A stretch of 64,000 nt of DNA, taken from NCBI RefSeq assembly GCF_964204865.1, contig NC_135261.1:1860001-1924000 (forward strand), given 5' to 3'. Below are positions 1 to 64,000 of the stretch, in pieces. The notes below the pieces were generated by a model. It had not been told where the DNA came from. It ran no database searches and saw nothing but the letters and a program-made list of their open reading frames with translations. The stretch comes from Styela clava. Lineage: Eukaryota > Chordata > Ascidiacea > Stolidobranchia > Styelidae. Every line of letters begins with the position of its first letter. The first letter of the stretch is position 1. Position numbers and translations under genes: made by a program.

Positions 1-189
1 ATATGAGTTCTTTGCTATTTCTTCATTATCAGCCTTTTTGAGCCATAATCGTTTGAATTTGCTCTGAAATGTTTGAATTTGCTTTGAAATGTTTTATTTG
101 CAATAAAATATATGTCTGAAAACTTGTTTTATTAATGAAAAATAAAGTTGGTTTGAGATTTTAGTCCATTTAAGACTCCTGTCTCTAAC

Positions 190-350
190 TTACAAGCCTA
201 GTTAGTCCATGCATCTGAGAACAATACAACTGGCTAAATAATCCCGTATCCAAAAAAGGAAGGGTAAACGGGATTGAGACTGTGGTTCGCCTCATGCTTA
301 AGTCGTCTTTTACCCTTTACTTTTCCCTGGATAAATATGTAAATCCCATT
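190..350 (+). repeat. SINE 3'-body fragment
   Basis: This stretch shares its order of motifs with the body of tRNA-derived SINE copies elsewhere in the window (34500-34680 and 59930-60075). The shared parts are a 'gtccatgcatct' block, an 'actggctaa' block, a 'gtggttcgcc' block and an 'aagtcgtctt' block. The tRNA-like head is absent, so this is a truncated copy. No gene is seen in it. Confidence 0.4.
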
Positions 351-365
351 CTATATTACGAATTG

Positions 366-475
366 GGTACTCCTGAAGTATGCGCACTAAGATGTCGCAT
401 AACCTGAACCCTAACCTGGTACACAACTTGAGTTGAGGTTGTGCGCCATCTTGGTGCGCATACTTCAGGAGGTCC
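366..475. mobile_element. Foldback MITE, short form (GGTACTCCTGAAGT ends)
   Basis: This is a 110-bp near-palindrome. Both arms read inward as ctcctgaagtatgcgcac followed by a gatggcgcacaacctgaac-like stretch, so the single strand would fold into one long hairpin. The flanks are acgaattg on the left and acaaattg on the right, an 8-bp target duplication with one mismatch. It has no coding capacity. It belongs to the same family as 2001-2104, 5851-5960 and the copies in the 5S spacers. Confidence 0.8.
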
Positions 476-560
476 ACAAATTGTTCTATCATATAGTACT
501 CAGCGGATCTTTCAGTCAGGACTCCTAATTCTCCTTGGCGGAATCAATTGAATCGGGAAG

Positions 561-760
561 ATGGACATAGAACAAAGCTTCGCCGATGCTAATTATTGGA
601 CACGAAAACCTATGGATTGTTTTGTTATTATGTTGTTGTTGTAAAAAAATCTTTTTTTCTAACGACTAGACCAATTGCTTTGAAATTTTAAATGGTTAAA
701 CCTCGTTGTTTTCGCTATAGAGGACTATTATCAATCAACAATTATTTGTCAACACAATAT
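561..760 (+). repeat. Fragment of interspersed repeat R1
   Basis: A degraded match to the R1 repeat seen better at 1578-1890 and 13596-13990. It shares the 'ttattatgttgttgttgt' stretch and the 'gaccaattgctttgaaatt' stretch in the same order and spacing. No ends can be defined. Confidence 0.35.
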
Positions 761-812
761 AAATACATCACGAAAAATAGGGCAAAATATAAAACAAACA
801 AAAAAGGGTTAG

Positions 813-1008
813 GTATCCTAAGGTATGTGTACCAGATAAGGGTTAGGCCATAATTTTATTCCGATTTTCCTTATTTTAGTTCTATTACGAGTTCGGGGAC
901 TGTCTGAGTTAGCAAAGTGAATGTAATCCCTGACCATAGGTTTCAGTCCGTTTACACAACTTGATGTAAAGCAGGCAAACAAAATTAGTACACATACTTA
1001 TGGAGCGC
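813..1008 (-). mobile_element. MITE family R2 (foldback superfamily, long form)
   Basis: A member of the R2 MITE family. One end resembles gtactcccgtagtatgtgtacc, here degraded, and the other resembles the inverse of ggcgctccagaagtgtgtgt. The interior carries the family landmarks: a 'ttaggccataattttattcc' block, 'acgagttcggggactgtctg', and 'acaacttgatgtaaag'. It is non-coding. The short frames in it are fortuitous. Confidence 0.7.
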
Positions 1009-1259
1009 ACACATACATCTCAGCGATCTGACTACCGGCACTGTAAATGATCTGAGTTTGGTATTCGTGTTCATATATTTAAGCATTGTTCTCTTGTTTC
1101 TACTATCCATATCATAACGGATGTACATAATTCTGTACAGAAACAGTCAATTCGCTATTATTTGGAAGCTACGTCGTTGTTGTATGACCACTTGGTGACG
1201 TAGTAGAGCCAAATTGAAATCGTTCAGGACAACGTTTACCCACGGGAGACAATTATCTG

Positions 1260-1471
1260 GCGCTCCAGAAGTGTGTGTACCAATATGGAGGTTACTAATT
1301 TTGTTCGCCTACTTTACATCAAGTTGTGTAAAAGGACTAAAACCTATGGGCAGGGGGTATATTCACTTGTGGCTAACACAGACAGTCTCCAAACTCGTAA
1401 TAGAACTAAAGTAAGGAAAATCGGAATACATTTATGGCCTAACTCCAACTTGGTACACATACTACGGGACT
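1260..1471 (+). mobile_element. MITE family R2
   Basis: A full-length R2 copy in the opposite orientation to 813-1008. It starts at ggcgctccagaagtgtgtgt and ends near gtacacatactacggga. The two ends are related as imperfect inverted repeats (CTCC-A/C-G-A/T-AGT...TGTGTACC). Two overlapping short frames here are repeat artefacts, since the same frames recur in other copies with stops. Confidence 0.75.
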
Positions 1472-1577
1472 AATGAATTCCTACCGAGAAGGCAATTTTG
1501 TCGTTCTTGGGAAGAGATTTGGCTTAGTATTTGCTGTAGTATTGCAAATTGGGGATCTGCAATAAATCTTCTTTATC

Positions 1578-1890
1578 GGACACGTCAGTGTACATAACGA
1601 TCGTTTCACTATTATGTTGTTGTTCTTGTTAGTATTATTCTTCTCTTTCGTCATGATGAAATCGCTTTTCTCTTCGAATACTGGACCAATTGATTTGAAA
1701 TTTTCAGTGCTTGAAGATTGATTTTTTGACCAGAAGGATATTACTTTTACTTATTTCAAAAATTTCTGTGGACTTCAAGAGATTCGTTTTTTATGTGTCA
1801 GAAAAAAAAATAGCGAAACCTTGTGACGTGTCCATATATTTGAGCACAGCTCTCCTAATTATTAATATAATACTTATTTATAGACACTTA
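1578..1890 (+). repeat. Interspersed repeat R1
   Basis: A copy of a repeat also present at 2280-2480 (inverted), 13596-13990 and 14317-15085. The shared order is: gacacgtc, cataacgatcgttt, a ttattatgttgttgttctt stretch, tactggaccaattg, ttgaaattttcagtg, cagaaggatattactttta, gattcgttttttatgtg, and finally gtgtccatatatttgagc. It has no clear terminal repeats. It is probably the tail of a retroelement or a large MITE, and the class is undecided. Confidence 0.6.
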
Positions 1891-2000
1891 TAAACTACTC
1901 AAACCGTACAAAAGCCGGAGTGTGACTTGCGCATAATACTAGCTAAAGATACATTGAAGATTGAATAAATAAATTAGTTTTTTATACATGGTAAAAAATG

Positions 2001-2104
2001 GGACCTCCTGAAGTGTGCGCACCAAGATGGCGCACAACCTGAACTCAGGTTGTGTACAAGGTTCAGGTTGTGCAACATCTTGGTGCGCATACTTCAGGAG
2101 TATC
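2001..2104. mobile_element. Foldback MITE, short form
   Basis: A near-palindrome with ends ggacctcctgaagtgtgcgc and the inverse gcgcatacttcaggagtatc. The 8-bp flanks aaaaaatg and gaaaaatg differ at one base. The centre contains two inverted copies of a 'cctgaactcaggttgtg'-type block, which makes an extra internal hairpin. Confidence 0.78.
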
Positions 2105-2279
2105 GAAAAATGAATAAAGAGTTCCTGATATGCCGACAAATTTGAAGTTCTTTGCCCTATGTTATAAGTGATGAATAGATGGTCCGCACCGGCAATTAAA
2201 TGACTTTCGAATAGATCAATGGGCTGACATTCAAGCAGCAGGGTATGAATAGCCCGCGAAACAAGCCTATGTAAAATAA

Positions 2280-2480
2280 GAGAGCTGTGATCAAATATAT
2301 GGACACGTCAGAAGCTGAAATAAGTAAAAGTAATAGCCTTCTGGCAAAAAAATCAATCTTTAACCACTGAAAATTTCAAAGCAATTGGTCCAGTATTCGA
2401 AGAGAAAAGCGATTTCATCATGACGAAAGAGAAGAATAATACTAACAAGAACAACAACATAATAGTGGAACGATCGTTAG
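2280..2480 (-). repeat. Interspersed repeat R1, inverted copy
   Basis: The reverse complement of the 1578-1720 interval. It runs from a 'tatggacacgtc' end through 'aatagccttctggc', 'aaccactgaaaatttcaaag', 'caattggtccagtattcga' and 'acaacaacataatag'. Together with 1578-1890 it forms a widely spaced inverted pair with the foldback MITE at 2001-2104 between them. Confidence 0.6.
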
Positions 2481-2506
2481 TCCAATAAAGGTCCGGCCAA
2501 TATAGC

Positions 2507-3290
2507 CATGTCCTCGGAAGTGTGAAACGAAACTCAAAATCTAAACTCGAAAAGTTCAGATTCCAAATTCCGCCGTGTTGTTTTGATGATTTCTGCACCT
2601 TTTGGAGAAGTTCTTGATGCACTACGTCGATTTGCACTAAGCGTACCACTGCGGATATAAACATGTTGGGATCAAAGGTCATAAACGCTCCAACAAGACC
2701 AGTTGGAGGACGTAATAAAGTATAACAAGTGTTTCACAAATGGGTATCTCATGTAAGATTAATTGGATTATTGATAGTAGACCAGGTAACGTCGGGTTCT
2801 CAGCAAATCATTCAAGAATAGAGCAAAGTGGGGTTGAAAAAGACACTCACTGAAAATGCCGCAAAATAGCTCAAAAGATATTTTGACCGGCCCGCAGACT
2901 GTACATCAGTACATTATGCTATAACATTATTACACTTTTAGTATATTATTATGAATTCATTGTGTTTTTTGGTCTCTATTTTTTGTAAAGTTTAAGCTTT
3001 ACTTTAAACGCGATTCATAATTTTCTTTCTTGCATTAGCGAATAAATATGTGATTTAAGATATTGAATATTATTCATGTTATAATCCGGCCCACCGAGGA
3101 CTTTATTTCCCCACATCCGGCCCGCCGACGAGAGATGTTGCCCACCCCTGTTCTAAAGCCTTGTCCGTAGGGGAAGTGTGAAACGGAAATCTGAACTCAG
3201 AAAGTTCATGTTCCAAATTCCGCCGAGTTGTTTTGATGATCTTTTCATTATCTGCAATAACAAACTTTCGATTTCTCGATAGTATTCGCA
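2507..3290 (-). repeat. Direct repeat pair (2507-2650 and 3162-3290)
   Basis: Two direct copies of about 130 bp share 'gaagtgtgaaac', 'aaagttca', 'ttccaaattccgccg' and 'gttgttttgatgat'. On the minus strand both copies keep the same short peptide frame (IIKTTRRNLE...EFRF), so this could be a remnant of a coding repeat. No family is recognised. A MITE end lies between the copies. Confidence 0.45.
2880..3150. mobile_element. hAT-type MITE, one clear end
   Basis: The right end is gttgcccacccctg, the inverse of the CAGGGGTGGGCAAC end common to hAT MITEs. Inward of it are 'ccggcccgcc' and 'ccggcccacc' motifs, and a matching 'accggcccgcagac' lies near the left side. The left end and the TSD are not recognisable. 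Non-coding. Confidence 0.5.
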
Positions 3291-3497
3291 CAAACACTGC
3301 CAGAGGCAAAAACTTTGTTTTTATTGTGTGAAATAGAGCAAAGATAAAGATATTGTGAAATATTGCAGAGGAGAAATAACTTTTTGCGTGTCTTGCTGCG
3401 TGGACGCGTATAGATGAAATAAGTTATGTATCGACTTGATAAGCAATTCAAACCTCATCTTTGGCTAGAGGGAACACCCTCTGGGGGTGTGTTAAGG

Positions 3498-3570
3498 CAG
3501 TGGTTCTCAACCTTTTATGGCTTGTGGCCCTCTTCCAGCGCCCTTTTGCACTAGTGGCCCTCTGTTCGCC
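3498..3570. mobile_element. hAT-type MITE end fragment
   Basis: Begins cagtggttctcaaccttt and continues into 'gtggccctcttccag' and 'gtggccctctgttc'. This is a typical hAT MITE left end. No matching right end is seen nearby, so the element is truncated or too decayed to close. Confidence 0.35.
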
Positions 3571-3959
3571 ATTCCAAAAGACTAAACGAGTTTGATTCTA
3601 TTACGTTTTACCACCTTTTATGGAATGCAAGAGCAAACCACAGACAAGCAAGTATAAGCTTTCCAGTATACAATCAATGGGAAACTTGCGCTTAGGACTG
3701 TCTAACTAAGTTTCTTATATTAGACATCGTCTTTGATAGGCTATAGCCAGACGAATGTCACTGTCGACGTGAAGACGGTTTCTTTATTTTTTTTCCACCA
3801 GAAGAACCAGATTTTCATATATAAGTTGCTTAGCTAGCAATGATGAAGATTTCTTGCTAAGTAGTGGGTAAGAATATGATATTCCACTTCATAGCTGCAT
3901 TTATAAACTGTCTTTTCCTCCGACAGAACCGCGAACATGGCCAATGTAGCTTTCTTGTC

Positions 3960-6120
3960 AATCTAACTTGATTGCAGCAAAGGAACCATGTTAACGTCTT
4001 TCACCGGGGGATAATTTTTGTATTTTTTGGCATTAATTTTTATAAATGGGTTTTTGGGATAAGTAGCAGAGGATATATAACGTTTATATAATACATGCAC
4101 GACCCTGCGAAGGTGAGAAGTCCGGCAATCCTGTTGTATATAATTATCATATGCGGACTGCGGAATTGAAGCAATCATACGTGAAAGCGTGTTTTAACTC
4201 TTAGCACTAAATCGCCGAAATACCGATGTTCCTGCGTCGTTCCAAACTTGAGTGATGTGGTGTTGCATCATGCGGTTCGTTCATCTCGTTCCTAGTACAT
4301 ATCGGAATGAAATAGTTAGCCAGTGAAGGAATTCAATCCTTGGGCAAGCATGTTTTGAAAGCTTATGTTACGATAAATCGTATAAACTAATTCATAAAAA
4401 AAGGGTTTTGACGGGTCCGCGCTGCTGATTTAAATGACGTGGTCACCATGGGTGTTGATACAATATGAAGAAAATTAATAGAAAGCTGGTTGCCAGCCAA
4501 TGTTGAGTATGGGAAAAGTCAACCAGTCTTTTCAGATGCACGAACTTGACGGCGGAAGAGTCCGTAACCGACCGGCGGTTACGTGAACTGCCCTATGGAA
4601 ACGAGAAGTCTACTAATCCTCTTTACATAATTATCACCCATGTGATTCAAACCTGTGCAGTGCAGGGAAATCATAAGTACAAGCGTGTTATTAACGCTCA
4701 GCACGAGTCGTTATAATCTGATCGCCAAAAAAAGTTGTTTTGATGGTTACGCGTTACTGGTTTGAATGTTGCATTATTTCATCAGGCATGTTTTTCATGT
4801 CGTTTCAAGATCCGAGGGAAGGAGATTCTAATATTTATCCCGGACGCAAAAATAGCCGATATGGCGGCTTCTCATCTTGGAAGTCCATGTCGGATATGGA
4901 ATTAGTTACCATTTACGTACTTGATGGCGGAGGAATCCGCGACCGACGCTGCGGCTACGTGACCACTTTACGAAAACGAGACGTCTAACGAATCTTCTTG
5001 CACATAATTATTACCAATGGAATCCACACCTGTGCAGTGCAATTATAAGTGCAAGCGTGTTATTAACGCTTAGCACGAGCATTTAATCGCCAAAAAACGT
5101 TGTTTTGATGGATCCGAATTCCAGATTTGAATGTCGGGCGCTAAAATAAGAAAAATCGGAATAAAATTATGGCCTAACCTGGCAGACAGACTACGGAAGT
5201 ACCGAATGTTGCGCTGTCACATCATGCATTTTATTCATGTCGTCTAAAGGTCCGGAGGAAAAGGGTTTTCATAATTAACTCGGTCGCGACAAAAGCCGAT
5301 ATGGCGGCCTCCTCGTGTAAAACTCCTCATCGTATTGCCAGTCAAAACCTAATATATATAGAATTACTTGACCAGTTGTTTGTTTCATAAGCATGGTCTT
5401 GATGGCGGAGAAAGCCGTAACCGACCATCGGTTACATGACCACCTTACAATCACGAGAAGTTCAGCAATCCTCCCGTACATTATTCACGATCCCGTGTGG
5501 GGCAATCATAAGTGCAAGCGTTTTATTAACGCTTAGCATGAGTCGTTAAAATCCGATCGTCAAAAAACGTTTCCGCGTTACTGGTTTGAATGTTGCGGTG
5601 TTGCATCAGACGTCGTTTTAAGGTCCAAGACCGGATGTTTATTTCGAACGCAAAAAAAAACGAAATGACGGACGTCTCATATGGAAAACATCATCATGTT
5701 GTCAGTCAATGCCTAATACGGATTTAGTTAACCAATTATTTGTCTCAGATGCATGGGCTTGATGGTGTGGGGAGTCGTAACCGAATGGCAGTTACATAAA
5801 CCATCGTACATAAACGAGAAGTTCAGCAATCCTCTCGTATATAATTTGCGGGACCTCCTGAAGTATGCGCACCAAAATGGCGCACAACCTGAACTCAGGT
5901 TGTGTACCAGGTTAGGGTTCAGGTTACGTTACATTTTGGTGCGCATACTCCAGGAGTACCAATTTGCGAGTCCGTGCAGGGCAATCATAAGTACAAGCGT
6001 TTTATTAACGATTAGCACGATCAGATCGCCAAAAAATGTTGTTTTGATGGTTACGCGTTACTGGTGAGTGATGCGGTATTGCATCATGCAATTTGTTTAT
6101 ATTGTGAACATTTCCTCTTA
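3960..6120 (-). repeat. Tandem cluster of tRNA-derived SINE units
   Basis: Five head-to-tail units of roughly 250-470 bp, read on the minus strand. Each has a box-A-like segment (atcgtgctaagcgttaa-type, seen inverted as 'ttaacgcttagcacgag' near 4200, 4700, 5065, 5530 and 6010). This is followed by a 'cctgtgcagtgcaggg'-type segment, then a body with 'gtaaccgaccggcggttacg'. Between units is a shared spacer with 'gttttgatggttacgcg' and 'tggtttgaatgttgc'. A better preserved head with a box-B-like gttcgaatc is at 33466-33760 on the minus strand. Open frames here (for example 4740-4988) are only the repeat itself. Confidence 0.65.
5851..5960. mobile_element. Foldback MITE inserted in a SINE unit
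   Basis: A 110-bp near-palindrome with ends ggacctcctgaagtatgcgc and gcgcatactccaggagtacc. It is flanked by a perfect 8-bp duplication aatttgcg (5843-5850 and 5961-5968). It interrupts the last unit of the SINE cluster, so it is younger than that unit. Confidence 0.88.
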
Positions 6121-6222
6121 TGAAGAATCGTTGCTGTTTACGTCATTATTTATAACGACCTCTAACAATAATATTTACACGGGGTTGTTGTCCACGTACT
6201 CGCTGCGAACAAGGCTATAGAC

Positions 6223-6539
6223 CAAGGTCGGCGAACTTTTGTCGTTCGCGGGCCAAAATTAAAGGTTGCAAGTCATTGGCGGCCCGCACATATTTGTAGA
6301 AAGTTAAAAACCGAGGGAATGGCCAATTAATCACATTTTTTCACACATGTTTTAGTTGAATTTCAAGCAGTGCGCGAAGACTGATTATTTGAATAGTTTC
6401 TGCGTCATTAAACCATTTGCACTCATCATCAACATTTTTACGTTCTGTTTCCATTTGTCTAATTATATTCAATTATAATTCAGTGAAGCGTCGCGGGCCA
6501 GATTATATTGCTCCGCGGGTCATAGTTTGCCGACCCCTG
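6223..6539. mobile_element. hAT-type MITE, GGTCGGC ends
   Basis: The left end caaggtcggcgaactttt and the right end catagtttgccgacccctg form imperfect inverted repeats. The flanks are a perfect 8-bp duplication ctatagac (6215-6222 and 6540-6547), as expected of hAT. GC-rich 'gcgggcc' motifs lie near both ends. There is no coding capacity. Confidence 0.88.
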
Positions 6540-6547
6540 CTATAGAC

Positions 6548-6872
6548 CAGGGCTACTCAACTGGCGGACCGCGGTCCAAATCCGGACCTTTCGACCATAA
6601 AATTTGGACCGCGTCTGCTTGTCTATTTTAGCAGCATAAGCATCGTTTTATAGTTTTAAATGATTTTGATACAACTTAAATACACAGCTATACAGTTTGT
6701 CGTACTGGTCGATATTTGTGTCCATATCTGCGAGCTATTGCTCTTGTATTTAATTTAATATTGAATTTGAAGTTTCGTTCATTTGATGAAATAAATTTTC
6801 TGTAATGTTCGGACCCCAGTAATTTTGAAGTTTCGTCAACGGACCTTTGGTGAAAATAGTTGAGTAGCCCTG
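6548..6872. mobile_element. hAT-type MITE, CAGGGCTACTCAACT ends
   Basis: Perfect 15-bp terminal inverted repeats: cagggctactcaact at the left and agttgagtagccctg at the right. The left flank ctatagac is the right TSD of the preceding MITE and the right flank is ctatagaa. The element therefore inserted into the target duplication made by its neighbour. It is a different MITE subfamily from 6223-6539. Confidence 0.92.
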
Positions 6873-6929
6873 CTATAGAAAATCAAGTGGTGAGATTGAA
6901 TCTTTTGTACAAATGATCCAGCGCTCAAA

Positions 6930-7600
6930 AAAAAAAATAGAAATGAAGATTGCGTTGGAAATTCAAATGTTTGGATCATTCCCAACTCCAATGGTGAAGG
7001 AGAAACCCGAAACCGATCTGGGATACGCGAACGACACCAACGAACCCCAAAAGTCTAGCGATCTTATAAATAATAGCATAAATTATCACCCATGGAATGC
7101 AAACCTTACAATACGCGCAAAAGTGTTTTCAGCGCTTAGTACGAGACTAGGGCTGGGCATTTCGAATCGAATAGTAAATTATTCGAATCGGTTCAGAGCT
7201 AAATTTCGAATCGCCGCCATCTTGTTTTTATCTTTCCGCAAATGGTCGAGGTGAATTCCCCAATTTATTTTTCATTGAAGTCATAGTTTTTCAACGAAAT
7301 TCTAACTTGTGACTATTTTCTGTAGTGAGTTATAAAAGGTGTTTGTTATTCTGTGTGAACGCGCAGTAATCTATCTGAGTGATTTGTTCTATGTCTTCAG
7401 TAATTCATTTGTTGAGAGGACCAATTACTATAATAAAGTCGCTTACAATTATATATTTTCAAGTATTCGAGATTCGATTCGATTCGAAAAAATTATTCGT
7501 TCCGATTCTGAAATCACAAGGTATTCGAAAATGCCCAGCCCTATACGAGACGTTATAAACTGAAAGCCGAAAAACGTTGTGTTGATTAAACGAGGCTATA
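6930..7600 (-). repeat. SINE-derived repeat split by a MITE
   Basis: The stretch 7085-7147 ('attatcacccatggaatgca' through 'agcgcttagtacgagac') and 7552-7600 (gttataaactgaaagccg...) are the two halves of a SINE unit like those at 3960-6120. They are separated by the hAT MITE at 7148-7543. The short frame at 6913-7254 is a chance reading across the junction. Confidence 0.5.
7148..7543. mobile_element. hAT-type MITE, TAGGGCTGGGCA ends
   Basis: 396 bp with inverted ends tagggctgggcatttcgaat and attcgaaaatgcccagccc-ta. A perfect 8-bp duplication tacgagac flanks it (7140-7147 and 7544-7551). Sub-terminal 'attcgaat' motifs recur on both sides. It is inserted in a SINE unit. Non-coding. Confidence 0.93.
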
Positions 7601-7704
7601 GAGACAAGCAAGTATTGAGATATACCAGATTGCACTAACTATATCGTGAACAATTTTTTCATGCAACCAACTGCTACAGCTGCAATCATCATGTATGACG
7701 GTTA

Positions 7705-7912
7705 TACAGGGGGTCCATGAAGTTCCTTTACAATTTCAATTTTGTTATGAAGTCAGTTCTCAATATATCTTAACCAGGTTTGTTGTTTTCTAATCAGTAA
7801 TTGTTCAAGTATTTTTACTTCATTTAATACATCTGTGCGGGTCAAAACAATTTATGATATTGATAACTTCCATTTGCAATTTAAACAAAATTTAGGACTT
7901 TGTATACACTAT
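7705..7912 (-). mobile_element. Mariner-like MITE (TACAGGGTGTCCATGAAG ends)
   Basis: The left end is tacagggggtccatgaag. The right end is a degraded inverse of it (ggactttgtatacactata). The interior 'cctttacaatttcaa' and 'gaactgact'-type segments match the copies at 59421-59631 and 60691-60905 in inverted orientation. TA at the borders and the TIR style suggest Tc1/mariner (family knowledge). It has no transposase. Confidence 0.75.
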
Positions 7913-8785
7913 ATACATACTATAATAATCACAAGGCTTTGCTCTGAAAATATACCTGATCTTGGCGAATGTAGACTTGGTAGCTACTATAGTTGTAAAA
8001 GTATCTGCTGAGGTGGAATTCCCTCCACTTTCTAAATAGTTGCTAAACTCAGGTCTGCAAATAATTAACATCGTAAACTTTTTATGACAGATTAAAAGTT
8101 ATGGAAAGATAAATTCTGATTTTCAAACTAATGTACCACTTGAAAATGTACCCCTGTGAGAAAAAGCTAGGAGCATAGGTTGACGGCTGGAATCCCTGCG
8201 AATTGAAATGTAATGAAAAGGGCATTCTTTCTGTATCATACATGCCCGCTAGCTTATACGGTCTAACTAAGCAATCAGAAATTTTAGATTTCCCCTTTTA
8301 GAAAAATTCTGACAACGCCACCGTATGCACCCTAGTTGGTGAACCCTTGCCAGAGGAAGATTTGTTGTTAATCCAGTATTAACAGGCTTAGTCGGAATAT
8401 AAATCTAATTTTGGGTTTTGTTGCCCTCTGAAACACGCAGGTTATTTTTGTTTTTATTCGTTCATAACTTGCTTATTAATAGATAATGAGTCAAAATAAC
8501 CATAATAATATCGCGCTCGGCTTATTTTGTTTTCTCGCGTTATTGACTACTATTTTAGCTTAAAAGCACGTAAACACGATCTCTGCAAACGTCTGTACCA
8601 TTGCCGCCTCATTGCTTACTTACAGAAAACACTCGTCAAAACAAGTCTACTTGTTTATTGAAGTCTGTAGCGGTTTTAGAAAAATGAGGCCAACCGCGAA
8701 GCGCTCTGCACTCTTAACGAACCAATTCGTGGAATTGAAGCTGCCTTTGTTAAGCTCACATCGTATCGTAAAAATCTCAGTCAAC
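7913..8785. other. No gene seen; weak MITE remnants
   Basis: No supported gene lies here. 8170-8320 contains 'ttctgtatcata', 'cccgctagct' and 'cggtctaactaa', which are pieces of the 55107-55371 MITE in strongly diverged form. A plus-strand frame of 101 codons (8612-8917) has no recognisable domain and runs into the MITE at 8786, so it is treated as chance. Confidence 0.3.
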
Positions 8786-8990
8786 GGTTCCATTACATTT
8801 GAACCCACGTACATTTTTGAACCCATGACAATTGCACCTGTATGCTATTGCACCTATGGAATTTTTTTTGTTTCACGGATAGTTAAACCCATACTAACCC
8901 TAACCCATGGGTTTTAGCACCCGCATATAGATTGAACCCGTGGATATACGCATGGGTTCAAATGTACATGGGTTCAAATGTACGGTCACC
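8786..8990. mobile_element. MITE family R5 (9-bp TSD, ACATTTGAACCC ends)
   Basis: Left end ggttccattacatttgaacc, right end the inverse of ggtgaccgtacatttgaacc. The flanking duplication is a perfect 9 bp, tcagtcaac (8777-8785 and 8991-8999). The interior has 'caattgcacct' and 'acccatgggttttagcaccc'. Nine-bp duplications are typical of Mutator-like (MULE) elements (established knowledge); the MULE assignment for this family is inference. Confidence 0.88.
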
Positions 8991-8999
8991 TCAGTCAAC

Positions 9000-10382
9000 A
9001 GTCCATAGATCTGCTGTAGAAAGTCCTCGCCACCAATGTAAAACAAATGTTAAATTTGAGAAAACATCCCGCCTCGTTTTATCGTCGCATTTTAGCGTCG
9101 GGGTGGTGATTTTGACTGGGTTTTCTACAAAGTCACCAATTTATTCGAAGTTAAATCCCGAAACCGAGAAAATCCAATAATATATTGAATGTGATAAATT
9201 AAGTTGGGTATCTTCTGTTGAAATCCGCGCCACAAAAACAAATGTTAAATTTGAGAAAACACTCACGCCACGTTGTAAGTAATCGTTCAATCTCCACGTT
9301 TTAGAGGCGGCGGGGTTTACTACAAAAGATCCCAGTCGGAGCCCGCACTTAAGTCGATTGAATGGGTGTCCGAAAATATGAGGGTCGGAATCCCCCCTTT
9401 CCAGACAGACATCTTCCTTGAATATTTTTTCTGATACTCACGTTAGCTAATGCGACAGCCTGCTAGCTGATATTTCCTGACTTGACAATTACAAAGTGTA
9501 GCCCCTTTTGCCCCCAAACCGTTTGAAGAATATTATTGGCTCATGAATTACACAGATATTCCAGTAATATATGTTTTTGCAGTTGTATGCACTGTAAAAA
9601 ATACTATTTGTACCGTTTGAGCGATTATAAATTGTTTACGAGACGATGTGAGGTGTTGTCGCTTTTGTTTGTAATAGAAATAAGCGATGAGCATTTGAAC
9701 AAAAAATCATAAACATTTATTTCCAATAAGACTCTGAAAAAAATAATTCTGAATTTTGAAGGATAAAACAGCAAAAACGAAAAGTAATTCGTAAGTTCCT
9801 ACGATTAACTAAGAGTGGTTCAGGATTCGGATGCTTACGTTCTCTCCTATCAAAACCACCTTCTTAGAACTGGTATACTTAATTTGATAAAGCTATACAG
9901 TATATTGAAAATTACGATTTTTTCTAACAGTGTGTTAAGTATTGTGCAGCCAGCAATGTGTCATAATCGTCATATGATCGTATATTGTGTCGAAATAGAA
10001 AAATATCAGCTTTGAAAAAATGCGGATTCAGGTTATGTCGTATTATCTTTTTGCTAGTCAGATGTCACATGTCATGTATATGTTTACAAAGAAATTTGCC
10101 CGAAGCCGGGTCACGCGCGCTAATTGGAGATAGATTGATCTCTGAGCGAAAGATTGACTGTTGCTCAGTTACGGCCTTTCCGTCAGCTGGGTCCATCCAC
10201 CTGTGACGATTAACTAGGCAGCTATTGCCATGCCCGTCTTTAAACTAGCGTAGGTGATCGCATCTATAGGGTGTGTTCTGACAGCCATATCCTATTATCG
10301 CCCCACCAGTAATTTATTAGCCTGTCTTCTGTAATTCCGTTTATATTGAGAGTAAGGTTATTACCCGCCCTTTTGTGCAAAG
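9000..10382. other. No gene seen
   Basis: About 1.4 kb of A+T-rich sequence with several short frames (the longest 70-80 codons). None shows a recognisable domain, splice context or codon pattern that I can defend. No repeat shared with the rest of the window was recognised here. Confidence 0.3.
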
Positions 10383-10500
10383 CCCAAGTCATTATTGCAA
10401 AAATTGTGACGGAACCCCCTCACTTTGAAATGTAAAAAAAAACTTTCCTCCATCATACAAAGCAAATTTTCGTAGCTTAAACCATTTAGAGATTTTCCGA
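10383..10500 (+). mobile_element. Fragment of the GTGGCGCAGCCAGGGG MITE family
   Basis: Shares 'cggaaccccctcactttgaa', 'catcatacaaagcaaatttt' and 'cgtagctt' in order with the intact copy at 55107-55371. The ends are lost. Confidence 0.4.
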
Positions 10501-10660
10501 AAAAGTTGATCAGAGTAGCAATTACACTTGACCACTTCTCTTTTGCGTTGGTGCACTACAAGTATAGCATGAATAATTGAGTTGTGGTTCAACATTATTT
10601 GGTCTAACAAAACACAACAAAACAAAATGTATGTCCTGTGTGATGCAACATACTTGAAAC

Positions 10661-10866
10661 GGCGCTCGAGAAGTGTGTGTACCAATATGAAGGTAAATAA
10701 TTTTGTTTGCCTACTTTACATCAAGTTGTGTAAAGGGACTGAAACCTATAGGCAGGGGGTATATTCACTTGGCTAACACAGACAGTCCCCGAACTCGTAA
10801 TAGAACTAAAATAAGAAAAATGGTAATAATAATGATGGCCTAACCCTAACAAACTACGAGAGTACC
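10661..10866 (+). mobile_element. MITE family R2
   Basis: Starts ggcgctcgagaagtgtgtgt and ends actacgagagtacc. It has the R2 interior ('ttgcctactttacatcaag', 'gggggtatattcacttggct', 'agtccccgaactcgtaatag'). Frames in both directions here are repeat-derived. Confidence 0.75.
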
Positions 10867-11120
10867 CTTGAAACACTTTCACATTAAAAGAGAAAAAATT
10901 ACGAATCAATGCACTCAGTGATTGAATACACGTTGCATCCACGCTTTTAATTATTTAAACAGTTCGTAATCAAAACAAAACTGCGTCATTTAGAAGAGAC
11001 ACGTCATTCAATAATTGATTTGTCATAATAAATAATGAAGCATTTCGCCGATATGTCGCGTCGTTCGGAATGCATCGCAACTCCCGAGACGATGACTCAA
11101 TGTCTATCTATATTCTATAG

Positions 11121-11396
11121 CAGGTGTGGCCGAGGTTTTCAGACCTGGGGCCAAAAACTTTGCCCACCTAGTCTGGCGGGCCATCTAAGTATGACGTGAA
11201 AAGTTACATTCTATGAACAATATTTACATGACTTGTGCCAAAACTAAATCAACCGCAATCTCAACAAATTCCTTGAGCTATTTTCACCTAAAACATCAGA
11301 ATTCGATTTTAGTTTGGTTGTAGCAGCATCAGGCGGGCCAGGTTGAATTACTTAACGGGCCGGTTTGGCCCGCGGGCCGTACTTTGCCCAGGTCCG
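11121..11396. mobile_element. hAT-type MITE, family also found in the 5S spacers
   Basis: Left end caggtgtggccgaggttt, right end gccgtactttgcccaggtccg, with CTATAG present on both flanks. Inside are 'cacctagtctggcgggcc', 'tgacgtgaaaagttacattc', 'caatctcaacaaattcc' and 'catcaggcgggccaggttg'. The same landmarks in the same order occur at 46422-46710, 47800-48092 and 52102-52393, inside the type-B 5S spacers. Confidence 0.8.
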
Positions 11397-11582
11397 CTAT
11401 AGCGTCTTTATCAGTGGTTCACAAAATTTCTCTCTTCGCCAATTTGAGAAATTTAGGAATTCGTCAATGTGTAATAATTTGGTTTGGCAATACCGATTCG
11501 GAGAGATTTCGAATGCGCAGAGTTTTGTTCTAAAAAGGATGAAAAGAAATGTATTGAATAATAAATGCTGAGTGAAAGCTTG

Positions 11583-11984
11583 GGTACTCCCGGAGTGTGG
11601 CGGACACAGGAACGTAGTATGTGTACCAGGTTAGGGTTAGGCCATAATTTTATTCCAATTTTCCTTACTTTAGTTCCATTGCGAGTTCGGGGAATAGCCA
11701 AGTGACTCCTGTAGTATTTGTGCCTGAAATTATGGCCTCACCCTAACCTGGTACACATACTACGTTACGGTGTCCGCCATCTTGGTCCACATACTTCGGG
11801 AGGTTCCATTACATTTGAACCCACGACAATTGCACCTGCATACTATTGCACCTACGGAAAAAAAATTTTTTGCGGATATTTGAACTCATACTAACCCCAA
11901 CCCATGGGTTTTAGCACCCGCGGATATACACATGGGTTCAAATTTACGTGGGTTAAAATGTACGGTCATCTCTTCGGGAGTACC
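11583..11984. mobile_element. Foldback MITE, medium form (R3), split by an R5 MITE
   Basis: Ends ggtactcccggagtgtggcg and cttcgggagtacc. A perfect 8-bp duplication aaagcttg flanks it (11575-11582 and 11985-11992). The interior is the R3 type: 'gtaccaggttagggttaggc', 'attatggcctcaccctaacc' and 'tgtccgccatcttgg'. An R5 element (11802-11970) is inserted near the right end. Confidence 0.88.
11802..11970. mobile_element. MITE family R5 nested in R3
   Basis: Left end ggttccattacatttgaacc, right end atgtacggtcatc. The flanks are acttcggga and tcttcggga, a 9-bp duplication with one mismatch. Both copies derive from the terminal arm of the host R3 element, so R5 inserted after R3. Confidence 0.85.
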
Positions 11985-12059
11985 AAAGCTTGCACAATGC
12001 CTTGTTAGGAATTTATGAAATGATTCATATTTAGTGGCTGCTTGTTTGAAAAAAAGCGC

Positions 12060-12072
12060 GGGGGGGGGGGGG
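12060..12072. repeat. Poly-G run
   Basis: Thirteen consecutive G. Similar homopolymers occur at 20426-20447 (G) and 57523-57543 (C). Confidence 0.9.
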
Positions 12073-12840
12073 AGTTTTAAACGAAAAAAGTTTCATACTA
12101 TTTTTGCAACGGGTGATAGGACCATGTGGTGTATTAACAGCTCTCCATTTTCCCTTTAACCCATCCCATCCCAATATTAAATTATTTATTGGTTGGGCAA
12201 GCAAACATGGAATCAAAACAACGAGCAAATTGACATATATTTTATATCCTCATTCTCCCTTGTACGGATTACGCATTCAAAATAATTCAGCTGTTAAAAC
12301 ACTTGATATCTCGCTCATAAAGGTTTCCATTTATTCGTATTTCGCTGCGTTGCAGCGTTTCTTTGTTTATCTGCTGCTGCACGTCGAATTGAGTCAGTTA
12401 CGTGATTCACGGTTTCCGATTTCACTGTAAAAAAAGATCCGGAAAATTAACGAAAATTTTGAAGTTATTAAATAAGTTAGGTTTGTAAGAATAAAATGGA
12501 TTTGAAATTGTAAGTAAAAAAAGCCGCGTCTTCTATTATAAAACCCCCATTATCGTGGCTTATTTCAACACCTTATTTTTAATATCGTTCAAGTTTATTT
12601 CAAAATTGAAGTACAATTTTCACGTTTCTTAAAAGCGAAATGTGAATCGCAAGTGCTGGAGAAGCATATTACAAGCGACAAAGAGTCTTGCAAATTCTCC
12701 GCTTAGAGAGCAGACAGGGATTATATACAAGACAGGTGTTTATTAAGGTCAATTACATGTAAGTGTCGATTGTTTATATTGACGATTGATCGATTTTCAA
12801 GTCCGGTTCGCGCTTTCGCTCTTTCTCGCGAGCAAATACG
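12073..12840. other. No gene seen; possible promoter upstream of 12841
   Basis: No supported coding sequence. The last 60 bp (12785-12840) become pyrimidine- and CpG-richer ('cgctttcgctctttctcgcg'). They include tctcgcgag, which resembles the palindromic TCTCGCGAGA motif known from animal core promoters. This suits a 5' flank for the candidate exon that follows, but it is inference. Confidence 0.3.
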
Positions 12841-12905
12841 ATGACTTTACCGGATAAGCGAGTGCGTTTATTGCGTCAGAATGTTTCAGCTCGTCAGCTG
12901 ATCGA
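12841..12905 (+). CDS. Candidate first coding exon, unknown protein
   Basis: An ATG opens a short frame reading MTLPDKRVRLLRQNVSARQL then Ile and a split codon. It is followed at 12906 by gtgagtcg, a good match to a GT donor. The frame is basic and could be an N-terminal segment. No family is recognised, and no downstream exon could be joined with confidence before the repeats at 13596. The support is the ATG, the donor and the promoter-like flank only. It could be chance. Confidence 0.3.
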
Positions 12906-13595
12906 GTGAGTCGTTTTAGAAGCCTTTGTGAGCAGCGTGAAATGCTAGAAACGTAAAGGTAATAAAAATGGGATTTAGCTTAGGCAGGAACAAGATAGCG
13001 TATTTTGTATTCATCAAGGGGAGAGGAAAGCTTATAAGGAGTAATAATCATCAAGTCCATGTAGCCGAAAAAAGTTACCTGTTAACTATTCCCATACGCA
13101 ACATGACAAGATCAAAAATGTGAGATTCGAGAGTTGAATTTAGAAATGATTTAAAAATTTGAATTTCCATCGCAAATTTGAAAATTTTCTAACCCTGACA
13201 GGATAATTACCAATTTTCTTATTATAAGCATTGGCGGGGGTGTTTCACTTGTGGCTGTTTTGTACAAAAAAAAACGAGGTCGCGATTGGAATTTAGCCGT
13301 ATTGCCGGATTTCCTTCTTCCTGGGATATATATGACAATCCTATTCTATCGATACGGAGAACCATGTTCGTTACCAGTCCAAATCGGGTATGCGAATAGT
13401 TAGATAGTTCAAACTTAAATTTTGAATTATCTAACAAATAGAAATATACAGTAAAGGTGAGTTAGATCAGAGGGAGAAGAGGAATATGAATAGGATTTTT
13501 TGTATAATGCCGACGCCACTAATGTAAAAATGTGAGACTTGAGAAAATGCCTGCGTCACGTTAAGGTTACAATTTGAGTGGTGGCGACGGTTTGT
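12906..13595. other. No gene seen
   Basis: A+T-rich sequence with no frame I can support. If the 12841 exon is real, this would be its first intron. Confidence 0.3.
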
Positions 13596-13990
13596 TGGAC
13601 ACGTAGTGGACATAACGATCGTTTTAATATTATGTTGTTCTTGTTGTTATTTGACACAGGATAACACATCTAGTGGAAATATTAAAAACCCGCTTTTATC
13701 TTCGAATACTGGACCAATTGCTTTGAAATTTTCAGTGGTTGAAGATAAAATTTTTCCCCAGAAGGCTATTACTTTTATTCATTTTAAATATACCTGTTAG
13801 CTCTGTGAGATTTGTTTTTGTTTGCTATGACGTCATTAAACGTTCTGCGGACATCGGACGCCATTTTGTGTCCTACTGTACTGCTTCGCTTGGTGTGAAT
13901 ATATTTGTAGACTGTGATCTGACGGTACGGTACACCGTACTGAACTGCGAACAGACGTGTCCATATATTTGGGCGTAGCTCTCTTGTTTA
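13596..13990 (+). repeat. Interspersed repeat R1, best-preserved copy
   Basis: Runs from 'gacacgtagtggacataacg' through 'tactggaccaattgctttga', 'cagaaggctattactttta', 'tttgtttgctatgacgtcat' and 'cgttctgcggacatcgg' to 'gtgtccatatatttgggcg' and 'agctctcttgttta'. It contains 'cggtacggtacaccgtac', a short self-complementary stretch. Class unknown. Confidence 0.6.
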
Positions 13991-14316
13991 TATTCAAAAG
14001 ATCCAAGCAATATCCTTGCGCAATATCGAGACCATTGCGTAATCGTGCAAGTCCTTTTTCTGTGTCTTTTAGTCGAGGACCACAAAACGAAATTTAGACA
14101 CAAGGAAAACTGTATGACTTCGGAAACTGGTTAAATCCGGCCCGTTGGGTTAGTCAATTTGGCCCGTTGAATGCTGCCACAACCAAACTAAAATCAACGT
14201 TTGAAGTCTTAGCTAAAAATTAGCGCAAAGAATTTGTAGAGATTGCCAGACCATTTGGGCGAAATATTTGGCTCTTGGTCCAAAAACCTAGCCCGCTTCA
14301 GGGTTCGTTGGGTTAA

Positions 14317-15085
14317 TATTATTTGATTACTCGTCGTAACTCGTCGGAAGGGAACTATCACTCTCTACTTTAAATACTGAGGCAATTACTTTAAACTTTT
14401 CAGTGGTTAAGGATTGTATTTTTGTTTAAACTTTTGTGGGCTCTATGGCAGGGGTGTGCAACCTTTTTCATTGGCGGGCCAAATACAAGTAACTGGGTGA
14501 AGCCGCGGGCCGCACCGTTATTTAATTCAGACTTTCTAGTAGTTGCAAGCACGAATTTTTTTTTATATTTGCTATTGATCTTACGGCATTACTAGGGATT
14601 CTTGCAGAAATGGTGAGGTAAAACAAATAAACTCTTGAAGAAAATCTTATTTAAATTTATTGTCACACCGAGTTCAAACCAATTCAGTGAGAAACACGTT
14701 TTTGTAATATATATCGTGTATTTTGCATCAAAATTTTGCTAGCTTGTTTTGCTAATATGACTGGTATAGGCTTTGCGACGTAGAGGGATAAATACTCGTT
14801 TCGCGGGCACACCATTAAAAAATGTTAATTTTCCGCGGGCCGCACAATTTTTCTATGCGGGCCGCATTTGGCCCGCGGGCCACAGTTTGCACACCCCTGC
14901 TCTATGGGATTCGTTTTTTGTGTGCCGTGACGTCATCAAAAATTCCTCACCTTGTGGCAGTTTCGCGTTGTTCGTGATGATTTCGGTACCGGTAATGTAC
15001 TGTGAGAGATTGCATTCTCGGGCCCGTACTATCATGTTTTGGCCTTCGTATCCATATATGTGAACATCTCTCTCTTGTCGCGCAT
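14317..15085 (+). repeat. Interspersed repeat R1 interrupted by a hAT MITE
   Basis: The R1 landmarks are in order: 'taatattatttgattactcg', 'tttcagtggttaaggatt', 'ttgtgggctctatgg', then, after the MITE, 'gattcgttttttgtgtgc', 'gtgacgtcatcaaa' and 'atccatatatgtgaacatc'. Removing 14449-14899 and one TSD restores a continuous R1 match. Confidence 0.6.
14449..14899. mobile_element. hAT-type MITE, CAGGGGTGTGCAAC ends
   Basis: 451 bp with inverted ends caggggtgtgcaacctt and cacagtttgcacacccctg, and a perfect 8-bp duplication ctctatgg (14441-14448 and 14900-14907). Sub-terminal 'gcgggccgca' motifs occur on both sides. Short frames inside are non-coding. Confidence 0.93.
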
Positions 15086-15378
15086 ATGCCTCCTAGCAAA
15101 CAACGGGTTTGCAATAGATTTTCCCGCCCTTGTCGTTTATTTTTGCGGAAAGGTCCACGCCGAGGATAACGCTAACTATGAATGCCCGGAAACAACAAAC
15201 GCGCGTCCATAAGCTAAGTCGGACCATAATAATAATATTTAATTACCGCTGGAGTTGGAGAATTCTATGCGGATGGTCTGTATTTCGAGGAAATGTACAT
15301 AGGCTCGAGTGAGAAATGGCAAATAAAATTTTGACTTATCACTCGACGCATTCATAAACAAAAAAGCAGGCGATGGCC

Positions 15379-15489
15379 GGCGCTATTGAATGTGTCTACC
15401 AAGATGACGCACAACCTGAACCCTAACCTGATACACATACTGTGTTCAGGTTATGCGCCATCTTGATACATATATTTCGGGAGCACCGC
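15379..15489. mobile_element. Foldback MITE, short form, degraded
   Basis: The interior palindrome is clear ('accaagatgacgcacaacct' and 'caggttatgcgccatcttg'). The terminal arms have decayed, and no target duplication can be read. Confidence 0.6.
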
Positions 15490-15598
15490 GGTTCCGGCTT
15501 TAGACTTAAACTTGTTAGCACCCCAGATCACATGGCTGATTCAAATCCCATTCCCACCACTTTACCCAGGGTTAAATAAGAGTATATATCAGTCGCTG

Positions 15599-15807
15599 GG
15601 TACTTCAGAAGTATGTGGACCAAGATGGCGGACACCGAACGTAGTATGTGTACCAGGTTAGAGTTAGACCATAATTTCAGGTACAAATACTACGGGAGTA
15701 ATTGAATTAAATAAGAAAGATGGGATTAAATTATGGCCTAACCCTAACCTGGTACACATACTACGTTCCAGTGTCCGCCATATTGGTTCACATACTGCGG
15801 GAGTACC
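15599..15807. mobile_element. Foldback MITE, medium form (R3)
   Basis: Ends ggtacttcagaagtatgtgg and catactgcgggagtacc. The flanks agtcgctg and agtcgttg are an 8-bp duplication with one mismatch. Arms of about 40 bp ('ccaagatggcggacaccgaa' and 'cagtgtccgccatattgg') pair across the element. Confidence 0.85.
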
Positions 15808-16071
15808 AGTCGTTGCTTGTATAAGGCCGTGTTCTGAGCTAATGGGGCAAGATAAAGAGAATAAATAAATAGGATTAAACTATAAATAAAGTGCAGGGAT
15901 TACCTCGTGCAACGTATGTTGGAGAATGATTGAGTGAGATTACCTACTTATTTGGTTACGCGGCAACGGCGGTGGAAAGATAAACTGAAATGTCGTTGCT
16001 GTTATATGTTTCATATAACGTTTATACCATCAGTGTTTTTTTGTGCCCTTATTCAATTTGAATTAAAAATC

Positions 16072-16258
16072 GGTTCTATTACATTTGAACCCAAGTACAT
16101 TTGAACCCATGGCAATTGCACCTGTATGCTATTGCACCTTTGGAATTTTTTTTGTTTCACGGATAGTTAAACCCATACTAACCCTAACCCATGGGTTTTA
16201 GCACCCGCATATAGATTGAACCCGTGGATATACGCATGGGTTCAAATGTACGGTCACC
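16072..16258. mobile_element. MITE family R5
   Basis: Left end ggttctattacatttgaacc, right end atgtacggtcacc. The flanks are a perfect 9-bp duplication ttaaaaatc (16063-16071 and 16259-16267). It closely matches 8786-8990 but is shorter near the right end, with one fewer internal 'atgggttcaaatgtac' unit. Confidence 0.9.
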
Positions 16259-16267
16259 TTAAAAATC

Positions 16268-16775
16268 CTATACTAACGCATTATACAATATTTACAAATA
16301 AATCGATTATAATAAGTAGTTACCGGTAATTCCAAATATTTCTGCCCATAGACAAAACAAATTCAATAACACGTTCAATAAAATCAAATGCCTCGATTAC
16401 ATTACGCCGGCCTTTCAGAATTTTAGTGCCTCATGGGAACTCTGGGCTGAAAGAAATGCCAATCAAAAACACAATGCGGGCGATCCAACGCTATAATTTT
16501 TTAAAGTCGTCGTCCGTAAATTTGCTCACAGATGAGTCTTCTTTTGACTAAGTATGCGTGACTTGGTTTGAACAATTTCCATAGAAAAACGCACATTTTC
16601 TGGAAATTATGCGTTGACCAAAGGCACCATAGATTATCGTTATTATGTAAAGGTATTGAAGTAAAAATAATCATACGTTACGATATAATACAAAGCTTAT
16701 ACATTTGGAAAATGACACAGGATGAAAAAGTCATCGCTGAATATTTCTTCCTTAAATATGCTGTACTGTGACTTG
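16268..16775. other. No gene seen
   Basis: No repeat or gene is recognised. A 67-codon plus frame at 16568-16771 has no domain signature and ends at the next MITE. Confidence 0.3.
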
Positions 16776-16941
16776 AGCGCTGAAGAAGTGTTCCACTATG
16801 GAGGGAACTAATTTTGTTTGGGAAGAGGGTGTATATTCACTTGGCTAACACAGACAGTCTCCGACATAGCAATAGAACCAAAATGAGGAAAATTGGAATA
16901 AAATTATGGCCTAGCCCTGGTACACATACTACGGGAGTACC
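16776..16941 (+). mobile_element. MITE family R2, internally deleted
   Basis: Starts gcgctgaagaagtg and ends tacacatactacgggagtac. The 'catcaagttgtgtaaaggg' part found in other R2 copies is missing, which leaves a 166-bp element. Confidence 0.65.
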
Positions 16942-17325
16942 GTGACTTGTACTTAAAAGAATTTGCTAGTCACTAAAATATACTCTTGTATAATAGCAAC
17001 TTGATAATTTTCATCGACCATTAATTTTCCCAAAACGATTGAATATAAGAGTAGATTTTGGATTTAAGTCAGAAGTGTGCAACCTGCGGCCCGCGGGCCA
17101 AATGTGGCCCACAAGAATAATTTGTGTGGCCCGCGGAGAAGTGCCAATTTTGAATCGTCTGCGTCCCGTGAAAAGAGTTTTTAATTCAGTTTAATCTGGT
17201 ACGTGCGCGTACAGAGGCGTAGCCAGCATATTTTGCGCCCGGGGCAAAATATAAAATTGGCGCCCCGACCCCCACGTTTGATCATGTTTTCTATTGCATT
17301 CAATTGTATTTGTAAAAACAAATCA

Positions 17326-18132
17326 TATATCGTCACGCTAATAACCGAATTGCGTAAGTCATTTTTAGCTGTTTTGAGAAAAACGTAAAAAAAACTTCCT
17401 AATGATATTGCTATGCCATTGAGAGTCATTAATTTGGCATAGTTCAACTTTTTGGTCGTAGCCGGATTTAAGGTAATTTGTATGACGCAGTCATTTGACG
17501 TCATAATGGCGCACTGTGACTTAGGCAAAAATGTGTCTATGACTAAGGGAAATACGCAATTTTGCAACTTGACTATATGTACCAGTCCTGAAAACCAAAC
17601 AATCCAAAATCGTCCGGTAAAAATAGCTAATCTGTTTCAATGACATTATTTTTTATGTTTAAAAATATATATTTCATCAATATAACAAGCTCTGCACAAT
17701 ACCGAAATAAGTCTAAAGTTAAATATAAAGAATAAAACAGTAATGTACCCTTATATAAAAGTCAACCAAGGTGAATTGGACTCAGACAGTGAATATCACA
17801 AGTGCACGCCTTCCTATACAGTAGTATAAATTGAAAATTATTAGCGCTAAGCTAGAATCTGAGATGCAAAAACTCGAAAATCCTTAGCCGAGGTTATTTT
17901 GTTTTTGTGACGTCACAATAGTCCTGCGTCAACAATGATAATTCATTATGACGAAACAATTGAACAAATTTGCATATCATACAAAATCTCTATTTTTATG
18001 GGTTTCGGAATTCTTAAAAAAAAATATGAGTTAACATACAGGTGCGCAGCATTACATAAATACCTATTTTATGAAAAACTCAAAACCGCCAAAAATGACT
18101 TACGCAATTCGGGTATTAGCGTGACGATAAGT
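17326..18132. repeat. Long imperfect inverted repeat inside the hAT element
   Basis: 17326-17378 ('tcgtcacgctaata' ... 'cgaattgcgtaagtcatttt') is the inverse of 18080-18132. The pairing continues more weakly inward (17475-17515 with 17895-17935, including 'tgacgtca' on both sides). The result is a foldback of about 800 bp with arms of up to 200 bp. Confidence 0.7.
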
Positions 18133-18330
18133 GAATTCAAATTTATATGTATTTATATATTTTATTATTTATTCAAAAATATATGTATATGTAAATTTTA
18201 ATGGAACATTTTATTTAAAGAAGAAGCAAAGCTATACAAAATAGAGCACATGTCCCACTCAGTTACTGTCAAAGATGATTTACATAGTCTACAATAAATT
18301 CATTTTTTCAATTTCACTGTCGTAAACTGG

Positions 18331-18714
18331 TTAACACGTCATCAAAATCTGTTTTTTTCCCAATGTTTCTCTTTCAACACTTAGAAGTGCAAGATCACTG
18401 AGACGATCCTGTCCCGTTGATGCACGCGAATACGACGAAATAAGTTTCAATTTGCTGAAAGACCGTTCACAGCTTGCAATTGAAACTGGTATTGTTAACA
18501 AAATTTGTAGAGAAATTCGCAGATTGGGTAAAACGTCGTCTCCAAAAGACACAATAAAACCAAGAGGAGCCAAAGGAGTTTCTGGTTGACCTACAGTTCT
18601 GTTACTGAGCATTTTGCAATCTCCAATTTCGGCGAAAAGTTCGTGGCCATTGCGGTCCGTGTCGAAGAAATTTGCAAAATCTGTGCAATCTCGACGAATT
18701 GTCGAAAACGGCAT
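18331..18714 (-). pseudogene. hAT transposase C-terminal remnant (ZMYM1-like)
   Basis: The minus-strand frame ends with a hAT dimerisation region: LPNLRISLQILLTIPVS, then ASCERSFSKLKLI, then GQDRLSDLALLSVERE. This is the conserved C-terminus of hAT transposases of the ZMYM1-like group (family knowledge). The rest of the transposase (BED finger and RNase-H-like DDE core) is missing or unreadable upstream, so this is a relic. It sits inside the TIR- and TSD-bounded element 17212-19246, which agrees with the assignment. Confidence 0.85.
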
Positions 18715-19568
18715 TGGGGTCTTTTAGAACAGTATAATATATTTTATGTAATAACTCTACCGCAAAGTACGGTACTTTGACAACAACGAAATACAAAACC
18801 ACGTATTACTCAACATGTATTAACATCATTCAACCAAATTCCGTTTCCATTTGTCTCCAGCACAGAACTAATATCAACTTACATCGGAGTGCGCAGGCAA
18901 GAACTTAACGATACAGAACCACGTAATTAACCCGGTGCATTTTGTTACCTAACGTCACCAAATCAAATTTTGCTTTGTTTCCCGGTCAGATTTTTTGGCC
19001 ATGTAATTACGATGGAAATCTCACCGTGCGCGAGCTATGTGCGTGATGACGTCGGCAGTCGTAAGTGGTCTGACCAAGTGTGCACTTTGCCAGGTACTAA
19101 GACTAGATGTCTGCCGCCGGTGCGATCCTGCTTGTGACCGTTTTTTACTCTTGTTGTGAAATTTTTGCAAGCCCCATTTTGGCGCCCCTGTACCTTGGCG
19201 CCCGGGGGCATATGTACCCCACTGCTCCCCCTAAGCTACGCCTCTGTGCGCGTATTTCTATCCCTTCACGCTGCAAAGCCTATATCTGATTCCAATTTAT
19301 TATTTATGTCTATGACGTTACAATATCCTTTTTGTACCTGCAATTTCTAGTAAGCCTATGTTAAATAAGGTGCGCCCGCGGTTTTACTCAGTTATTTGTA
19401 TCTGGCCCTTCTGTATTAGAGGTTGCACATCCTTGTTTTAAATAGTTAAGAGACTGCTCGTCTATAGCCTTGTTGAGTGAAGTTATAAAATAACTTACAG
19501 TTATGGCATAAGTATATATTGAAGTTGAATGACAATCCGTAAAACTTTGGCCCTTGCAAGTGTTAGAG

Positions 19569-20412
19569 CAGGGGTGGCCAACACGCTGATCGTGATCGAC
19601 CGGACGATCGCCACGTCTCGAGTAGTCGATCGCGTCTGATATTGAGTGAATTTAATAACATACCCCCAAAAAATTACCTTGAACCAGTTTCATACAGCGC
19701 CTGTTGTGTGTTTTAAAACAGGAAGAATATAGTGCTGTACATGCGCAAAATACGATATTTGGGTATGGAAAAGCCGGATAGAGCATTATGTAGCCAATGC
19801 AAATTTCACTACTGCCAAGTTTTAGAAACGAACGTACTGAATACCATCTGTCTTGACCGACCAACGATCCTACAAGAATTTATGCACTGTGCAAAAGGTA
19901 TTGTCTCACTCCAGGAGTAGTGTGATAAATTATATTCGCAACGGTAGCAGTGGCATCAGAATGCCCAATTTTGTCTCTAACTCCAAGCGACCAAAGAATC
20001 GAACTTGAAGAAAATTGTAAATTTATGGTTTGAGAATATTAATTATTCGCTGTTTAGATAATACATGGATACTTTTCAAGGTTTTTTGAGGATTCGAAAA
20101 CACTTACGACTAAAAAATAGACAGGCCCTAGATCTGAATTGTATGCTTAAATAAATATAAAATAATCGATAAAACATTTACTTCATTACATAATCAAATT
20201 AACACATTGAATGGAACATAAAAAATGCAAATTTTTGTGGCAATTTCACTGAGAATGCGACCGCAGAGCCGAGCTTATTGGCAGCGGTGGAATTTTTGTA
20301 TGCGTGTGTGCAGTTCATTCATTTTTGTTTATGACCTTATTACCAATCAGTCGATCGCAAGCTATTTTGAAGATTTTAGTCGACCGCGGCGAAAGCAGCT
20401 CGGACACCCCTG
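19569..20412. mobile_element. hAT-type MITE, CAGGGGTGGCCAAC ends
   Basis: Left end caggggtggccaacacgctg, right end gcagctcggacacccctg. 'gatcgaccggacgatcg' and 'agtcgatcgcg' near the left pair with 'cagtcgatcgc' and 'agtcgaccgcgg' near the right. The right flank is a TG microsatellite, so the TSD cannot be scored. Confidence 0.75.
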
Positions 20413-20413
20413 T

Positions 20414-20444
<31 letters not shown>

Positions 20445-20447
20445 GGG
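20411..20447. repeat. (TG)n followed by poly-G
   Basis: A TG dinucleotide run that passes directly into about 20 G. It abuts the right end of the MITE at 19569-20412. Confidence 0.9.
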
Positions 20448-20613
20448 AAACATGGACTTGATGGGTTTTCGCAGGACTAACTACGTATCATGCTTTTGTG
20501 CAGGCGGATTCGTATGCATCTGTATTTTGTAACAAGAGTAGGTTTTGCATTATTAAGCATGTTGTCTGCATTCCAAAAGATTGATGGAAACTTCGGGAGC
20601 CATTCTAAACATT

Positions 20614-20861
20614 TTTGCTTTTGAGCATGCAATTGTCAGCAGTGCCTTGCTCGGAGCGCCAATAATATTTTCCGCGAAATCGCAATACAGGGCAATAACA
20701 ATATTTTAGTTTACTTATGGCACACATATAAATTCGAAAAGCTAACTGAAAACTCCAAATTTTGCAGTTTTCGCATTTAAGCGTGCAATAGCCGCAGTGA
20801 CTTGCTCGGAGCGCAAATAATATTTTCCGCGAAATCGCAAAACACGGCAATAACAATAATA
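20614..20861. repeat. Direct repeat pair, about 90 bp
   Basis: 20614-20706 and 20768-20861 share 'ttgctcggagcg', 'aataatattttccgcgaaat' and 'ggcaataacaata'. The divergence is moderate. There is no evidence that the minus frame spanning them is coding. Confidence 0.6.
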
Positions 20862-22058
20862 AAGGTGTTATGAAACAGATATTGAGTTCAACATGGCGTC
20901 GCTATTCATAAGCAGGCTGAAAACGACGACTGCGCTGATTTATAAAAATTACTGAGCCATTGCGGGCTGTATATACAATGCGCTTTATGTTTGGACCATC
21001 GTTGGCGAAAGATAATATTATATTCTCTTTTTGCCGGGTTGGAAAAACAACAACAACATACGGCGAGTCAGCTGGTCCATTGAGTAACGCGAGACGAAGA
21101 AATCGATCCTCCAAGCGAAGCGAAGCCGTCTTGCGTGAAATTACGTCAGGGAAGTCGAGACGGCAACAAAGAAATCGTTAAAACTGCTGATATTGTTGAT
21201 TTATATGAGCTTCACATCCTTGCTTTTGCGGAAAAGGTTTCCATATTGAAAAGGTTATTTCGCAAGGCAGTTTATGATGACGGTACTCGAACATACCCTC
21301 CACAAGGAAGCGGTGAGTCTGTATGACTCATAAGCCAGCCAGCTGATTTCAGTACGACGATTTCGAAATGTTATTTCGTAATATCGCACTGTTTCGCAAC
21401 AAAGATTTAAAAGAATCGACTCGAGGGGTTGTATCTAGAATAAATAGGTCGATTGAATCGCCGGGAAATTTAGAAGTGCCTCAAGCAGCGTCGCTTATGT
21501 AAAAGATATTCGTCTGTAGATATCACGTATAGGCAGTCAATTACAGATTATTTTAAGGTGCTATTCTGAGCTGGTTAAGTTAGATGTTAGGCCAGAGAAA
21601 TTTATAACATAACAATAAATAGTAAAAGGTGTAAAACTCTAACTAAACTCGTCTTAACCTAACCATAATTAAAAAATAGTATGGCGAGGCGATACAGGCT
21701 AGTACCAGAATCAGTCTTTCTCGTCTTGTTGCTAAAATTTTTCGATCTCGTGTATTTGATATGAGTAAATAGACCCGTATTTTAGTGTTGAGGATTTTCA
21801 TATTTATCACAACGGAAGTACATAATGTTGTTTATTCGTATAGCGAGGAGTATCGTCACGGATTAACATTGAAATGAACTTATAAATATTTGAGCACTGC
21901 CAGGAATCGTGAGCGTATATTGGACTTTAGCAGTATAAGCCCATTCTCATCATTTGAGACCTACGGTGACGTCAATTTATTGAATTATGCCCACTCGTAT
22001 ATGGATAACAATATTCGGGAAGAGTTGGTTTTGCTACAAACAAGGCTAACGAGAAAGG
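20862..22058. other. No supported gene; weak exon candidate at 20893-21310
   Basis: An ATG at about 20893 opens MASLFISRLKTTTALIYKNY then a stop. A second frame (21135-21326) ends shortly after a donor-like ggtgagt at about 21313. Neither shows a domain I know. The stretch 21340-22058 has no recognisable feature. Confidence 0.25.
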
Positions 22059-22248
22059 GTACTCCAGTAGTGTACGTACTAGGTTCGGATTAGGGCATAA
22101 TTTTATTCCGATCTTTTTTTACTTTAGTTCCATTAAGAATTCGGGGACTGTCTGTGTTAGTCCCAGGTTTCAGTCCCTTTACATAACTTGATGTAAAGGC
22201 GAACAAAATTAGTTACCTCCATATTGGTACACATACTTCTGGAGCGCC
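22059..22248 (-). mobile_element. MITE family R2, 5' of the transporter gene
   Basis: Starts gtactccagtagtgtacgta and ends tacacatacttctggagcgcc. The R2 interior is present ('cataattttattccgatctt', 'attcggggactgtctg', 'acataacttgatgtaaagg'). It lies about 410 bp upstream of the transporter start codon. Confidence 0.75.
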
Positions 22249-22588
22249 CAGAAAAGCAGTCACTAATAAGTACGGCTTTCCCTTGTTTTCAAAGGGAATC
22301 AGGCTAAGCGTAGTTTGAGGTGGGGAACAGGTGTTTAAATCCATAATCTACTGCCTACGCGGCGACTGCCAGCAAGCAATCAATTAGCCATTGCGTTCCA
22401 TTCATTCAAATAAATCGATTTTATGGGAGAATTGAATTGCTATATTAAATACTTGCAAATTCTTTAGTATTGTAACATTTACCGCGGTATGTAAATATAT
22501 AGTAAAACAAATTTAGCCATAAAATAGTTACATAGAAGTACGATTTGAACGAACGATTAATTCATAAATAATGCCGGACGATAATTCA

Positions 22589-22604
22589 TGTTTTCGTTTT
22601 TTAG
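22589..22604 (+). promoter_or_regulatory. 3' splice-acceptor-like site upstream of the transporter
   Basis: A 'gttttcgttttttag' tract ends in AG at 22603-22604, 53 bp before the transporter ATG. It could be the acceptor for a 5'UTR intron. If this animal trans-splices, it could be the site that receives a spliced leader. Position and tract are seen; use is inferred. Confidence 0.4.
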
Positions 22605-22657
22605 AATAATTAAAAGTAACATAATTATCATTGAACAATTGCACGTCCAAATCAAAT

Positions 22658-24397
22658 ATGACGTCACAAAATGAAAGTGATGAGAAGGCGATAATGCCCG
22701 ATGTTGCTGTTACAATGCTGAACGACGGCGAAAAAGACGACGACGTTCTGAAAGAGTCGAAAAAATGTACGAAACTTCGAAAAAACTGGGGTTGGATCGT
22801 TGTGGCAGCCTCGTGGATTATTATGATACCGGTAGCCGGAACACTAAGCAGTTTCGGAACGATTGTCAGCTCACTCACGGAAGAGTTCAACGCAACTAAG
22901 CTAGAGACGGGATGGATTGGCTCATTAGCGTTTAGTTTCACCGTGGGTACTTGTCCTTTGAGTACCCCTTTAATAACAGTTTATGGGGGACGAAAAGTTG
23001 CACTTTTTGGCGTCATCAGCGGTGCTGGGAGCATTCTTGTGACTTCATTTATTCCTATCGTTTATTTGATGTTTTTAACCTACAGTGCTATGTTCGGTAT
23101 CTCTGCAAACTTTATTTACAACTCAGCCATGAGCCTAACTGGCCAGTACTTCCAAACTAAGCATCAAGCCTTAGCAACGTGCCTTGCCTCGGCTGGCATT
23201 TCATTCGGAACACTACTAATGAATCCATTTTCAGAGTATTTGGTAGGACTAATCGGATGGAGGCATACATTTCGTATTTTGTCCGGTATGATACTTCTTG
23301 TTGGACTAATTTGTGCCGCCTCGTTCAGGCCCGTCAAAACAATGGAACAAAAGCTGGTGACGAAACTTAAACACACAAAAGTGGAAGAGCGAACACAAAT
23401 GTTGGAAAAGGCTCTCAGTTCACACCGCGAATTGAATAAACAATACGTCACCGAGTCTCTACAAAATTGTAACGAAAGTAGAATCAGCTTGGCAGCGCAA
23501 GAAATCAAGAAAAACGTCCTTGATACGAAAATGTATGACTGTTCGTTTTGCACCAATCCTACCTTCATATTATGGATGTTAGGAACTTTGTTTTGGAGTT
23601 TATCATTCCTATTCCCACTTATATTTCTTATTGACTATATGAGCACTTTGGGGATCGAGACATCGCGTGGTACTTGGGTGATGACCGCGTACGGTATATC
23701 AGAATTTGTGGGAAGAATTATATGCGCTTCCGCCGCAGGCAAATTACCATTCGGACTTGCTTATGTATATGCCGGAAGCAGTGGATTAATGGGTATTGCA
23801 ACATTGCTAGCGCCGCAGGGTGAAACGATTGAAATCATGTTTGTTTACGGCGTCGTCATCGGAATAAACTCAGGGATATTGAACTCTCTAATGTATGCAG
23901 CCACTATGCAAATATTTGGAAATGAACGAGGAAGACACGTATGGGGATATATCAATGTCATGTTAGCACTTGGAATGGTCGTTGGTCCCGTCACGGCTGG
24001 TGGAATTTATGACGTCACGAACTCATACACAGCGGCGTTTTACTTGGGCGGTGGTATGTTTGTCGTGAGCGCAATTACAAATCTAATACTTCCGATATCA
24101 CAACGGTATTTCCCGCTAAAGGAACGCGAAGCAAAAGGAAAGCGTGATGTCGAAATCCCCGAAGAAGCTAAAAACCGAATTGTGAAACCGCGCTCTTCCC
24201 TACGTTCTGCGCTGCTTTCTCGACAAATAAATCGTCAGATGAGCAAAGAAAAGAAGCCATGGAATCGTGGAGTTGCCGTCGAACTTGAAGAACTAGCCGA
24301 ACTACACGAGGCCTACGAAGATGGCGTAGACAAGAACGACAATGACGTTAAATTCAGCGAAAAAGATGAAAGCTTACTACCGCCCCCATCGCCTTGA
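22658..24397 (+). CDS. SLC16/MCT-like MFS transporter, single exon
   Basis: A 579-residue protein from the first ATG (MTSQNES). It predicts twelve membrane segments in a 6+6 MFS layout, roughly TM1 44-70, TM5 168-190, TM7 302-326 and TM12 460-482, with a charged central loop (223-300) and an acidic C-tail ending PPPSP. MCT hallmarks seen are NWGW before TM1 and YFQTKHQALATCLASAG at TM5. E349 and R353 in TM8 sit where the Asp/Arg pair of MCT1 lies. It probably moves monocarboxylates or related small organic acids across the plasma membrane; the substrate is not predictable. The gene is uninterrupted, unlike most animal SLC16 genes. A polyA signal follows 47 bp after the stop. Confidence 0.88.
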   Translation: MTSQNESDEKAIMPDVAVTMLNDGEKDDDVLKESKKCTKLRKNWGWIVVAASWIIMIPVAGTLSSFGTIVSSLTEEFNATKLETGWIGSLAFSFTVGTCPLSTPLITVYGGRKVALFGVISGAGSILVTSFIPIVYLMFLTYSAMFGISANFIYNSAMSLTGQYFQTKHQALATCLASAGISFGTLLMNPFSEYLVGLIGWRHTFRILSGMILLVGLICAASFRPVKTMEQKLVTKLKHTKVEERTQMLEKALSSHRELNKQYVTESLQNCNESRISLAAQEIKKNVLDTKMYDCSFCTNPTFILWMLGTLFWSLSFLFPLIFLIDYMSTLGIETSRGTWVMTAYGISEFVGRIICASAAGKLPFGLAYVYAGSSGLMGIATLLAPQGETIEIMFVYGVVIGINSGILNSLMYAATMQIFGNERGRHVWGYINVMLALGMVVGPVTAGGIYDVTNSYTAAFYLGGGMFVVSAITNLILPISQRYFPLKEREAKGKRDVEIPEEAKNRIVKPRSSLRSALLSRQINRQMSKEKKPWNRGVAVELEELAELHEAYEDGVDKNDNDVKFSEKDESLLPPPSP

Positions 24398-24443
24398 ATA
24401 TCACTGTAAAAAAATACTTAAAATCAACTGGAATTCCCAGTAT

Positions 24444-24449
24444 AATAAA
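24444..24449 (+). terminator. Polyadenylation signal AATAAA
   Basis: A canonical AATAAA 47 bp after the transporter stop codon, in an A+T-rich context. It probably ends the transporter transcript. Confidence 0.6.
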
Positions 24450-25090
24450 TAACTGTAGTACGTCGAATACTGACTACATCTGAGCCACGTTTGGCCTATT
24501 AACATTCGAAAGAACAATGCAAAACAATTTAATATTCCGAATTACATGGAAACGCTAGTAATTTTGCCATTTTTCTAACGAAATTGAGGATTTAACTTGG
24601 ACATGCAGTGAACTACTTTTCTCTTCGTATTCACGGAAACATCCGCATCCATATATAACTTTAACTCCCATATTATATTAAATAGGTGTACACTTTGCTA
24701 CAAGAGAATATTTGCTCTTTTAGTCGCGACCAGGTTCGTAACGTTCTGAAATTTATAAATGCCAAGTCAGGCCGTAACAGCTAGCAGACCCGGCCCGTTA
24801 TATACTTAAATTCAACATGAATGTTGTAAAATGGCGTTTAACGTCTCCTTGCTTGAGCTGAAATCACATATTTCATTTTTTTTTACTCATAATGCGCTGT
24901 AATCCTGTGGAATTGTTCTCATCTCATGGAGCTCTCTGGTTAATAAAATCATTATTTGCCTCGTGTTTCAAAAGTATTTGCTCTTTTTTACCATTTTTTT
25001 TCAGTCTATTCAACGTTTTAAACGGCTGTACATTTGTGTGAGATTGTAACTCGTCTTTAAGAATTCTGGGCCGAGTCGATCGATATCAGG
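24450..25090. other. No gene seen
   Basis: 3' flank of the transporter. A short 'gtcaggccgtaacagct' ... 'agacccggcccgtt' piece near 24765-24800 looks like the tail of a hAT MITE. Otherwise it is featureless. Confidence 0.3.
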
Positions 25091-25330
25091 GCGCACCCGG
25101 GGGTGTGGGGACTTGCTGTTGAGGGGCGGAACCCTTCTTTTTTTGAAATCTGAAAAATACTATTTTTTCTGTATCAAACATACCAAGTTTTCGTAACTTG
25201 AAACGCTTTTTAGATCTTTAAGACTCTCAAAACCCCTCGTTTTCCGACCACGCACTAGATGTTACGGTCTAACTTCCTTGTTTGTACTACATTGGTGTCT
25301 GCTAAATCATCCTCCGCTAGCTTGTTCAGC
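25091..25330 (+). mobile_element. Diverged copy of the 55107-type hAT MITE
   Basis: Shares 'ggggcggaacccttc', 'tttctgtatcaaacatacca', 'cgtaacttgaaacgcttttt', 'gacc' and 'acggtctaactt' in order with 55107-55371. The TIRs are too decayed to place. Confidence 0.5.
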
Positions 25331-25842
25331 AATATTTGCCCTTTTTTTATATTTGTGATATTTTTTCAATCTTTGCAACTGTAGATGTGTGTGAGAATAC
25401 AAATTGGCTCTAAGAGTTGTGCATTGAGCTGCATTTTGTGTGAAACCAGAAATAAAATTTTCATTGAAAAATTATGATTTTGAGTCACTAACTTTTTATG
25501 AGGCATTTCGTTAAATCTTTTCAACAATTCCATTCGCTTTTATTAGAGACACATAGCTAGGAAAGCTAGTTTCTATCATGTTATTATGAAATTAAGTTCA
25601 TAATGGATGTTGCAATATAGGCTACCCTATTCAATGTTGAAATAGCAATTACTTCATTGTACGTCGCTTAACAATAACAATAAACCACTCTGATATATGA
25701 TTACACACATTGACGTAACCGGACATTGTTATGTCGCAACGACAAGAGGGAGGGAGTCATATACGCTTATATAATATTACACGGGATTTACGCAATGCTG
25801 TGACACTAGAGGTGAGAAAACTCCCACTTGATTAGAAAACAG
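25331..25842. other. No gene seen
   Basis: A+T-rich sequence without a supported frame or a repeat known from elsewhere in the window. Confidence 0.3.
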
Positions 25843-26049
25843 GTACTCCCGAAGTATGCGTACCAGGTTAGGCCATAATTTTATTCCGATTCTCCTTGTT
25901 TCAGTTCTATTACGAGTTCGGGGACTGTCTGTGTTTGCCAAGTGTATATACCCCCTGCCTGTAGGCTTCAATCTCTGTACACAAATTGATGTAAAATAGG
26001 CGAACAAATTAGTTACCTCCATATTGGTACACACACCTCAGGAAGGCCC
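25843..26049 (-). mobile_element. MITE family R2
   Basis: Starts ggtactcccgaagtatgcgt and ends near gtacacacacctcaggaagg. It has the complete R2 interior. The minus frame 25777-26034 is this repeat. Confidence 0.75.
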
Positions 26050-26436
26050 AACAAATTGACTCCCTTGTGATGAACCTAATACAGAAAGAAACAAACTTGT
26101 ATACTTTTATTAGCTCAAACGTCGACTAAGAGTCCTAAAGCAGCACAAACCAAAGAATGACTTTCAAATCAAAACGCCATGCTATTAAAGAACGAACAGT
26201 ATACGTCAGCAGGGTCAAATGTCGTGGCTGTTTTAGGCGTTGCTAGATTTTGAGACATAAATCACCACAACAAACTTTCCACCTCAGAGAAATGTCATAC
26301 TCCAAAGCCGACCTCAGCAAACGTCCAGTTAACTTGAATGAATTTGAAAGCACGCACGGTTTACTAAGGCGAGGTCAGATTTCAGGTTTTACCTTAAGCC
26401 TAGGCAAACGTGTCTAGAAAACTCATTTTACATTTC
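26050..26436. other. No gene seen
   Basis: The stretch between an R2 MITE and the transporter-like fragment. No homology to the upstream part of the transporter gene was recognised here, so the duplicate starts abruptly at about 26437. Confidence 0.3.
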
Positions 26437-26758
26437 TATTTATGACGTCAACTCATACGCAGCGGCTTTTTACTTGAGAGGTGGTATGTTTGTCGTGAGC
26501 GCAATCACAAATCTTCTACTTCCGATACCACAGCGGTATTTCCCACTCAAGGAACGCGAGGCCAAAGGAAAGCGTGATGTCGAAATTCCAAAAGAAGTTA
26601 AAAATCGAATCGTGAAACCCCGCTCCGACCCACGCCTTCCATTCAGTGTAGCTTTCTCGACAGGAAACACATTCAATGATTGTACAAAGTCTCTGGCGCG
26701 GAAGAATCGTGGATGGAGCACCACATACCTAGACAACTATTTCGACAACATGAGTTGA
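26437..26758 (+). pseudogene. Duplicated 3' fragment of the SLC16-like transporter
   Basis: Matches the transporter from about residue 449 to beyond 512 (IYDV...NSY...AAFYL...GGMFVVSAITNL...QRYFPLKEREAKGKRDVEIP). It has a 3-bp deletion that keeps the frame, and many third-position differences. After PRS the sequence diverges and ends in a new C-terminus (...NYFDNMS). The rest of the transporter (residues 1-448) is absent upstream. It could be a truncated pseudogene or the last exon of an unseen paralogue. The excess of silent differences suggests that it evolved under constraint before or after truncation. Confidence 0.8.
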
Positions 26759-27116
26759 AGTTTCTCAACGACATCAGATCACCCAGTTTGTGATAAATTT
26801 GGTAGGCGAAGGCTATTCTTCCAAAAAGAGTTGCGCCTCGCGTATACAGGACTGGGTATTCCAAACATTTTCCAAATGAAATTAGAGAATTACCGCCATA
26901 TGCAGCTGTGAATTTCCGTATGAGGTATTCAGTGGGGATGGGAGATAACATAAATGGTGGCAGTGGCACATCATCATAAAATGGTATCCTTGATTGCTAG
27001 TTGAAAATTTGCAATAATGATTTTTTACGTTTTTTTTGCTCTCTTGCGCCCCTGTCCAAACGGCACCCATGACACGAAATATGGCTGCCATACCCCGGAT
27101 ACGCACCTGATAACGG
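26759..27116. other. No gene seen; short flank repeat
   Basis: 27035-27105 ('ctcttgcgcccctgtccaaa' ... 'atggctgccatacccc') recurs in diverged form at 27427-27497, on the other side of the R2 MITE. No coding support. Confidence 0.4.
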
Positions 27117-27432
27117 TCGCTCCAGAAGTGCGATTACCAATATGGAGGTAATTACTTTTGTTCGCCTGCTTTACATCAAGTTGTAAAAAGAGACTGGAAC
27201 CTATGGGGGTATATTCACTTGGCTAACATAGACAGTCGTTGAACTCGTAATAGAACTAAAAACTATTTGCGAACTATTTGTTCGCCTGCTTTACATCAAG
27301 TTGTAAAAAGAGACTGAAACCTATGGACAGGGGGTATATTCACTTGGCTAACATAGACAGTCCTTGAACTCGTAATAGGACTAAAAATAAGGAAAATTAT
27401 GGCCTAACCTGGTACACACACTACGGCAGTAC
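27117..27432 (+). mobile_element. MITE family R2 with internal duplication
   Basis: Starts gtcgctccagaagtg and ends acacactacggcagtacc. The block 'gttcgcctgctttacatcaa' ... 'aactcgtaata' occurs twice in tandem (about 27160-27260 and 27278-27383), with the second copy retaining 'acagggggtatattcac'. The duplication is inside the element. Confidence 0.75.
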
Positions 27433-27722
27433 CCGCTCTTTTGCGCCCCTATTCAGACAGTGCCCACGGTACGAGCCATGACTGCCACACCCTATATATA
27501 CCCTATATAATGTACAGTATATGAGTTACCAATTAAAACATGATGTTGAAAATACTTGACATCCTGCATTCTATTTGGTTTGTGTAGAATTGTAAAATAC
27601 AAGTTTGACCTTGTATTTTATCCGTTACGGTTGTTACACCAAACAGTAAATGTATTCATCGATACCCGATCGAGATCAGGTGACTTTTGTCAATCTAGTT
27701 TAACTGGCGGTAAAACTGTAGC

Positions 27723-27896
27723 CTACTCCCGTAGTGTGTATACCAGGTTAGGCCATAATTTTATTCCAATTTTTCATATTTTAGCCAAGGGAATATACCC
27801 CCTGCCCATTAGTTTTAGTCCCTTTACACAACTTGATGTAAATTGGTCGAACAAAATGAGTTCCCTCCATATTGGTACACATACTTCTGGAGCGCC
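27723..27896 (-). mobile_element. MITE family R2, internally deleted
   Basis: Starts ctactcccgtagtgtgtata and ends tacacatacttctggagcgcc. It lacks the 'acgagttcggggactg' segment. Confidence 0.7.
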
Positions 27897-28240
27897 GGTA
27901 AAACTTATGGATCTTTTGTACGAAACTCCCACCACTAATGCAAAAACGTCAGATTTGAGAAAAACGTTTTAAAATGACAAATTATTAGGTATCAAGTTGG
28001 GTTCGAAATGATTTGAAAATCTGAATTTCCCGGACAATCTGCATTCCTAGCTCTCACACTAATTGGCTAATTAATATTTTTTTAAGCAGATGCGGACGCT
28101 TTGTCCACGCAATTCGCAAAGTGGGTGATATCGCCGTATGTTTTCTTTAGCATAAAGTGGGTATTTAAGCCGTGAAGATCGGTAAACTATATTTTCGCTA
28201 ATTCTTTCTATCTTACAAGCAGTATGTTCCCCAGCTTTTC
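27897..28240. other. No gene seen
   Basis: No supported gene or repeat. The plus frame 27556-27972 runs across the R2 MITE and is not credible. Confidence 0.3.
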
Positions 28241-29165
28241 TTTTAAGGGGGGTGTTTCAAAATTTAGGGGGTGGTAAATAATTTGCTATTAGAGATGAAA
28301 CTAAGCTATTTGTATTCGTGAAAAAATGGTATGTATTTAAGAAACGATGTACATGGGGGGCCCCAAGTTGATTGACGGCGAGCCAAAATCCACAGCAGAA
28401 TGAAATTGTAGGGCCAAAAAAAGGGAGCGAGTAAAAGTGCGGGACGACACGGCTGAGGTTCATGGCGCGCTTAAGCTCCCTGAGAAAAATTTGAGAAATA
28501 GGCACCAAAATAGGCTCTAAGCTTGATTTTAGATACACCTAGCATCGCAGTTTGTTATGTAATGAAATCAATAATTATAATATTTAGCTGATAGAATTCC
28601 CGGGAAATAGAAACAAGCACGTCTTTCAACCGTAAATATATACTACTACGTTTCAACAAGTAATTTGCGACTGATAGTGACTAATGAAGTTACTTGCTCA
28701 TCTGGCATTGTATGAATGGCTACTTATGGCTTGTTTTATTACACATTTCTAATTTTTTAGAACATGTTTGTTTGACTTTTGTATGAATTAAATTTTGAAA
28801 TACGCTCGTCAACTGATCATAATGTCGCATAATGTTGTATTCCTTCAGAACTGAAATATTTTGTTGGTAAGAAGACAAATCGCTGAAGTTTGATTCTTTT
28901 CAATAAAAAAAACTTAAAAACGCTTAAACTGTGATAATGATGTAACAATAGACGGTATCTAAAACTCAAAAGATACCACATGAAGGATTAAACTATTTCT
29001 CTCAAGTTCGGCGGGCCATTTTAAATCGTCACGCGGGCCGTAATTGGCCCGCAGACTGCGGTTTAGAACCCCTCAGTGTGGAATCGCACCTCAAAATTAG
29101 GGGGGTGTTTGAAATTTTAGGGGGGGTGTTCACCCCCTATAGCGGGGGTGTAGGGAAATCACTGC
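28241..29165. mobile_element. Composite hAT-like MITE remnants
   Basis: The right border cgggggtgtagggaaatcactg is the inverse of CAGTGATTTCCCTACACCCC, which recurs at 61300-61320. 'ggggggtgtttcaaaattta' at 28245 and 'ggggggtgtttgaaatttta' at 29101 are direct repeats. A second MITE tail ('cggcgggccattttaaatcg' ... 'ggtttagaacccctc') lies at 28985-29075. The ends cannot all be paired. Confidence 0.4.
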
Positions 29166-30230
29166 TTACAAGTATTTGTGACAACGACAATACAGAGTTT
29201 TTCCTCGTCCGGCATTGTTCGTAAAGTGCGAAAACTTGTTATTATGCGATCATCTGAGACGGAAAAACCATAACTTTTATTTTAAGAGTGCGCAACAAAT
29301 CGAAAACTCTATTTTAGACGGGAATAAATTGCAAAATTTCAGAAGTTTCTTTTGAAAGCGTTTCCGTAGTTACCTTCCGTCGGCCCCACAAATTGCAATT
29401 GTTTCGTCATTGTTGACTTATTGCTGTTTGACAATTGATACGAAAGTAACAAGGTGCCAAGCTCTAGTCGAGTAACAAACCTCTGAGAAAGCTTTCATAT
29501 AGACAGCGGGTTTTATGTTTAAGGCCAATGCATATGTGGTGCAATATATTATTGTTTCTTATTCGTTTCAATAGTTATGTACTTCAAGGCAGCATATACA
29601 GCAATATTAACCCTCCCTGCTTTGATGAATCTTTTCAAGCATTCCCATATTTCAAAAAAGACTCATGATGAAGCTTGGTAAATGAATTGGCCAAAAGAGT
29701 TAAATCTGGCAGTGGGTTAGTTTTCGGATCTTTTGTACAAAGCTCCGCCAACGCTGAAAATAGTAATTATCCAGTCAGGGTTGGGGTCAGGTACGCAGAT
29801 TGCGCTAGAAATTATAATTTTCAAATCAATCCTAACCCAAATTGGATAATTACTAAGTTGTTATTTTAAATCGAGGCGGCGGTGTTTTTCTCAAATCTCA
29901 CATTTTTTGCATTGGTGGCGGGGGCTATTCTTATAGGTCTTATTTCAATTCTCTTCCGAAAAATAATACTAGGGCTTATTTTCGGCAGATGTCTTTTATC
30001 TTCATTTATCAAACCTCAAAATCCAATTTCACCTCATAGCTTGCGTCGCTCTTCACGGCCGTTGTCCGTTTGCGGGGACGTTGTAACTAACCCAAGGGCG
30101 GATTCAAACATCGAACCGCAGACCGGATTCCGGTAATATTATGGGAGCTGATTTTCCACTGTGCCCCGTGGCCCACCTTCCCCTACACAGATTGCGCTTG
30201 AAATTCAAGTCATTACTAACCCTAATCAAT
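29166..30230. other. No gene seen
   Basis: About 1 kb with only short frames. 29750-29870 contains 'taattatccagt' and 'ccaaattggataattac' as a loose inverted pair. No family recognised. Confidence 0.3.
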
Positions 30231-30420
30231 TCAAGAGTCTTGCTGCACACGAACACAAATATATTTCTGTAACGTTTCGTCTGACCGAGGTCAGACTTCT
30301 TCAGACAAGCATTTTACAACTATGACTCTCTTGCTACAGCATCCCTGCGTAATACGCATACGGATCCACCTGCGCAAAGGCATAGAGAGCAAGGAAAGGT
30401 AGTTAGTTTCACGCAACCTC
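30231..30420 (-). repeat. Repeat with hammerhead-like hairpin (30274-30304)
   Basis: On the minus strand the order is CTGAAGA, one extra A, GTCTGAC, a short loop, GTCAGAC, GAAAC. This resembles the CUGANGA - stem II - GAAA core of hammerhead ribozymes. A second copy of the same block lies at 62463-62530. The next 100 bp ('gcatacggatccacctgcgc' ... 'tagttagtttcacgcaacct') also recur near 62585-62650 but in the other relative orientation. Cleavage-site and stem III/I pairing are not established. Confidence 0.45.
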
Positions 30421-30472
30421 AACTGTTAATTACTAACCCTATAACTGGATAATTACTAAGTTTAGGGTTACC

Positions 30473-31399
30473 ATAATTTTGTGACTTCAAATCGGGACGC
30501 CTCGAAAGACAACGACCCCTTAGCTGTGATTTTGTAACTTCACATTTTTCGATTTTACTACATAGGCCTACATTCCTACATTTAAAGCTGTCTCGGCTGT
30601 CTTTATTGACCATATTGTTATCGAAATTTCATGCGAATATTCTCTGTCCAAATATCGGGTCCAGTTCGAAAAATAGGATGGAATTGACGTTAACGATACC
30701 GGTGCAAATAATTCGAATTTAGACTAATTAGTATTGGTTTCACATGCGATACGTCTGCCATCAATGGGAATCAGCGGGAAACGAACGCATTCACCTTCAG
30801 TAAGTAGGCTAGCGCTGCGCTACACAGAGACAACAGTAACGAGAACATGTTTGTGTATTATGCTGGAAAAGCGACCATATTTTCGGGCAAACACGGTATA
30901 TGTAGGCCTTACCATATGTCCCGTTTTAGGCGGGACAGTCCCGCTTTTTAACGTTTTGTCCCGCCGTCCCGACTTGTCAGTCAAAAGTCCCGCTTTGGCG
31001 TTCAGCCAGTCAGCATAATACACGAACATTACCAATTAGCATGTTCTCGATACTGTTATTGCTGTGTTGTGTTCCGGTAGCTTACCTACTGAAGGTAGAT
31101 GCGTGGTTTTGTGTTTCGTTGTTTTCCGCTAACAACAATTACTACAAGTTGTTACGTCTAAGCCCCGTATGCCAAAAGGGTGCTTAACGTTAACGTAAAT
31201 TAATTTCTATTTTTCGAACTGAAACCGATAATTAGACAGACATCGCATGAACCCTCGATGACAATATGGTCGATGAAGACAGAGGGATGGTTTTAAATGT
31301 AGGCCCCTAATATAAATCGGTTAAATTCAAGTTGAAAAAAATACAGCTATGGTCTTTGGAGGCGTCCCGCTTTGAGGTAACAAAAATATGGTCACCCTA
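30473..31399. mobile_element. hAT-type MITE, TAGGGTKACCATA ends
   Basis: Left arm tagggttaccataattttgt ... 'aatcgggacgcc' is inverse to the right arm 'ggcgtcccgctttgaggtaa' ... atggtcaccct-a, about 40 bp with mismatches. In the middle (30900-30990) a second pair of 'gtcccgctttt' and 'gtcccgccgtcccgact' motifs suggests nested copies. No clear TSD. Both strand frames over 30734-31035 are non-coding. Confidence 0.65.
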
Positions 31400-32568
31400 G
31401 GTATATATATGTATGATAAGCTTAATGTATCTTTCTTGGGTAAAGGCTCATCCTGTGTAGCCGCAGCACAAAACTAGCAAGACCATTTTCAAATACGAAT
31501 CAGAATGAATCATGCGTTCATTCACGAAATCAATCAATCAAATCGTTTTTATTAGGCATCTCGGCAAAGCATAACAAAAATGAAAACAAGTAAGATCACA
31601 AAAATATTTGTACGAGATGGCAGGATAACCGCGAAATGACCATTAGGTCTACTTGTCAGCGGCAACCTTAAAATAGCTTAAAACAATACAAAATTTGCAC
31701 AGCACGAAACGTTTTTATACGAGAACAGCATCGCCCCAACATGACGCTGCAAGGCCTTGTTATTTATCGAATTAGGGAATTCCCCCTATTTTAGTTCGAA
31801 GCAGTGCTGTTCCGGCACTTTTAAGTTAACGTTTCTGGGAAAATTTTATTAAACAATAAATATTAGGTTTAGTAATAGAAATGAAAAAAATCAAAATTTA
31901 TCCGCAAATTGGACCAATGAAGATTGGTTGGACGAATGATATTAAAAATACACAAAGCACATAGATTTTGATTAAAACTGAGGTTGGAACGCCAGAGCGT
32001 GGAATGCTCGTTTTACTTCGTTTGTTGTTGTTTACTTTTACGCTGCTTTTATTATTGTTGTTTATCTTACAGTAGACTATTAGTTGAGTGCGTTCGTAAT
32101 CACATTAAATATCACATGTTGCGCACCGCATGTTTGTTTGTTGTATTCTACCCTTCCCGTTATTTCCTTGTACAGATATAGTAGAAATTACACTCCATGT
32201 TAAAACTCCAAATCCACACCCAAGTTATGCGCCTGGAATTATCTTTCGTGTCTCTTTTTTTTTCAAATTTACTTTAATGTGTTGTTTGCTGTTTGGGGTA
32301 AGTGGGCACGTGCATTACCACGTCTTAAATCTTTTTTAGATTTTGCCCACTTACATGATTTTTCGTATATTTGTTTGTTTTGTCATGTATTGTTTTGTTG
32401 TAACAGAAAATCGAAATAAACACTTACACTAAATGGTGCGAATTTGATATGAACATAAAGAGCTCAAAAGAATCACCCAACATATAGTTCCGAAGTTCTG
32501 AGAACGATGGAGATATTTACAAATTAATTTCGATTTTGATTCGAGTCGGATTAAGTGATTTGGCCTTA
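31400..32568. other. No gene seen
   Basis: 1.2 kb of A+T-rich sequence. Hydrophobic short frames (31984-32339) arise from T-rich DNA and show no domain. No repeat shared with the rest of the window was recognised. Confidence 0.3.
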
Positions 32569-32830
32569 GCCAGCGGTTCTCAACCAGTGGACCAGTTCCC
32601 ACTGCTCGGCCACAGCAACACTTTCATGGTGGGCCAAAAGCCCACAAACCTATTAAAAATGTCTAGAGATATTGATAAGTTTAGTTTCATTTGTGTCACT
32701 ATAGTTGAATTGATGCTGTTTTTACACATTTTCATTCTAATTTTTAAGTTGGCCCAAACACCACAACTACGTTGGGCAGCGTTGTACGCGGTTTTACAAG
32801 CATTTGCCACCGTAAAGCCATGATTGGTCT
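32569..32830. mobile_element. hAT-type MITE, left end only
   Basis: Begins cagcggttctcaaccagtgg, a hAT MITE end of the same class as 3498 and 58044. 'ggtgggccaaaagcccac' inside is a short palindrome. No right end found. Confidence 0.4.
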
Positions 32831-33465
32831 CCAGAGAAGCACATTACGCGGGGAAAATTGGCGCGTAATTCGATTAACACATGAGCGATGAGCCATTCGT
32901 TTTAGGCTGCAGTCGGCAACCGACGTCTTGTTGCGGGGTTTTCTCGGCGGATAGGATAGCGAAATTGAACTTTTAATGTTCTTATTGAAGAATAGTAAGA
33001 TGAAAAGTTAGCAATACTGCACTACGTAGTCACATACTACTGGAATGGCGAACTAACGTTACAGTCTCGTGTAATTATTGGGATAAGGTTTCACATATAC
33101 ATACCGTGCCGGTACTTGGGCGACCGTATAATAGAATAGACTACATACCTTTATCGTGTCGGAAATACTCCAGGTTCGGACCGCAGCGTAGGTTACCGGT
33201 ACCGTACGACAGTGCGTTGGCAGGCTGTCTTTCTATGGTTAATGCGGCATGCTTAACACGGCTCTGTAACCAGATCACTGCGAATAATGAAACATAGTCT
33301 ACTGGCAATACCGACCCTACTACTTACTAGTGCCTCAAATTTCTAGACCCTTTTCAAATTATAAAATCTATTTTATGATTTCGTTTTCAACAGAAAAAGT
33401 GCATATTAATTGATTTAAGTTGAGATTGGATAGAATTTACTTATTTAACGCCAATAAGACGGCTT
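32831..33465. other. No gene seen
   Basis: No supported gene. Several 'ggtaccgtac'-type self-complementary words (33105-33215) occur, as also around 13930, 42045 and 63605. Confidence 0.3.
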
Positions 33466-33760
33466 AATCATATGGCAAAACACGTCATCCCGTCCGGTTA
33501 CCGGTCCATGTCGAGTGTGGGATTGGTAAGCTTGTTATTTGTTTTCGGAAGCATGGACTTGATGGCAGAGGATGCCGTAACCGATCAGCGGTTACGTAAA
33601 GCGGCGGCGAAGAGTATAGAACTCCTTTCGCACATAACTATCCCGTCATGCGATTCGAACTTACGAACCCACACAAGGTAATCAGAGGTGCAATGGCGAG
33701 TATTCCTGACGTTTAGCACGATTCGCCACACCGCCGAGCCGAGATGGATAAGGATTTAAT
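33466..33760 (-). mobile_element. tRNA-derived SINE, minus strand
   Basis: Read on the minus strand: 'gtggcgaatcgtgctaaacg' (box-A-like), 'gccattgcacctctgattac', 'tgtgtgggttcgtaagttcg' with gttcgaatc (box-B-like). The body follows with 'gtaaccgctgatcggttacg', 'gcatcctctgccatcaag' and 'catggaccggtaaccgg'. This is the best-preserved tRNA-like head in the window. The parent tRNA is not identified. Confidence 0.65.
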
Positions 33761-33968
33761 TGCTTTTCTATTTATTTGTACAGTTTATCAAGTTATAATT
33801 CTGCCTTCGGTTCATAAATGAGGGATTCACTTTATCAGCTACAAACCATTCACACCACTCGCGATATTTCTCTTTTTCGTAGTGTAACAGTCCATAATAA
33901 TTTGATTACTTTTTTTGCAGGATGTAATTATTGACATGATTTAGTCTAATATCATATTTATCTTTGAT

Positions 33969-34163
33969 ATGCATGCCATAGTTTATTTCAACAAAGATAA
34001 TTCTGTTATTATTGTTCCACACACTTGGATGTACAATGTCACGGAAGCTGAGAATCAAAAGTTTGGAAGTTGTTTATGTAAGCTAAATTTCCAAGAAAAT
34101 CAAAAACAGGTAGCACATCAAACAGATTGGGACAACTTGGCTGTCGGCTGTTCGCTGAAACTG
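33969..34163 (+). CDS. Candidate N-terminal exon, transposon-associated type
   Basis: An ATG opens 65 codons (MHAIVYFNKDNSVIIVPHTW ...) that run to a strong donor ctg|gtgagtg at 34164. The pattern V-x-F-x-x-D-x-S-V-x-x-x-P-x-x-W followed by a later DWDNLAVGCSLK resembles the short N-terminal segment found in many invertebrate BEN-domain or transposon-derived proteins (from memory of the family, not verified). No downstream exon could be joined: 34250-35000 is SINE fragments. Confidence 0.4.
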
Positions 34164-34499
34164 GTGAGTGAATGCATTCATATCTGTTTTTGCATGTCAC
34201 TAATTGGTGCACTGTTTATAAAAAAGGCAGAGATAATAATTTGAAGTCATGACTTATATATAGATTTAAAGTTTTTGCTGTGGCTCTCAGTGTTTTGCGG
34301 AAGCCTGGTGGGCTTTGTTATGTGTTGAGTTGAATGTCTGCGATTGGCACAGCGTAATTACCGAAAACATACCGTTAGTTATTCATATCTTGTGTTTTTG
34401 TTCACTATTTGACGGGCGCGTTCATATTCTAAATCTAACCCATCTTACAGTTAGATACAGTTAGGGATAGATATATGGTTCCAAGCACCATCCTACCCA

Positions 34500-34980
34500 G
34501 AAACGCTTCCGCCACCATCAAGTCCATGCATCTCAAACAAATAACAGGCTAACTAATGCCGTACCCGACATGGACTGGTAACCGAATGAGATGCCATGGT
34601 TTGCCATACAATTAGGCCGTCTTATTGGTTTCTCTTTCTCTCGGGATAAATCTGTAAATCTTATCCAATATAGCCATATGGATAGATATATGGTCGCAAA
34701 TGACATTCGAAAGGCGGCCGTATAGGACTATAGACAGCAGTTTAGAAATAGGTATGGTTAGCGCAATCGTCCTTGAATAATATCTTCCGTGAAGAAGTAT
34801 GGGCTGCTGATTGGATAACACATAGCCATCATCGCAATTTAAATAGGCCACTGAAAAGATTTCAAGCAAAGTCCATGCATTTGGCTAACTATCCCCATAG
34901 CTGCTAACGGGCGAGAGGCCGTGGTTACTTATATAATTAAGTCGTCTTGTTTTGTCCCTCCTGTATATATACACGATATT
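34500..34980 (+). repeat. SINE body fragments
   Basis: 34505-34690 shares 'accatcaagtccatgcatct', 'ataacaggctaactaatgcc', 'gacatggactggtaaccg' and 'aggccgtctta' with 59930-60075. A shorter second piece (34870-34970) repeats 'gtccatgcat', 'ggctaacta' and 'aagtcgtctt'. Heads are missing. Confidence 0.5.
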
Positions 34981-35082
34981 ACTATCCTAAAAAGTCATTT
35001 TCTCCATTCCCGTAGTCAGTGAAAGGTAAATAACGCTGATATCGCGCTTCATAAGACTATTTTGTGAGTGACGGCGGCGCCT

Positions 35083-35099
35083 GTCTCTGTGGCGCAATT

Positions 35100-35139
<40 letters not shown>

Positions 35140-35156
35140 GAGCCCACCCAGGGACG
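35083..35156 (+). tRNA. tRNA-Asn (anticodon GTT)
   Basis: A 74-nt cloverleaf. The acceptor arm is GTCTCTG paired with CAGGGAC and the discriminator is G. The D arm lies in GGCGCAATTGGTTAGCGC, the anticodon stem-loop is TTCGGCTGTTAACCGAA with GTT, and the T arm is GGTGGTTCGAGCCCACC. Box A and box B are intact. CCA is not encoded and there is no intron. Downstream 'catttttc' is a Pol III T-tract terminator. It lies outside any SINE and looks functional. Confidence 0.97.
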
Positions 35157-35829
35157 GTGTCATTTTTCATCATCAATTTTCTCTGATATACCGGTATATA
35201 TTGCACTTACAACTTAATTTGGTATGGCAACGCTGAGCAGAATCTTTGGAACTAGTTTGACCTGATTTTGTTCAGTATTTTTCAAAAAAGTAAGAAGAAG
35301 CATATTCTCAAATTTCGCGTGACGTCATAACCACGTGACAAAGTCTCTCGACCAAAACTGCAGGTATATCTCGCTGGACTGTCGTCTGCCGTGAACTGTT
35401 TTGCGCGTTCGTTTCCTGCAGTTGTGTTTGAAAGTATATCTATTTTGTAGCGTTAGTTGGTATAGCCTATGTTTGCACGGCATTTGTTTGTTTCTGTAGC
35501 TTAATAGTACAAGGCTTTATGATAATATGTTACGATGAGACAGGGTGTTAGCACTGCAGTATTTTTGGTTTGCCTGGATCTGTAACAGTTTTTTTGTCGG
35601 TCATTTCCAAATTTTTAACAGCATATGGTACTGTACGTAACGCGTATATAGACTTTAAATAATCTCCTTTTTATTGTTGTGCATTAATCCATATAATGGC
35701 GTCGTCAGCTTCTGTATAGCCTATAGCATTCACCACCCGGATTTCAATACAAAAAATAAAAAACGCTAGCCTACTTTGAAAAACTTAAGATGTGTCACTT
35801 GGAAGAATGAACCTAGGCTATATGTCACC
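35157..35829. promoter_or_regulatory. Intergenic; CRE plus E-box pair at 35321-35338
   Basis: No gene seen. The sequence gtgacgtcataaccacgtga places a full CRE (TGACGTCA) next to a CACGTG E-box, followed by a GC-richer stretch to 35420. This could be a promoter for an unrecognised transcript on either strand. Function is inferred only from the motifs. Confidence 0.3.
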
Positions 35830-36660
35830 ACAGGATGCATGAGTGGATGAAACATCTTTATGGCCAAAGGTTGAATACCCTGACGTATATATTAATATCT
35901 CATCAATACACCTGGAATATACACAAAAGAGGCCATGAAAAACAGGAAAAGTTTGAAACATACAAAATTGAGCCGTTCCAGCGTTCGGTGTACAAGCTAT
36001 TAAAAATTTGACAGTGGAATGTTTTTTGTAATCAGAGTATACTTGGGCTCGGGCAAGTAATCGTTTCGGTCTATTGATAAATATTTCACAGCGGTCTATG
36101 ATGCCAATCTTGGGAAGTATTGTCGAAAAAGTGGTGTGTTTTAATATTTGCTTCACAGTCCAACAAATCAGAAACAACATTTTGTTTTAGATTAAATCAA
36201 TCCAGCGCCAGAATGCGTTGTCGAGATTTGATTTAGACAAATTGAATATGTCTGCTAACGTATCAAAATGTTCGTTTAAGCGTAGTTTCATGAGGGTCAT
36301 GAGCATTTTATATTAGCACGGATCTGGCAAACAGGAGCAGAGGAAATTGAACATAACATCAAATGTTTCTACTGGTAAAACAGTATAGTAAATGAATTTT
36401 TTTGGCTATTTGCTCAAGTTCTTGTAACTAGAAATGTTGAAATTTCTAGTTTTTCCACTGCCTCATTTCTCTCCATTCTAAGCTGCAAAAGTTCTGCCTC
36501 AAAGTTTTCTAAATTAACTAATTTGTCTAAACCTTCATCTTTCTCTTTTCTAATTCGTAAACTTTACTCCTCGAGTAACTCCAATTGATTTTCCTTGGAG
36601 GTTGCATTTGACTCACTATGAGATGAAGCTGCAGTATCGACTGGTTCTGGATATCTATTG
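35830..36660 (-). pseudogene. Decayed HTH + DDE transposase (Harbinger/ISL2EU-like)
   Basis: Minus-strand pieces appear in the right order: a coiled-coil-like stretch (EAELLQLRMERNEAVEKLE), then a helix-turn-helix (LMTLMKLRLNEHFDTLADIF ... SKSNLDNAFWRWID), then the start of a DDE nuclease domain ([12 protein letters not shown] ... [20 protein letters not shown]). This matches the DDE_Tnp_4 class (family knowledge). In-frame stops separate the pieces, and the frame drifts after 'ACTPNAGT' with no WGGR-like continuation, so it is dead. The ends of the element were not found. Confidence 0.75.
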
Positions 36661-37146
36661 AATAGTTCTATTTTATGAGTTTTCGCTTTTTTATGCAAAC
36701 TGTACTGTATATTTATTCATTGTATCCGTTTTTATTTGAACTTGTTTTTGTGATGACAAATATACGATTGATTGATATGTCCGAAAACCTATAATAAGTA
36801 CCATATGTGGAACAAAAACACGGGATCCGAGAAAATTTTACATCATACTTTGAATTGGACACCCAATTTTAGTGTTTCCGCAATTTAGCGCTTACAGTCT
36901 AGTTTACAAGTTCGAAACAATCCACTTTATTCAAAATATAAAAGCTACATCTCATTTAAGTGTACTGATAGTCTATTTTAACATTGTGTATCACAGATTT
37001 GGGAGATTGATATTTTACAACTTTAACCTAACCAAAATCATTTGTTTGTAAATTAGACAGATGATAATCCTGTACGGACAGGCTACAAACCCGTAATTAA
37101 ATTATCTCTAAATGTCCCAAATCAATATGATTTGTAAAAATCAAAA

Positions 37147-37264
37147 GCCTACGGCACCCGGTATTCCCAGCCGGTCACCCATGCAAGTACTAACCGAGCC
37201 CGACGTTGCTTAACTTCCGAGATCGAACGAGATCGGGTGTATTCAACGTGGTATGGTCGTAGGC
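37147..37264 (-). rRNA. 5S ribosomal RNA, copy 1
   Basis: 118 nt, minus strand, starting GCCTACGACCATACCACG and ending ATACCGGGTGCCGTAGGC, so the terminal stem is complete. The internal promoter region around GAAGTTAAGCAACGTCGGGC and the conserved GATGGGTGACC-like part (here GCATGGGTGACC) are intact. TTTT follows immediately (37143-37146) as the Pol III terminator. The sequence is identical to copies 3-10. Confidence 0.97.
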
Positions 37265-37287
37265 GGTATCGAAGCTTCCTATTCGGC

Positions 37288-37295
37288 TTTTTATA
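37288..37295 (-). promoter_or_regulatory. TATA-like box of 5S gene (representative)
   Basis: TATAAAAA at -31 to -24 relative to the first base of 5S copy 1, followed by gccgaataggaagcttcg up to the gene. The box is at the same position in the other copies. Variants are TATAAATA for copy 5 and TATTAAAA for copy 7. Upstream TATA-like elements near -30 support 5S transcription in several eukaryotes (established). Its role here is inferred from position and conservation. Confidence 0.6.
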
Positions 37296-37919
37296 TTTAG
37301 GTTTTGTGTTAGAAACGAGAGATCGACGAAAGTTTAAAACGAGAGACCGATGGAGCGTAAAGAGTAGGATTCACAGTAATGGCAAGTCTGCCTTAATTTT
37401 TAACGTATTTTTCACAGAAGTAAGAAAAAGCACATCGGTAAATGTCTGAAATTAGACAAAAGCCTGCAAGTAGGCTTACCATATATGTGAAACAAAATAC
37501 TTAGACGGTTCGAATAGTAATATTCAACACATATGGATTATTAGGAAAGGTGCACTTTCTTTTCGACGTTTTAAATAATTTAACAGCAGTACAGATTATG
37601 TTTGATGCTAAATTGACGTATTAATACCTATGACATAACAAGATAGTGTTGTCTCCCACGGAACTGGTGAAGTGAGTCGCAAACCATTAATAAACTTCCC
37701 CATTTATTAAAAAAAATTGTATTGATATTTAATAAACAAAAATTATTTATTTCTGCATGACCGGAACATTTAAGCTCACTGGACGGAACGCCGAAATAGC
37801 CTCTATAAATCGCGGCTGTCGCGCCATCGGGATGTATGTATATAACCCATGCGTGCTGTTCGCAAGTTTTCATTCTTAGCTAAATCGTATCTAGTTTCCT
37901 AGTTTTATTGGTGCTCCCG

Positions 37920-38019
37920 AAGTATGTGTAACGAAATGGCGCACAGCCTGCACATAGAATGTGTGTCAGGTTATGGCTCAGGTTGTGCGTCATCTTGGTA
38001 CACATACTTCCGAAGCGCC
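37920..38019. mobile_element. Foldback MITE in 5S spacer 1 (type A)
   Basis: Ends ggtgctcccgaagtatgtgt and cacatacttccgaagcgcc, with paired 'atggcgcacagcctg' and 'caggttgtgcgtcatcttgg' arms. In the type-B spacer at 47640-47680 the flanks run together without it ('agtttcctagttttttgaat'), giving a natural empty site. Confidence 0.85.
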
Positions 38020-38524
38020 ATTTTTAGAATTATATATACGAGGAAAAATGAAAATCAAAGAGACAGAATTATTCTATAAACTCAGAATACCCGGGGTGAC
38101 GAGGTGTAGGATGTCTTTAAAGCCTGTGGCAACTCATCAATTTATTTTAAGAACATTGAAGCCATGACTCATAAGCCTTCTTTCGAATCGTAACTCTAGA
38201 AAGTTTCCTTCATACTGTGTCATTGAAAAATGGCTGATGTCCATTTTTAGTTTTTTCGCGATTTAGCGCTTACAAACTAGTTTACAAGTTCGAAACAATC
38301 CACTTCATTCAAAATATAAAAGCTACATCTCATTTAGGTGTACTGATAGTCTATTTTAACATTGTGTATCGCAAATTTGGGAGATTGATATTTTACAACT
38401 TTAACCTAACGAAAATCATTTGTTTGTAAATTAGGCAAATGATAATCCTGTACGGACAGGCTACAAACCCGTAATTAAATTATCTCTAAATGTCCCAAAT
38501 CAATATGATTTGTAAAAATCAAGA

Positions 38525-38642
38525 GCCTACGGCACCCGGTATTCCCAGCCGGTCACCCATGCAAGTACTAACCGAGCCCGACGTTACTTAACTCCCGAGA
38601 TCGAACGAGATCGGGTGTATTCAACGTGGTATGGTCGTAGGC
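38525..38642 (-). rRNA. 5S rRNA, variant copy 2
   Basis: Differs from all other copies at RNA positions 49 (A to G) and 57 (C to U). Position 57 falls in the A-box of the internal control region and 49 lies next to it. The T-tract directly after the gene is also broken (TCTTG in place of TTTTG). The next run of T lies about 7 nt further on. The terminal stem and C-box are intact. It may be a weakly expressed or dying copy, or a variant 5S class. Confidence 0.93.
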
Positions 38643-39286
38643 GGTATCGAAGCTTCCTATTCGGCTTTTTATATTTAGGTTTTGTGTTAGAAACGAGAGA
38701 TCGACGAAAGTTTAAAACGAGAGACCGATGGAGCGTAAAGAGTAGGATTTACAGTAATGGCAGGTCTGCCTTAATTTTTAACGTATTTTTCACAGAAGTA
38801 AGAAAAAGCACATCGGTAAATGTCTGAAATTAGACAAAAACCTGCAAGTAGGCTAACCATATATGTGAAACAAAATACTTAGACGGTTCGAATAGTAATA
38901 TTCAACACATATGGATTATTAGGAAAGGTGCACTTTCTTTTCGGCGTTTCAAATAATTTAACAGCAGTACAGATTATGTTTGATGCTAAAGTGACGTATT
39001 AATACCTATGACATAACAAAATAGTGTTGTCTCCCACGGAACTGGTGAAGTGAGTCGCAAACCATTAATAAACTTCCCCATTTATTGAAAAAATTGTATT
39101 GATATTTAATAAACGAAAATTATTTATTTCTGCATGACCGGAACATTTAAGCTCACTGGACGGAACGCCGAAATAGCCTCTATAAATCGCGGCTGTCGCG
39201 CCACCGGGATGTATGTATATAACCCATTCGTGCTGTTTGCAAGTTTTCATTCTTAGCTAAATCGTATCTAGTTTCCTAGTTTTATT

Positions 39287-39396
39287 GGTGCTCCCGAAGT
39301 ATGTGTAATAAAATGGCGCACAGCCTGCACATAGAATGTGTGTCAAGTTATGGTTCAAGTTGTGCGTCATCTTGGTACACATACTTCCGAAGCGCC
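39287..39396. mobile_element. Foldback MITE in 5S spacer 2 (type A)
   Basis: The same element and position as 37920-38019, with scattered substitutions. It carries the same flanks, so it spread by amplification of the unit and not by new insertion. Confidence 0.85.
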
Positions 39397-39914
39397 ATTT
39401 TTAGAATTATATATACGAGGAAAAATGAAAATCAAGAGTCAGAATTATTCTATGAACTCAGAATACCCGGGGTGACGAGGTGTAGTTTTCTTATTTGTAG
39501 ATGTCTTTAAAGCTTGTGGCAACTCAACAATTTATATTAAGAACATTGAAGCCATGACTCATGAGCATTCTTTCGAATCGTGACTCTAGAAAGTTTCCTT
39601 CATACTGTGTCATTGAAAAATTGCTGATGTCCATTTTTAACTTTTTCGCGATTTAGCGCTTACAAACTAGTTTACAAGTTCGAAACAATCCACTTTATTC
39701 AAAATATAAAAGCTACATCTCATTTAAGTGTACTGATAGTCTATTTTAACATTGTGTATCGCAGATTAGGGAGACTGATATTTTACAACTTTAACCTAAC
39801 CGAAATCATTTGTTTGTGAATTAGGCAAATGATAATCCTGTACGGACAGGCTACAAACCCGTAATTAAATTATTTTTAAATGTCCCAAATCAATATGATT
39901 TGTAAATATCAAAA

Positions 39915-40032
39915 GCCTACGGCACCCGGTATTCCCAGCCGGTCACCCATGCAAGTACTAACCGAGCCCGACGTTGCTTAACTTCCGAGATCGAACGAGA
40001 TCGGGTGTATTCAACGTGGTATGGTCGTAGGC
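39915..40032 (-). rRNA. 5S ribosomal RNA, copy 3
   Basis: 118 nt, identical to copy 1, with TTTT directly downstream. The spacer on its 5' side (spacer 3) is a recombinant of two type-A subtypes. Confidence 0.97.
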
Positions 40033-40678
40033 GGTATCGAAGCTTCCTATTCGGCTTTTTATATTTAGGTTTTGCATTAAAACGAGAGATCGACGAAAGT
40101 TTAAAACGAGAGACCGATGGAGCGTAAAGAGTAGGATTTACAGTAATGGCAAGTCTGCCTTAATTTTTTACGTATTTTTCACAGAAGTAAGAAAGAGCAC
40201 ATCGGTAAATGTCTGAAATTAGACAAAAACCTGCAAGTAGGCTTACCATATATGTGAAACAAAATACTTAGACGGTTCGAATAGTAATATTCAACACATA
40301 TGGATTATTAGGAAAGGTGCACTTTCTTTTCGGCATTTTAAATAATTTAACAGCAGTACAGATTATGTTTGATGCTAAATTGACGTATTAATACCTATGA
40401 CATAACAAGATAGTGTTGTCTCTCAAGGAACTGGTGAAGTGAGTCGCAAACCATTAATAAACTTCCTCATTTATAAAAAAAAAAATTGTACTGATATTTA
40501 ATAAACAAAAATTATTTATTTCTGCATGACCGGAACATTTAAGCTCACTGGACGGAACGCCGAAATAGCCTCTATAAATCGCGGCTGTCGCGCCACCGGG
40601 ATGTATGTATATAATCCATGCGTGCTGTTCGCAAGTTTTCATTCTTAGCTAAATCGTATCTAGTTTCCTAGTTTTATT

Positions 40679-40788
40679 GGTGCTCCCGAAGTATGTGTAA
40701 CAAAATGGCGCACAGCCTGCACATAGAATGTGTGTCAGGTTATGGTTCAGGTTGTGCGTCATCTTGGTACACATACTTCCTAAGCGCC
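40679..40788. mobile_element. Foldback MITE in 5S spacer 3 (type A)
   Basis: The same element as in spacers 1 and 2. The right arm shows 'cttcctaagcgcc' in place of 'cttccgaagcgcc', a change shared with spacer 4. Confidence 0.85.
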
Positions 40789-40847
40789 ATTTTTAGAATT
40801 ATATATACGAGGAAAAATGAAAATCAAAGAGTCGGAATTATTCTATG

Positions 40848-41023
40848 AACTCAGAATACCCGGGGTGACGAGGTGTAGTTTTCTTATTTGTAGATGTCTT
40901 TAAAGCTTGTGGCAACTCAACAATTTTTGTTAAGAACATTGAACTCAGAATACCCGGGGTGACGAGGTGTAGGATGTCTTTAAAGCCTGTGGCAACTCAA
41001 CAATTTATTTTAAGAACATTGAA
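40848..41023. repeat. Recombination-type duplication in 5S spacer 3
   Basis: The block 'actcagaatacccggggtga' to 'ttaagaacattgaa' occurs twice in a row. The first copy has the 'gtgtagttttcttatttgta' variant found in spacers 2, 4 and 8. The second has the 'gtgtaggatgtctttaaagc' variant found in spacers 1 and 7. The sequence that follows matches spacer 1 closely. This is the expected product of an unequal crossover between the two subtypes, and it explains why this unit is about 90 bp longer. Confidence 0.85.
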
Positions 41024-41387
41024 GCCATGACTCATAAGCCTTCTTTCGAATCGTAACTCTAGAAAGTTTCCTTCATACTGTGTCATTGAAAAATGGCTGA
41101 TGTCCATTTTTAGTTTTTTCGCGATTTAGCGCTTACAAACTAGTTTACAAGTTCGAAACAATCCACTTCATTCAAAATATAAAAGCTACATCTCATTTAG
41201 GTGTACTGATAGTCTATTTTAACATTGTGTATCGCAAATTTGGGAGATTGATATTTTACAACTTTAACCTAACGAAAATCATTTGTTTGTAAATTAGGCA
41301 AATGATAATCCTGTACGGACAGGCTACAAACCCGTAATTAAATTATCTCTAAATGTCCCAAATCAATATGATTTGTAAAAATCAAAA

Positions 41388-41505
41388 GCCTACGGCACCC
41401 GGTATTCCCAGCCGGTCACCCATGCAAGTACTAACCGAGCCCGACGTTGCTTAACTTCCGAGATCGAACGAGATCGGGTGTATTCAACGTGGTATGGTCG
41501 TAGGC
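41388..41505 (-). rRNA. 5S ribosomal RNA, copy 4
   Basis: 118 nt, identical to copy 1, with TTTT downstream. The spacer on its 5' side is interrupted by the 2.8-kb transposon at 41757-44552, 252 bp from the gene's 5' end, so the TATA-like box and proximal flank are untouched. Confidence 0.97.
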
Positions 41506-41756
41506 GGTATCGAAGCTTCCTATTCGGCTTTTTATATTTAGGTTTTGTGTTAGAAACGAGAGATCGACGAAAGTTTAAAACGAGAGACCGATGGAGCGTA
41601 AAGAGTAGGATTTACAGTAATGGCAGGTCTGCCTTAATTTTTAACGTATTTTTCACAGAAGTAAGAAAAAGCACATCGGTAAATGTCTGAAATTAGACAA
41701 AAACCTGCAAGTAGGCTTACCATATATGTGAAACAAAATACTTAGACGGTTCGAAT

Positions 41757-44552
41757 GGACCTTTCCCCGACATCAAAACATCCGTATTCTCAACCAATCA
41801 CAAGCGAGCAGATGTAAACAAACATTCTTCGCTGAAAAGTCGCTCAGACAACTTTAGACGCGTCCCGCACAGGTTGCTGGCGGTTTAGGCAGGTCTTTGT
41901 CCTTTTTTTCGCTTTTTGTTTTGTTCACAGGGCTGCGATAATTAGAAAGCTGTAATACTGTATGTTACTTGTTGCAAATCACGTTTACGAAATATGTATA
42001 TCCATACTAAAAGGATGTACGCGCTGCATGCACCTTACAGGTACGGTACCGTACAGGTCAACCAACTGCTATTTCGAACCAAAAAATAGTAGACAGTCAT
42101 GCTGATGCAATCAAGAGTACCGGTAGCCTACCGTATGTCAGTACGGAAGAATTCGCCTTCAATACGATGTTGCATTTGCATTATTAAACAGAATCTATTA
42201 GTGAATTATTTTGGTAGACTAACTATGTGTAAACGCTGCGCATATGGTATTTGCCAGTCTGACAACCTGTACGGTGACCCTGCCGTTCAAATGGAGTAGG
42301 ATTTGTGCCTTTTCCGAAGCCACATAGTGACCGCCAAAAAGCAATGAGGTGGATAAAGGAATGCAACAGGATTCACAGTCAATTCAACCTAGGAAAAATT
42401 ACCTATGGTATATATTCAATATGTTAATTCTTATATGAAATGAATTTTCATACAAGCAATGCGTTCCATCATGCATTTTCATGGAGGCGATTAACCAACT
42501 GATGAATACCTTGACCCTATATCAGATTCTTGTCGCCCAACAGAAGAGGACCATCAAATTGTGAGGTAAGGATTACTTATACCATAATTTTACTTTGGAT
42601 CATAATTTAACAGGATCTATCACCAGATACTTCATTTGATACAGAGACATGGGAATCTGATGAAAGTGAGAAAGGATTGTCAAGGATCTAACCAGATCTG
42701 CCCCCAGACTCTTTAGTTGAAACTACCTCGAGTGCCGCTGATGAAAATGACAGCGCTTTGTCAGACAGCTGAAAAATGTAAGCAAGCATCATCATCATTT
42801 TATTTTGGTTCTCTGGCATAAAACAACACAAAAAGCCAACATACAAACAAAATGCAGAGAAAACTGGAAGTCGAGCATAACTTAAAATAGATTTCAAAAA
42901 GTACGCGGCTACCCACCAGAAAAAGAAATAATAATAATAAAAGGGCACGAAAGAATTAACAAGATTCAGAATCGGGCAACACTTTTAACGTAATTCAAAA
43001 TGAGAAAACACATACTTCTTCCAGCATTGGTGTCATATTTGCTAACTGTAAATATGATGAATAAAGAAGGAAAATCAATATTGAAGACTTGGGACTTCAT
43101 GCAGAATCTTTTACAATCCATTGGTGATAAAATGATGTTACTTTATGGAGTATGCTCCGCATGTATGCCATGTCTGGTGTGACCCTGGTGATCGTAATAT
43201 AATTTTTTGTGCGGACTGCAAAGTCACACCAAGCTGCTCCTGATACCAGAAGTTGGCCCTGCACTTTGTAGTAACTGTGGTGTGTGATATATACTTATTT
43301 TGCATTTATCACTGTCATATAAATTGCAACTTGTTCATAATCATCCGATAACTTTAGAACCGAACCAAGTGGTGGGTGTTTGCCATCTGACTATATAACA
43401 ATGAGGTAACGTTAGTGCTCAGCGAGCGCAATTCTTCCATATTATCAGGAGATGAAACCAGACAGTTTTATTAAAATAACTCAGCAGTAAAATCATTGTG
43501 ATACATTATGTCTGTCAATGGAATTGTGAAATGAATTTAATTCTATTATTTTGACGTTCCATTGTTGTGCCTAAAAGCATATATGTATAATTTGTAGTAA
43601 TTTTCTTGGATTTACTTGCTTGTTCCTTCATCATATTTTTTTTATAATCTGTTATATTCTATTTCTACACTACACTGAATGAATAAACTATATTGTAAAA
43701 CCTATCTTTCAATAGTATATTTGCACCCATCAGGCTGAGCTAATAAATCTGTGTTTCTATGATAGGACATAAACTTAAGTGCCCTCACTGTGCCTAGGCC
43801 TAGCATGTACAAATTGCATCAGAGACTTGGTGACTACCCAGCGACACCACTATTTGAAGATGTGGTGGCAGAGACTCCTGAACTTATCTATAGCACTTGG
43901 CTTTGAACTCCAGCGTTGAACCAAGATTGACGATTGAACGAACCATCATGAATGTATCTGAAAAAAATATTCATCTGTTCATAATTACAGATTGCTGCAG
44001 TTTGTGCAATGTTTCTAGAAAATGTATTTAAAAGACTTTTTAAACTGCCCCTGCATTTCATTTGTTTCTATACTAAACCCACAAATTCAGTCCTAACTTG
44101 GGACGTTATCTATTAGTCTATGAACCATGGGATACGGTACCGGTTGTCACGCAGGTCTCTCAGTCTTCTGACATTCTTCAACCATATAAGTTTAAATATC
44201 ACCTTTCAATGAAAAGTTTTGTATCCTTCTCCAGCTGGTGGAAAGAAAAGTTCTTGGGGAATCAAGTCCATTGAAAAGGGATTCCATTTTTGTATGTTAA
44301 ATAGGCTTTTGGAACTAAGTCAGGTACGGTAACGGCAATGTGAAGGCGGAATAACGTTAATAATTGATCACTTGACAATATGTTATAACTTCAGGAGCAC
44401 GAAAATACCGCCATCATCAGTGAAATGCCATCCGAAGGCCTTCAAAACGAGCAACGTACCACTCTATCGCCCTACGCAAGCCTGAATATTTGCAATGTTT
44501 GTTTGAGCGACCAAAATCAAAACAATAAAGGTCAAAGGTCGGAGAAAGGTCC
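41757..44552 (+). mobile_element. THAP-bearing DNA transposon (ISL2EU-like) in the 5S array
   Basis: 2796 bp with 15-bp inverted ends ggacctttccccgac and gtcggagaaaggtcc (one mismatch). It is flanked by AT on both sides. Other spacers give the empty site ttcgaatagtaat, proving a 2-bp AT duplication. Two-bp AT TSDs are, to my knowledge, typical of the ISL2EU superfamily. It contains a broken THAP-domain gene (42226-43260) but no readable DDE core. The rest is A+T-rich with small frames only. A shorter relative with the same left end is at 63108-63584. Confidence 0.88.
42226..43260 (+). pseudogene. Broken THAP-domain gene inside the transposon
   Basis: From an ATG the frame reads MCKRCAYGICQSDNLYGDP, stops, then continues as FVPFPKPHSDRQKAMRWIKE ... 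HSQFNLGKIT. This is a THAP zinc finger with the CxxC-like start, the FP-P motif and the conserved W. The C-x2-H part is degraded. Next comes PTDEYLDPISDS, a short GT-AG intron (42566-42613), then an acidic stretch (TETWESDESE ... ETTSSAADENDS) in a shifted frame. THAP fingers bind transposon ends in several families. Stops and frameshifts show that it no longer encodes a full protein. Confidence 0.7.
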
Positions 44553-44948
44553 ATAGTAATATTCAACACATATGGATTATTAGGAAAGGTGCACTTTCTT
44601 TTCGGCATTTTAAATAATTTAACAGCAGTACAGATAATGTTTGATGCTAAATTGACGTATTAATACCTATGACATAACAAGATAGTGTTGTCTCCCACGG
44701 AACTGGTGAAGTGAGTCGCAAACCATTGATAAACTTCCCCATTTATTAAAAAAAATTGTATTGATATTTAATAAACAAAATTTATTTATTTCTGCATGAC
44801 CGGAACATTTAAGCTCACTGGACGGAACGCCGAAATAGCCTCTATAAATCGCGGCTGTCGCGCCACCGGGATGTATGTATATAACCCATGCGTGCTGTTC
44901 GCAAGTTTTCATTCTTAGCTAAATCGTATCTAGTTTCCTAGTTTTATT

Positions 44949-45058
44949 GGTGCTCCCGAAGTATGTGTAACAAAATGGCGCACAGCCTTCACATAGAATG
45001 TGTGTCAGGTTATGGTTCAGGTTGTGCGTCATCTTGGTACACAAACTTCCTAAGCGCT
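44949..45058. mobile_element. Foldback MITE in 5S spacer 4 (type A)
   Basis: The same element and site as in spacer 1. The right arm ends 'cttcctaagcgct'. Confidence 0.83.
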
Positions 45059-45567
45059 ATTTTTAGAATTATATATACGAGGAAAAATTAAAATCAAAGA
45101 GTCGGAATTATTCTATGAACTCAGAATACCCGGGGTGACGAGGTGTAGTTTTCTTATTTGTAGATGTCTTTAAAGCTTGTGGCAACTCAACAATTTATGT
45201 TAAGAACATTGAAGCCATGACTCATAAGCCTTTTTTTCGAATCGTGACTCTAGGAAGTTTCCTTCATACTGTGTCATTGAAAAATTGCTGATGTACATTT
45301 TTAGTTTTTTCGTGATTTAGCGCTTACAAACTAGTTTACAAGTTCGAAACAATCCACTTTATTCAAAATATAAAAGCTACATCTCATTTAAGTGTACTGA
45401 TAGTCTATTTTAACATTGTGTATCGCAAATTTGGGAGACTGATATTTTACAACTTTAACCTAACCAAAATCATTTGTTTGTAAATTAGGCAAATGATAAT
45501 CCTGTACGGACTGACTACAAACCCGTAATTAAATGTCCCAAATCAATATGCTTTGTAAATATCAAAA

Positions 45568-45685
45568 GCCTACGGCACCCGGTATTCCCAGCCGGTCACC
45601 CATGCAAGTACTAACCGAGCCCGACGTTGCTTAACTTCCGAGATCGAACGAGATCGGGTGTATTCAACGTGGTATGGTCGTAGGC
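45568..45685 (-). rRNA. 5S ribosomal RNA, copy 5
   Basis: 118 nt, identical to copy 1, with TTTT downstream and upstream box TATAAATA. The spacer on its 5' side (spacer 5) is an A/B mosaic: A-like near the gene, B-like beyond about 46150. Confidence 0.97.
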
Positions 45686-46421
45686 GGTATCGAAGCTTCC
45701 TATTCGGCTATTTATATTTAGGTTTTGCGTTAGAAACGAGAGATCGACGAAAGTTTAAAACGAGAGACCGATGGAGCGTAAAGGGTAGGATTTACAGTAA
45801 TGGCACGTCTGCCTTAATTTTTTACGTATTTTTCACAGAAATAAGAAAAAGCACATCGGTAAATGTCTGAAATTAGACGAAAGCCTGCAAGTAGGCTTAC
45901 CATATATGTGAAACAAAATACTTAGACGGTTCGAATAGTAATATTCAACACATATGGATTATTAGGAAAGGTGCATTTTCTATTCGGCGTTTTAAATAAT
46001 TTAGCAGCAGTACAGATTATGTTTGATGCTAAATTGACGTATTAATACCTATGACATAACAAGATAGTGTTGTCTCCCACGGAACTGGTGAAGTGAGTCG
46101 CAAACCAATAATAAACTTCCCCATTTATTAAAAAAAATTGTATTGATATTTAATAAACAAGAAAAACTTATTTCTGCATGACCGGAACATTTAAGCTCAC
46201 CGGACAGAACGCCGAAATAGCCTCTATAAATAGCGACTGTCGCGCCTTAACGGGGATGTATGTATATAACCCATGCGTGTTTTTCTTCTTAGCTGAATCG
46301 TATCTAAAATCAATGAATCAGAATTATTCTCTGAACTTAGAATACACGGATTGACTAGATTTAGTTTTGTTATTTGTAGATGTCTTTAAAGCTTGTGGCC
46401 ACCCAACAAGTTATGTTAGAA

Positions 46422-46710
46422 AAGAGGTGGGCACGGCTTGTAACCATAGTCAAGAATTGTGCCAACCTAGACTGGCGGGCTATGTGAGTGTGACGTAAAA
46501 TGTTACATTTTATGAACAGTACATACAGTGTTACGAAAGCAAAATTGGAAAACAATAAGCCTCGTGCCTAAACTAAATTTAAACACAATCTCAACAAATT
46601 TTTTTTTTTTTTACTTTGGTTTTAGTTTGGTTGTGGCAGCGTCAGGCGGGTCAGATTGAATTACCAAACAAGCCGGATTTGGCACGCAGGCCGTACTTTG
46701 CCCATGTTCG
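46422..46710. mobile_element. hAT-type MITE in 5S spacer 5 (type B)
   Basis: 289 bp with ends aagaggtgggcacggc and gccgtactttgcccatgttcg. The flanks tgttagaa and tgttagga are an 8-bp duplication. Type-A spacers carry the uninterrupted site ttatgttaagaacattga. It is the same family as 11121-11396. Confidence 0.88.
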
Positions 46711-47076
46711 TGTTAGGAGCTTTGAAGCCATAAGCCTTTTTCCGAATCTTGACCCTAGAAAGTTTTCCTTCATACTTTGTCTTTGTAAAATATTTGTTGA
46801 CCATTTTTGGGTGTGTCCGCGATTTAGCGCTTACAAACTGGTTTACAAGTTCGAAACAATTATATAGATTCAAAATAATAAAGCTACATGTCATTTAAGT
46901 GTTCTGGTTGTCGATTTTAACATTGTGCATCGCAGATTTATGGGACTGATATTTTACAACTTTAAACTGCACCAAAATCATTTCGTTTGTAATTTAAGAA
47001 AATTATAATCCCGTCCGGACACACTACAAACCCGTAATTAAATGTTCCAAATCAATATGCTTTGTAAAAATCAAAA

Positions 47077-47194
47077 GCCTACGGCACCCGGTATTCCCAG
47101 CCGGTCACCCATGCAAGTACTAACCGAGCCCGACGTTGCTTAACTTCCGAGATCGAACGAGATCGGGTGTATTCAACGTGGTATGGTCGTAGGC
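47077..47194 (-). rRNA. 5S ribosomal RNA, copy 6
   Basis: 118 nt, identical to copy 1, with TTTT downstream. The spacer on its 5' side (spacer 6) is type B and lacks the 'aagtctgccttaa' to 'ggtgcac' part (about 330 bp) found in other units, so the conserved flank is short. Confidence 0.97.
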
Positions 47195-47799
47195 GGTGTC
47201 GAAGCTTCCTATTCGGCTTTTTATATTTAGGTTTTGCGTTAGAAACGAGAGATCGACGAAAGTTTAAAACGAGAGACCGATGTAGCGTAAAGAGTAGGAT
47301 TTACAGTACGTACATTTTCTATTCGGCATTTTGAATAATTTAACAGCAGTACAGCTTAATGTTTGGTGCTAAACTGACGTATTATTACTTATGACATAAC
47401 AAGATAGAAGTCTCTCCCACGAAACTGGTGGAGTGAGTCGCAAACCATTAAAGGAATTTCTCATTAAATACAAAATTGTATTGATAATTAATAAACAAAA
47501 AATACTTATTTCTGCATGACCGGTACATTTAAGCTCACCGGACAGAACGCCGAAATAGCCTCTACAAATAGCAACTGTCGCGCTTTAACCGGGATGTATG
47601 TATATAACCCATGCGTGTTTTTCTTCTTAGCTGAATCGTATCTAGTTTCCTAGTTTTTTGAATGATATATACGAGGAAAAATGAAAATCAATGAATCAGA
47701 ATCATTCTCTGAACTTAGAATACCCGGGTTGACGAGATTTAGTTTTGTTATTTGTAGATGTCTTTAAAGCTTGTGGCTACCCAACAAATTATGTTAGAA

Positions 47800-48092
47800 A
47801 AGAGGTGGGCACGGCTTGGGATCGAAGTCAAAAATTGTGCCAACCTAGACTGGCGGGCAATGTGAGTGTGACGTAAAATGTTACATTTTATGAACAGTAC
47901 ATACAGTGTTACGGAAGCAAAATTGGAAAACAATAAGCCTCGTGCCTAAACTAAATTTAATCGCAATCTCAACAAATTTCTTGTTTTTTTTTTTACTTTG
48001 GTTTTAGTTCGGTTGTGGCAGCGTCAGGCGGGTCAGATTGAATTACCCAACGGGCCGGATTTGGCACGCAGGCCGTACTTTGCCCATGTTCG
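47800..48092. mobile_element. hAT-type MITE in 5S spacer 6 (type B)
   Basis: The same insertion site as in spacer 5, with flanks tgttagaa and tgttagga. Small differences from the spacer-5 copy show divergence after duplication of the unit. Confidence 0.88.
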
Positions 48093-48458
48093 TGTTAGGA
48101 GCATTGAAGCCATAAGCCTTTTTCCGAATCTTGACCCTAGAAAGTTTTCCTTCATACTTTGTCTTTGTAAAATATTTGTAGTCCATTTTTGGGTGTTTCC
48201 GCGATTTAGCTTCTAAAAACTGGTTTACAAGTTCGAAACAATTATATAGATTCAAAATATTAAAGCTACATGTCATTTGAGTGTACTGGTTATCGATTAT
48301 AACATTGTGCATCGCAGATTTGAGGGACTGATATTTTACAACTTTAAACTGCACCAAAATCATTTCGTTTGTAATTTAAGAAAATTATAATCCCGTCCGG
48401 ACAGACAACAAACCCGTAATTAAATTTCCCAAATCAATATGCTTTGTAAAAATCAAAA

Positions 48459-48576
48459 GCCTACGGCACCCGGTATTCCCAGCCGGTCACCCATGCAAGT
48501 ACTAACCGAGCCCGACGTTGCTTAACTTCCGAGATCGAACGAGATCGGGTGTATTCAACGTGGTATGGTCGTAGGC
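48459..48576 (-). rRNA. 5S ribosomal RNA, copy 7
   Basis: 118 nt, identical to copy 1, with TTTT downstream. The upstream box is changed to TATTAAAA. The spacer on its 5' side is type A. Confidence 0.97.
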
Positions 48577-49221
48577 GGTATCGAAGCTTCCTATTCGGCT
48601 TTTAATATTTAGGTTTTGCGTTAGAAACGAGAGATCGACGAAAGTTTAAAACGAGAGACCGATGTAGCGTAAAGAGTAGGATTTACAGTAATGGCAAGTC
48701 TGCCTTAATTTTTTACGTATTTTTCACAGAAGTAAGGAAAAGCACATCGGTAAATGTCTGAAATTAGACAAAAACCTGCAAGTAGGCTTACCATATATGT
48801 GAAACAAAATACTTAGACGGTTCGAATAGTAATATTCAACACATATGGATTATTAGGAAAGGTGCACTTTCTTTTCGGCATTTTAAATAATTTAACAGCA
48901 GTACAGATTATGTTTGATGCTAAATTGACGTATTAATACCTATGACATAACAAGATAGTGTTGTCTCTCACGGAACTGGTGAAGTGAGTCGCAAACCATT
49001 AATAAACTTCTCCATTTATTAAAAAAAATTGTATTGATATTTAATAAACAAAAATTATTTATTTCTTCATGACCGGAACATTTAAGCTCACTGGACGGAA
49101 CGCCGAAATAGCCTCTATAAATCGCGGCTGTCGCGCCATCGGGATGTATGTATATAACCCATACGTGCTGTTCGCAAGTTTTCATTCTTAGCTAAATCGT
49201 ATCTTGTTTCCTAGTTTTATT

Positions 49222-49331
49222 GGTGCTCCCGAAGTATGTGTAACAAAATGGCGCACAGCCTGCACATAGAATGTGTGTCAGGTTATGGCTCAGGTTGTGC
49301 GTCATCTTGGTACACATACTTCCGAAGCGCC
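49222..49331. mobile_element. Foldback MITE in 5S spacer 7 (type A)
   Basis: The same element and site as in spacer 1. This spacer as a whole is the closest match to spacer 1, including the 'gtgtaggatgtc' variant. Confidence 0.85.
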
Positions 49332-49836
49332 ATTTTTAGAATTATATATACGAGGAAAAATGAAAATCAAAGAGACAGAATTATTCTATAAACTCAGAAT
49401 ACCCGGGGTGACGAGGTGTAGGATGTCTTTAAAGCTTGTGGCAACTCAACTATTTATTTTGAGAACATTGAAGCCATGACTCATAAGCCTTCTTTCGAAT
49501 CGTAACTCTAGAAAGTTTCCTTCATACTGTGTCATTGAAAAATGGCTGATGTCCATTTTTAGTTTTTTCGCGATTTAGCGCTTACAAACTAGTTTACAAG
49601 TTCGAAACAATCCACTTCATTCAAAATATAAAAGCTACATCTCATTTAAGTGTACTGATAGTCGATTTTAACATTGTGTATCGCAGATTTGGAAACTGAT
49701 ATTTTATAACTTTAACCTAACCGAAATCATTTGTTTGTGAATTAGGCAAATGATAATCCTGTACGGACAGACTACAAACCCGTATTAAATAATTGTTAAT
49801 GTTCCGAATCAACAATGTGCTTCGTAAAAATTAAAA

Positions 49837-49954
49837 GCCTACGGCACCCGGTATTCCCAGCCGGTCACCCATGCAAGTACTAACCGAGCCCGACGTTGCT
49901 TAACTTCCGAGATCGAACGAGATCGGGTGTATTCAACGTGGTATGGTCGTAGGC
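49837..49954 (-). rRNA. 5S ribosomal RNA, copy 8
   Basis: 118 nt, identical to copy 1. The downstream flank reads TTTTAATTTTTACG, a distinct 3' flank shared only with copy 9, so copies 8 and 9 form a sublineage. Confidence 0.97.
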
Positions 49955-50599
49955 GGTATCGAAGCTTCCTATTCGGCTTTTTATATTTAGCTTTTGCGTT
50001 AGAAACGAGAGATCAACGAAAGTTTAAAACGAGAGACCGATGGAGCGTAAAGAGTAGGATTTACAGTAATGGCAGGTCTGCCTTAATTTTTAACGTATTT
50101 TTCACAGAAGTAAGAAAAAGCCCATCGGTAAATGTCTGAAATTAGACAAAAACCTGCAAGTAGGCTTACCATATATGTGAAACAAAATACTAAGACGGTT
50201 CGAATAGTAATATTCCACACATATGGATTATTGGGAAAGGTGCACTTTCTTTTCGGCGTTTTAAATAATTTAACAGCAGTACAGATTATGTTTGATGCTA
50301 AATTGACGTATTAATACCTATGACATAACAAGATAGTGTTGTCTCCCACGGAACTGGTGAAGTGAGTCGCAAACCATTAATAAACTTCTCCATTTATTAA
50401 AAAAAATTGTATTGATATTTAATAAACAAAAATTATTTATTTCGGCATGACCGGAACATTTAAGCTCACTGGACGGAACGCCGAAATAGCCTCTATAAAT
50501 CGCGGCTGTCGCGCCACCGGGATGTATGTATATAATCCATGCGTGCTGTTCGCAAGTTTTCATTCTTAGCTAAATCGTATCTAGTTTCCTAGTTTTATT

Positions 50600-50709
50600 G
50601 GTGCTCCCGAAGTATGCGTAACAAAATGGCGCACAGCCTGCACATAGAATGTGTGTCAGGTTATGGTTCAGGTTGTGCGTCATCTTGGTACACATACTTC
50701 CGAAGCGCC
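50600..50709. mobile_element. Foldback MITE in 5S spacer 8 (type A)
   Basis: The same element and site as in spacer 1. The left arm has 'gtatgcgtaac' where the others have 'gtatgtgtaac'. Confidence 0.85.
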
Positions 50710-51229
50710 ATTTTTAGAATTATATATACGAGGAAAAATGAAAATCAAAGAGTCAGAATTATTCTATGAACTCAGAATACCCGGGGTGACGAGGTGTAGT
50801 TTTCTTATTTGTAGATGTCTTTAAAGCTTGTGGAAACTCAACAATTTATGTTAAGAACATTGAAGCCATGACTCATGAGCATTCTTTCGAATCGTGACTC
50901 TAGAAAGTTTCCTTCATACTGTGTCATTGAAAAATTGCTGATGTACATTTTTAGTTTTTTCGTGATTTAGCGCTTACAAACTAGTTTACAAGTTCGAAAC
51001 AATCCACTTTATTCAAAATATAAAAGCTACATCTGATTTAAGTGTACTGATAGTCTATTTTAACATTGTGTATCGCAAATTTGGGAGACTGATATTTTAC
51101 AACTTTAACCTAACCGAAATCATTTGTTTGTGAATTAGGCAAATGATAATCCTGTACGGACAGGCTACAAACCCGTATTAAATAATTGTTAATGTTCCGA
51201 ATCAACAATGTGCTTCGCAAAAATTAAAA

Positions 51230-51347
51230 GCCTACGGCACCCGGTATTCCCAGCCGGTCACCCATGCAAGTACTAACCGAGCCCGACGTTGCTTAACTTC
51301 CGAGATCGAACGAGATCGGGTGTATTCAACGTGGTATGGTCGTAGGC
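51230..51347 (-). rRNA. 5S ribosomal RNA, copy 9
   Basis: 118 nt, identical to copy 1, with the same unusual 3' flank as copy 8. The spacer on its 5' side is type B and the longest in the array. Confidence 0.97.
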
Positions 51348-52101
51348 GGTATCGAAGCTTCCTATTCGGCTTTTTATATTTAGGTTTTGCGTTAGAAACG
51401 AGATATCGACGAAAGTTTAAAACGAGAGACCGATGTAGCGTAAAGAGTAGGATTTACAGTGATGGCAAGTTTGACTTTTTTTTTTCCGTATTTTTCAAAG
51501 AATAAGAAAAAGAACATCGGTAAATGTCTGAAATTAGACAAAAAACTGCAAGTAGGCTTAACATATATGTGAAACAAAATACTTAGACGGTTCGAATAGT
51601 AATATTCAACATATATGGACATTAGTTATATCCAAATCATTGGGAAAACGTACATTTCTATTCGGCATTTTGAATAATTTAACAGCAGTACAGCTTAATG
51701 TTTGATGCTAAACTGACGTATTAATACTTATGACATAACAAGATAGAAGTCTCTCCCACGAAACTGGTGGAGTGAGTCGCAAACCATTAAATAAATTTCT
51801 CATTAAATACAAAAATGTATTGATTATTAATAATAAACAAAAAATACTTATTTCTGCATGACCAGAACATTTAAGCTCACCGGACAGAACGCCGAAATAG
51901 CCTCTATAAATAGCGACTGTCGCGCCTTAACGGGGATGTATGTATATAACCCATGCGTGTTTTTCTTCTTAGCTGAATCGTATCTAAAATCAATGAATCA
52001 GAATTATTCTCTGAACTTAGAATACCCGGGTTGACGAGGTTTAGTTTTGTTATTTGTAGATGTCTTTAAAGCTTGTGGCTACCCAACAAATTATGTTACA
52101 A

Positions 52102-52393
52102 AAGAGGTGGGCATGGCTTGGGATCGTAGTCAAGAATTGTGCCAACCTAGACTGGCGGGCCATGTGAGTGTGACGTAAAATGTTACATTTTATGAACAGT
52201 ACATACAGTGTTACAAAAGCAAAATTGGAAAACAATAAGCCTCGTGCCTAAACTAAATTTAATCGCAATCTCAACAAATTTTTTTTTTTTTTTTCACTAT
52301 GGTTTTAGTTCGGTTGTGGCAGCGTCAGGCGGGTCAGATTGAATTACCCAACGGGCCGGATTCGGCACGCAAGCCGTACTTTGCTCATGTTTG
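52102..52393. mobile_element. hAT-type MITE in 5S spacer 9 (type B)
   Basis: The same insertion site as in spacers 5 and 6. Flanks tgttacaa and tgttagga. Confidence 0.86.
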
Positions 52394-52759
52394 TGTTAGG
52401 AGCATTGAAGCCATAAGCCTTTTTCCGAATCTTGACCCTAGAATGTTTTCCTTCATACTTTGTCTTTGTAAAATATTTGTTGTCCATTTTTGGGTGTTTC
52501 CGCGATTTAGCTTCTAAAAACTGGTTTACAAGTTCGAAACAATTATATAGATTCAAAATAATAAAGCTACATGTCATTTGAGTGTACTGGTTATCGATTA
52601 TAACATTGTGCATCGCAGATTTGGGGGACTGATATTTTACAACTTTAAACTGCACCAAAATCATTTCGTTTGTAATTTAAGAAAATTATAATCCCGTCCG
52701 GACAGACTACAAACCCGTAATTAAATGTCCCAAATCAATATGCTTTGTAAAAATCAAAA

Positions 52760-52877
52760 GCCTACGGCACCCGGTATTCCCAGCCGGTCACCCATGCAAG
52801 TACTAACCGAGCCCGACGTTGCTTAACTTCCGAGATCGAACGAGATCGGGTGTATTCAACGTGGTATGGTCGTAGGC
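52760..52877 (-). rRNA. 5S ribosomal RNA, copy 10 (last in array)
   Basis: 118 nt, identical to copy 1, with TTTT downstream. The TATA-like box and about 100 bp of 5' flank are kept. After 'agagaccgatggagcgtaat' the homology ends and single-copy sequence begins, so this is the edge of the array. Confidence 0.97.
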
Positions 52878-53064
52878 GGTATCGAGGCTTCCTATTCGGC
52901 TTTTTATATTTAGGTTTTGCGTTCGAAACGAGAGATCGACGAAAGTTTAAAACGAGAGACCGATGGAGCGTAATGCGTAAGATATACCTCATTTCGTGGA
53001 ATCATTCCAGCCAAATTTATTGGATATATCCGCCACCTGTACATGGCTGAAAACATGAAAAAAT

Positions 53065-53270
53065 GGTACTCCCGTAGTATGCGTACCAGGTTAGGGTTGG
53101 GCCATAATTTTATTCCGATTTTTCCTATTTTGGTTCTATTTCGCGTTCGGGGACTGTCTGTGTTAGCTAAATCAATATTCCCCCTGCCTATATGTTTCAG
53201 TCCCTTTACAGAACTCGATGTAAAGTAGGCGAACAAAATTAATTACCACCATATTGGTATACATACTTAG
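53065..53270 (-). mobile_element. MITE family R2 next to the array edge
   Basis: Starts ggtactcccgtagtatgcgt and ends near tggtatacatacttag, with the full R2 interior. It lies about 90 bp beyond the end of the 5S array. Confidence 0.75.
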
Positions 53271-54538
53271 ATATCATACAATATTCTTCATGCTACCATG
53301 CGCACACAAAATTCCACTATATTGTAAAACAATAATTAAAATTTTACTAATTTCCTATTTCCGCTATAACACCTCCTGCATGGATGATTTTTTCACTTTA
53401 TTTCATTTCATCTCAATTTTTCCTTGCGCCTTTCGCTGATCTCTAATATTTATTTATTTCGCTTGACTCACATTTTCCACCTTAATTTTTTTTCTTGGGT
53501 CACGCTGATTTCAATTTTCACTCTATCATGTTTATCATATTGTGACACTGTTTGTGGATTGCTGCATTTCGCTTGGTAACTTTTTTTCGGTGTTACTTAG
53601 CTGCTTTTTTCATTTATTTCCTTACTGACTGCTTGCGGCTATTTACTACTTTACACTTCCACACCCACCGAGCTTTTTCTCACTTAATCTCTTCCTTGGG
53701 CCTCGCTGATTTCCATTTCCTTCTCAGCATTTCTACTTGCTTGCAAGATTGCTGTTTTCCATTTTAGTTTATCCAAGTTTCTCCTTCATTTGATTATATC
53801 CTTTTTGAATGCGCTGGTTGGCACTGGTATTTGCATTTTCCGACCTCTCGCTGATCCCACTGCCTTTACTCCGTCCCGCTTGATCGCTGATATTGAACTG
53901 AATGGACCCTCCAATCTATTTTCGCTCACTCCATCTTCATTTCCTTTGACTAAACCGCTGCTGGCATTGCTGGCTTTTTGTCGGCTTGTAGCTGGTCTAG
54001 CTTGATCTTTGATTTCCATCTTCACTCTACTTGACCGCAGCTCCCGCTTGCTTCTCGACTCCTTTTCCTTCCCGCCTGTCTTGTCTGCTAGTCCTTCCCT
54101 ACAATCTACCCGGTGTGGTTCGGCCCCGCCCCCATACCTTGCCTGATGTTTGAACACGTCTCTACGTTTCCCCTGAGTTACCGCTACCAACGAGGATCAA
54201 GTGGATTAAAATTTTACCTAATTGTTGATGTCACAATAGACAGCTCACGACGGGGTTCCCCCGAAAAAATTAAATTAAACATACTACGCTCGAAGCAGGT
54301 GTAGTGATGCATCAATAGAAGGCGTTCATTTTAGCCCATCGTGTTCGCTGCTTTCACTATTGAATATGTGAATATCTTGTTTTTAATTTGTGATCCATTT
54401 TTGCTTACTTTTTAAAAAGAAAAATGCGGTATTATGCAATCTTAGCGACAAGACTCATAAAATAAAGTAGTGGATATGCAAACCAAATTTCTGTGGGGAA
54501 ATACCGAGAAATAATACACTAGTTGAGTAAAAAGTAAG
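53271..54538. other. Pyrimidine-rich block with one minus-strand frame
   Basis: 53370-54180 is strongly C+T-rich on the plus strand, with a recurring 'cgctgat' word. A minus frame of 134 codons (53786-54190) is rich in K, R, E, S and G and contains SARGRKMQIPVPTSAFKKDI. No family is recognised. The base asymmetry alone can create such a long frame. No splice-bounded gene could be defended. Confidence 0.35.
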
Positions 54539-54611
54539 CGCCCGATAAGGGACTTGAACCCTTGACCGTTGGATTAAAAGTCCAACGCTCTACCGACTGA
54601 GCTAACCGGGC
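54539..54611 (-). tRNA. tRNA-Lys (anticodon TTT)
   Basis: 73 nt, minus strand. The acceptor is GCCCGGT paired with ATCGGGC (one G-T) and the discriminator is G. The D arm is GCTCAGTCGGTAGAGC, the anticodon stem-loop is TTGGACTTTTAATCCAA with TTT, and the T arm is AAGGGTTCAAGTCCCTT. Both internal promoters are intact. CTTACTTTTTA downstream gives the Pol III terminator. No intron, and no encoded CCA. Confidence 0.97.
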
Positions 54612-54740
54612 TCACGGTACAGGCGAGTCGATGCATCCTGGAATAACTTGTCCTGTACCCGTAACCGCCCCTCTTCAAAATTAACGAGAACCACACACCA
54701 ACAGAAATGAAATGACATGGATGTTTCCCTGACCATTGAA

Positions 54741-54794
54741 AAAAAGCGAACAAATTCAGTTCCCTCCATATTTGTACACACACTTCTGGAGCGT
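54741..54794 (-). mobile_element. MITE family R2, terminal fragment
   Basis: Only the end survives: 'gcgaacaaattcagttccct' to 'gtacacacacttctggagcgtc'. The rest of the element is missing. Confidence 0.6.
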
Positions 54795-55106
54795 CAAATT
54801 TGATCCGCCATTATCGTCATGAAAACCTGGAATTCCGACTTAGGAAATACGTCTTTAAATCCAACCCTGAAGCCCCAGTCAAGCTAGCGATCTATCTATT
54901 TACTCTGAGACTAAGTCCACGGTTTTCGGCAGGGAAAAAATCCTATGCACATATCAGGCTAAAGAAACTACTTAGATCAGTGGTTTCAACTTTTCACGTT
55001 ACATTCATTCCGCCATCTATTTTGGAACTCTCTATTTCTCCCTCAATATGCCCAAAAATCTTTAATTGTTCAATCCTTAATCCCTAATGGATTTCTGAGC
55101 TAGTAT

Positions 55107-55371
55107 CAGTGGCGCAGCCAGGGGGTGGTTTTGCGGGTCCGATCCCCCCTCCCCCCTTTGGAAATGTGAAAAAAAAAATCATTTTTCTGTATCATAGAAA
55201 GCAATTTTCCGTAGCTTGAAATGCTTTTTAGACCCCCAACCCCCAAGACTAATAAAAACACGCGTATTCCAGCAATCGATCGTACCCGCTAGCTGTTTCG
55301 ATCTAACTTGCCAAAGAGAAATTTCAGAACCCCCCCCCCCCCTCCTTTGAAAATTTCTGGCTACGCCCCTG
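55107..55371. mobile_element. hAT-type MITE, CAGTGGCGCAGCCAGG ends
   Basis: 265 bp. Ends cagtggcgcagccagggg and tctggctacgcccctg. A perfect 8-bp duplication gctagtat flanks it (55099-55106 and 55372-55379). Internal poly-C runs. Diverged relatives are at 8170-8320, 10383-10500 and 25091-25330. Confidence 0.93.
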
Positions 55372-55445
55372 GCTAGTATATTGCGCAAGTTGCACTTTTG
55401 TACAGAATAGGTAATTTATGTTTGCATAAGTAAACAATATTAACA

Positions 55446-55527
55446 ACTCCCGTAGTATGCGCACCAAGATGGCGCACAACCTGAACACTGTATGTGTACC
55501 AGGTTAAGGTTCAGGTTGTGCGCCATC
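55446..55527. mobile_element. Foldback MITE, truncated
   Basis: The left arm is complete (actcccgtagtatgcgcacc, 'aagatggcgcacaacctgaa') and the palindrome continues to 'ggttgtgcgccatc'. The right terminal arm is missing. Confidence 0.65.
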
Positions 55528-55936
55528 AATATTGCAGTAATATTAAAAATATTAGTACCATAGTTGTACCACACTACTAAGTCAAATTCCTACCCAAAAC
55601 AGACAAAATTTTGTCTAGAGAAAGCTGATTGAACAAAAGCGAGAGTGCGACTTGCGCATAGTTCCCAGGTATTGATCCATCAAAGTTAAATGAAGTACTT
55701 TTTATGCATAAAGAGGGGGAATGAAGATTCCAAGAGTTATGCTTACCCCTTCCCAAGATAACCCCTACCCAGCCATATATAGGAAAAGATATTCAACTTT
55801 CAGCTTTTTTAGCATATCAAGTGATTTCATACAAGTTGGCACAACACATGCACAATGAGTCTGATAGGTATATGAATACAAAGTGAAAGAAAACACATGT
55901 TTTTTTATGTGAAATGTTTTCTTTGTCCCTTTTTTA

Positions 55937-56146
55937 CGCATAATGGGTGCCCAGCACTGCATTTTATTACGCCCGATATATGTTCTCATTTTATGTTCCA
56001 CCCATTTCAACATTCTCTTCATGTGAAATGTGTTTAAGTGTCGCATAATGGGTGCCCAGCACTGCATTTTATTACGCCGATATATGTTCTCATTTTATGT
56101 TCCACCCATTTCAACTTTTTCTTCATGTGAAATGTTTTTAAGTGTC
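55937..56146 (-). repeat. 105-bp tandem duplication
   Basis: 55937-56041 and 56042-56146 are near-identical ('cgcataatgggtgcccagca', 'ctgcattttattacgcc', 'tatgttctcattttatgttc', 'cacccatttcaac'). The period of 105 is a multiple of three. The minus frame 55765-56067 shows the peptide NKMQCWAPIMR twice. A coding origin is possible but unproven. Confidence 0.8.
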
Positions 56147-56460
56147 CCTTTTTATCAAGAAGCATAGTGATTGCCCGACAAATATATGTTTGTCGGTCGG
56201 CGAGTACACTTTATTTAATTACGCTTGCCATCGAATCTGATTTCCCTACATGGATGCCAATCTCGTCGGGGCTAATTATGTGCGAGACGATTGACCGCCT
56301 CGTCCTTGTAGGATTTGAAACACTACTGGTGACGGTGAACAATACCAAAATCAGGAACCCAGAAGTAAACAAAGCGACTTTTAAAAGGTCTCCATGAGTT
56401 TACTGCACACCATTAAAACAATATAGCAGAATGGAAATTACTCGCCTTTGCGGGTTAGCT

Positions 56461-56696
56461 TGTACTCCTGTAGTATGTGAACCAAGGTGGCGGACACCGG
56501 AACATAGTATGTGTACCAGGTTAGGGTTAGGCCATAATTTTAGGTACAAATACTACGGGAGTCACCTGAATAGTCCCCGAGCTCGTAATAGAACTGAAAT
56601 AGGGAATATTGGAATAAAATAATAGCCTAACCTTAACCTGATACACATAATATGTTCCGGTGTCCGACATCTTGGTTCGCATACTTTAGGTGTACC
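56461..56696. mobile_element. Foldback MITE, medium form (R3)
   Basis: 236 bp. Ends tgtactcctgtagtatgtga and cgcatactttaggtgtacc. The flanks ggttagct and gggtagct are an 8-bp duplication with one mismatch. It has paired 'accaaggtggcggacaccgg' and 'ccggtgtccgacatcttgg' arms. Confidence 0.82.
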
Positions 56697-56897
56697 GGGT
56701 AGCTTGCGTAAGATGACAAATCAGGAATATTATACAAACACACGAGTAACACAGACAATGAGACGAAAAAGTATTCACTGTTTCGATTTGAGCATTTCAT
56801 CTATGCGAGAAGTTTAGTGTGGCTAACCAATTCACTGTACAAGGGAATTTGAAAATTATCTGAAGAACTTCCAAGAGAAAACGATACAGTATTTGGA

Positions 56898-57353
56898 GGT
56901 ACTCTCGTAGTGTGTGTACCTGGTTAGGGTTAGGCCATAATTTGGTGCTCCCGAAGTATGCGAACCATGATGGCGGACATCGGAACGTAACATGGGTAAC
57001 AGGTTAGGGTTAGGCGATAATTTCTTTCTAATTTTCCTTATTTTAGTCCTATTATCAGTTCGAAGACTAGCCAAGAGCCTCCCGTAGTATTTATACCTAA
57101 AATTATGGCCTAACCCTAACCTAGTACACATATTACATTCCGATGTCCGCCATCTTCGTTCGCATACTTCGGGAGCCCCCATAATTTTATTTCGATTTTC
57201 CTTATTTTAGTTTTATTACGGGTTCGAGGACTGTCTTTGATAGCCAAGTGAATGTACCCCTTCTCATAGATTTCAGTACTTTTGCACAACTTGATGTAAA
57301 GCAGGCGAACAAAATTAGTTGCCTCCATATTGGCACACACACTTCTAGAGCGC
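56898..57353 (-). mobile_element. MITE family R2 split by an R3 insertion
   Basis: The left part 56898-56943 (ggtactctcgtagtgtgtgt ... 'aggccataattt') and the right part 57180-57353 ('cataattttatttcgatttt' ... 'cacttctagagcgcc') join into one R2 copy once 56944-57179 and one TSD are removed. Confidence 0.82.
56944..57179. mobile_element. Foldback MITE (R3) nested in R2
   Basis: 236 bp with ends ggtgctcccgaagtatgcga and cgcatacttcgggagcccc. A perfect 8-bp duplication cataattt flanks it (56936-56943 and 57180-57187). It differs at only about 6-8 positions from the copy at 61453-61688. Confidence 0.92.
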
Positions 57354-57522
57354 CATATTCAGTGCTGCCTTGTATTTAAAATGCCGTTCCTGGAGTTACT
57401 TTGTTTGGCCAGAGTCGTATCAGAGTCGTATTTTCGTGTGTTACGGGTCGGTTATTTTTTGCTGTAAACTTTTTTAATTGTACAATGTTTGACTTTTTTC
57501 TTTCTCCTGATTACTGTGAGAC

Positions 57523-57543
57523 CCCCCCCCCCCCCCCCCCCCC
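57523..57543. repeat. Poly-C run
   Basis: About 20 consecutive C, close in size to the G run at 20426-20447. Confidence 0.9.
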
Positions 57544-57902
57544 TTCACCAGGAAATACAATTTTTACGTTTTTTTTTTTTATTGTTTGTACAAAGTGTAT
57601 TCACATGATGATGAAAAAATGAAATACTGCTAACTGCTAATAGGTTTTCAATGTTAGCGTAATATTTTGGAAATATTTTATTTACGCAATTCTATAGCAA
57701 TGTTAATATGAAAATCACGTTTTGATTTGTCAATGCGTATTGAAGATTGTAGAATAAACATAAAAATAATAAAGAAAAGCAATTAAACATAAATGAATTA
57801 TGTCCGAAAATGTTCTTATCAAAATATTCAAGTATTCTACAGTTATATTTGCAGCTTTTGTTAATCTTAAAATTTCCCCAATGGATCTATTTTGCGTTAA
57901 AC
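57544..57902. other. No gene seen
   Basis: A+T-rich sequence with no supported frame or recognised repeat. Confidence 0.3.
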
Positions 57903-58319
57903 CAGGGGTGGGCGATTATTTTTAGAGTTGGCCAGACACAGATAATAGGCTTGGATACTGGGGCGGAAGCATAAAGCTTAATATGAAAAACTATGAATAA
58001 AAAACAGTTTATTTACAAATGCTAGTTCAAAAGCTTTAAGTTTCAGTGGTTCTCAAATTTTTCAGCTGTCAAATCTCGGGCCATGTAAGTGTGACGTAAA
58101 AAGTTACTTTTCATGAATGATATTTACAGTGTTACAGAAAGCAAAATGAAAAACAATAAGCCTCGTGCCAACATTGAATTTAATCGCAATTTTAACAAAT
58201 TTCTTGAGTTAATTTTACCTAAAACATCAAAATTTGGTTAATTATAGTTTGGTTGTGGCAGCATCAGGCAGGCCAGATTGAATTACTCAACAGGCCTTAG
58301 TTTGCCTATGTCAGTTCTG
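57903..58319. mobile_element. hAT-type MITE, 11121 family, rearranged
   Basis: The left end is caggggtgggcgattatttt. The right part has 'gcagcatcaggcaggccaga' and 'aggccttagtttgcc' as in 11121-11396. A second MITE left end (cagtggttctcaaat at 58044) lies within it, so at least two elements are interleaved. Confidence 0.5.
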
Positions 58320-59037
58320 GACACTTTAAACTAGCACAGGGTGGTCCATATGCAGGCCCGCGGGACACATGTGGCCCGCCGCTACATTATCTGTGGCCCG
58401 CGTCACATTCGGAGAGTAATCAAAAAATCGCATTTCGTGTTGTTTCGTAATAAAATTATTCAGAAATATCTTTTGACATATTGTTACAATACTTATGTGA
58501 CTGAATTGACTATTGTTATGGCTAGCCGAGGCAAATAGCGAAGTTGGATGATGTGCTTGGCAGTCTAAATTATTATCTGGCTTTCTATCTTTTTGGCCAG
58601 GAATATATGCTAACAATATAGGCATCATAGAAAACTAAAAATCGAATGCGGATTCTATTAGCCTGGGATGTCTATGTCTGATAACTATGTGTTCGCACAA
58701 TAAAAGGGTTTGTTTTGTATTGCACTGTTTACCTATTCTTGGCACTATTGTGGCCCTAGAACAATGCAAAAAAAAATTTTGGCCCGCATAGCCTACAACC
58801 TTGGACCACCCTGAACTAGCAGCATGAAGTTGAACTCTTAAACATGCTCCCAGATAAAGATACGAGAACAACAGCTCTATGCAATCTCTAAAGTCTAAAC
58901 AATAAAAAAATGTGAATATCCAAACTAAGGCAGACAAAATCAAGTCTAACAAATATTTTTTATTATAATTAACTTCATGCCCCCTCAAAATTATTTACGC
59001 CCCCTTGTGGGGTGCGCCCGCCATTCAAGAACCACTG
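58044..59037. mobile_element. hAT-type MITE, CAGTGGTTCTCAA ends, with inserts
   Basis: Left end cagtggttctcaaattttt, right end gccattcaagaaccactg. Between them lie part of an 11121-family MITE and the complete element 58337-58813. The minus frames here are non-coding. Confidence 0.55.
58337..58813. mobile_element. hAT-type MITE, CAGGGTGGTCCA ends
   Basis: 477 bp with ends cagggtggtccatatgcagg and caaccttggaccaccctg, and a perfect 8-bp duplication aactagca (58329-58336 and 58814-58821). 'gtggcccgc' motifs are near both ends. Non-coding. Confidence 0.93.
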
Positions 59038-59420
59038 GCACCTATAATAATGAGAAACACAATGTAACAATCGAGGTCATTATGACTATATTTTCATCGA
59101 TATTTTAAACAGAAATTTATTAAGCCGTAATCTGCCACCAATGCGTTAAACGATTTAAGGTTGAATATTGATAGGTTCTGCAAAAATAACGATAACTTCA
59201 GAAGTATTAAATACGAGACACGGTATATTATAATTTTTGAACCTCAAATTTTGAAGAAAAAAAACAGACTATGTCATAAATTTTGATACATGGAACTATC
59301 TTTGGTGAAATATGAATCACTTGTTTAGTAAATGCCAACTTTTATTTTAATTTTTTTGAATTAATTTTGACATAAAATGAATATTTGAATAAACAAAGAC
59401 AACTGAAAGCAATTCAATAA

Positions 59421-59631
59421 TATAGGGTATCCATGAAGTCTTTGAAAAATTTTAAAATTGCAGAGGGAATTCATCGATACCATTTATTGTTTTGGCCCTC
59501 GCAGATGTATTGAATGGAGTAAAAGCACTTAAATACTTACTGATTAAAAAACAACAAACCTGGTTAAGATATATTAAGAACTGACTTTATAACAAATTGA
59601 AATTGTAAAAGGACCTCATCGACACCCTGTA
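59421..59631. mobile_element. Mariner-like MITE, copy in first duplicate
   Basis: Left end tatagggtatccatgaagtc, right end gacctcatcgacaccctgta. TA at both borders. The imperfect TIRs continue for about 40 bp. Non-coding. Confidence 0.8.
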
Positions 59632-59799
59632 TTTATCACATATTATGAACAAAAAGGTAAAAATAATGAAATTTCTTGAGCACATCTAAGAAATAGAGTA
59701 ATTAGTAATCAATCTGTAAATTCAGCGGGGAATATTGTTTGCAGTAGATTTATAAATGAACATGGTTGCTAAATCAAAGACTTTTCTTTTTCAGATCGG

Positions 59800-60075
59800 T
59801 GATGTGGCGCATCGTGCTAAGCGTTAGAAATACGCTCGCCACCGCACCTCTGATTACCCTGTGTGGGTTCGCAGTTAGAATAATGTGGGGATGAAAATGT
59901 GCGAAAGGATTGTTGGAATCCTCGGCACCGCAGGGTGGGTCACGCAACCACTGGTTGATCGGTCACAGCTTTCTTCTAACAAATAACTGGCTAACTAATC
60001 CAATACCGACATGGACTGGTAACCGGACGAGAGATCGTGGTTCGCCATATGATTAAGCCGTGTTATCTCTGGTTT
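59800..60075 (+). mobile_element. tRNA-derived SINE
   Basis: The head has 'gtggcgcatcgtgctaagcg' (box-A-like), 'cgccaccgcacctctgatta' and 'cctgtgtgggttcgcag' (box-B-like, degraded). The body has 'aataactggctaactaatcc', 'gacatggactggtaaccgg' and 'gtggttcgccatatgattaa'. It matches 33466-33760 (minus) and the tandem cluster at 3960-6120. Confidence 0.7.
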
Positions 60076-60690
60076 CATGAATTCGACTTATAATAAAATT
60101 GTTACCAAACTAAGGGGTCGGCTTTTTCATGCATAACTTTATCCAAAATAAGGCAGGAAAAATCAAATCTATCAAATATTTTTGACTATGATAAACTTCA
60201 TGCCCCCTTAAAATTGTCTACGCCCCCTTGTGGTACATATAATCACTGGTACATATAATAATAAGAAGCACAATGTAACAATCGGGATCATTATGACGTG
60301 ATTTTAATCGATCTTTTCCCTAAAAATCCATAAAAACTATAGTCGTAATTTCAGCAGACACTAGTGGGCCGGATAAAAAACAACTCGGGCCGCGGGCTGT
60401 AATTAACCCGCCCCTGCATTAAACGATTCAAGGTTAAATATTGATAAGTTTTGCGGAAATATCGATAAATTCAGATGTTTGAAATACGAGCCACTATGTA
60501 ATATAATTTTTTAATTTCGAATTAAGTACTGAATATGCCATGAATTTTTATATATGGAACTATCTTTGGTAAAATATGAATCACTTTTTTAGTAAATTCC
60601 ATTTTTTTTTTAAATTTCTTGAATTATTTTTGACATAAAATGAATATTTGAATAAACTAAACAAAAACAGCTGAAAGCAATTTGATAATA

Positions 60691-60905
60691 TAGGGTATCC
60701 ATGAGGTCTTTAAAAAAATTTAAAATTGCAAAGGAATTTTATCGATACCATTTATTGTTTTGGCCCTCACTGATGTATTAAATGAAGTAAGAATAGTTAT
60801 ACAATTATTGATTAAAAATTAAAAATCAATAAATCTGATTAAGATATATTGAGAACTGACTTTATAACAAATTGAAATTGTAAAGGGACTTTATGGACAC
60901 CCTAT
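60691..60905. mobile_element. Mariner-like MITE, copy in second duplicate
   Basis: Same ends and interior as 59421-59631 ('tagggtatccatgaggtctt' to 'gactttatggacaccctata'). It was duplicated together with its flanks. Confidence 0.78.
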
Positions 60906-61230
60906 ATTGTTTTGGCCGTCACAAATGTATTGAATGAAGTAAAAATACTTGAACAATTACTGAATAAAAAACAGCAAACCTGGATAAGATACGCTGATTA
61001 TTTGGTTTCAACAAAATGTCCAACAAAAAATTGAAAGAAAAATTTGACAGAACCAGAACGAAAAAACAAAAAGTCAGCTCAAGAAGGAAACAATTTCAAA
61101 AATTCAGACCGAGAATGTAGCAATATGTCCGAATCAAAAAGAAATTGCAATAACTGGATAAGATATATTGAGAAAATATTTCATAACAAATTGAAATTGC
61201 AAATGGACTTTATGAACACCCTGTATTTAT
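60906..61230. mobile_element. Mariner-like MITE, truncated, with 130-bp insert
   Basis: Begins in the middle of the MITE ('ttgttttggccgtcacaaat') and ends gactttatgaacaccctgta. About 130 bp of unrelated A-rich sequence (61005-61135, 'gacagaaccagaacgaaaaa') is inserted at a 'ctggataagata' word that is repeated on both sides. Confidence 0.6.
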
Positions 61231-61297
61231 CAAATACTATGAACAAAAAGGTAAAAATTGTTACAATTTGTAGGGTCGGTTTATATGTGGGATATAC

Positions 61298-61345
61298 AGT
61301 GATTTCCCTACCCCCCTAATTTTCAGGTGTGACACCATACTTCAA
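61298..61345. mobile_element. CAGTGATTTCCCTAC end fragment
   Basis: acagtgatttccctaccccc followed by 'ctaattttcaggtgtgacac'. This is the inverse of the border at 29145-29165. A single end only. Confidence 0.4.
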
Positions 61346-61452
61346 TTGTAAAAATAAATATATCTGAATATTTTCAGAAAGTGGCTCATATGCCGGTGAA
61401 AATAATCAGTCATATTCATGACACCTGTTCATAAGTTATAAATAGTTTTATC

Positions 61453-61688
61453 GGTGCTCCCGAAGTATGCGAACCAAGATGGCGGACATCGGAACGTAAC
61501 ATGGGTAACAGGTTAGGGTTAGGCGATAATTTTTTTCCAATTTTCCTTATTTTAGTCCTATTATCAGTTCGAAGACTAGCCAAGAGCCTCCCGTAGTATT
61601 TATACCTAAAATTATGGCCTAACCCCAACCTAGTACACATATTACATTCCGATGTCCGCCATCTTGGTTCGCATACTTCGGGAGCCGC
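61453..61688. mobile_element. Foldback MITE (R3), young copy
   Basis: 236 bp with ends ggtgctcccgaagtatgcga and cttcgggagccgc. A perfect 8-bp duplication gttttatc flanks it (61445-61452 and 61689-61696). The arms of about 45 bp pair almost perfectly ('accaagatggcggacatcgg' with 'ccgatgtccgccatcttgg'). Confidence 0.93.
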
Positions 61689-61878
61689 GTTTTATCACTA
61701 ATACCAAAATATTTACCACCACCTGAAATTGCCCTGACAGTTTGCTATAACAGTTGCATGAAAGTTTAAACTTCACACAGGACGTATCGGGAATAATCTG
61801 GGTGGTTGAGAATGTATTGATATCGGCTTGTTGAATCTTCATGAATCCTGATGAATATGTTTTTTGTCACGAGAATAC

Positions 61879-61964
61879 CTCTGCCCATTGAATGGATACC
61901 CTGGGTACCATTTGAAATCCCTGTATGATGTCACAGTTTCGTTTTGGAAACGAAGAATCTGATT
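61879..61964 (-). CDS. C-type-lectin-like gene, downstream exon
   Basis: On the minus strand a 'ttttttgttttag' acceptor opens an exon in phase 0 reading NQILRFQNETVTSYRDFKWY, then PGYPFNGQ. The W-Y-P-G-Y-P motif is the WxPGxP-type loop that precedes the Ca-site region in many C-type-lectin-like domains. A donor-like AG|GTATTC follows at 61878. If it is not used, the frame runs on to a stop at 61839. It joins in phase with the exon at 62693-62907. The C-terminal cysteine half of the domain was not found further down. Confidence 0.65.
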
Positions 61965-62692
61965 CTAAAACAAAAAAGTAAAACTATATTAGGTGTTTAT
62001 TTATTAGAACAATTTGATTATATTCAAAAGTTATGGAAGTTAAACGTTGCCGCTACTTTCTAAAGCCCGGAGTTTTTTGTAATGTATTTGATTTTTATAC
62101 ATTACTATTTTTAATTATATAAATTGTTCGACTTCTTTCTATTCAACCTGTATCGAAGTTAGACTTTAATCACAGGTGTCGCTGCTCAATAAGCGAAAAA
62201 TTTATCACGTTATTAGAAAGACTTCAACGTCTTTCAAAAAATCACTATAAAAAAACTCAACTATCACGAGCTGAGCCAGGAGGACTTCGACAAATGTTTT
62301 AGTGAAACTTATTTAGAGATCAATTACATCGCGGACCAATTATTCCATGCCGAAAACCGATCGTATTTTTTACGTCGCAATCTGGTTGTTTGGTCACAAT
62401 TAATTTCGAACAAATTTAGTTATCGCCATATTTAAACTGCTTAGTTGTCCTTTTCTTGTCATTGTTAGAAACTGCTTGTCTGAGGAAGTCTGATTTTGGT
62501 CAGACGAAACGTTACAGAAATACATTTGTGTTAGTGTGCAGCAGTACTCCCGAATAGCATAGTATGATATTTTTTCTTTGCATTATATGCATACTGATCC
62601 ACTAGCGCAAAGGCATTGAGGAAGGATTGGGAGTTAGTCTCACGTAATCTCTACTGATAGTAATATTGATAAAGCTTTTATATTTAACTCAC
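61965..62692 (-). other. Intron of the C-type-lectin-like gene
   Basis: A 728-bp interval bounded by donor GTGAGT (62692) and the acceptor AG at 61965-61966. It contains the hammerhead-like repeat at 62463-62650 and otherwise A+T-rich sequence. Confidence 0.55.
62463..62650 (+). repeat. Repeat with hammerhead-like hairpin (62480-62510)
   Basis: CTGAGGA, one extra A, GTCTGA, loop, GTCAGAC, GAAAC in order, then 'gttacagaaatacatttgtg'. It matches the inverted block at 30231-30330, with changes that keep the stem. The downstream 'gcatactgatccactagcgc' and 'gagttagtctcacgtaatct' also match 30355-30420. Confidence 0.45.
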
Positions 62693-62907
62693 AATTGGAT
62701 CGTGTGTCATGCCGAGACGAAAATATTTATATGATTGCCCGTCCAACTTGTTGTCACGAATGAATGTCATTATCATGTCCATATGTTTTTGATTGTAAAT
62801 ATTCGCAAGTTCACCACCGAGCTGTCGACATTTGGCGATTGCTGATGCTTTAAGAACTTGTTCAGATGCCAACGGTATGAATATTCTTCCGTCATAACAC
62901 ACAATAT
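62693..62907 (-). CDS. C-type-lectin-like gene, internal exon
   Basis: A 215-bp exon, minus strand, between acceptor 'tttgaattacag' and donor ATT|GTGAGT. After two bases of a split codon it reads IVCYDGRIFIPLASEQV, then KCRQLGGELANI, then IRDNKL and YFRLGMTHDPI. The C-x-x-x-G-G-x-L-A-x-I pattern is the classic first-helix region of a C-type-lectin domain, and the intron phases join cleanly to 61879-61964. Such proteins bind carbohydrates or other ligands outside the cell. Upstream exons with the signal peptide must lie to the right of the window. Confidence 0.75.
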
Positions 62908-62957
62908 CTGTAATTCAAATAATTTGCAATTGTTAAATCATAATAATTGATCTAAGT

Positions 62958-63834
62958 CAGGGATCTCAAACTCAATTTACCTGCGGGCCGCTGAGACGGA
63001 GCTTTAGTGAGTCCGGGCCGCATCCGGTTTTTCTCAATAAAAGCATTAAACTTGAAGAGTCAAATCTTTTTGTATACGCAAAACATAAATGTAAGTAATT
63101 CCGCGATGGACCTTTCCCCGGGCATCTACTTCCTTGTTTATTTCGTAATATTGGCTAATCAGCAAGACGCAAAAAGTGACGTAACAATAAACTTTTTTGC
63201 AAACGCTCAGACATTTGTCACTCAGAAATATTTTCAGGCATGTTTGTAAACATTATCTCGTTTTTGCATGCTATTTGTTAGTTTTGGGTTGTGTTTCAGA
63301 AATTCAAGGATGAATCAAAGAACTCAATGATCATTCTGATTGCTTGGGCGTCGTAGCTTAATTGCCGTAATCAAAAATTAGTCTAAAAATAGCTGTGATA
63401 GACTAGGCTAAACTTCTCTACAGGTACTGACGAAAAACAGGTTGTTGAATGTTTTGAATCAAATTGATGACGTGAAACATATACCCCAGTTTATAGGCCT
63501 AAACTCGCGAAGCCACCTCTAAAATAAGCACCAGGAATTTGCAATGGTAAAGTATAAGAAAATTTTCTTCGTGGTCAAAGGACCATCGAATATCATGCTT
63601 ACAGGTACGGTACTAATAGGTTACAGTACCGCATATGCCTTTCGGGGGATAGATTATAAAATATTTTGTTTTGCTCTATTTGTCCTGATTTTATATTAAA
63701 TGCATCAATCATTCTAACTGAGCTGAGTGACTTACGGGCCGCACTAACACTAAACTTTCATACCAAGGCGGGGGCCGCAAACTATCGTCCTGCGGGCCGC
63801 AATTGGCCCGCGGGCCGCGAGTTTGAGACCCCTG
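62958..63834. mobile_element. hAT-type MITE, CAGGGATCTCAAACTC ends
   Basis: 877 bp with ends cagggatctcaaactcaatt and cgagtttgagacccctg, and a perfect 8-bp duplication atctaagt (62950-62957 and 63835-63842). 'gcgggccgc' motifs near both ends. It lies in the presumed intron upstream of the lectin exon and contains the insert 63108-63584. Confidence 0.93.
63108..63584. mobile_element. Small relative of the 5S-array transposon, nested
   Basis: Left end ggacctttccccg, identical over 13 bp to 41757. Right end ggtcaaaggacc, the inverse of the left with one mismatch over 8 bp. AT flanks both sides. A shared sub-terminal 'cgctcagaca' word also occurs near 41845. It is probably a non-autonomous, ISL2EU-like copy inserted into the hAT MITE. 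Confidence 0.6.
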
Positions 63835-63842
63835 ATCTAAGT

Positions 63843-64000
63843 GGTTATCAAACGCCGATACCGATATTACAAAAAGGCCGATTTTGCCGATACTCCGATA
63901 CTATGTAATTATTACCTCAAGTGTGCAGGGCAGACGGTTAAAACAATAGCATTTGGGCATTATTCATATTACACATTATTTCATATTGAAAAAAGAAATA
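63843..64000. other. No gene seen; MITE-like motif
   Basis: 'gccgataccgatatt' and 'gccgatactccgatac' are inverted or direct words often seen in MITE ends, but no pair could be closed before the window ends. Confidence 0.3.

Follow-up and report, generated by a model that had tools for sequence, protein, structure and literature searches.

The 64,000-nucleotide stretch of Styela clava DNA that we analysed (the window; NC_135261.1, positions 1,860,001 to 1,924,000) holds ten 5S rRNA genes between 37146 and 52877, all on the minus strand and all found with Rfam model RF00001 at 102–108 bits, against a gathering cut-off of 38. They are organised head to tail, with nine alignable, homologous spacers (S1 to S9) between them. 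Gene 1 (37146..37264, 119 nt, 108 bits) provides the reference sequence; genes 3 (39914..40032), 4 (41387..41505), 5 (45567..45685), 6 (47076..47194), 7 (48458..48576), 8 (49836..49954), 9 (51229..51347) and 10 (52759..52877) are the same by RF00001 match and alignment. The exception is gene 2 (38524..38642; 102.1 bits), which has two substitutions, A>G at RNA position 49 and C>T at position 57, and base 38523 in the adjoining T run is also altered. An earlier note on this DNA had described nine identical genes; nine are indeed identical over 119 nt, but the array holds ten. On the left, the array opens with the final ~283 bp of an A-type spacer (F0, 36863..37145), beyond which the sequence is unrelated. 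On the right, the upstream flank of gene 10 (52878..53065) is homologous to two isolated 5S copies, on contigs C17 and C3, and 5S-related sequence continues to about 53065 rather than ending at 52975, as first proposed. A search of viral contigs with 48 nt of the 5S gene gave 0 matches. The locus is a small 5S rDNA array (C16), distinct from the larger one in this genome (on contig C14); it is of a known kind and unusually legible.

The spacers fall into two lineages, each marked by its own MITE. A foldback MITE of 114 bp lies in six of the nine (A lineage): S1 (37908..38021, with TTTTA on both sides), S2 (39285..39398), S3 (40677..40790), S4 (44947..45060), S7 (49220..49333) and S8 (50598..50711). 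A hAT-like MITE of ~290 bp lies in the remaining three (B lineage): S5, in its B part (46423..46711, 289 bp), S6 (47801..48093, 293 bp) and S9 (52103..52394, 292 bp). No spacer among the nine carries both (blastn, E ≤ 1e-10, plus strand). In the spacer alignment each element occupies a single homologous site, a point on which the earlier note had staked its reading. The foldback empty site is directly visible in S6 (47641..47680, by site comparison), as had been claimed; S5 and S9 have a common deletion across this site and therefore show neither the element nor its empty site. The hAT-like empty site is seen in all six A spacers and in the isolated copy C17. Blastn and alignment thus bear out the earlier picture of two lineages with reciprocal insertions, each supplying the empty site of the other.

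As expected of a foldback MITE, the A-lineage element has ends that pair over ~42 bp, a TTTTA flanking repeat, the empty site in S6 and further copies, for example at 15379–15487 (82.7% over 110 bp). Relatives of the hAT-like element lie at 11152–11396 and 58077–58296, with a piece at 14133–14200. Since both have relatives elsewhere in the window, they represent mobile families rather than array-specific sequence. The hAT-like element is flanked in S5 and S6 by the octamers GTTAGAAA and GTTAGGAG (6/8 bases match) and in S9 by GTTACAAA and GTTAGGAG (5/8). Local alignment of its two ends gave no terminal match; we take these ends to resemble hAT termini.

Pairwise divergence among the spacers is 1.8–14.4%, and every spacer can be told from the others. 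A and B units are interspersed, as had been noted, in an order that chance would give (runs test p = 0.35). Read along the array, the spacers are approximately A1, A2, A2/A1, A2, A/B, B, A1, A2 and B. We do not claim a higher-order repeat A1-A2-B because the distances lend it no support (S1–S3 1.8%, S1–S7 3.3%, S2–S4 2.9%, S2–S8 3.5%).

Intermingled spacer types within one 5S locus are described in the available portions of reports on Pistia stratiotes (PMC8928438) and, as cited in PMC3123226, on Mugilidae fishes and Vitis vinifera. As in those systems, differing spacer types stand side by side in the window array, with conserved genes; Pistia shares shortened 5S pseudogenes as well. As far as these excerpts go, the array differs from them in that a MITE of its own marks each lineage, the empty sites are reciprocal and the tracts of exchange are legible in one continuously assembled array; the word transposon is absent from the Pistia text. 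Low gene variation beside strongly diverged spacers also characterizes the 5S rDNA of Pollicipes, where the accessible text invokes birth-and-death evolution and purifying selection (PMC3215682); that work compared cloned types from three species, whereas here the comparison is internal to one genome, with its larger array and its isolated copies. A review of intragenomic rDNA variation (PMC10462631) treats incomplete homogenization, pseudogenized 5S and array-size dependence (citing Smith 1974) in general terms, and its available sections describe no arrangement like the present one. Among the open-access papers listed, no title or abstract opening reported a single 5S array with MITEs inserted reciprocally.

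Two B-lineage spacers have structural peculiarities. S5 is an A/B mosaic in which diagnostic sites are A-like through alignment column 483 and B-like from column 501, which places the switch at approximately 46145..46170 when read off the sequence. Nine sites in its B core carry A-like states and may be conversions. S6 lacks ~200 bp adjoining the gene flank. Tandem arrays are hard to assemble, so we considered whether the unit order, or the co-presence of A and B, could be an artefact of collapsed haplotypes. We regard this as very unlikely: all spacers are distinguishable, the array lies inside a contig reaching at least 1.9 Mb, and simple haplotype switching would yield neither the S5 mosaic nor flank types that follow array position.

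The distribution of differences along the units points to exchange between the lineages in short tracts around the genes, which the earlier note had offered as an alternative. Near the genes, 0/171 sites show a fixed difference separating the six A spacers from S6/S9 (0/112 and 0/59 in the two flanks), against 83/732 in the spacer core (17/192 and 66/540), a count that omits columns 113–299, where S6 is deleted. Diversity within A is undiminished in the flanks (0.032, 0.016 and 0.124, compared with 0.021–0.044 in the core). Relative to divergence from the isolated copy C3, A–B divergence is 0.16 in the left flank, against values of 0.63 and 0.78 for two blocks of the core (Fisher p 0.004–0.035, from 12 non-independent A–B pairs). 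The corresponding right-flank value (0.47, C3 outgroup) is little below the core and counts against flank exchange, as does an AT-rich element in the left flank, likewise found beside the C14 genes, which implies some constraint there. S4, which has an A core, shares an 11-bp right-flank gap with S5, S6 and S9; this gap is missing from S1, S2, S3, S7, S8, F0 and the isolated copies C17, C3 and C1. Right-flank types cluster by array position (p = 0.015) but core types do not (p = 0.35), and the PHI recombination test gave 0/1000 shuffles. Shared polymorphism amounts to 0/36 in the core and 6/45 in the outer part (p = 0.031, with the boundary set post hoc after the S5 switch). Trees of separate alignment blocks, a check that had been called for, group S6 and S9 strongly in the core, where S5 joins them after its switch, but those of the flanks fail to reject an {S6,S9} clade (AU 0.71 and 0.55, with only 2 and 10 informative sites); a {S5,S6,S9} clade is rejected in the left flank window only (AU 0.033). 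Because the copies are related, all p-values are descriptive.

The earlier note had read the identical genes as a sign that homogenization reaches genes more than spacers, or else works in short tracts. Exchange around the genes is real and nine of the ten genes are identical, but gene conversion acting more strongly on genes than on spacers is unlikely to have made them so by itself. Sites directly adjoining the genes stay variable: the gene has 2/119 variable sites, one flank 11/113 (Fisher p = 0.009 against the gene) and the other 16/59, so that any homogenizing tract would have to end at the edges of the gene. The isolated copy C17, which has no neighbours, carries a gene identical to the window gene at 119/119 positions between flanks that differ by 10–25%; it is the one identical copy among the three compared (C17, C3 and C1). 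The larger array C14 has homogeneous spacers (mean 1.2%), and its 119-nt genes are equally variable (1.2%), with variable sites at 11/119 positions in the gene and 121/1203 in the spacer (p = 0.87). Of the 129 C14 genes that cover the full span, 52 lack 10 bp (a 109-nt form), and C14 variants occur at positions 6, 29, 55, 61 and 69; the RNA encoded by the C14 consensus gene is the same as that of C16. We examined C14 over 1610001 to 1810000, a stretch with genes reaching both ends; in a first search for 5S copies, 40 of the 340 candidates named were scored. Conversion from C14 is itself an unlikely source of gene identity in the window array: the 76 C14 genes that are 119 nt long do not vary at positions 49 and 57, where gene 2 is changed, and a random draw from C14 would give nine unchanged genes with a probability of 3e-5 (all 129 copies) or 0.004 (119-nt copies only). 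The variable flanks, the identical C17 gene and the parity of genes and spacers in C14 together argue against stronger homogenization of the genes and suggest that their near-identity in the window array reflects mainly purifying selection rather than extra homogenization. Gene-only conversion within the array may also have contributed.

The edges of the array bear on its origin. S1 (A) and S9 (B) leave homology with the C17 flank at the same junction, ~105 bp upstream of the gene, beyond which the right edge still matches C17 and C3 while the internal spacers depart. This common junction points to a single founding duplication, and on its account we rejected separate foundings of A and B. A related proposal derives the lineages from two distinct loci, or from two hybridizing populations, with later union in one array. 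The A–B split is old: in the core tree, A, B and the isolated copies diverge almost as a trichotomy, on branches of 0.069, 0.057 and 0.055. The S5 mosaic would also fit such a union; two populations that both inherited an already founded array are compatible with the shared departure point as well. Given that S1 and S9 leave C17 at one junction, however, we hold a two-source origin to be quite improbable.

We consider it probable that this is a small, separate array with one founding and two lineages, in which isolation is limited to the core, genes are exchanged in short tracts and selection acts on the genes. The array would have arisen when a 5S gene, from the stock to which the isolated copies on C17, C3 and C1 also belong, was duplicated in tandem. 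The junction, ~105 bp upstream of the gene, is seen in one spacer of each lineage, and the alignment of the others is consistent with it. Its units would have split early into two spacer lineages. B would then have gained the hAT-like MITE, as its empty site in the outgroup indicates, and A the foldback MITE, whose derived state we infer from the S6 empty site. Thereafter the cores would have exchanged hardly at all between the lineages, with exchange continuing within A, and the insertions and the 10–20% divergence probably help to block core exchange. Several tests support the view that short tracts, each comprising the gene and roughly 100 bp on either side, kept moving across the A/B divide and among neighbouring units. 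The genes would be kept alike mainly by purifying selection at the locus, in line with the three comparisons above.

The relative shares of copying among units and of selection in keeping rRNA genes alike have long been in question. This genome presents one 5S gene in three settings, a large homogenized array, a small two-lineage array with readable exchange tracts, and isolated copies, which helps to separate these forces. Where genes are identical and their spacers diverged, the genes have not necessarily been homogenized more strongly. A broader proposal, which we put forward tentatively and hold to be possible but doubtful, is that the C16 array and the isolated copies are selected copy by copy, that C14 drifts near-neutrally with the shortened gene spreading, and that the MITEs split the C16 units into two domains of concerted evolution. 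If so, the gene segment within C16 units would still exchange between lineages and the spacer core no longer would.

Two further features concern A spacers. S4 alone contains a transposon-like insertion of 2,796 bp (41757..44552), with terminal inverted repeats matching at 14/15 positions and AT on both sides. Its empty site is present in S1, S2, S3, S5, S7, S8 and S9 and deleted in S6. Like ISL2EU elements, as described in the available part of PMC4482050, it has short terminal inverted repeats and an AT target duplication, although the site reads A-AT-A, with the last base off relative to A-AT-T. Unlike them, it gave no match to a transposase, THAP or YqaJ domain in the nine open fragments scanned (Pfam, E ≤ 1). 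With no meaningful Pfam match in these fragments, we rejected it as a coding transposon and call it ISL2EU-like at most. An 815-bp tract at 40942..41756 is a copy of, or the source for, 38079–38893, with five differences, and its left end made an 80-bp internal partial duplication in S3.

In the 376.6-Mb, 379-contig assembly that we searched, the window (C16:1860001–1924000) holds ten 5S genes (Rfam), which span 37146–52877 and all lie on the minus strand. Nine of the ten are identical. The exception, gene 2, has substitutions at RNA positions 49 and 57, which we take to fall within or beside box A of the internal promoter, and the adjoining base of the T run beside it (38523) is also altered. 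Eight of the nine spacers (S1–S9) are 1,259–1,411 bp long; S4, with a 2,796-bp insertion inside it, reaches 4,061 bp. A tRNA-Asn gene (35082–35157, plus strand) and a tRNA-Lys gene (54538–54611, minus strand) lie ~1.5–1.8 kb beyond the two ends of the array.

Pairwise differences are 1.8–4.2% among the A spacers (S1, S2, S3, S4, S7 and S8), 3.5% between the B spacers S6 and S9, and 12.2–14.4% between A and S6/S9. The third B spacer, S5, lies 6.4–7.0% from S6/S9 and 9.4–10.7% from A, and is a mosaic: its diagnostic sites are A through alignment column 483 (with one earlier B-like site) and mostly B from column 501. A 114-bp foldback MITE occupies a single site in all six A spacers, and a hAT-like MITE of 289–293 bp another single site in all three B spacers; both have relatives elsewhere in the window. 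The empty foldback site is seen in S6, and a common deletion has removed it from S5 and S9. The empty hAT site is present in the A spacers and in an isolated 5S copy on another contig (C17), hence the hAT-like insertion is derived in B. Distances, insertion sites and empty sites thus bear out the two lineages with reciprocal insertions described in the earlier note.

Exchange among the array units is real and local, in keeping with the short tracts that the same note had proposed. On 133 informative sites the pairwise homoplasy test gave 0.048; shuffling gave a mean of 0.106, and none of 1,000 shuffles was as low. The A units alone show at least four recombination intervals within the core, the middle of the spacer. 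The latest event recognised is an 815-bp tract common to 38079–38893 and 40942–41756, the latter with gene 4. The two copies have five differences, and three of these fall within gene 2 or at its terminator base (38523–38594).

Exchange between A and B is found near the genes. With columns 113–299 omitted (deleted in S6), fixed differences between A and S6/S9 number 0/112 in the left flank, 17/192 and 66/540 in the core, and 0/59 in the right flank. Low mutation is not a sufficient explanation, since the A spacers have diversities of 0.032 and 0.016 in the two left-flank halves and 0.124 in the right flank, compared with 0.021–0.044 in core blocks. Scaled by divergence from an isolated copy on C3, A–B divergence comes to 0.63 and 0.78 in two core blocks, 0.16 in the left flank and 0.47 in the right flank; a fourth block (0.35), where C3 is not alignable, was set aside. 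Comparing the left flank with the core by Fisher tests in 12 non-independent A–B pairs gave P values of 0.004–0.035. An 11-bp right-flank gap is common to S4 (with an A core), S5, S6 and S9; the other five A spacers lack it, as do the left edge, C17, C3 and an isolated copy on C1. Right-flank types, assigned by eye from the alignment, run aaaabbbccb along genes 1–10 and are clustered beyond chance (P = 0.015), whereas core types (AAAABBAAB) cluster no more than chance (P = 0.35). Among sites that vary within A, 6/45 outside the core and 0/36 inside it vary in B as well (P = 0.031, with a boundary chosen after the S5 switch was known). Counting against near-gene exchange, tree tests in flank windows did not reject a clade of S6 and S9, and S5 carries nine A-like sites inside its B core, which may reflect conversion, or else changes that only S6 and S9 underwent.

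We propose that the MITEs and divergence act as heterologies that would stop exchange in the core, and that the gene with ~100 bp on each side would be alike enough for exchange to continue, with selection on the gene helping. The A–B switches are too few to separate cause from consequence of this barrier.

Three 5S copies, isolated as far as the short stretches fetched around them reveal, bear on the origin of the array. The C17 gene is identical to the window gene (119/119), the C3 gene matches at 118/119 positions, and about three mismatches were seen across the 103 nt fetched of the C1 gene. The flanks of all three are divergent relatives of the window spacers. Upstream of gene 10, at the right edge, homology extends ~184 bp to C17 (82.8%) and ~172 bp to C3 (72%). 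S1 (A) and S9 (B) match C17 over just 102 bp and then continue into other sequence from the same point; the remaining spacers align with them at this junction, S6 as far as its own deletion. Because S1 and S9 leave the match together, a single tandem duplication, joined ~105 bp upstream of the gene, probably gave rise to the array before A and B separated. The A–B split is old, since a right-core tree places A, B and the isolated copies in a near-trichotomy, with branches of 0.069, 0.057 and 0.055. At C3:12681001–12683500, the isolated gene is adjoined by a 21-bp 5S remnant with a second flank copy and by a 196-bp tandem duplication of the upstream flank.

A larger array lies on C14, where the 200 kb fetched (C14:1610001–1810000) gave 132 5S matches, 129 of them full-span, on one strand throughout. 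S6, S7 and S9 had no matches there at E ≤ 1e-5; upstream of their genes, the two arrays have short AT-rich elements that look similar. The C14 spacers are homogeneous (mean difference 1.2% in the 116 of 128 compared, the others being of unusual length), and the 76 genes of 119 nt are as variable (mean 1.16%). In the C14 right block, variable sites number 11/119 in the gene and 121/1203 in the spacer (P = 0.87). A loss of 10 bp around a GATCTCG direct repeat has shortened another 52 of the 129 full-span genes to 109 nt; these make up 52/74 genes left of 1.73 Mb, interspersed with 119-nt genes, and 0/55 to the right. Some C14 genes score 81–90 bits against RF00001 instead of 108. Two pairs of insert-bearing spacers, 1648354–1653066 with 1696101–1700813 (4,713 bp, 99.7% identity, ~48 kb apart) and 1669926–1674022 with 1726123–1730219 (4,097 bp, 99.85%, ~56 kb apart), look as if such units had been copied within the array.

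These comparisons do not uphold the suggestion that the genes are more strongly homogenised than the spacers. At the window genes, variable sites number 11/113 and 16/59 in the flanks and 2/119 in the gene (P = 0.009 against the first flank). The C14 genes, as variable as their homogeneous spacers, show that strong homogenisation confers no special uniformity on genes, and the C17 copy shows that identity can persist in a gene that is not part of an array. Gene-only conversion within C16 may also account for the identity of the window genes, but purifying selection is the better reading given the C14, isolated-copy and own-flank comparisons. Unchanged copies make up 9/10 genes in the window and 41/129 in C14 (P = 0.0004, copies being non-independent), which suggests stronger selection on the small C16 locus than on single copies of the large array.

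A 5S array with two spacer types is of a kind already known. Passages of PMC8928438 describe intermingled spacer types in one locus of Pistia, with short pseudogenes; PMC3123226 cites cases of intermixed units from mullets and grapevine; and PMC10462631 reviews variation of this sort. For Pollicipes 5S types, birth-and-death with purifying selection is the explanation offered in the abstract of PMC3215682. What the present array adds is legibility, together with comparisons that a single genome provides.

Other features of the window include a ~200-bp repeat from the array's right edge (53060–53270), with more than 10 related stretches across the window (blastn), some having terminal sequence in common with the foldback MITE. 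A frame at 18331–18723 matches PF05699 (hAT C-terminal dimerisation domain; E = 1.5e-11) and is a hAT transposase remnant. A 590-codon open frame at 22625–24397 encodes an MFS transporter (PF07690), and a shorter frame at 26348–26758 repeats, by eye, part of its C-terminal sequence and is perhaps a duplicated piece.
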